Below the pieces are notes generated by a model, which made no database searches, was not told the origin of the DNA, and worked only from the letters and a program-made list of their open reading frames with translations. From positions 1 through 26,954 of IMG/VR virus record IMGVR_UViG_3300031659_000071: a stretch of 26,954 bases of DNA. One strand, 5' to 3'. Every line of letters begins with the position of its first letter. The stretch's first letter is position 1. Position numbers and translations under genes: made by a program. Source of the stretch: a virus. Positions 1-26,954 of the stretch are shown here, piece by piece.

Positions 1-105
1 ATCACAAATCCGATTAAGGGTGAGAAGAGTAAACCATTCATAAGAAGAGAAGCAAAAGAGATATGGGGAAAATATAGTCCATATTCTATGAAACAAACGT
101 ACTAA
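1..105 (+). CDS. 3' end of an unrecognised gene (partial)
   Basis: An open frame enters from the left edge in frame 1 and ends with TAA at 103-105, giving 34 C-terminal residues. The tail is basic and aromatic (it contains KPFIRREAKEIWGKYSPY). Its end lies just upstream of the TATAAATA late promoter at 112 and the gp25 gene, so it is probably the last gene of the preceding transcription unit. In T4 the gene before 25 is uvsY, but this C-terminus does not resemble the UvsY C-terminus I know. I cannot name the protein from this fragment. That it is coding is likely from the clean read-through and the position of its stop, but 34 residues is weak evidence. Confidence 0.55.
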   Translation: MTNPIKGEKSKPFIRREAKEIWGKYSPYSMKQTY

Positions 106-111
106 TATTTG

Positions 112-119
112 TATAAATA
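112..119 (+). promoter_or_regulatory. T4-type late promoter (TATAAATA) upstream of gp25
   Basis: The exact octamer TATAAATA lies between the stop of the partial gene and the gp25 start, 25 nt before the ATG at 145. This is the consensus -10 element read by the T4 gp55 sigma factor with the sliding clamp. It is expected to drive gp25, gp6 and perhaps the long gene after them. The assignment rests on an exact consensus match in an intergenic position. Confidence 0.8.
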
Positions 120-144
120 GTTCAAAAGATAGGGGTTAAGGTTA

Positions 145-609
145 ATGGCAACGTCAAATACTAATGAAGGATGGCGTAATGAAGATGCTTATAGTGATGC
201 TACTGGTAAAGGCGAATCAAGAGCCTCTCAAATTTATTCTGATCTAGACCTTTTCTTCGGAATGAATAATACTGATAAAGATATTAATATTATTAACAAT
301 ATACAAGCAGTAAAGAGATCAGTTCGTAACTTAGTATTAATGAATCAATACGAAAAACCTTTTCACCCAGAAATATTTTCTGGTGTCAGGGGAACCTTAT
401 TTGAATTAATGACTCCAAATACGGCTATCATTCTCGCAAGACAAGTGGAAGATGTTATTGAAAATTTTGAACCAAGAGCAAGACTCGCTGGGATAACTGC
501 ATATCCTAACTTAGACAAAAATGCTTATGATATTAGTGTAGAATTTTATGTTGTCAATGCTCCTACTGAACTTGTAGAATTAACACTTATGTTAGAAAGG
601 TTACGATAA
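145..609 (+). CDS. 25: gp25-like baseplate wedge protein
   Basis: This 154-residue protein matches the gp25/TssE lysozyme-like family of contractile baseplates; T4 gp25 is 132 residues. The diagnostic EPR triad is at residues 109-111, within a core running from about 72 (FHPEIFSGVRGTLFEL) through the triad to a C-terminal strand-rich part. In T4, gp25 joins gp6 and gp53 in the wedge and helps trigger sheath contraction. The first ~40 residues are polar and extend beyond the T4 length. The ATG at 145 follows an AAGG-like ribosome site and a TATAAATA promoter. The stop overlaps the next start (TAATG at 607-611), so translation is probably coupled to gp6. Identification is strong by motif and by order with gp6. 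Confidence 0.93.
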   Translation: MATSNTNEGWRNEDAYSDATGKGESRASQIYSDLDLFFGMNNTDKDINIINNIQAVKRSVRNLVLMNQYEKPFHPEIFSGVRGTLFELMTPNTAIILARQVEDVIENFEPRARLAGITAYPNLDKNAYDISVEFYVVNAPTELVELTLMLERLR

Positions 610-2510
610 TGGCCAATAACCGCAAAATTGATATTACAGATTTTGATTTTGATAATATTAAAACAAATTTAAAAACATTTTTAAAACAACAAGATACTTT
701 TAAAGATTATGATTTTGAGGGTTCTGGTTTAAATATTCTTTTAGATACTCTTGCCTATAATACTCACTACCTTGGTTTCAATGCAAACATGCTTGCAAAT
801 GAAATGTTTTTAGATTCAGCAACACTACGTTCAAGTATTACTTCTCATGCAAAAACTTTAGGATACGAAGTAAGTTCTTGTAGAGCTCCTTATGCAGATG
901 TTAATGTTGTTTTAAATGCTGCGTCTAAAGGTTCTGCTACGATGCAGGCAGGAACAGTATTTACTACTAAAGTAAATAACGAAGATTATCAGTATGTAAC
1001 TATTGAAGATATGACAGCTCAGAATAGTGGGACAAGTATTCCTTTTAATAACATTAAGATTTATGAAGGAACATATATTACAACTAGGTATACTGTAGAC
1101 TCTTCGAATGTAGATCAGAGATTTACTTTACCATCTAGTAATTCTGATACATCTACACTTACTGTACAAGTACAAAATTCTGCAGCAGACACTACACTGG
1201 AAACGTATATAAAAGCAACTGATATATCTGCACTTACTAAAAATTCTTCTGTATATTACATACAAGAAGTAGAGGGTGGAATATTTCAAGTATATTTTGG
1301 TGATGGTGTTGTTAGTAAAGAAGTTACAGATGGTAATATAGTTTTTCTAAAATATGTAGTAACAAATAAATCTGAATCAAATGGTGCAAATAGTTTTACT
1401 ACCTCAGGTGCGATTGATACAATTACTGATGTTGTTGTAACTACTCTTAATAAATCTGCTGGTGGTTCCAGTGCAGAGGCGTTGTCTTCTATTAAGTTAA
1501 ATGCACCACTAGACTATGCATCACAAGGAAGATGTGTAACTGGCGAAGATTATAAAGTATACGCAAAAAAACTATTTCCACAAACACAGGCAGTTATGGT
1601 TTTTGGTGGTGAGGCAGGATCATACGATCCTAGTCTGGGAGTAACTAGTACTCCATCTTATGGTAGAGTTTATATTTCTATTAAATCAACTACAGGAAAT
1701 AACTTGACAGTTGCACAGAAAACTTTACTAGTTTCAAACCTACAAAAATATAATGTTGCCTCTATTACTCCAGTAATTATTGATCCAGAGATTGTGTATA
1801 TTATTTTAGATGTAAATTTTAAATATGATTCTAGTAAAACTACTAAAGATAAAAATACTCTTGTATCAGATGTTAATACTATTCTAAAAAATTATAACAA
1901 TAATAGTTTAAAAACATTTAGTAATGTGTTTAGACATTCTGTTGTTACAGGTATGATTGATGATACTAACTCAGCAATTCTAAGTAATATAACAAATATA
2001 ACTTTATCAAAATTTTTTACTCCATCAATAAACAATTCTGCTGGATATAATGTTTATTTAAACAATGCACTTTACAATCCTCATTCTGGACACAACTCTT
2101 CTATGGGAGGTGTAATAGGTTCTTCTGGATTTAAGGTTGGATCAGAAACTACAGAAAGTTTTATAGATGATGATGGTGTTGGTAATCTTAGAAGATATCA
2201 TTTAGTTGGTGTAATAAGAACCTATGATGATGCAGCTGCTGGGACAGTTGATTATACATCTGGAACAGTTAACATAAATGCATTGGTTATCTCTAGTATA
2301 TCTAATGTGGATGGGTTATCCTCTACAAGTATCCGAATAACTGCAATACCTAGTTCTAAAGATGTAGTTCCTGTTCGTAATCAAATCTTAGAATTGGATA
2401 TGGTCAATATTAATATTAAAGGAGAGATAGACAGTATTGCAGTAGGAGACTCAGGGGCAACTTCAACATACACAACCGCAACAAGTTATTCAAGTAATAC
2501 GAGTTACTAA
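609..2510 (+). CDS. 6: gp6-like baseplate wedge protein (baseplate J family)
   Basis: The protein has 633 residues (T4 gp6 has 660) and is a wedge ring component that dimerises around the hub and binds gp25 and gp53. Residues about 8-90 carry the typical gp6 N-terminal pattern: an IDF-type start, a helix with FLKQQ, a GSGLNILLDTLAYNTHYLGF stretch and the following LANEMFLDSATLR helix. A baseplate-J-like part with GEDYKVYAKKLFPQ follows at about residues 310-325. The C-terminal ~130 residues are Ser/Thr/Val-rich and less conserved. The gene starts inside the gp25 stop codon (TAATG) and ends 3 nt before the next gene. Order gp25-gp6 and the N-terminal motif make the call secure; the exact limits of the C-terminal domain are not visible. 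Confidence 0.92.
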   Translation: MANNRKIDITDFDFDNIKTNLKTFLKQQDTFKDYDFEGSGLNILLDTLAYNTHYLGFNANMLANEMFLDSATLRSSITSHAKTLGYEVSSCRAPYADVNVVLNAASKGSATMQAGTVFTTKVNNEDYQYVTIEDMTAQNSGTSIPFNNIKIYEGTYITTRYTVDSSNVDQRFTLPSSNSDTSTLTVQVQNSAADTTLETYIKATDISALTKNSSVYYIQEVEGGIFQVYFGDGVVSKEVTDGNIVFLKYVVTNKSESNGANSFTTSGAIDTITDVVVTTLNKSAGGSSAEALSSIKLNAPLDYASQGRCVTGEDYKVYAKKLFPQTQAVMVFGGEAGSYDPSLGVTSTPSYGRVYISIKSTTGNNLTVAQKTLLVSNLQKYNVASITPVIIDPEIVYIILDVNFKYDSSKTTKDKNTLVSDVNTILKNYNNNSLKTFSNVFRHSVVTGMIDDTNSAILSNITNITLSKFFTPSINNSAGYNVYLNNALYNPHSGHNSSMGGVIGSSGFKVGSETTESFIDDDGVGNLRRYHLVGVIRTYDDAAAGTVDYTSGTVNINALVISSISNVDGLSSTSIRITAIPSSKDVVPVRNQILELDMVNINIKGEIDSIAVGDSGATSTYTTATSYSSNTSY

Positions 2511-2513
2511 CAG

Positions 2514-5500
2514 ATGGCACCTTTTGATTCAGAATTAGTTACAAAAATATCTCCACTAATAGAAGGCCAAGTTCCCGACTTTGTTCAGTCGGAACATCCC
2601 CAGTATGTAAAATTCTTAAAGGCATATTATGAGTTTCTAGAAGCAGCAGAGTTGGTTGTAGATGGTGTTATTAATAATATCATTCAAGAAACTACATCAT
2701 CAAATTTTATTTTAGATGAAGATGGTGGAAAGGTTGTTACTGAATCTGGTGTGGGTACAACTGGTAAGTTTGAAATTGGTGAGACTATAACTGGTGGAAC
2801 TTCTAATGCTACCGCTACTATCATCGTTGACGATTTAGAGTTAGAACCATCAAGATTAATTATTTCATCAAATCAAAAATTTATTATAGGGGAAACAGTA
2901 ACAGGTGGAAATACTGGTGCAACTGCAACTGTGGTTTCTTATCGTGGTAATCCTATACAGACTATTCAAAAATTACTAGATTATGCAAATAGTGATAATA
3001 CTACTGCCTCATTATTAGATGAGATGCAAAGACAGTTTATGTCTGCAATTCCCTTTACCTTGGCTGATGGAATATCAAAAAGAGATGTAATAAAAAGTAT
3101 CAAAGACCTTTATACTGCAAAGGGTACTTCAGAAGGTCATAAACTTTTCTTGAGAATGATGTTTGCTGAAGAGTCGGATATCTTTTATCCAACAAGATAT
3201 ATGATGCGTATGTCCGATGGTAACTGGACAAAAAGATCAATTATTAGAGCAAGAAATAAACCTGGCGCAGATGGTAATGATGTTATCGGACAGTATCTTA
3301 CTGGTGTAACTTCTGGTGCAACTGTTTTTGTATCAAACGCAATAGGATTTGCTCAAGGTGCAGATTCTATTACAGAATTTGAAGTAGATTTAACTAGTAT
3401 TGTTGGAACCTTTGTTGATGGAGAAACCCTTAGTGCTAATGGTGTAGTTTCTGATGTAGAACAAAGATTTGAAGTACAGAAAATAATAACAGGTGCAATT
3501 GTAGACCAAGGAGGAATACTATATTCTTCTGGTGATGATATCACTCTTGACAGTTCTATAGGAAATGGTAATGCAAATGCACAAGTTAATACGGTTGGTA
3601 CTGGTGGTGTTAGTGATATTATAATAGATACTTCTGGTTCTGATTTTAGAGTAGGTGATCCTCTAGTATTTACAACTACCGATTCTGCAGCTGTTGCACC
3701 GACTGCCGAAGTTGCATTTGTAGGTGATTGTTTTATATTAGAAAGTACTTCAGCAGAGGCCTCACGTGGGTTTGGAGATTATCTAGTTTATGAAGACGCA
3801 ACAAACAATTCATTTCCTGATATGAATTTAATATTTGAAGATGGTGATAATATTACTTTAAATGGTACAGGTGAATTTGTCACTGATGGTGTCGATGCTG
3901 ATACAGATTGGTATATACTATCTGAATATGGAACTCCAAAACCACGAGTTCCTGATAAATTTTCTGGTAATAAAATAGTTGGAGAACAAGGGACTGCTGT
4001 TAATGCAGAAACAGGTAATATTGTCAATGGAATAATTGGTGATATTAGAGTAACAAGTTCTGGTTCTGGATATCTTTCTCTACCTACAGTCACGGTTACA
4101 TCTAGTAAAGGATCAGGTGAGAACTTGATTGCGTTGTCTACTGACATAGGTGCAATACTTGATGTCAATATGTTAGATACTGGGTTTAACTATAAGTCTA
4201 GTCCAAATGCATCCGTTCCTGCAAATCTTATAGTAAAAAAAGTTAGAGATGGAACCTTTAGTGCAACTAATACATTAAGTTCTCATGAAGGTACAGTTAT
4301 TTCTTATACAGATAGTACTCAACTTCTTGTAGTTGATATAGATGATGATGTTAGTATAAAGATGGAACAAGAAGGTTCTACTATATCTCAAAATGTTGAA
4401 TTAGAAGTAAATACAGAATTATCTTTTAGTAGATTGGTGGGTGACAATGTTCTTGAAGAAAATAGTCGAGAAAATCTTCAAGCAAGAGGATTAGACATTG
4501 AAGATGCCGAAGGTATTATTATTATAGATGGAAAACCCCAAAGATCAGATGAATCACCAGAAGTAGATACCTTGGTTACAGATGGTCAAGATAGTAACTA
4601 TATTGGTTTTCAGTTGGAAACAGATGCTGACTTCCAAAGAGAAGGTGAAAGATTTCATATTGAATTACAACACATTAATGGTGAAGAAGAATCGGATCTT
4701 TTGATTGATCCTTTTACCTTTGCAACTGTTATTTTTCCACGTATGAGACAGTTTGGTGAAAATATATTATTAGAGGGAACTGCTGTTGGAGATTCTTTTC
4801 TGATAGAAGATGGTGGTACAGATGGAAGTGGCACTAACGCTGGTGACGAAATATTATTAGATGGAACAGATAGTAGTGGAACTGATGCTGGTAGTAAAGT
4901 GATTCAATTCTCTGTTGATGAGGGAAATTCCCTTTTATACGAACCGCATAATACTGTTGACCACTTACAACAAAGAAAAGATAAGTTTCAATTAAATGGA
5001 ACAGATGTTCAACAACATACTGCTGGTGGTTGGTTAAGTCAAACATATATTGAGGCCAATAGTATTGCAACAGATAATAGTATCGAAGTTTTTGTTCCAG
5101 AAGTTAAAAACTCTCCTATTATGTTAGAAGAAGTAGGACAAGGTACTGGATTATTTGGTAAAGAAGTAGGTAATTTTAGATCGGCTTCTCTTGGATTGAA
5201 CGGCACTTCTGGTACTATAAATTCTGCCTTTACTGCCTTTAGTGGTCTTACCTATGCAAGAAATAGACGTATACCAGAAAGACAAAGAGATGAACTTAAC
5301 CACGAAGCTCATGGACAGATAGCAAACCCAACAAAGGCAGATGGTTTTGGACTCGATCCAAATGTTGGTTTAGGTTATATACTACACGAACCAAATACTC
5401 TATTTTCTTGGGAAGGAACTAAACCAACTCAACTTGGTGCTGGTCGATCAAGAAGTTTGATCCCTGCCGAAGCATATGTTACAACTGCTCCTATAGACGG

Positions 5501-8500
5501 AACTAGAATTGTAGATTTAGAAGAGGGGGTTTTATTAGAAGATGGAACTTCAGATAGAGCAATTACATCTTTATTTGCAATAACCTTAGACAGTACAGCA
5601 TCTGGTGGTGTTGATGCTGGTGATAATATCGCAATGGAAGATTCTGTGGGCGGTGGTAGATTATTAGGACAAAGTTCTGATGAGAAAACTAATATTAAAG
5701 ATGTTCTTTTATTAGAAGGTATTGATGGTAATTCTAGTGGTACAGATGTAGATGGTCTTTATACTTTCTTTGAAAAACAAACAGTTGATCATGGTATTGA
5801 TTCTGCTAGTGTTCTTATTGGTGAGGATGGATTTAAATTATTAGATGAATCAAGTAATGATCCACTAAACAATACATTATCATCTATAAAAGAAAATGTA
5901 ATTGGTGATGGTGATAAAATAATATTTAATGCAGATGTAATAAGTAATTTTGATGAAACTATTGTCATGGTTTTTAATGCAACGGATTCTGGAGGATCAG
6001 ACGAAGGCAGTGCAATAATATTTGATGGACTATCAGCATCAGAACGTGTTGGTAATACTCTTATGCAAGAAAGTGGACTTGCAGCCGGTGATTCTGATAC
6101 TGATGTTGGTGATAATATATTACACGAACCAGAAGATTTCTTATCTGGTAATATTATACTTGATGCTACAGATGATGATGGTACAAATGCTGGAGAAGAA
6201 TTGCTTAATGAAACTCCTGATAATTTAATTGGTCAAACAATAACTACTACAACTGGTGTTAGTGCAGAGATTATTTCTGCAACAATCGGAAAACTCAGTA
6301 TGTCTAATGGTTTTGTATCTACGGACGTAGGAAGATATCAAAACACTGAAAGTCTAGTATCAGAAGATGTTATACGAATACAAGATTCTTATTATTACCA
6401 AGATTTTTCATATGAGGTAAGAATAGGTCAGTCTGTTGCAAACTATATGAATCAACTAAAAAAGGCAGTTCATCCATCTGGTTTCGCTGCTTTTGGTAAA
6501 GTTACTATTGCATCTTTAATGTCTGTAAGTATGCCTGTCACAGGAGTTGGTCTTATTGATGCACCAGATGAAACATTTACTAATGTTTTTGCTTCTGTAT
6601 TATCAGGTGTATTTAACCTTAAAATTAATCAAAGAATTGGTATACCGAAAGTTTTTGAATCAGGAAATGTATTTCAGGCATTAATGTTAGAGTCTGGAGG
6701 AGAAGCTCAATTTAATGTAACTTTAGATGGAACTGATTTTGGTACTTCATTAGAAACTGGTTCTAGTGGTGGTAGTTCTGTGGGTTCTGGTTTTGGTATA
6801 ATTGCATTAGAAACCTCAAAAGATGAGGGAGACAGTATTTGTATCACTGGTTCTGATGATGGTTCTCAGGTAGATGCTGGTGATCAAATTATACTAGAAG
6901 GTACTGATGCAAGTGGTACTGACAATGTAGACATTACTGGTGCATTTTCTTTCTTAATACTTAATGCAACTAGTATTACTGCTGATACTGGTGAGATTAA
7001 TGATGCTGGTTCTTATTGTGTGATGAATGGTTCTGCATTAGGAGTTTATAACCTTATTGATGCAGATGGTGATCAACTGGTTCTAAATGGATCAGAGACA
7101 GGAACACACAATCGACTTGTACATGAAGATGGTGATCATGTTGGTAGTCATATAGTTACTGACGGTATTGTAGTTGACAGTAGAGTTTTAAGTTTACAGT
7201 ATACAATTATATCAGAAGATGCTAATGGTGATAATATTATACTGAATGGAACAAACCTTAGAGCAGACGATGAAAACAGTCTTCTTATGTCGGAGGCTGC
7301 TGCTGGTATCGGTGATTTAGAAAGAGACAATTTATTTGTTAGACAGTTAAAAGTAAAAATGAATTTACCTAAACCTAGACCTTTAAACTCAGTTGGTCTA
7401 AGTCATATGGTTATGGATTCTTTTTCCGATGCAAGTGGTGTAACTAATATTCAGTTAGAGGATGCTCTAAGAAAACGAGGCCCAACCATTAATGTTGATA
7501 GACTTCTAATTGATGGAGTTGATGTTGGTGAGAAAGATGATGTTAATGATATTAAGTATGGTGGAGATCCAATGCAGATGGAAGTTTCCGCTGCATTAAA
7601 CCTTGGTTCTTCAGTTACGTTTAAAAACTTCTACAGGTTTACAAATTTTCTTTTCCTTCTTAGTGGTACAGATGGTAGTAGTAGTAATGCTGGAGATAAT
7701 ATAGAACTAGAAACTAATTGGGGTGGTCGTTTAATATCTGAAGATGAAACTATCGCCTTCCCTATGAATGATTTCTTACGCCCAGATATTATGATAATGG
7801 AAGGTGATTATTATAAACACTCTGAGTGGGGAAGACTGTCATTGGATGGTACAGCGTCTGATGGAAGTACAGGTGCATTAAACTCTACTGGTTATGATTT
7901 TATTGTTCTTGACGGTATAGATGCGATGCAAAATAGTGCTGGAGAAAATTTATTAGTAGAAGAAATTAATGATCATAATAAATCTTTTGACGATGCAAAT
8001 GATATTGCTATTCGTATTGAGGATTATGAAGGTGGTTCTGTTCTTCTCAATGGTACAGATAGTTCTTCTTCACATGCTGGTGATGAGATATTAGAAGAAA
8101 CAGATGGTGATAAACTAAAACAAGAAGATTATGGAATGGAAGCTGGTGATTTTGTTTTAGAGAATAACTTTAAAGTTTATTTACTTCTTGATAGTTCAGA
8201 TTCAATTGGAACTGATAATGGTACAGTTATAGGATTAGAAGATGACTCTGGTTCACTTCTAAATGAATTGTTTGATGGATATGGGCAAAGTATGTTGTTA
8301 GAAACAGGTTCTGCAACTACTCAAAATTCAAAACTTATATTAGATTCTCAGGTAATAGAAATAGAATCAGGTATTAATGATGGTGAAATTCCTACTGCAA
8401 ATTGGGGAGAGAATAGTGTATTCCCATCATATACAGTACCATCAGATATATCATCTAGACCTGTAGGAAGAGTTTCATTACAAGACGAAAGAGCAATAAC

Positions 8501-8828
8501 AGAAATTGTATTAGATGGTACAAACGGTTCTGCAGCAAATGCTGGAGATAATATTATATTTGATCGTACAACCTCAGATAATGATGATCTTGGTGATAAA
8601 CTTATGGCAGAAGAAGGTGCAGAAGTTATTCTAGATCAGTCTGCTGGTGGATTACTGATACAAGAAGGTGGAGATATATTATATTTTGAGAATGGTACTC
8701 ATAGTAGTTTACTAGGTATTGCTCCTGCTTTCTTACCTCTAGGATTTGATGCAGAATCTTTTGATAATGTAAGTAGGACTTCCTTTGATAACACGAAACA
8801 AACTTTGGATGTTCTTGAAGGGTTCTAA
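2514..8828 (+). CDS. Giant baseplate wedge protein in the gp7 position
   Basis: This 2104-residue acidic protein follows gp6 by 3 nt, where T4 carries gene 7 (1032 residues). The N-terminus has a pattern familiar from large wedge proteins of marine T4-like phages: PDFVQSEHPQYVKFLKAYYE at about residues 21-40 and a helical SASLLDEMQRQF-like segment at about 165, ending in FLRMMFAEESDIFYPTRYMM near 220-240. A second conserved block lies at about 1291-1327 (DSYYYQDFSYEVR, then HPSGFAAFG). Between and after these are 'GE.ITGG.S.ATA.V' units and many 'DGTD..GT.AGD.I..E' repeats (mostly residues 765-2030). No signal peptide or membrane segment is seen. Synteny and the two blocks support a gp7-like role as wedge scaffold; direct similarity to T4 gp7 is not visible. 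A fused fibre or adhesin role for the repeats is possible. Confidence 0.6.
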   Translation: MAPFDSELVTKISPLIEGQVPDFVQSEHPQYVKFLKAYYEFLEAAELVVDGVINNIIQETTSSNFILDEDGGKVVTESGVGTTGKFEIGETITGGTSNATATIIVDDLELEPSRLIISSNQKFIIGETVTGGNTGATATVVSYRGNPIQTIQKLLDYANSDNTTASLLDEMQRQFMSAIPFTLADGISKRDVIKSIKDLYTAKGTSEGHKLFLRMMFAEESDIFYPTRYMMRMSDGNWTKRSIIRARNKPGADGNDVIGQYLTGVTSGATVFVSNAIGFAQGADSITEFEVDLTSIVGTFVDGETLSANGVVSDVEQRFEVQKIITGAIVDQGGILYSSGDDITLDSSIGNGNANAQVNTVGTGGVSDIIIDTSGSDFRVGDPLVFTTTDSAAVAPTAEVAFVGDCFILESTSAEASRGFGDYLVYEDATNNSFPDMNLIFEDGDNITLNGTGEFVTDGVDADTDWYILSEYGTPKPRVPDKFSGNKIVGEQGTAVNAETGNIVNGIIGDIRVTSSGSGYLSLPTVTVTSSKGSGENLIALSTDIGAILDVNMLDTGFNYKSSPNASVPANLIVKKVRDGTFSATNTLSSHEGTVISYTDSTQLLVVDIDDDVSIKMEQEGSTISQNVELEVNTELSFSRLVGDNVLEENSRENLQARGLDIEDAEGIIIIDGKPQRSDESPEVDTLVTDGQDSNYIGFQLETDADFQREGERFHIELQHINGEEESDLLIDPFTFATVIFPRMRQFGENILLEGTAVGDSFLIEDGGTDGSGTNAGDEILLDGTDSSGTDAGSKVIQFSVDEGNSLLYEPHNTVDHLQQRKDKFQLNGTDVQQHTAGGWLSQTYIEANSIATDNSIEVFVPEVKNSPIMLEEVGQGTGLFGKEVGNFRSASLGLNGTSGTINSAFTAFSGLTYARNRRIPERQRDELNHEAHGQIANPTKADGFGLDPNVGLGYILHEPNTLFSWEGTKPTQLGAGRSRSLIPAEAYVTTAPIDGTRIVDLEEGVLLEDGTSDRAITSLFAITLDSTASGGVDAGDNIAMEDSVGGGRLLGQSSDEKTNIKDVLLLEGIDGNSSGTDVDGLYTFFEKQTVDHGIDSASVLIGEDGFKLLDESSNDPLNNTLSSIKENVIGDGDKIIFNADVISNFDETIVMVFNATDSGGSDEGSAIIFDGLSASERVGNTLMQESGLAAGDSDTDVGDNILHEPEDFLSGNIILDATDDDGTNAGEELLNETPDNLIGQTITTTTGVSAEIISATIGKLSMSNGFVSTDVGRYQNTESLVSEDVIRIQDSYYYQDFSYEVRIGQSVANYMNQLKKAVHPSGFAAFGKVTIASLMSVSMPVTGVGLIDAPDETFTNVFASVLSGVFNLKINQRIGIPKVFESGNVFQALMLESGGEAQFNVTLDGTDFGTSLETGSSGGSSVGSGFGIIALETSKDEGDSICITGSDDGSQVDAGDQIILEGTDASGTDNVDITGAFSFLILNATSITADTGEINDAGSYCVMNGSALGVYNLIDADGDQLVLNGSETGTHNRLVHEDGDHVGSHIVTDGIVVDSRVLSLQYTIISEDANGDNIILNGTNLRADDENSLLMSEAAAGIGDLERDNLFVRQLKVKMNLPKPRPLNSVGLSHMVMDSFSDASGVTNIQLEDALRKRGPTINVDRLLIDGVDVGEKDDVNDIKYGGDPMQMEVSAALNLGSSVTFKNFYRFTNFLFLLSGTDGSSSNAGDNIELETNWGGRLISEDETIAFPMNDFLRPDIMIMEGDYYKHSEWGRLSLDGTASDGSTGALNSTGYDFIVLDGIDAMQNSAGENLLVEEINDHNKSFDDANDIAIRIEDYEGGSVLLNGTDSSSSHAGDEILEETDGDKLKQEDYGMEAGDFVLENNFKVYLLLDSSDSIGTDNGTVIGLEDDSGSLLNELFDGYGQSMLLETGSATTQNSKLILDSQVIEIESGINDGEIPTANWGENSVFPSYTVPSDISSRPVGRVSLQDERAITEIVLDGTNGSAANAGDNIIFDRTTSDNDDLGDKLMAEEGAEVILDQSAGGLLIQEGGDILYFENGTHSSLLGIAPAFLPLGFDAESFDNVSRTSFDNTKQTLDVLEGF
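4809..8564 (+). repeat. Diverged DGTD/AGD protein repeats within the gp7-position gene
   Basis: At least eight imperfect copies of a ~17-residue unit, roughly [L/V]xGTDxxGTxAGDxIxxE, are encoded here. Clear copies start near nt 4809 and 4857 (tandem), 5580, 6160, 6855, 7660, 8040 and 8511. They diverge at the DNA level, so this is an old protein repeat and not a recent tandem duplication. The units are rich in Asp, Gly, Thr and Asn, as in beta-solenoid or metal-binding turns, but they do not fit the RTX nonapeptide exactly. Single copies occur in two other genes of the window. Confidence 0.75.
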
Positions 8829-8837
8829 TAGAACTCG

Positions 8838-8845
8838 TATAAATA
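8838..8845 (+). promoter_or_regulatory. T4-type late promoter (TATAAATA)
   Basis: An exact TATAAATA octamer lies in the 38-nt gap between the giant gene and the next start at 8867. An AAAGGG ribosome site (8854-8859) follows it. It should begin a late transcript covering the small fibre-like gene and gp8. Confidence 0.82.
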
Positions 8846-8866
8846 TAAAGACGAAAGGGTTTATTA

Positions 8867-9586
8867 ATGGCATATCAGGCAATTGGTATAGGAACTGTTG
8901 GAGATGACGGTACTGGAGACTCACTTAGAATAGGTGCAGATAAGGTTAATGATAACTTTGTCGAAATTTACACTGCTCTAGGTAATGGGTCTGCACTAAG
9001 TAGTGGTATAAGTGCTTCGGCAACAGTGGTAACTTTAGGTTCTCCTGTAATTAATACTCCTACAATCGCTGGTGCGGTAGGTGGAACACAAACTTCAGCA
9101 ACTATTACCACACTAGAAACAACTACGGTTAACGGTACGACATTAAATGCTGGAACTGCGGTAGTTGCATCTGGTTCTATTACAGATAGTTCTGGTGCAA
9201 TTGATTTTGGTAACGAAAATCTTGTTACTACAGGTACTTTTGGTGCTGGTACAACTACAGTAGGTACTTTAACTTGTGGCGTTCTTACTTCTACAGGTGC
9301 ATCCATAGTATTTGAGGGTGCAACTGCTGATGCGAGTGAAACTACGTTAACTATGACTGATCCAACAGCAGATCGTACTATCACTTTTCCTGATGCCACT
9401 GGTACAGTGCTAACAACTGGTGATACAAACTCAGTAACAGGAACTATAATTGCAGCTGATACGGTTGCAGAAGCAAATATGGCCGATGATGCAATTGGTT
9501 CTGTGCAATTAAAAACATTATCTACTCTACTAATTAAAAACTCTAGTGGATCAACTTTAAAAACTTTACATGGTGCTGGTGCATAA
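8867..9586 (+). CDS. Small fibre-like virion structural protein
   Basis: This 239-residue protein is rich in Thr, Gly, Ala and Val. It starts with a motif common in marine phage structural proteins (GDDGTGDSLR then KVNDNFVEIY, residues 11-35). A low-complexity Thr/Gly region follows, then a 37-residue block FEGAT...DPTADRTITFPDATGT (residues 149-185) that recurs twice in the 17802 gene. The C-terminus contains a short helix-like ANMADDAIGSVQLKTL stretch. These features suggest a beta-rich trimeric fibre or baseplate appendage protein, but no enzymatic or receptor-binding domain is seen. It lies between the gp7-position gene and gp8, behind a late promoter, with AAAGGG 7 nt before the ATG. The function is assigned by composition and context only. 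Confidence 0.7.
   Translation: MAYQAIGIGTVGDDGTGDSLRIGADKVNDNFVEIYTALGNGSALSSGISASATVVTLGSPVINTPTIAGAVGGTQTSATITTLETTTVNGTTLNAGTAVVASGSITDSSGAIDFGNENLVTTGTFGAGTTTVGTLTCGVLTSTGASIVFEGATADASETTLTMTDPTADRTITFPDATGTVLTTGDTNSVTGTIIAADTVAEANMADDAIGSVQLKTLSTLLIKNSSGSTLKTLHGAGA
9311..9421 (+). repeat. DPTADRTITFPDATGT cassette, copy 1
   Basis: This segment encodes a 37-residue block that also occurs at 17928-18038 and 19281-19391. At the DNA level, 9374-9396 is identical over 23 bases to 19344-19366, although the genes are 10 kb apart. That suggests recent sharing or recombination between fibre genes. Confidence 0.8.
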
Positions 9587-9589
9587 ATA
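9582..9589 (+). promoter_or_regulatory. Late promoter variant (CATAAATA) overlapping a stop codon
   Basis: CATAAATA differs from the T4 late octamer only in the first base. It lies 16 nt before the gp8 start at 9606, and the upstream gene's TAA (9584-9586) is inside it. A GAGG ribosome site (9594-9597) sits between promoter and ATG. Spacing is like the three exact intergenic copies, so a real but perhaps weaker late promoter is likely. Confidence 0.55.
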
Positions 9590-9605
9590 GAACGAGGAAA
9601 AAAAC

Positions 9606-11102
9606 ATGACTGCTATCATAACAGAAAAATTCAGACAGCATAATGCAACTCAATTCTTTGAGTCGTTTAGTGAAACATCTGGAAATACGTATTATCTTTT
9701 TATAGGAAAGGCAACTCCATTTACTACTGGAACTTCTGGTGGTAGTGATGGTTCTCCTCCTACTCCAACTGATGGTATCGGAGAAGAGTTTTATGTATGG
9801 GATGACATGATTGCGGCAAAAAATATTACTTCTTCATTTATTACATTTGCATTACCTAGAAGAGATTGGGTTAACGGAACAATATACGATCAATACCATC
9901 ATGCTATAAATACTTCTAATCCAGCAACTTCTGGTGCAACAAATATTTTTGACTCTACATTTTTCTTTATGACTTCAGATTATCGTGTGTATAAAGTTCT
10001 TGATAATGCAAGTGGGTCTGCATTTAGTGGATCTGCTCCTACATCTGAATCATCTACTCCTTTTGAATCTGGTGGATATGTTTTACAATATATGTATTCT
10101 CTATCTAGTTCTGAAATTGAAAAGTACTTAACAACAGACTTTATGCCTGTTACTACAAATTCTACTGTAAGTGCAGCTGCAACAGATGGTAAAGTTTCTT
10201 CTGTTAAAATTACTGGAGGATCAAGTTATACAAACGGAACATACTATGCCGCAGTTTATGGAGATGGAACAAGTCAAGGAACATCCTCTGGTGCAATTAT
10301 TAGAATTACCGTTGCTAGTGGATCGATACAATCTTTCGGTTTAACTGCTGGAACAGATACTACTATTCACGCTGGTGGGGCAGGATATACTTATGGTAAA
10401 GTTAATCTTGCCGCTGGATTTACATTCTCAGATACCGCTCTTTCAACTGCTGCAAACATGGGTGGTTCTGGTGGTATAATAGAAGTTGTTGTTAGTCCTA
10501 GAGGTGGTCACGGTTTTAATGCTATTGAAGAACTTGGTGGACACTACCTCATGATGAACGCAACATTAACACAGTCAGAAGGTGATGATTTTACAGTTGC
10601 AAACGATTTTCGTAGAGTAGGACTTTTAGTTGATCCTAATTTGTATGGAACAACAACAGCGTCAACGCTTGGAACTGCAAGACAAACGTATGCATTAAAA
10701 CTTACTTCTATTAATGGAACCTTTGATGCAGATGAAAAAATATCTCAAGCATCAACTGGTGCGATAGGTAAAGTTGTAGATTGGGATTCTAGTTTAGGTT
10801 TATTATATTACCAACAAGAAAGATTTGGTGATTATGGTACTAATGGTACTAATGGGGGTTATGTGGCATTTAGTGGTGCAAACCTAGTAACAGGGGCAAC
10901 ATCTGCCGCATACGGAACTCCAGATGCAGGAGCAGACGCTGCTGTAACTCTTGCCGGAGGTGCAACAATTACTTTTACAGATGGATATGCAAATCCAGAA
11001 CTTGATCCAGATAGTGGAAATATAATTTATATAGAAAACAGAAAACCGATATCACGTGCATCCGATCAGACAGAAGATATTAAATTAATTGTGGAGTTTT
11101 AA
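9606..11102 (+). CDS. 8: gp8-like baseplate wedge protein
   Basis: This 498-residue protein is clearly related to T4 gp8 (334 residues), a dimeric wedge subunit that binds gp7, gp6 and gp10. T4-like features are the start (an I.T.KFR pattern at residues 4-10), PRRDW at 84-88, a GGYVLQYMYSLSSSEIEKY stretch near 158-176, and the C-terminus IYIENRKPISRASDQTEDIK at about 474-493. T4 gp8 ends in an equivalent ENRPPI...DQTEEI segment. A GGHGFNAIEELGG motif near 297-310 is typical of marine relatives. The extra ~160 residues are Gly/Thr/Ser-rich insertions, mainly in the middle and just before the C-terminus. The gene ends 3 nt before the DUF4815-type gene. The identification is strong. Confidence 0.92.
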   Translation: MTAIITEKFRQHNATQFFESFSETSGNTYYLFIGKATPFTTGTSGGSDGSPPTPTDGIGEEFYVWDDMIAAKNITSSFITFALPRRDWVNGTIYDQYHHAINTSNPATSGATNIFDSTFFFMTSDYRVYKVLDNASGSAFSGSAPTSESSTPFESGGYVLQYMYSLSSSEIEKYLTTDFMPVTTNSTVSAAATDGKVSSVKITGGSSYTNGTYYAAVYGDGTSQGTSSGAIIRITVASGSIQSFGLTAGTDTTIHAGGAGYTYGKVNLAAGFTFSDTALSTAANMGGSGGIIEVVVSPRGGHGFNAIEELGGHYLMMNATLTQSEGDDFTVANDFRRVGLLVDPNLYGTTTASTLGTARQTYALKLTSINGTFDADEKISQASTGAIGKVVDWDSSLGLLYYQQERFGDYGTNGTNGGYVAFSGANLVTGATSAAYGTPDAGADAAVTLAGGATITFTDGYANPELDPDSGNIIYIENRKPISRASDQTEDIKLIVEF

Positions 11103-11105
11103 GAT

Positions 11106-14100
11106 ATGCCATTAAAAACCGATTTAAACGTCACCCCATATTATGACGATTTTGACCCAGCAAATAATTTTCAACAAGTTCTTGCAAGACCCGGCTATGC
11201 GGTTCAGGCACGTGAACTTACACAAATGCAAAGTATCATGCGTCACAATATCGAACGTTTGGGTGATTTTGTTTTACAAGAAGGTTCAATGGTGGTGCCT
11301 GGACAATTGCGTTTGGTTAGAAACTACCATTATCTTAAAATTGAATCTTCATATGGTGGGGAAACAATCGAACCCTTACAATACAAAGGTGCATTTATAA
11401 CAGGTCAAACTACTGGTGTTAAAGCGCAGATAAATCATGTAGAGGTAGGTACTACTACTGACCAACCAACATTTTATATGAGGTATGCTGGTGTAGGAAC
11501 TGATAATGTAACTACTGTATTTGCTGCTGGTGAAACACTTTCATGTAGTATCGCAGTAACTAATGGTTCTACTTCTTATTCTGCTGATGATGTGTCTTTA
11601 CAAGTATTTGAAACATCTCCTACTGGTCAGGGAACAGGTGTTGTTATTCAAGATGGTGTTTATTATTTGCGTGGTGGTTTCGTAGAAGTTCCAGAACAAA
11701 CAATTATGTTAGACAAATATAGTGTTGATTCAGCAAATGGTAAAGTTGGGTTTACTATTACTGAAACAGTTGTAACTCCAGAATCAGATACATCTCTACT
11801 AGATAATGCAGCGGGAACTTCAAACTATGCCGCAAAAGGCGCACATAGATTAAAGGTTGAAGCAAAACTAGATAGTATACCTTTAGGTTCTACTGAAGAC
11901 AGTGCTTTTATTATGTTGATGGAAGTTAGGAATGGAGATTCTCTTGCTCCTGTTAATAGAGCTGCATTAGGAACAATTATTGATACCCTTGCTAGAAGGA
12001 CTTATGATGAGTCTGGAGATTATACGGTTCGTCCATTTACTATGGAAGTAAAAGAATCTGTAACTCTTAATGAAAATATAGGTGTCTATAATAAATCAGA
12101 TATAACTGATACTGGTGGAACTGCATCTAACGATTTACTATCGTTAAAAGTATCGCCTGGAAAAGCATATATTCGTGGGTATGAGATAGAGAAACTTAGA
12201 AATACCTTTGTTGATATACCGAAAGCAAGAGACTTTCTTAGTGTAAACTCTGGTGTCACAACTTACGATGTGGGTAATTTTCTTACTATAACCAATCTAT
12301 ACGGTACTCCCGATATTTCATTTATTAGTGGAGAGACTACACCATACAAACAGATTGATCTTTTTGATCTTGAGACTGCAACAAGAGGTAGTTCTTCTGG
12401 AAATCGTATTGGTGTTGCACGAACAAGAGCAATAGAATATACCTCTGGAACTGTGGGTTCTCCTACTGCATCATATAAAATCTATATGTTTGATTTTAGA
12501 CCTTTTACTATTCTAACACTCAGTGGTACACCATCTCCTACATTAGAAGCAAATCATTCAACTGGTGGTGTACAAGTTAAAGGTGTAACATCTAAAGCGA
12601 CAGGTTGGGTATTTGCAGATGGTACGGGAAGTGGAACTGTTCTTCTTACAAACGTATCAGGAACATTTCAAGCAGGAGAAAAACTTACTGCATCAGACTC
12701 AGCTGAGTCAGATCAGATTTTGGAAGTTTCGGGTAACACTGATATTACACTAACACGTGCATTAACAAAAAGTGTTTCTCAGGTTCGACAAATTTTCATG
12801 ACAGATGTAGATAGTGGTCAAAATTTTAGTGCTGATATTGTTCTTGATGCTGTTCCAACTACAGAGTCTTATACTACGTTAGATGGTACTAATGCAAAAT
12901 TGGATAACTCTGGAGATAATATTCTTGCTGAATTAGATGGAATTCCTTTGGGATTGGAACGTGCCGCAACTGGTGGTACTGGTTCTAGTCTTAACCAAGC
13001 ACAGTTGAAATCAGCAGAAAAAAATGTTTCAGTATTTAAATTACCAAAAACTGTTATTAAAACACACCTTACTAATACAAATGCTGGTGTAAGTGATACT
13101 TCATATTATTTAAGAAAACAATTTATAACTACTTCTAGTAGTGTTGGTGTTGTGACAATTAGTGCTGGCACAAACGAAGTATTTGTTTCTCATGCAGAGG
13201 TAGATTATGTAATCTCTATTCTTTCTGCTGGTGCTGGTGGCACAGGACAACAAGGAGATATTGTTAGTGCATCTACTGGATTTTCTGGTGGTGGTTCGTC
13301 TACAGTTACAATTACAAACAACGCATTATTTGGTAATGGTGCAAAACTAAAGATCACCGCTACTCTATTAAAAAGTTCAGCGACTGCAAAAACTAAAACA
13401 ACACAGTTAATGAAACAATTAAAAGTTGCTGGTGCAGCAACCGCTGCATATGGTACAAGGGCCGGCGATAAAACTATTTCTCTAGGAAGAGCAGATGCGT
13501 TTAAATTAGTTGCAGTTCTTGATTCAGAAAGTTCAAGTGCAGATGCAACAACTCCAATATTAACTCTTGGAACTGTTATAGGTAACTTTACCAAAGGAGA
13601 ACTTATTACTGGTTCTATTAGTGGTGCTCAAGGAAGAATTGTAGATACATCTAGTCCTATGAAGTTCGTTAAGAAAAGAGGAACAACTGTACAGTTTAAT
13701 ACTTCTGATACTATTACAGGATTTTCTAGTCTTGCAACTGCACCTGTTACAGCAGTAACAGAAGGAAGTACTAATATTACAAGTAGGTATGAATTAGATA
13801 CAGGACAAAGAGATAATTATTATGATATTTCTCGTATTGTTTTGAAGCCTGGTCAAGGTGATCCTCTAGGAAGACTTCTTGTAATTTATGATTATCTTGA
13901 TCATGGTACTGGAGACTTTTTTACGGTTGATTCTTATACAGATGTTGCTGATCAAATGACATACGAAGACATACCAAATTACTCTGCTACAAAAGTTGAC
14001 CCTGATGATCCATCTCCTTCTGGTGAATATGATCTTCAAGACGTTTTTGATATACGTCCAAGAGCAGAAGATATTGCTGGTACTTCAACAAATCTAGAAA

Positions 14101-17100
14101 GTGTAGATCAAGTTACAGGAAATTCTTTTGACTTTGCAAACAGACAGTTTGATGGTACAGGAGCATCTACAGTAAACTGGATTAAACCTGGCAGTCTAAT
14201 ACAATCAGATTTTGAATACTTTATTCCTTATAGGGGTAGAGTTCATATGACAAAACAAGGAGTGATTGCATTTACTAGTGGTATTTCGGCAGAACAACCA
14301 AATTATCCAGAAGAAATTAAAGATACAATGCAACTTGCAACGATAGACATTCCTGCTTTTACTTTTACACCACAACATTGTAATATTGTAATGGTTAAAA
14401 ATCGTAGATATACTATGAAAGATATTGGTAAATTAGAACAACGACTTGGCCATGTTGAGTATTATACTTCTCTAAACTTACTTGAAAGAGATGCAGATAG
14501 TTTTCAGATACAAGATGCTAACGGACTAGATCGTTTTAAATCTGGTTTCGTTGTGGATAGTTTTTCTGGTCATTCTATAGGTGATGTTAAACATCCAGAT
14601 TACAAATGTTCTATAGATATGGAAAATAATGAGTTGCGTCCCGAATATGTTGCTAAAGGTATAAAGTTAGAGGAAACTGCAACGACAGATAGTGCAAGAG
14701 CTGCAGTTGGTTATCAAAAAACTGGTGATCTTCTAACTCTACCATACAAAGAAATTTTGTTCCAAGAACAACCGTATGCAACAAGGGTTGAACGTGTTAC
14801 TCCACTTCTACACTCTACGTGGACTGGCCACATTGATCTTGTGCCAGAAGGTGACGAATGGTTTGAAACTGAATTTGTTCCAGACTTAATTATTAATGTA
14901 GAAGGTAACTTTGATACTTTTACTGCTGCAAATGAAGATGCTGTAGGTACTGTTTGGAATGCTTGGTCTACTGTTTGGGGAGGAACCTCGCAGTCAACCT
15001 CTTCGTCACAAGGTACTACATTCGAAATTGCGGGGGGAGGATTTGCTGCCAATATAACTACAAGGACAACCCAAACGACAAGAGGAACTTCATCAAGAGC
15101 TGGTGTTCAGACTAGTATTGTACCACAGGTTGACTTAGAAAGTCAAGGAACAAAAGTTATTCAACGTGCTTTTATTCCTTTCATGCGGGCAGTTAATATT
15201 ACATTTACAGGGTTTGGTTTTTATCCTAACATTAGATTATATTTATTCTTTGATAAAGCAAATCTTAATCATATGGTAACTCCATTATCTGGATATACTA
15301 CAGATGCCGCAGATGTTAGTGGTGTAGTTGCAGCAGAAAGTCCACTGATAACAACTGCCTCTGGAGAAATTAAAGGTATTCTTTCAATACCTGATCCGAA
15401 GATTTCTGGAAATCCATCATTTAGAACTGGAGAAATAGAGTTTAGACTTACTTCAAGTGCAACCGATGTCCGTTCTAAAGACCCAGAAACAGCAGGAACG
15501 ACAACATTTAAGGCTATTGGTGTTTTAGAAACAGAACAAGAAACAATTATTGCGACAAGAAATGCTCGAATGGTTGTAAATGATGTTCGACAAACTACTG
15601 CCGTTTCATCTCAAACAACACAAATGAGAGTACAACAGGTGGCTATGTGTGGGTGTGGTGGTAATGATCCACTAGCACAAACATTTATAGTTTCTGCTAA
15701 CTCAGAAGTTAGTGCAACTGCCGATGTTCTTGGTGTTGCAAGATCGTCTGGAAGATTCTTAACATCTATTGATGTATTTTTCTCTCATAAAGATGAAAAT
15801 CTTCCTGTATGGATGGAAATTCATAATACACAAAATGGATATCCAGGCAATAAGATTTTACCTTTTGCACGTGTAGTTAAAGAACCAGTTGATATTAATC
15901 TATCACAAGATGCTACTGTTGCAACTAAATTTACGTTTCCTTCGCCTGTATTTTTATTACATGAACAGGAATATGCAATATGTCTAATGTCTGTAACTCC
16001 AGAATATAAAGTCTTTATCTCTCGTATGGGAGAGACAGATATTGGTGGTAACAGGATTGTTTCTAAACAACCGCATACTGGTACTCTATTTAAAGGACAT
16101 AATAATAGGTCTTGGGCTCCCTCTATGACAGAGGACTTAAAATTTCAGATTAATGTTGCTCAATTTGAAACTGCTGCTTCGGGTAACGTAACTTTACAAA
16201 ATACAACAGTGCCTGCAAAAATTTTAAAAGATAATCCTCTTGTATTTACTCATGGAAATAGTGCTTTATTAATAAAACATAAAAATCATGGTATGTATAA
16301 TACTTCAAATAATGTTACAATTAGTGGAGTTAAATCAGATGCAGAAACAACTCTTGCTTCTGCGATGACTTCAGATGCAACAAGTCTAGCATTAACTAAC
16401 AGTACCAACTTTGATGATACGACAGGAAAGTTTGCATATGACTCTAGTAGTCAATACTGGATTAAGATTGATGATGAGATTATGAAGTACACTGTTATTA
16501 GTGGAACAGCAGTTTCTAGTATAACTAGGGCACAAAATAGTACTGCTGCAACTTCTCATGCTGCTGGTGCGACAGTTGAATTTTACATGTTACATAAAGT
16601 TCCATTTACAGAAATAAATAAAACGTTTACTGCAATATCAAATATTAATATGGATACTTATACTGTAACTTTATCAACTTCACCGACTATTGTTGGTGAT
16701 TCTAATACTGCAACTAATGGTGGTGAAGTTGTAAATGCAACTGAAAATGCTTCTATGGATACAATAAGACCAATTATATCTGTAATGGAACTTGCAGAAA
16801 CTACGTTAAGCGCAAAAATAAGACCTACTTCTAGTACATCTCCTTCTGGAGTTCAAAGTTCATTTATTCCAGTTGCGGCTGGAGATGCAATAAGTATAGA
16901 TGTAAATGCAAATGCATACTTTGATAGACCTTATATGATTGCTTCAGAAATTAATGAGTCTAATGAACTTGGTGGACAGAAATCTACATTCTTTGATTTT
17001 GACCTATCATCAGATAATAGTGATGTTTCTCCTGTTATTGATACTGAAAGAATGACACTTGTATGTGCTGGTAATAGATTGAATAAGATTGATTCAGAAT

Positions 17101-17537
17101 CAGATGTTTACCCAACCAATCTTTATGATGCCTCTACTGATCCTTCTGGTGATGATAATTCTGCAATTTATTTAACAAGAAAAGTTACATTAGAAAATAC
17201 TGCTACTGCATTAAAGATATTCTTTCAAGGTCATAGACATGCATCTGCTGAAATTGAAGTATACTTTAAAATTTTGAGATCAGATGACGCATCTGAATTT
17301 GATGATTTAAGTTACGAACCATTTAATGTAGATGGTAGTCCTGATGTTGCAGTAAAATCATCTACAACAAAAGGTAACTTTACAGAGTATCTTTATACTG
17401 CTGGTGTTACGGATGATGGTCTAGGAACTCCATTAGATAATTTTATATCATTTCAGATTAAGATAGTATTGAAAGGAACAAACACAGCAGAACCACCGAG
17501 AATTAAAGACCTACGGTGTATAGCATTGGCGATATAA
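11106..17537 (+). CDS. Giant DUF4815-type virion structural protein
   Basis: The protein has 2143 residues. The N-terminus (NVTPYYDDFD, then RPGYAVQARELTQMQSIM, residues 8-45) is the hallmark of the DUF4815 family, which is found next to baseplate genes in marine T4-like phages. A second conserved region at about 1035-1185 includes NRRYTMKDIGKLEQRL and DRFKSGFVVDSF. A third at 1515-1690 begins CGCGGNDPLAQTF and continues with VFFSHKDENLPVWMEI and MTEDLKFQINVAQF. The C-terminal ~250 residues match the usual family end. Segments in between look inserted: 'GE.ITG.SGA' units, one DGTN...SGDNI unit near nt 12876-12930, and a beta-rich region near nt 16330-16590. The role is probably an outer baseplate or proximal fibre component, perhaps filling the gp10 place; that is inference from position. 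Confidence 0.82.
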   Translation: MPLKTDLNVTPYYDDFDPANNFQQVLARPGYAVQARELTQMQSIMRHNIERLGDFVLQEGSMVVPGQLRLVRNYHYLKIESSYGGETIEPLQYKGAFITGQTTGVKAQINHVEVGTTTDQPTFYMRYAGVGTDNVTTVFAAGETLSCSIAVTNGSTSYSADDVSLQVFETSPTGQGTGVVIQDGVYYLRGGFVEVPEQTIMLDKYSVDSANGKVGFTITETVVTPESDTSLLDNAAGTSNYAAKGAHRLKVEAKLDSIPLGSTEDSAFIMLMEVRNGDSLAPVNRAALGTIIDTLARRTYDESGDYTVRPFTMEVKESVTLNENIGVYNKSDITDTGGTASNDLLSLKVSPGKAYIRGYEIEKLRNTFVDIPKARDFLSVNSGVTTYDVGNFLTITNLYGTPDISFISGETTPYKQIDLFDLETATRGSSSGNRIGVARTRAIEYTSGTVGSPTASYKIYMFDFRPFTILTLSGTPSPTLEANHSTGGVQVKGVTSKATGWVFADGTGSGTVLLTNVSGTFQAGEKLTASDSAESDQILEVSGNTDITLTRALTKSVSQVRQIFMTDVDSGQNFSADIVLDAVPTTESYTTLDGTNAKLDNSGDNILAELDGIPLGLERAATGGTGSSLNQAQLKSAEKNVSVFKLPKTVIKTHLTNTNAGVSDTSYYLRKQFITTSSSVGVVTISAGTNEVFVSHAEVDYVISILSAGAGGTGQQGDIVSASTGFSGGGSSTVTITNNALFGNGAKLKITATLLKSSATAKTKTTQLMKQLKVAGAATAAYGTRAGDKTISLGRADAFKLVAVLDSESSSADATTPILTLGTVIGNFTKGELITGSISGAQGRIVDTSSPMKFVKKRGTTVQFNTSDTITGFSSLATAPVTAVTEGSTNITSRYELDTGQRDNYYDISRIVLKPGQGDPLGRLLVIYDYLDHGTGDFFTVDSYTDVADQMTYEDIPNYSATKVDPDDPSPSGEYDLQDVFDIRPRAEDIAGTSTNLESVDQVTGNSFDFANRQFDGTGASTVNWIKPGSLIQSDFEYFIPYRGRVHMTKQGVIAFTSGISAEQPNYPEEIKDTMQLATIDIPAFTFTPQHCNIVMVKNRRYTMKDIGKLEQRLGHVEYYTSLNLLERDADSFQIQDANGLDRFKSGFVVDSFSGHSIGDVKHPDYKCSIDMENNELRPEYVAKGIKLEETATTDSARAAVGYQKTGDLLTLPYKEILFQEQPYATRVERVTPLLHSTWTGHIDLVPEGDEWFETEFVPDLIINVEGNFDTFTAANEDAVGTVWNAWSTVWGGTSQSTSSSQGTTFEIAGGGFAANITTRTTQTTRGTSSRAGVQTSIVPQVDLESQGTKVIQRAFIPFMRAVNITFTGFGFYPNIRLYLFFDKANLNHMVTPLSGYTTDAADVSGVVAAESPLITTASGEIKGILSIPDPKISGNPSFRTGEIEFRLTSSATDVRSKDPETAGTTTFKAIGVLETEQETIIATRNARMVVNDVRQTTAVSSQTTQMRVQQVAMCGCGGNDPLAQTFIVSANSEVSATADVLGVARSSGRFLTSIDVFFSHKDENLPVWMEIHNTQNGYPGNKILPFARVVKEPVDINLSQDATVATKFTFPSPVFLLHEQEYAICLMSVTPEYKVFISRMGETDIGGNRIVSKQPHTGTLFKGHNNRSWAPSMTEDLKFQINVAQFETAASGNVTLQNTTVPAKILKDNPLVFTHGNSALLIKHKNHGMYNTSNNVTISGVKSDAETTLASAMTSDATSLALTNSTNFDDTTGKFAYDSSSQYWIKIDDEIMKYTVISGTAVSSITRAQNSTAATSHAAGATVEFYMLHKVPFTEINKTFTAISNINMDTYTVTLSTSPTIVGDSNTATNGGEVVNATENASMDTIRPIISVMELAETTLSAKIRPTSSTSPSGVQSSFIPVAAGDAISIDVNANAYFDRPYMIASEINESNELGGQKSTFFDFDLSSDNSDVSPVIDTERMTLVCAGNRLNKIDSESDVYPTNLYDASTDPSGDDNSAIYLTRKVTLENTATALKIFFQGHRHASAEIEVYFKILRSDDASEFDDLSYEPFNVDGSPDVAVKSSTTKGNFTEYLYTAGVTDDGLGTPLDNFISFQIKIVLKGTNTAEPPRIKDLRCIALAI

Positions 17538-17538
17538 A

Positions 17539-17802
17539 ATGAGTGAAGTTGAATTACAAGGTAGACCAGAAGATGCCCCAAATCACATTGATGTTAAGGG
17601 TTCTCCTGATCTGGTGAGAGAAAAAGGAAGTAAAGCTATTATAAATCGTAATAAGGGTGCTTACGATATTGCTGTTAGACGTGCCAAAGCTGCACAAGAA
17701 CAAAGAGATGAGATAAGGGACACTACAAGGGAGATAAATAGTCTAAAGTGCGAGATGCATGAAATTAAAAGTCTTCTTAAAGAATTAGTTGGGAAACAAT
17801 AA
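17539..17802 (+). CDS. Small coiled-coil protein of unknown function
   Basis: This 87-residue, highly charged protein starts 1 nt after the previous stop and ends with TAATG overlapping the next start, so it is embedded in a coupled run. The first half is polar (GRPEDAPNHIDVKGSPDLVR). Residues about 45-85 form a predicted amphipathic helix with heptad-like spacing (a RRAKAAQEQRDEIRDTTREI stretch, then LKCEMHEIKSLLKELV), suggesting a coiled coil. Its size and place between two giant structural genes would fit a small structural linker or fibre-assembly helper. No family was recognised. Confidence 0.75.
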   Translation: MSEVELQGRPEDAPNHIDVKGSPDLVREKGSKAIINRNKGAYDIAVRRAKAAQEQRDEIRDTTREINSLKCEMHEIKSLLKELVGKQ

Positions 17803-19928
17803 TGGCAATTACAGCTGCACAAATAACTTCTTCACAAACTCTTGAAGAATTCCGTCTTGAATTTAATAAACTTCAAAGTGATGTGGAAATTCTTAAAGAT
17901 AATCCTACTTTCTCTAACCAGTTAGTTTTTGAGGGTGTGACTGCTGATGCGTTTGAAACGGTATTTACGGTTACAGACCCTACTGCTGATCGTATTGTTA
18001 CTCTTCCCGATGCAACTGGTACTCTACTTCTAACAGGACAACCATCTATAACGGTTGCTAATGATGGTACTATTGGTAGTCTAGGTACTGGTGATGCAAT
18101 GACTGTTGCCTCAACTGGTGTTGTTACTTTTGCCGCTAGACCAGTTATAGGTGCTGGTGGTATTTCTCTTCCCAATGATGGTCAAGTAGGTTCTGCTGGT
18201 GCAACGGATGCAATGATAATTGCATCAACTGGTATTGTGACATTCAAAGATGATATTTTGCTCAAAGATGCTGCTACAATAGGTGTTGCAAGTTCTACTT
18301 CTGCAATCACAATTGCTTCTACGGGTATTGTATCTTTTATAGATGATATAACAATTAAAGACGGTGGTACTATAGGAACTGCGACTGATGCAGCTGCTAT
18401 TACTATTGCCGCAGCTGGTGTAGTTACACTGAGTGACAGGAGTATTCACTCTGGAGGTATTACTGTTGCAGATGACGGACAGATAGGTTCTGCTTCAGAC
18501 TTAGATGCAATCGCAATAAGTTCTGCTGGTGTAGTTACCCTTAGTTCTAGTACTGCTTCTTCCAGCAAGACTACTGGTGCTTTGGTTGTTACTGGCGGTA
18601 TCGGTACAAGTGCAGACCTTTATGTTGGTGATCTTTTAAATGTAGAAGGTGGTATTAATATCGCTGGATCAAACCAAGAATTACGTTTCTACGAAGGTGC
18701 AAACTACGTTGGTTTCGAAGCTCCTGCTCTAACTGCAGATCAGATTTGGGTATTACCAGAAGAAGATGGTAGTAGTGGTAATGTTCTACAGACAGATGGT
18801 TCTGGTACATTAGCATTTAGTTCTGCTGTTTCTGGTACTGCAACTGTGTTTGCTGTTTCTGCAAACAACTCTGCAAACGAAACTGTCTTCCCATTATTTG
18901 TTGACGGTGCAACTGGAGCTCAAGGTGCAGAATCAGATACAGGATTAACATACAATCCTTCTACTGGTCTAATGACAATGGCAAAACTTCTTCTTGCCGA
19001 TGCTGGTACGATAGGTTCTGCATCTGCTACTTCTGCAATGACTATCTCCTCTGGTGGTGTTGTTACCTTTATTGATGACATCATTATTAAAGATGGTGGA
19101 ACTATAGGTTCAGCATCAGATACAGATTCATTTGCAATCGATGCCAGTGGTAATGTTAGTTTTACTCAAAATGTTACTATAGCAGGAACTACCACACTGA
19201 ATGGACAGTTGGTATTAGGTGATGCGGCCGCAGATACACTTGCGATTGGTGCGGTATTACAGGGTGCAAATCCTCTAGTTTTTGAGGGTGCGACATCAAA
19301 CGCACATGAAACTACATTTGCAATTACAGACCCTACCGCTGACCGTACTATCACTTTTCCTGATGCGACAGGAACGGTTATAGTTTCTGGAGGTAATATT
19401 ACGGTTGCAGATGCTGGTACAATCGGTTCTGCTTCAGATACTAACGCTATTTCAATTTCTGCTGGTGGGGTTGTAAATATATCTGCGACAACTGCATCTA
19501 CAAGTAAAACTACTGGTGCATTAACTGTTGCTGGTGGTCTGGGTGTTTCTCTTGATGCCGCAATCGGTGATGACCTCTTTATGATTTCTGATGGTGCAGT
19601 TATTACCTTTGGTGCGAACTCAGAGATTGCATTAACACACGTTCATAATGTAGGTCTTCAGATGACATCTACAGTTTATGCTCCTCTATCTCGCAGAGGT
19701 GAGGATGTATTTATTGTCTTGGATGGTACAGATGCAGCTGGTACTGCAAACGCTGGTGATAATATCATCATGGATCGATCTGCTGCCAGTACGGACGTTG
19801 GTGATGACATAATAGGTGAAGATGAGGTCTTCCTACATAGTGGTATGCAAAGGAATGTTATAAATATAATAGGTTCCGATGGAAAGATAAAAAATTCTGT
19901 TGCCGGATTTGCGCCAGGAGCAATATAG
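17802..19928 (+). CDS. Repeat-built fibre-like structural protein
   Basis: This 708-residue, low-complexity protein is rich in Gly, Thr, Ala, Ser and Ile. After a short helical N-terminus (SQTLEEFRLEFNKLQSDVEI, about 11-30) comes cassette copy 2. A run of ~30-residue beta repeats of the form 'ADDGTIGSASDTDAITISSAGVV' follows (about residues 82-270 and again near 400-450 and 535-560). Further along are a GFEAPALTADQIWVLP segment with VLQTDGSGTLAF, a known fibre-type module, and cassette copy 3 (about 494-530). Near the C-terminus is one DGTD...AGDNI unit (about 640-658). The regular repeats point to an elongated beta-helical or trimeric fibre. It is translationally coupled to the small protein before it. 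Receptor binding is possible but cannot be shown. Confidence 0.75.
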   Translation: MAITAAQITSSQTLEEFRLEFNKLQSDVEILKDNPTFSNQLVFEGVTADAFETVFTVTDPTADRIVTLPDATGTLLLTGQPSITVANDGTIGSLGTGDAMTVASTGVVTFAARPVIGAGGISLPNDGQVGSAGATDAMIIASTGIVTFKDDILLKDAATIGVASSTSAITIASTGIVSFIDDITIKDGGTIGTATDAAAITIAAAGVVTLSDRSIHSGGITVADDGQIGSASDLDAIAISSAGVVTLSSSTASSSKTTGALVVTGGIGTSADLYVGDLLNVEGGINIAGSNQELRFYEGANYVGFEAPALTADQIWVLPEEDGSSGNVLQTDGSGTLAFSSAVSGTATVFAVSANNSANETVFPLFVDGATGAQGAESDTGLTYNPSTGLMTMAKLLLADAGTIGSASATSAMTISSGGVVTFIDDIIIKDGGTIGSASDTDSFAIDASGNVSFTQNVTIAGTTTLNGQLVLGDAAADTLAIGAVLQGANPLVFEGATSNAHETTFAITDPTADRTITFPDATGTVIVSGGNITVADAGTIGSASDTNAISISAGGVVNISATTASTSKTTGALTVAGGLGVSLDAAIGDDLFMISDGAVITFGANSEIALTHVHNVGLQMTSTVYAPLSRRGEDVFIVLDGTDAAGTANAGDNIIMDRSAASTDVGDDIIGEDEVFLHSGMQRNVINIIGSDGKIKNSVAGFAPGAI
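17928..18038 (+). repeat. DPTADRTITFPDATGT cassette, copy 2
   Basis: This is the second copy of the 37-residue block, placed near the N-terminus of the fibre-like protein. It is the most diverged of the three: it reads DPTADRIVTLPDATGT where the others read DPTADRTITFPDATGT. Confidence 0.75.
19281..19391 (+). repeat. DPTADRTITFPDATGT cassette, copy 3
   Basis: This is the third copy of the block, in the C-terminal half of the fibre-like protein. It is closer to copy 1 in another gene than to copy 2 in the same gene, sharing 23 identical bases (19344-19366) with copy 1. Confidence 0.8.
19719..19774 (+). repeat. Single DGTD/AGD repeat unit in the fibre-like gene
   Basis: The segment encodes DGTDAAGTANAGDNIIMD, the same unit found many times in the gp7-position protein. 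The tail after it (STDVGDDIIGED) resembles the tail after the last unit there (DDLGDKLMAEE). This supports module exchange between the two structural genes. Confidence 0.75.
19859..19866 (+). promoter_or_regulatory. T4-type late promoter inside the end of the fibre-like gene
   Basis: An exact TATAAATA lies within the coding region, 62 nt before the next start at 19929. The surrounding codons are ordinary (an Asn-Val-Ile-Asn-Ile-Ile stretch). Because the match is exact and points to a gene with no intergenic space, it may be a real internal late promoter. Confidence 0.5.
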
Positions 19929-20885
19929 ATGGCTGTAGTAGCACCCTTATATGTAGATGACAGCAACGATTTAGTTCAGATGACTGCCGCTGAGATTTTG
20001 GAAGTTCAGCAACGTGCTATCTACGCATATTCTCAAAACATAACAGCGATATTAACACAAGTTGCCAGTAGTGGTGCAAACATAACTGGAATGGATGATA
20101 CACGTACAAAAGCTGGTGCGACTTCTCAAAATTCTTCTGCTTTTGTTGCAGAGGGAACTACTGCTGAACCAGCAACAGTTACAGTATCTTATGATAAAGT
20201 AAATCTTGCATATACAACGAGTGGTGTAAATCAAACCACAGATAGTGGAACAACTTTTCCAGTATATTACGATAATTCAAGTAATACTATTCAAGCGATG
20301 ACTTTGGGTGATATGCAAGACACTTTTCTACATCCTGCTATTGATTTGATGATATCTGCTACAGAGAGTGCAAATACTGCTGGAACATATACAATTACTG
20401 ATGCCGCATCAGCTGCAACTGGATATACAAAAATTTCTGCTGATGATACTCCTGTCTTTATAAACACTATTGCAAATGTTAGTGCATATGCTGCAAGTGG
20501 TATTCCAGAAACATTAGATCAACCCGCTACGGTTACAAGTTATTATTTACATGTAAAAAATGGTACAGCAAATACACCATCTCGTATACCAATAGTTATT
20601 AATAGTGATAATGATCTACAAGAAATGTCTACTTCTACTATTGATACCGTAATAGGTAATTGGTTAAGATATACTGCCGCAAACTCTAGTGATGGTTATA
20701 AAATAACATACGCAACTGCAACGTCTGGTGGAAACACAAGAGGAACAGCGATGGTTGATACTAAGTTAGATGGTGCTGGTAACTATCTAACTCGCCAGGT
20801 ATCAGATGATTATAGATCACAAGAAATGCCAAATGGTACTGCTCAAACCATTACCACGTATAACTTGCGTATAAATAAAGGATAG
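19929..20885 (+). CDS. Three-unit repeat virion structural protein
   Basis: This 318-residue protein is built from three related units. Each opens with a P-[L/I/V]-x-[V/I/Y]-[D/N]-x-x-[N/S]-D/T-L/I-x-x-M-[T/S] pattern, at residues 6-23, 111-129 and 221-238. Each closes with a strand ending in a Y-x-L-type segment (YYLHVKNG near 205-212; YNLRINKG at the C-terminus). The composition is Thr/Ala/Ser-rich with no Cys, no signal peptide and no membrane helix. It lies in the late module immediately after the fibre-like gene (start directly after the TAG at 19926-19928), with a possible internal promoter upstream. A tail or head decoration fibre component is the best guess; no named family was recognised. 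Confidence 0.7.
   Translation: MAVVAPLYVDDSNDLVQMTAAEILEVQQRAIYAYSQNITAILTQVASSGANITGMDDTRTKAGATSQNSSAFVAEGTTAEPATVTVSYDKVNLAYTTSGVNQTTDSGTTFPVYYDNSSNTIQAMTLGDMQDTFLHPAIDLMISATESANTAGTYTITDAASAATGYTKISADDTPVFINTIANVSAYAASGIPETLDQPATVTSYYLHVKNGTANTPSRIPIVINSDNDLQEMSTSTIDTVIGNWLRYTAANSSDGYKITYATATSGGNTRGTAMVDTKLDGAGNYLTRQVSDDYRSQEMPNGTAQTITTYNLRINKG
20870..20877 (+). promoter_or_regulatory. T4-type late promoter (TATAAATA)
   Basis: An exact TATAAATA overlaps the last codons of the three-unit repeat gene and lies 18 nt before the ATG at 20896. A GGGAG ribosome site follows it. The spacing matches the other late promoters, so it should drive the lysine-rich protein gene. Confidence 0.8.
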
Positions 20886-20895
20886 GGAGTAAGTA

Positions 20896-21558
20896 ATGGC
20901 AAGGAAACCAAGAACTACTAAAAAATCAACTGCAAGTAAGACAGTTGCGAAAAAAACAGAACCAGTTGAAAAGAAAGTATCAAGGGTTGAGTTTAAAGCA
21001 AAACCTGTAACAGGCGCAAAAGTAAAACTTCAACCTATTGCTGGTTCTCAAGTAAAGATTCCTGGCGTTCCATTTGCATTTTCTGGTAGAATAGTAGAAG
21101 CGTATTACACTAATCCAGAATTAGATACAATAGAAATTATGTGGAGTGATGGTGAAAAGAATCGTTCTTATTATTTAAAAGTAGATGAGAATGATGATCA
21201 GTTTAAAGCATTACTATCTGAATACTCATATGAAAATTTAGACGAATCAACACGTGCAAGAAATGAATCGCAAAGACAAGTATTTAGAGATTCATTTCAT
21301 AGATATGCTACAGAACATGGTTTATATAATCATGGTGGTGATGCACCGACAGGAGAAGAATCTCAAGGTTCTTTAGAAATGCTTTTTGATTTTCGATCAG
21401 ATAATGCAGTACATAAAGAAATATTATTTAAATTAAAGTTGAAAATGTTTGAACAAGAATCTGTTAAGAAAAGTGATGATAAAGAACTTAAATCTGCTAT
21501 CCGAAAGTCATCCACTATTCTTGGTGCAATTAAAATATATGCAGATTTTATAGAATAG
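20896..21558 (+). CDS. Lysine-rich-tailed protein of unknown function, last of the late module
   Basis: The protein has 220 residues. Residues 1-35 are a basic, Ala/Lys/Thr-rich, disordered-looking tail (RKPRTTKKSTASKTVAKKTE). A small beta-type region follows (about 55-100, with FSGRIVEAYYTNPELDTIEI and WSDGEKNRSYYLKV). The C-terminal half is helical and charged, with an aromatic RDSFHRYATEHGLY stretch near 138-151. The basic tail could bind nucleic acid or an acidic partner, but no domain was recognised. The gene has its own late promoter and a strong ribosome site (GGGAG), so it is probably made late. It is followed by a 30-nt gap and a change of promoter type. Confidence 0.75.
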   Translation: MARKPRTTKKSTASKTVAKKTEPVEKKVSRVEFKAKPVTGAKVKLQPIAGSQVKIPGVPFAFSGRIVEAYYTNPELDTIEIMWSDGEKNRSYYLKVDENDDQFKALLSEYSYENLDESTRARNESQRQVFRDSFHRYATEHGLYNHGGDAPTGEESQGSLEMLFDFRSDNAVHKEILFKLKLKMFEQESVKKSDDKELKSAIRKSSTILGAIKIYADFIE

Positions 21559-21561
21559 TAC

Positions 21562-21590
21562 TTGACAAAACTATATTATTATGGTAAGGT
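21562..21590 (+). promoter_or_regulatory. Sigma70-like promoter candidate before the accessory cassette
   Basis: TTGACA (21562-21567) is a perfect -35 element. At 17-nt spacing lies TAAGGT (21585-21590), preceded by TG (21582-21583) as in an extended -10. The predicted start would fall at or next to the ATG at 21597, giving a leaderless or near-leaderless mRNA. The AAGG inside it may instead be the ribosome site. It is one of few TTGACA-like sites seen and sits at the structural/accessory boundary. Confidence 0.45.
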
Positions 21591-21596
21591 GTGACT

Positions 21597-22961
21597 ATGA
21601 ATATAATAGGAATATCAGAAGGTTTTCATGATGCCGCATTGTGCGTTATTCGTGATCGAAAAATCCTCCATGCATCTCAAAGTGAAAGATATAGTGGTTT
21701 AAAAAATGATAAGTGGATACATCCATCTCAATGGCCTTCTTCAGAACAAAATCAACCAGACGTAGTTGCATACTACGAGAAACCTTTCAGAAAAAATTTA
21801 AGACGTTTATGGGCAGGACAATCTTGGGAAACTCCTAGAGTTAAATATGACTATTCTTATGGTCATCATGAATCTCATGCAGCGGCAGGATATTATACTG
21901 CTCCTTTTGACGATTGTAATGTTTTAGTTATAGACGCAATAGGTGAGTGGGATACTATCTCTATTTGGGAGGGTAGTGTCGATAAGGGGTATTTGGGTCG
22001 GAAGACTCATAGTCTTAAAAAAATAAGGTCATGGAAATATCCGTATTCTCTTGGCCTCCTCTATTCTGCAATCACCCAACGTATAGGACTGAAACCTAAC
22101 GAAGATGAATATATCACGATGGGGATGTCTGCTTATGGTGAACCCAAGTATGATTTAGAAGGTCAACTGTGGGAAAACAATCATAAAGGATGTGGAGACA
22201 TATTTCCAGAAGCAAGCAATGAAGACCTCGCAGCGTCCATACAAGACCTGTACGAGAGGGAACTACTTAAACTTGTAGAGATGTGTCCAAGTGAAAACCT
22301 AGTAATCATGGGTGGGTGTGCATTAAACTGTGCAGCAAACTCTAAGATAAAAGGTAAGAATATTTGGATTATGCCTGCACCTGGCGATGCTGGTTCTGCA
22401 ATAGGTGCGGCCGCCCTAGTAAAGAAAGAGAAATTAATATGGAGAAATCCTTATCTTGGAACTCCTATTCTTCAAGGACTTTCTGTAAAGAAAGTAGTAA
22501 AAGAACTTTTAGATAATCATGTTGTGGGGATTGCAAATGGTAAGGCAGAGTTTGGGCCACGTGCATTGGGTAATCGTTCCCTTCTTGGTGATCCACGATA
22601 TGATATAAAGGATACCGTGAATAAGATTAAACGTAGACAGTTGTTTAGACCCTTTGCACCAGCAATATTGGAAGAGTATAAAGACGAATATTTCGAAGGC
22701 CCAATGAATGAGTATATGCAGTTTATCGCAAAGGCAAAACATGATATGTCTTCTGTAACTCACGTTGATGGAACTGCAAGAGTACAAGTGGTCAAACCAG
22801 ACTGTAGTTCTGTACTCAGACAGATATTAGAAGAATGGTATGAACAAACAGGGTGTCCTATGTTGTTGAACACCTCTTTAAATATTAAGGGAAAACCTAT
22901 GGTTAATACTTGGAAAGATGCCCAAGAATGGAGTAAATTATATAATGTTGCTGTTTTCTAG
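21597..22961 (+). CDS. NodU/CmcH/TobZ-type O-carbamoyltransferase
   Basis: This 454-residue protein is a carbamoyltransferase of the family that makes carbamoyl-adenylate from carbamoyl phosphate and ATP and passes the carbamoyl group to a hydroxyl of a sugar or related acceptor. Family signatures in order are GISEGFHDAA (5-14), SERYSGLKND (29-38), a metal-binding HHESH (90-94) and Asp113 in VIDAIGEWD. Later come GGCALN (239-244), GDAGSAIGAA (263-272), GPRALGNRS (320-328) and the C-terminal NTSLNIKGKP (425-434). It is shorter than the 540-570 residues common in bacterial members. ATG 21597 is preferred to the in-frame GTG 21591 because AAGG lies 7 nt before it. It heads the accessory cassette; the acceptor is unknown (glycan or modified nucleotide). 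The family call is strong. Confidence 0.9.
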   Translation: MNIIGISEGFHDAALCVIRDRKILHASQSERYSGLKNDKWIHPSQWPSSEQNQPDVVAYYEKPFRKNLRRLWAGQSWETPRVKYDYSYGHHESHAAAGYYTAPFDDCNVLVIDAIGEWDTISIWEGSVDKGYLGRKTHSLKKIRSWKYPYSLGLLYSAITQRIGLKPNEDEYITMGMSAYGEPKYDLEGQLWENNHKGCGDIFPEASNEDLAASIQDLYERELLKLVEMCPSENLVIMGGCALNCAANSKIKGKNIWIMPAPGDAGSAIGAAALVKKEKLIWRNPYLGTPILQGLSVKKVVKELLDNHVVGIANGKAEFGPRALGNRSLLGDPRYDIKDTVNKIKRRQLFRPFAPAILEEYKDEYFEGPMNEYMQFIAKAKHDMSSVTHVDGTARVQVVKPDCSSVLRQILEEWYEQTGCPMLLNTSLNIKGKPMVNTWKDAQEWSKLYNVAVF

Positions 22962-23754
22962 ACGTAAGAAATTAGTTATCGGTGGTTGTTCATATACAGA
23001 CAACTATGCAAAAACACAAAATATGGAAGAATTTCCTTTATGGGGAGAACTCCTTGCAGAACAACTAGATATGGACTTGATCAATCTTGGTAGATGTGGA
23101 TTTGGTAATAAAGCAATTTATCACAGTCTTACTGAAGAAATTTTGAAAAGAAAAGATATAGGTCTAGTAGTTGCAATGTGGAGTGAGGTGCAACGAGTTA
23201 GTTTCTATACAGATAAAAAACCAGTTCCATTAAAAGATGGAAGTGTGTATGTACCAGAACCTTGGGATTGTTTTCATCCAGAGAGAATAGTTCTTGATGC
23301 AGAATGGCATGATAAGTTTTATACTCCTCCTAAAAAGAATCCTAAGAAGTCAGGACTTAGATTTGATATTAGTGTTGCTCTTAGAAATAAATTCTTAGAT
23401 GATATAAAGGGTGGAGTAAAAGAAAGTCTAGGTTATATGTATGCACTTCAAACTATATGTGAATCAAATAGTGTACCATATCTTCAAGTACAAGGATGTC
23501 AACCTTTGATGGGTAAAGGAGAACCCATACAGAGTGTTCAGTATAAAGAGTTTTGTAATCTTATTATAGAAAGTCCTTATATTGATAAAATGAAAAAGAC
23601 CTTTATTGGTTGGCCTATAGACCCACGTATTGGAGGTTACAGTATTGACAGTAGATTAGAAGATAAACATAGGTTTAGTCCAGAAGATACACATCCTAAT
23701 AAAAAAGGTCACAAACTTATTAGTAGGATTTTATATGACCTCTATAAATCTTGA
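22945..23754 (+). CDS. SGNH/GDSL hydrolase-like protein A
   Basis: This 269-residue protein has the landmarks of the SGNH fold: the nucleophile block VIGGCSYTD with Ser16 after the first strand, a Gly-containing loop GRCGFGN (49-55), MWSE (78-81) in the Asn/His-block place, and a C-terminal Asp-x-His block DTHPNKKGH (248-256). Such enzymes remove or transfer acyl groups on sugars and lipids. The third-block Asn is not obvious here, so catalysis is uncertain. ATG 22945 (GGAG 11 nt upstream) is preferred to an upstream in-frame ATG at 22918, which would have no spaced ribosome site. The start lies inside the carbamoyltransferase gene and the end overlaps the next gene by 20 nt. It has a paralogue at 24607. 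Acetyl-ester hydrolysis or transfer on a glycan is the likely chemistry. Confidence 0.75.
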   Translation: MLLFSRRKKLVIGGCSYTDNYAKTQNMEEFPLWGELLAEQLDMDLINLGRCGFGNKAIYHSLTEEILKRKDIGLVVAMWSEVQRVSFYTDKKPVPLKDGSVYVPEPWDCFHPERIVLDAEWHDKFYTPPKKNPKKSGLRFDISVALRNKFLDDIKGGVKESLGYMYALQTICESNSVPYLQVQGCQPLMGKGEPIQSVQYKEFCNLIIESPYIDKMKKTFIGWPIDPRIGGYSIDSRLEDKHRFSPEDTHPNKKGHKLISRILYDLYKS

Positions 23755-24367
23755 CATATCTTATAGGTGTGCATTAGAATGTCCTAAATGCAGAAGGCAA
23801 CAGTCTTTAAAACGACTAGGAAACTTTGGACATGATATATCTATAGAGAACTATAAAAAAATATTATCATACTTTGATAGTTTAAATTTTTGTGGTTCTA
23901 TTTCTGATCCAGTAATGCATCCTAAGTTTATAGAGTTTTTATCTTTATCTATAAACCACAAAGTAAAGGTATCTACAGCTGTATCGCAAAAATCGATGGA
24001 TTGGTATGAGAGTGCGTTTGAAAGTAATCCTGATGCTGAATGGCATTTTGGTTTAGATGGATTACCAGAAGAGAGTCATTTGTATAGGATTAATCAAGAT
24101 GGAACTAAACTATTTAAGGTAATGAAACTTGCAACATTGATGGGTATTAAAACCTATTGGCAGTACATCGTTTTTAAATATAATCAAGATCATATAGATC
24201 AAGCAAAAGATATGGCAAGAAAACACGGTATGATATTTAAGGAACAACACTCCTCACGATGGGATGAAAATGATCCTTACAAACCTGATGATGTCAACCA
24301 CTATTTAACAAAAGAGTATAATGATGAAATCAAACAAAAATTTCAGACCAAGTTGTATCCACGATAA
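23735..24367 (+). CDS. Minimal radical SAM protein
   Basis: The 210-residue protein opens almost directly with the [4Fe-4S] motif C-A-L-E-C-P-K-C (Cys12, Cys16, Cys19; CX3CX2C). A partial alpha/beta barrel follows: NFCGSISDPVMHP near 52-64 in place of the usual GGE strand, a KVSTAV strand near 77, and HFGLDG near 104-109. The length is that of a core barrel without the C-terminal auxiliary cluster domain that most peptide- and sugar-modifying members carry. That domain appears to be encoded by the next gene in another frame. AGGA lies 6 nt before the ATG, which is inside the preceding SGNH-like gene. The reaction is unknown. Radical SAM identity is strong. Confidence 0.85.
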   Translation: MTSINLDISYRCALECPKCRRQQSLKRLGNFGHDISIENYKKILSYFDSLNFCGSISDPVMHPKFIEFLSLSINHKVKVSTAVSQKSMDWYESAFESNPDAEWHFGLDGLPEESHLYRINQDGTKLFKVMKLATLMGIKTYWQYIVFKYNQDHIDQAKDMARKHGMIFKEQHSSRWDENDPYKPDDVNHYLTKEYNDEIKQKFQTKLYPR

Positions 24368-24626
24368 TAAGGAACCAGCATACTCTTCTACGGGGTACAT
24401 ACTTCCTTGTTGTTGGTGTGATACAGGGTTTCTATTACAGGATGAAGAATTTTCTGATATAATACAGGACAAGTTTAAGCTTGATAATGTAGACAAAGTA
24501 GAGGACATTATCGAATCGAAAGAATGGAAAGAGTTTAAAAAGTTTAACACAATTCCTATAGTTTGTCAACGATATTGTGGTGATGGTAAATCTAAGGAGG
24601 TTGTTTATGATAACTTCGGGATGTAG
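24321..24626 (+). CDS. Small Cys-rich SPASM/twitch-like protein, probable partner of the radical SAM protein
   Basis: This 101-residue protein has six cysteines: Cys12, Cys30, Cys31, Cys33, Cys82 and Cys86. The C-x17-CC spacing with G-Y-I-L-P-C-C matches the N-terminal part of the second radical SAM protein in this window (Cys12, Cys30, Cys31 there too, in G-R-I-Q-P-C-C). A CX3C pair near the end parallels its CX2C. In SPASM/twitch domains such cysteines bind auxiliary Fe-S clusters. The gene starts 47 nt inside the radical SAM gene in the +1 frame, with GAG 4 nt (or 7 nt for the second ATG) upstream. It could be a free-standing partner or the result of a frameshift that split one enzyme. The end overlaps the next gene by 20 nt. 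Confidence 0.7.
   Translation: MMKSNKNFRPSCIHDNKEPAYSSTGYILPCCWCDTGFLLQDEEFSDIIQDKFKLDNVDKVEDIIESKEWKEFKKFNTIPIVCQRYCGDGKSKEVVYDNFGM
24594..24600 (+). promoter_or_regulatory. Strong ribosome binding site deciding the SGNH-B start
   Basis: AAGGAGG lies 6 nt before the ATG at 24607, inside the Cys-rich gene. It fixes the start at 24607 over the in-frame upstream ATG codons at 24577 and 24583. It is the strongest Shine-Dalgarno seen in the accessory cassette. Confidence 0.8.
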
Positions 24627-25362
24627 TTTTACAGAAAGTGTAAGAGAAAATCAAGAAAAGTCTTGGGCAGATTATCTTGCAGAAAAATTAAATAAGAAAT
24701 TAGTTAACTATGGTAAAGGTGGAAGTGGTAACGAGTATATCTATAATAGTATTGTAGATAATTTAGATACTGATTTAGTAGTAGTTATGTGGTCTGGTTT
24801 TGATAGGTGGGATTTTCATTGGGGTTCTTTTGAATTGCCTTATTTAATAGAAGATGGTGGTACTATGCCGAGGAAAGATGAGTTAGTAAATACGTCTACA
24901 GGAAAGTTTGAAAATACATATGTAGCAAATGAAAACATAGCAGAATTATCTAAAGTAATGTTAAAAAATAATTTAGTTAATCGTGACTATCAGATTAAAA
25001 AAACAATACGTTGGATGGTATCTTTGCAACATATATGTGAACAAAAAAACATACCATTAATTCAATGTTTGGGATTTTTAGACTATGAATGGTGTAAAAA
25101 AATAAGATTCCTAGAGTTTCAAAAAAGTAAACCTAGTGGTTATCATTCCCTGTCAAAGGCGTTTATTGATTATAACCCATTCTATGAGTTGGAGAATAAA
25201 GCTTTAGGGTGGCCTTTTAGTAAACGAATAGGAGGATTTACTATAATGGATAAATTACGTAAAGATATGTTTGTATCCAATTTTGATCAACACCCAAATT
25301 ACAAGGGACATAAGTATATTAGTGAGGTTTTCTACGATGAATATAAAAAGATTAGTTCTTAA
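24607..25362 (+). CDS. SGNH/GDSL hydrolase-like protein B, paralogue of A
   Basis: The 251-residue protein has SGNH landmarks: SGCSFTE with Ser7, GKGGSGN (36-42), MWSG (61-64) and a terminal FDQHPNYKGH with Asp227 and His229. It shares a clear co-linear pattern with protein A (nt 22945), most obvious at the C-terminus, where both carry GWP..., RIGG and H-P-N-x-K-G-H with matching spacing. The two copies flank the radical SAM / Cys-rich pair. They may act on two positions of one product, or one may have lost activity. The third-block Asn is again unclear. The start is fixed by AAGGAGG 6 nt upstream. The 3' end overlaps the next small gene. Confidence 0.75.
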   Translation: MITSGCSFTESVRENQEKSWADYLAEKLNKKLVNYGKGGSGNEYIYNSIVDNLDTDLVVVMWSGFDRWDFHWGSFELPYLIEDGGTMPRKDELVNTSTGKFENTYVANENIAELSKVMLKNNLVNRDYQIKKTIRWMVSLQHICEQKNIPLIQCLGFLDYEWCKKIRFLEFQKSKPSGYHSLSKAFIDYNPFYELENKALGWPFSKRIGGFTIMDKLRKDMFVSNFDQHPNYKGHKYISEVFYDEYKKISS

Positions 25363-25519
25363 ATTTAGATTGTTTATTTCTTCTGCTTTTCCCCAAAAAG
25401 AAAAGAAGGAAAAAGGATTCATATACGAATTTGACGATGAACGATTTAAAAAACTTCCTCCAGAAGAACAGGGTGTGCAAGTCCAAAAAAATTGGAACAA
25501 GTACATGGAAGACAAATGA
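25337..25519 (+). CDS. Small basic protein of unknown function (60 residues)
   Basis: The short protein begins inside the end of the SGNH-B gene (ATG 25337; GAGG 9 nt upstream) and ends with ATGA overlapping the next gene. An in-frame upstream ATG at 25271 lacks a ribosome site and lies deeper in the other gene. Residues 1-15 are basic and hydrophobic (MNIKRLVLKFRLFIS), possibly an amphipathic helix that could touch a membrane. The rest is charged (KEKKEKG, then FKKLPPEEQG). Coupled overlap on both sides argues that it is translated. No family recognised. In biosynthetic clusters with radical SAM enzymes a small peptide could be a substrate, but this one lacks a clear leader/core layout. Confidence 0.6.
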   Translation: MNIKRLVLKFRLFISSAFPQKEKKEKGFIYEFDDERFKKLPPEEQGVQVQKNWNKYMEDK

Positions 25520-26754
25520 CTAAAAAGTTAGAAGATTATGAATGGTTATGTCCACAACCCTTTATGAATCTATACAAGAATGTTTTTGGACGAATCCAAC
25601 CTTGTTGTGTTACTAAACAAGAATCAAATTGGGGTCGTGGTGAGATAGATGACTACTTTAAAAGTGATAAATTAAAACAATTACGTCACGAAATGTTAAC
25701 AACGCCTGGTAAAGAAGTTGCAAGTACTTGTGATGTTTGTTTAGTACAAGAACAACATGGATCAGAAAGTCATCGAAGAACCTATTTGGATTATCTGAAA
25801 TATGGTAAACCAGAACTAAAACCACAAATTGAAGAGTATATAGAAACTGATATGGAGAAACCATTCATCAAAACGATGGAATGGTTAGCACCAAGTAACT
25901 ACTGTAATCTAAGATGTCATATGTGTGGTTCTGGTAACTCTTCTGGTATCGCTAGAGAAAATCAAGAAATAGGTCATCCTAATTTTTCTATTCTTGGTAA
26001 TAAATCTTTATACAAAGATGATGATGTTGCTACTAAAGATATAAAAGAATTTGAAGATAAAGTTTTGGATAATTTAGTTGAGCTCAAGCTCACTGGTGGT
26101 GAGACATTGGCAATCAAATATAACTATGACTTACTAGAAACGACAGTCAATAATTTTAACAGTGAAGAAATGGATTTGAGAATTACTACGAATGGAACTC
26201 TAACACCAAAGTTCAACGGTAAAGACATTTTTGATTACATACCCAGATTTAAATCTACACTGATAAACGTATCAATTGAAGGTTGGGCTGATAGAAACTG
26301 TTATATAAGGTATCCCTCAAAATGGGAGGATATTATGAAGAATGTTCGTAAATTTGCAGAGATGGAAAAAACTAAAATATTATTTGTATCCACAGTAAAT
26401 AGTTTAAGTGTAGGTTATTTGTGGGAAGTAGCAGCAGGATGTGAACAGTTTATCGAAGAATATCCTAACAAGTTTCATCAATTTGCTTCTGGTAGTTTAG
26501 TGTGGGGAGATTGGGAAGAGTATACCGTTCCTGCTATTCCATTAGAATTAAGAGATATGTATATAGAAAATTATTATGAAAATCCTAATCCTAGATATGA
26601 TAGAGACTTTAGTAAACTTGTTAATTTTTTAGAAGATATGCCTTTTGATGAAAAGGTTCATCTTGCTATGATGAAGGACGTTAAAGATAGAGATAAGTAT
26701 AGAGGTACATGTTTATTAGATTTATGGCCGGAATGGAAACCTTATTATGACTAA
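25516..26754 (+). CDS. Radical SAM protein with N-terminal twitch/SPASM-like Cys domain
   Basis: This 412-residue protein has an N-terminal cysteine domain (Cys12, Cys30-Cys31, Cys72, Cys75), followed by the radical SAM core starting at C-N-L-R-C-H-M-C (Cys130, Cys134, Cys137). LTGGE, the SAM-amine-binding motif, is at 192-196 and TTNGT at 224-228. The auxiliary-cluster domain lies before the barrel, not after it, an order I know from 'twitch domain-containing' radical SAM proteins of marine phages and bacteria. The C-terminal ~130 residues are helical and rich in Tyr/Trp. The ATG overlaps the preceding stop (ATGA at 25516-25519). Substrate and product are unknown; modification of a peptide or of a sugar/nucleotide-linked compound is possible. 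Confidence 0.85.
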   Translation: MTKKLEDYEWLCPQPFMNLYKNVFGRIQPCCVTKQESNWGRGEIDDYFKSDKLKQLRHEMLTTPGKEVASTCDVCLVQEQHGSESHRRTYLDYLKYGKPELKPQIEEYIETDMEKPFIKTMEWLAPSNYCNLRCHMCGSGNSSGIARENQEIGHPNFSILGNKSLYKDDDVATKDIKEFEDKVLDNLVELKLTGGETLAIKYNYDLLETTVNNFNSEEMDLRITTNGTLTPKFNGKDIFDYIPRFKSTLINVSIEGWADRNCYIRYPSKWEDIMKNVRKFAEMEKTKILFVSTVNSLSVGYLWEVAAGCEQFIEEYPNKFHQFASGSLVWGDWEEYTVPAIPLELRDMYIENYYENPNPRYDRDFSKLVNFLEDMPFDEKVHLAMMKDVKDRDKYRGTCLLDLWPEWKPYYD

Positions 26755-26954
26755 TACAATATTATGCGTGAAGTGGGGTGACAAGTATGATCATACCTAT
26801 GTTGAGAAACTAAAGGAACAGTGTGAACAGAACTGTTCCGTACCATTCAATTTTTACTGTCTCACAGACAACCCAACACAACCATACGATATACAACTAC
26901 CTACCTATTGGGATCAGTATTATTTACCAGAAAAGAATTTCTTTTGGGCTTATA
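26747..26954 (+). CDS. Probable glycosyltransferase, 5' part (runs off the window)
   Basis: The frame opens at ATG 26747, inside the end of the radical SAM gene (stop 26752-26754), and runs to the window edge without a stop: 69 complete residues. The start reads TILCVKWGDKYDHTYVEKL and continues to FNFYCLTDNP at about residues 39-48. This is the usual beginning of a GT-A type glycosyltransferase of the kind seen in marine phage and bacterial surface-sugar clusters (a short strand, WG.KY, then F.CLTD). The DXD motif and the rest lie beyond the window, so only the N-terminal pattern supports the call. It fits the carbamoyltransferase and SGNH genes as a glycan-related cassette. Confidence 0.6.
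   Translation, partial: MTNTILCVKWGDKYDHTYVEKLKEQCEQNCSVPFNFYCLTDNPTQPYDIQLPTYWDQYYLPEKNFFWAY

Follow-up and report, generated by a model that had tools for sequence, protein, structure and literature searches.

A carbamoyltransferase-led gene island, probably for surface-sugar tailoring, with an apparently two-part radical SAM enzyme in a marine T4-like phage

A run of genes resembling a small biosynthetic pathway next to phage tail genes raises the question of what the phage makes with it. We addressed this for IMG/VR virus record IMGVR_UViG_3300031659_000071, of which positions 1 to 26,954 (26,954 nt) were analysed and are referred to as the window. From position 21597 to the window end lie eight closely packed + strand ORFs, in the order carbamoyltransferase (CT), SGNH protein, radical SAM core, Cys-rich protein, SGNH protein, small protein, twitch radical SAM enzyme and GT8-like glycosyltransferase (GT), the last being cut off (Table 1). 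The eight-gene cassette proposed by the first-pass annotation was thus confirmed.

Table 1. Positions of the island genes, promoter-like sites and flanking markers in the window
Feature	Position	Strand	Remarks
VrlC-like baseplate protein	11106..17537	+	Left border of host-recognition cluster; 38-39% to Mosig VrlC, 44% to Melnitz homologue
T4-type late promoter TATAAATA	20870..20877	+	Ahead of tail gene 20896-21558, upstream of island
Tail-region gene	20896..21558	+	Directly 5' of island; conserved marker of insertion place; adjoins CT in 15/52 non-redundant CT loci
Sigma70-type promoter-like site	21562..21590	+	TTGACA-17-TAAGGT; directly 5' of CT
O-carbamoyltransferase, NodU/TobZ type (CT)	21597..22961	+	First island gene; short 454-aa form; Pfam Carbam_trans_N/C, phrog_1601
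Predicted SGNH/GDSL-fold esterase or acyltransferase 1 (SGNH1)	22945..23754	+	Alternative upstream ORF start at 22918; conserved Met at 22945
Radical SAM core subunit (RS1) of split enzyme	23735..24367	+	210 aa; CX3CX2C; PHROG radical SAM 9e-14
Stand-alone SPASM/twitch subunit	24321..24626	+	Cys-rich protein of first-pass annotation; Pfam SPASM 5e-4; frame +1; 46-nt overlap with RS1
SGNH/GDSL-fold protein 2 (SGNH2)	24607..25362	+	Alternative upstream ORF start at 24577; Lipase_GDSL_2 (Pfam) 9.5e-4, under the cut-off
Small 60-aa protein	25337..25519	+	Amphipathic/hydrophobic N-terminus; start inferred by comparison with related locus L007
Radical SAM enzyme 2 (RS2), N-terminal twitch domain (N_Twi_rSAM)	25516..26754	+	NCBIfam NF033640
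GT-A/GT8-like glycosyltransferase (start)	26747..26954	+	Cut by window end; first 69 aa in window

A recurrent island inside the late structural block

When the ordered set was sought in other loci, an SGNH gene directly followed the CT in 39 of 52 non-redundant loci, so the combination is not a matter of chance, and the cassette is a real, recurrent gene island of marine T4-like phages. It had been placed directly after the structural module; instead it sits inside the late structural block, since neck genes come next in relatives, where the island lies between VrlC/tail and gp13/gp14/gp15. The right border is beyond the window end, and gp13/gp14 were found 3' of the island in five relatives. 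The window is therefore part of the published pelagimyophage host recognition cluster (HRC), a hypervariable island from VrlC to the neck gene gp14 that carries glycosyltransferases and radical SAM cassettes and was proposed to change the host surface against co-infection (Zaragoza-Solas et al. 2020, PMC7029224). Although island type, place, glycosyltransferases and radical SAM genes agree, the carbamoyltransferase is unmentioned in that paper, and we did not find the conserved core, its sigma70-like promoter or the split radical SAM pair described there.

The CT scored 132.7 bits (Carbam_trans_N, 3e-38) and 165.4 bits (Carbam_trans_C, 1e-48), above the respective cut-offs of 24 and 27. Its residues H11, H90, H94, D113 and D264 are invariant in 19 relatives, and we take these to be the metal/catalytic site by analogy with TobZ. 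The PDB relatives are novobiocin CT, GdmN and TobZ; antibiotic-tailoring carbamoyltransferases such as TobZ and novobiocin CT act on sugar hydroxyls. While the window CT shares both Pfam domains, the putative metal site and the C-terminal core with these enzymes and NodU, its N-terminal part is shorter, giving 454 aa versus about 570-700. The CTs found in SAR11 are of the long type (567-579 aa), and related short CTs are present in actinobacteria.

Both SGNH proteins are weak by Pfam. The AlphaFold model of SGNH1 (pLDDT 90.7) matched GDSL/SGNH esterases, acetyl xylan esterases and PatB in the PDB, and the Ser-Asp-His triad S25, D257 and H259 is conserved in 53 members of an alignment that includes SGNH2, a homologue with 29% identity. 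With this modelled fold and triad, SGNH1 is predicted to be a hydrolase or acyltransferase. The small protein is conserved beside SGNH/RS2 in nine related loci by tblastn. RS2 is a full member of NF033640 (244.2 bits, cut-off 170), and its C12, C30, C31, C72 and C75 in the twitch domain and C130, C134 and C137 in the radical SAM domain are invariant in 10 relatives. A defence system was considered and rejected, as PADLOC gave only a weak pVip match for RS2 (7e-5), which arises because the radical SAM core is common to both. Full-length copies of the GT, 88-90% identical over the 69-aa stretch, were present in three related loci. Its DxD motif (D98, D100) is conserved in 18 members, of which five matched the Glyco_transf_8 profile weakly (best E 0.0028), and it is from this motif and these weak scores that we assign it as a putative glycosyltransferase.

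Past position 26954, the relatives carry the full GT, a SAM-methyltransferase/spermidine-synthase-like protein, an Asp/Asn hydroxylase family protein, 2OG oxygenases and a second GT-like protein, with a sugar epimerase downstream in one relative; no sugar-nucleotide synthesis gene was found within the window. The conserved core in relatives reads CT-SGNH-GT-methyltransferase-like-Asp-hydroxylase-unknown (c12)-GT. In the 11 non-redundant islands for which at least 8 downstream genes were available, SGNH and the methyltransferase-like gene occurred throughout, the first GT (GT6), Asp-hydroxylase and c12 in 10 each and the second (GT10) in nine. RS2 was present in eight of these and RS1 in five. 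As such, CT-SGNH-GT is the stable core and the radical SAM genes are accessory and do not form a fixed pair. The methyltransferase-like protein (MT7) gave a weak spermidine-synthase-fold match alone, and for c12 Pfam, PHROG, NCBIfam and the PDB yielded a single sub-threshold match (0.0013) and nothing else.

A radical SAM core and a SPASM domain on separate genes

The first-pass identities of the CT, both SGNH proteins, the radical SAM enzymes and the GT held, but the Cys-rich protein does not appear to have a separate function: we assign it as the SPASM/twitch half that the first radical SAM enzyme lacks. In 37 non-redundant phage loci, the two halves are encoded by separate ORFs. All three cysteines of CX3CX2C are kept in 37/37 RS1 homologues, as are PCC and CxxxC of the SPASM protein, with its first Cys kept in 35. 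The 46-nt overlap in the +1 frame seen in the window could indicate a single gene, broken by sequencing error or joined by programmed frameshifting. However, frames vary between +1 and +2, the distance between the ORFs ranges from the 46-nt overlap up to a spacer of almost 90 nt, the gene order is reversed in seven of the 37 loci, and own start codons are available in all. Because frame, gap and order differ in this way, we reject frameshift or assembly error as highly improbable.

Considering these data, it is likely that RS1 and SPASM together make up a single two-subunit radical SAM enzyme whose auxiliary [4Fe-4S] cluster comes from a separate protein, that the two-polypeptide form is the common state of this phage-borne family, and that core and SPASM were fused, split and order-swapped several times. 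What is conserved are the two separate genes, from which a complex of their products is suggested. Fused natural homologues exist, only in other branches. The window pair resembles SkfB, SuiB, PqqE, DesII and BlsE in its CX3CX2C core and twitch-type Cys pattern, and differs in having the auxiliary-cluster domain on a separate protein, in either gene order. To our knowledge, none of these enzymes, nor NF033640, carries that domain as a separate protein, and we found no report of a stand-alone or split SPASM or of a two-polypeptide radical SAM enzyme in the open-access papers searched.

Pelagibacter phage Mosig EXVC030M (MT647606) belongs to the same phage group (gp6 50%) and carries a CT, a split radical SAM core (00084) and a stand-alone SPASM (00085) within genes 00083-00093. 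Its core and SPASM are 49% and 30% identical to those of the window, whereas its CT is longer and distant (33%) and its gene order differs, with nitroreductases and a UDP-amino-arabinose-type sugar aminotransferase in the same region. The Mosig pair is annotated as MoaA-like and hypothetical protein. No RS1 or SPASM relative was detected in 247 SAR11-order genomes, under conditions where detection worked in 8/8 phage controls, and no RS1 relative in 398 further genomes of the same phylum (645 bacterial genomes sampled together). A host-derived SAR11 origin of the pair was rejected on these results.

Expression and probable role of the island

The sigma70-like site ahead of the CT recurs at the same place, always with a 17-nt spacer, in 11 of 23 tail-flanked relatives (7 lineages) and is missing in the other 12; at other gene starts of the same loci it occurred in 3 of about 290. 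This points to expression by unmodified host polymerase. In 24 related loci, TATAAATA was found 46 times on the + strand versus 3 on the - strand, lying 18-26 nt before a start in 28 of 45 cases. None of these stood at CT, SGNH, GT or other core island genes, and RS1 had one in 1/9; the late promoters stand ahead of gp13 and of the tail gene 5' of the island, with almost none inside it. Late-only expression, which we first favoured from the TATAAATA sites, was later weakened by the site at the CT.

The island probably builds or decorates a surface sugar. The sugar-type pathway suggested by the first-pass annotation is the best fit, given the GT-type genes downstream in relatives and the published HRC type of island. 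Also in its favour are the genes around the split pair (below), the presence of that pair near a CT in 6 of 34 loci collected independently of the CT, the Mosig region with CT, split pair and sugar aminotransferase together, the sugar enzymes BlsE and DesII among the PDB fold neighbours of the radical SAM family, and the sugar-acting relatives of the CT. Specifically, we favour, at a probability of about 0.48, a moron-like glycan-tailoring pathway that a T4-like phage of the pelagimyophage type carries in its host-recognition cluster and that most likely alters the host envelope. The first-pass list of products fared unevenly: both host envelope and virion targets stand, with the former leaned towards because of the CT promoter, and the modified nucleotide is disfavoured. 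From the observed gene content, synteny, promoter-like sites, conserved catalytic residues and separate RS1 and SPASM genes, we infer the sugar substrate, complex, order of steps, product, envelope target and attachment site as follows. The window cassette would be the front half of the island, transcribed from its own sigma70-type promoter and by read-through of late transcription from the tail operon. In the full island, the two glycosyltransferases would move a sugar, a carbon of which the radical SAM enzymes may alter by hydrogen abstraction, RS1 acting as a complex of core subunit and separate auxiliary [4Fe-4S] subunit. Using carbamoyl phosphate and ATP, the CT would cap a hydroxyl, while acyl groups would be added or removed by the SGNH proteins. 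The sugar so modified would most likely end up on the outer envelope of the host, where it would change receptors and exclude other phages.

The same chemistry could instead decorate tail fibres, sheath or head protein with a carbamoylated or acylated sugar late in infection. The position inside the late structural operon and the late promoters upstream of the island allow such a virion role, and SPASM-first pairs adjoin ORFs of about 2.2 kb, with tail-sheath families among the split-pair neighbours, but the CT's own promoter argues against it, and we regard it as possible yet doubtful. Many SPASM radical SAM enzymes mature peptides, and it is conceivable, though unlikely, that the product of the island, made or tailored by it, is a ribosomal peptide or a small diffusible compound, with the radical SAM/SPASM enzyme and Asp-hydroxylase acting on a peptide, perhaps the 60-aa protein. 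The peptide maturases SkfB and SuiB rank among the top PDB fold neighbours, in a list that also holds BlsE and DesII, and the conserved small ORF and the actinobacterial short CTs are consistent with a peptide. However, the small protein has no radical SAM gene directly beside it in five of its nine loci and no Cys-rich or repeated core, and the neighbours of the split pair include DegT sugar aminotransferases, nitroreductases, TauD and GT8.

Carbamoylation of hydroxymethylcytosine in phage DNA (5cmdC) has a precedent, as 5hmC can serve as acceptor for phage O-carbamoyltransferases of the same Pfam family (eLife 2021;10:e70021). While the window CT shares this family, it has neither the L/C/T residues nor the thymidylate-synthase neighbourhood of that enzyme: the diagnostic L, C and T (TobZ 408, 421 and 423) correspond, as mapped from the TobZ chain offset, to I312, G325 and R327, the latter two invariant in 19 relatives. 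No thymidylate-synthase-type gene is among the island genes, and a protein of that family was absent from a 115-kb relative and 11 other records, with a match in 3/15, most records being fragments. Furthermore, GT-flanked CTs form the unmodified class in the same study. Since residues and context mismatch, we disfavour DNA hypermodification as very unlikely.

Pelagimyophage host-recognition islands have been described before and are functionally opaque. It is now possible to tell a stable core (CT-SGNH-GT-MT-hydroxylase-unknown-GT), which has a promoter of its own, from accessory radical SAM genes, and Mosig on SAR11 offers a cultured test case for the island. An enzyme that is normally one protein appears here to be encoded as two, in dozens of related phages, and fused, split and order-swapped members of the family all occur naturally. 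As the auxiliary-cluster subunit is separate, the long-standing question of what the SPASM/twitch auxiliary cluster does would become testable with the subunit added or left out.

Genomic setting and recurrence of the island

The 26,954 bases of the window are a fragment of a record typed as a virus, and the first 21.5 kb encode baseplate and tail proteins of a T4-like phage. Among isolates, the gp6 baseplate protein is closest to that of Mosig, a SAR11 phage (50%), followed by those of the Methylophilales-infecting Melnitz phages (49%) and of HTVC008M (47%). From 21597 to the window end run eight ORFs that overlap or abut, and all eight were present as listed in the first-pass annotation.

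Features of the window, with the island genes in order
Feature	Position	Strand	Remark
T4-type late promoter TATAAATA	112		shortly 5' of gene start 145
T4-type late promoter TATAAATA	8838		shortly 5' of gene start 8867
VrlC-like gene	11106-17537		2143 aa
T4-type late promoter TATAAATA	20870		shortly 5' of gene start 20896
Sigma70-like site	21562		directly 5' of CT
Carbamoyltransferase (CT)	21597-22961	+
SGNH protein (SGNH1)	about 22945-23754	+
Radical SAM core (RS1)	23735-24367	+
SPASM protein	24321-24626	+	"Cys-rich" in the first pass
Second SGNH protein (SGNH2)	about 24607-25362	+
60-aa protein		+
Second radical SAM protein (RS2)	25516-26754	+
Glycosyltransferase (GT6), start	26747 to window end	+	cut by window end

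The CT has 231 relatives in IMG/VR. When near-copies were removed from 80 loci, 52 CT genes remained, 39 of which are directly followed by an SGNH gene; 15 of the CT genes lie behind the tail gene that precedes CT in the window, and in 14 of these the next gene is SGNH. In the 11 tail-gene-flanked loci with sufficient downstream sequence, the order is CT, SGNH in at least one copy, GT6, a methyltransferase-like gene, an Asp/Asn-hydroxylase-family gene (PF05118), a 450-aa protein without an assigned family and a second glycosyltransferase-like gene, and the neck genes gp13 and gp14 come after the island in five loci. Of these 11 islands, 8 carry RS2 and 5 carry RS1, at varying places, so both are accessory. 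Of the gene combination first proposed, the CT-SGNH adjacency is thus recurrent, whereas the radical SAM genes are not constant members.

RS2 belongs to NCBIfam N_Twi_rSAM with both cysteine sets kept, the predicted fold of SGNH1 is an SGNH/GDSL esterase with its triad in place, and GT6 has a DxD motif and weak GT8 scores. For the conserved island-core family of about 450 aa, represented by L053:12347-13708 with 13 relatives in alignment A10, Pfam, PHROGs, NCBIfam and the PDB yielded nothing convincing. Up to four tandem SGNH paralogues follow CT (L026, L081), which suggests substrate diversification. A 108-kb contig binned as bacterial (L277, Gammaproteobacteria MAG MED685) carries SGNH genes, a short CT, an epimerase, a glycosyltransferase and MT7-like genes in a phage-style layout, and is probably phage. 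The nearest bacterial relatives of the short phage CT (41-43%) include actinobacteria, Streptomyces samsunensis (L278) and Plantactinospora endophytica (L279).

The island sits in what has been described in pelagimyophages as the "host recognition cluster", with glycosyltransferases and radical SAM cassettes reported there (PMC7029224); that paper does not mention a carbamoyltransferase.

The split radical SAM/SPASM pair

The "Cys-rich" ORF is a SPASM/twitch domain; it is read in the +1 frame, and 46 of its bases are shared with the radical SAM core. Scans with the core and with the SPASM protein repeatedly returned the same two proteins adjoining. After cores were collapsed at 80% identity, the SPASM domain was a separate ORF in 37 loci, following the core in 30 and preceding it in 7, while 14 core-SPASM and 1 SPASM-core fusions were found. 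The split pairs differ in frame (+1, +2) and in gap, from the 46-base overlap to nearly 90 bases apart. On the core tree the architecture must have changed five times or more, and the swapped order needs two or more changes given the strongly supported branches. Every one of the 37 split loci keeps the three radical SAM cysteines of the core and four cysteines of the SPASM protein; a fifth SPASM cysteine is present in 35. This recurrence, the variation in frame, gap and order, and the conserved cysteines speak strongly against a sequencing error or programmed frameshift; the same features are the pattern expected of two proteins of one enzyme, and we infer that RS1 and the SPASM protein form a complex.

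The natural fused homologue L203 was predicted with high confidence (pLDDT 90.4, pTM 0.90), and its PDB neighbours are BlsE, SkfB, SuiB, DesII, PqqE and MoaA. No member of the RS1/SPASM family was found in 247 SAR11-order genomes, and no RS1 relative in 398 of the phylum, while phage controls matched 8/8. Mosig is the sole named isolate with the pair; its annotation calls one protein MoaA-like and the other hypothetical.

In the fused proteins of L043, L047, L048 (about 7850-8944) and L050, the SPASM domain lies ahead of the core, a permuted layout resembling that of RS2. SPASM-first split pairs (L150, L154, L194, L213, L218) adjoin ORFs of about 2.2 kb, and split-pair neighbours include tail-sheath families, which could mean that the family has a second setting, related to the virion.

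Expression and probable target of the island

In 24 related loci searched on both strands, TATAAATA occurred 46 times on the coding strand and 3 times on the other, and 28 of 45 sites lie 18-26 bases ahead of a start codon. It is present at the tail gene directly 5' of the island in 10 of the 24 loci, including the window, and at gp13 in 5/5, with none at core island genes and 1/9 at RS1 genes. Directly ahead of CT, a sigma70-like site whose spacer measures 17 bases is present in 11 of 23 loci from seven lineages, again including the window, compared with 3 of about 290 for other genes. Considering these sites together, the island appears to carry its own host-type promoter and could also be read late by read-through. 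No clear terminator was seen at the single far island end inspected; one weak candidate lies inside the last gene of L028.

The gene content of the island fits the synthesis or decoration of a sugar, as first suggested, with substrate and product inferred. Neighbours of the split pair include sugar aminotransferases, oxygenases and GT8 proteins, and CT lies within 6 kb of 6 of 34 pairs fetched independently of it. A modified nucleotide had also been proposed as the product. However, DNA carbamoylation is unlikely, because the diagnostic residues L, C and T of the 5hmC carbamoyltransferase are I, G and R in the window CT, and a thymidylate-synthase-type gene was not found in most related records. 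Decoration of the virion is less likely than that of the envelope, given the host-type promoter predicted from sequence. The host envelope would be the likelier target, and for the host recognition cluster a change of the host surface against co-infection has been proposed (PMC7029224).
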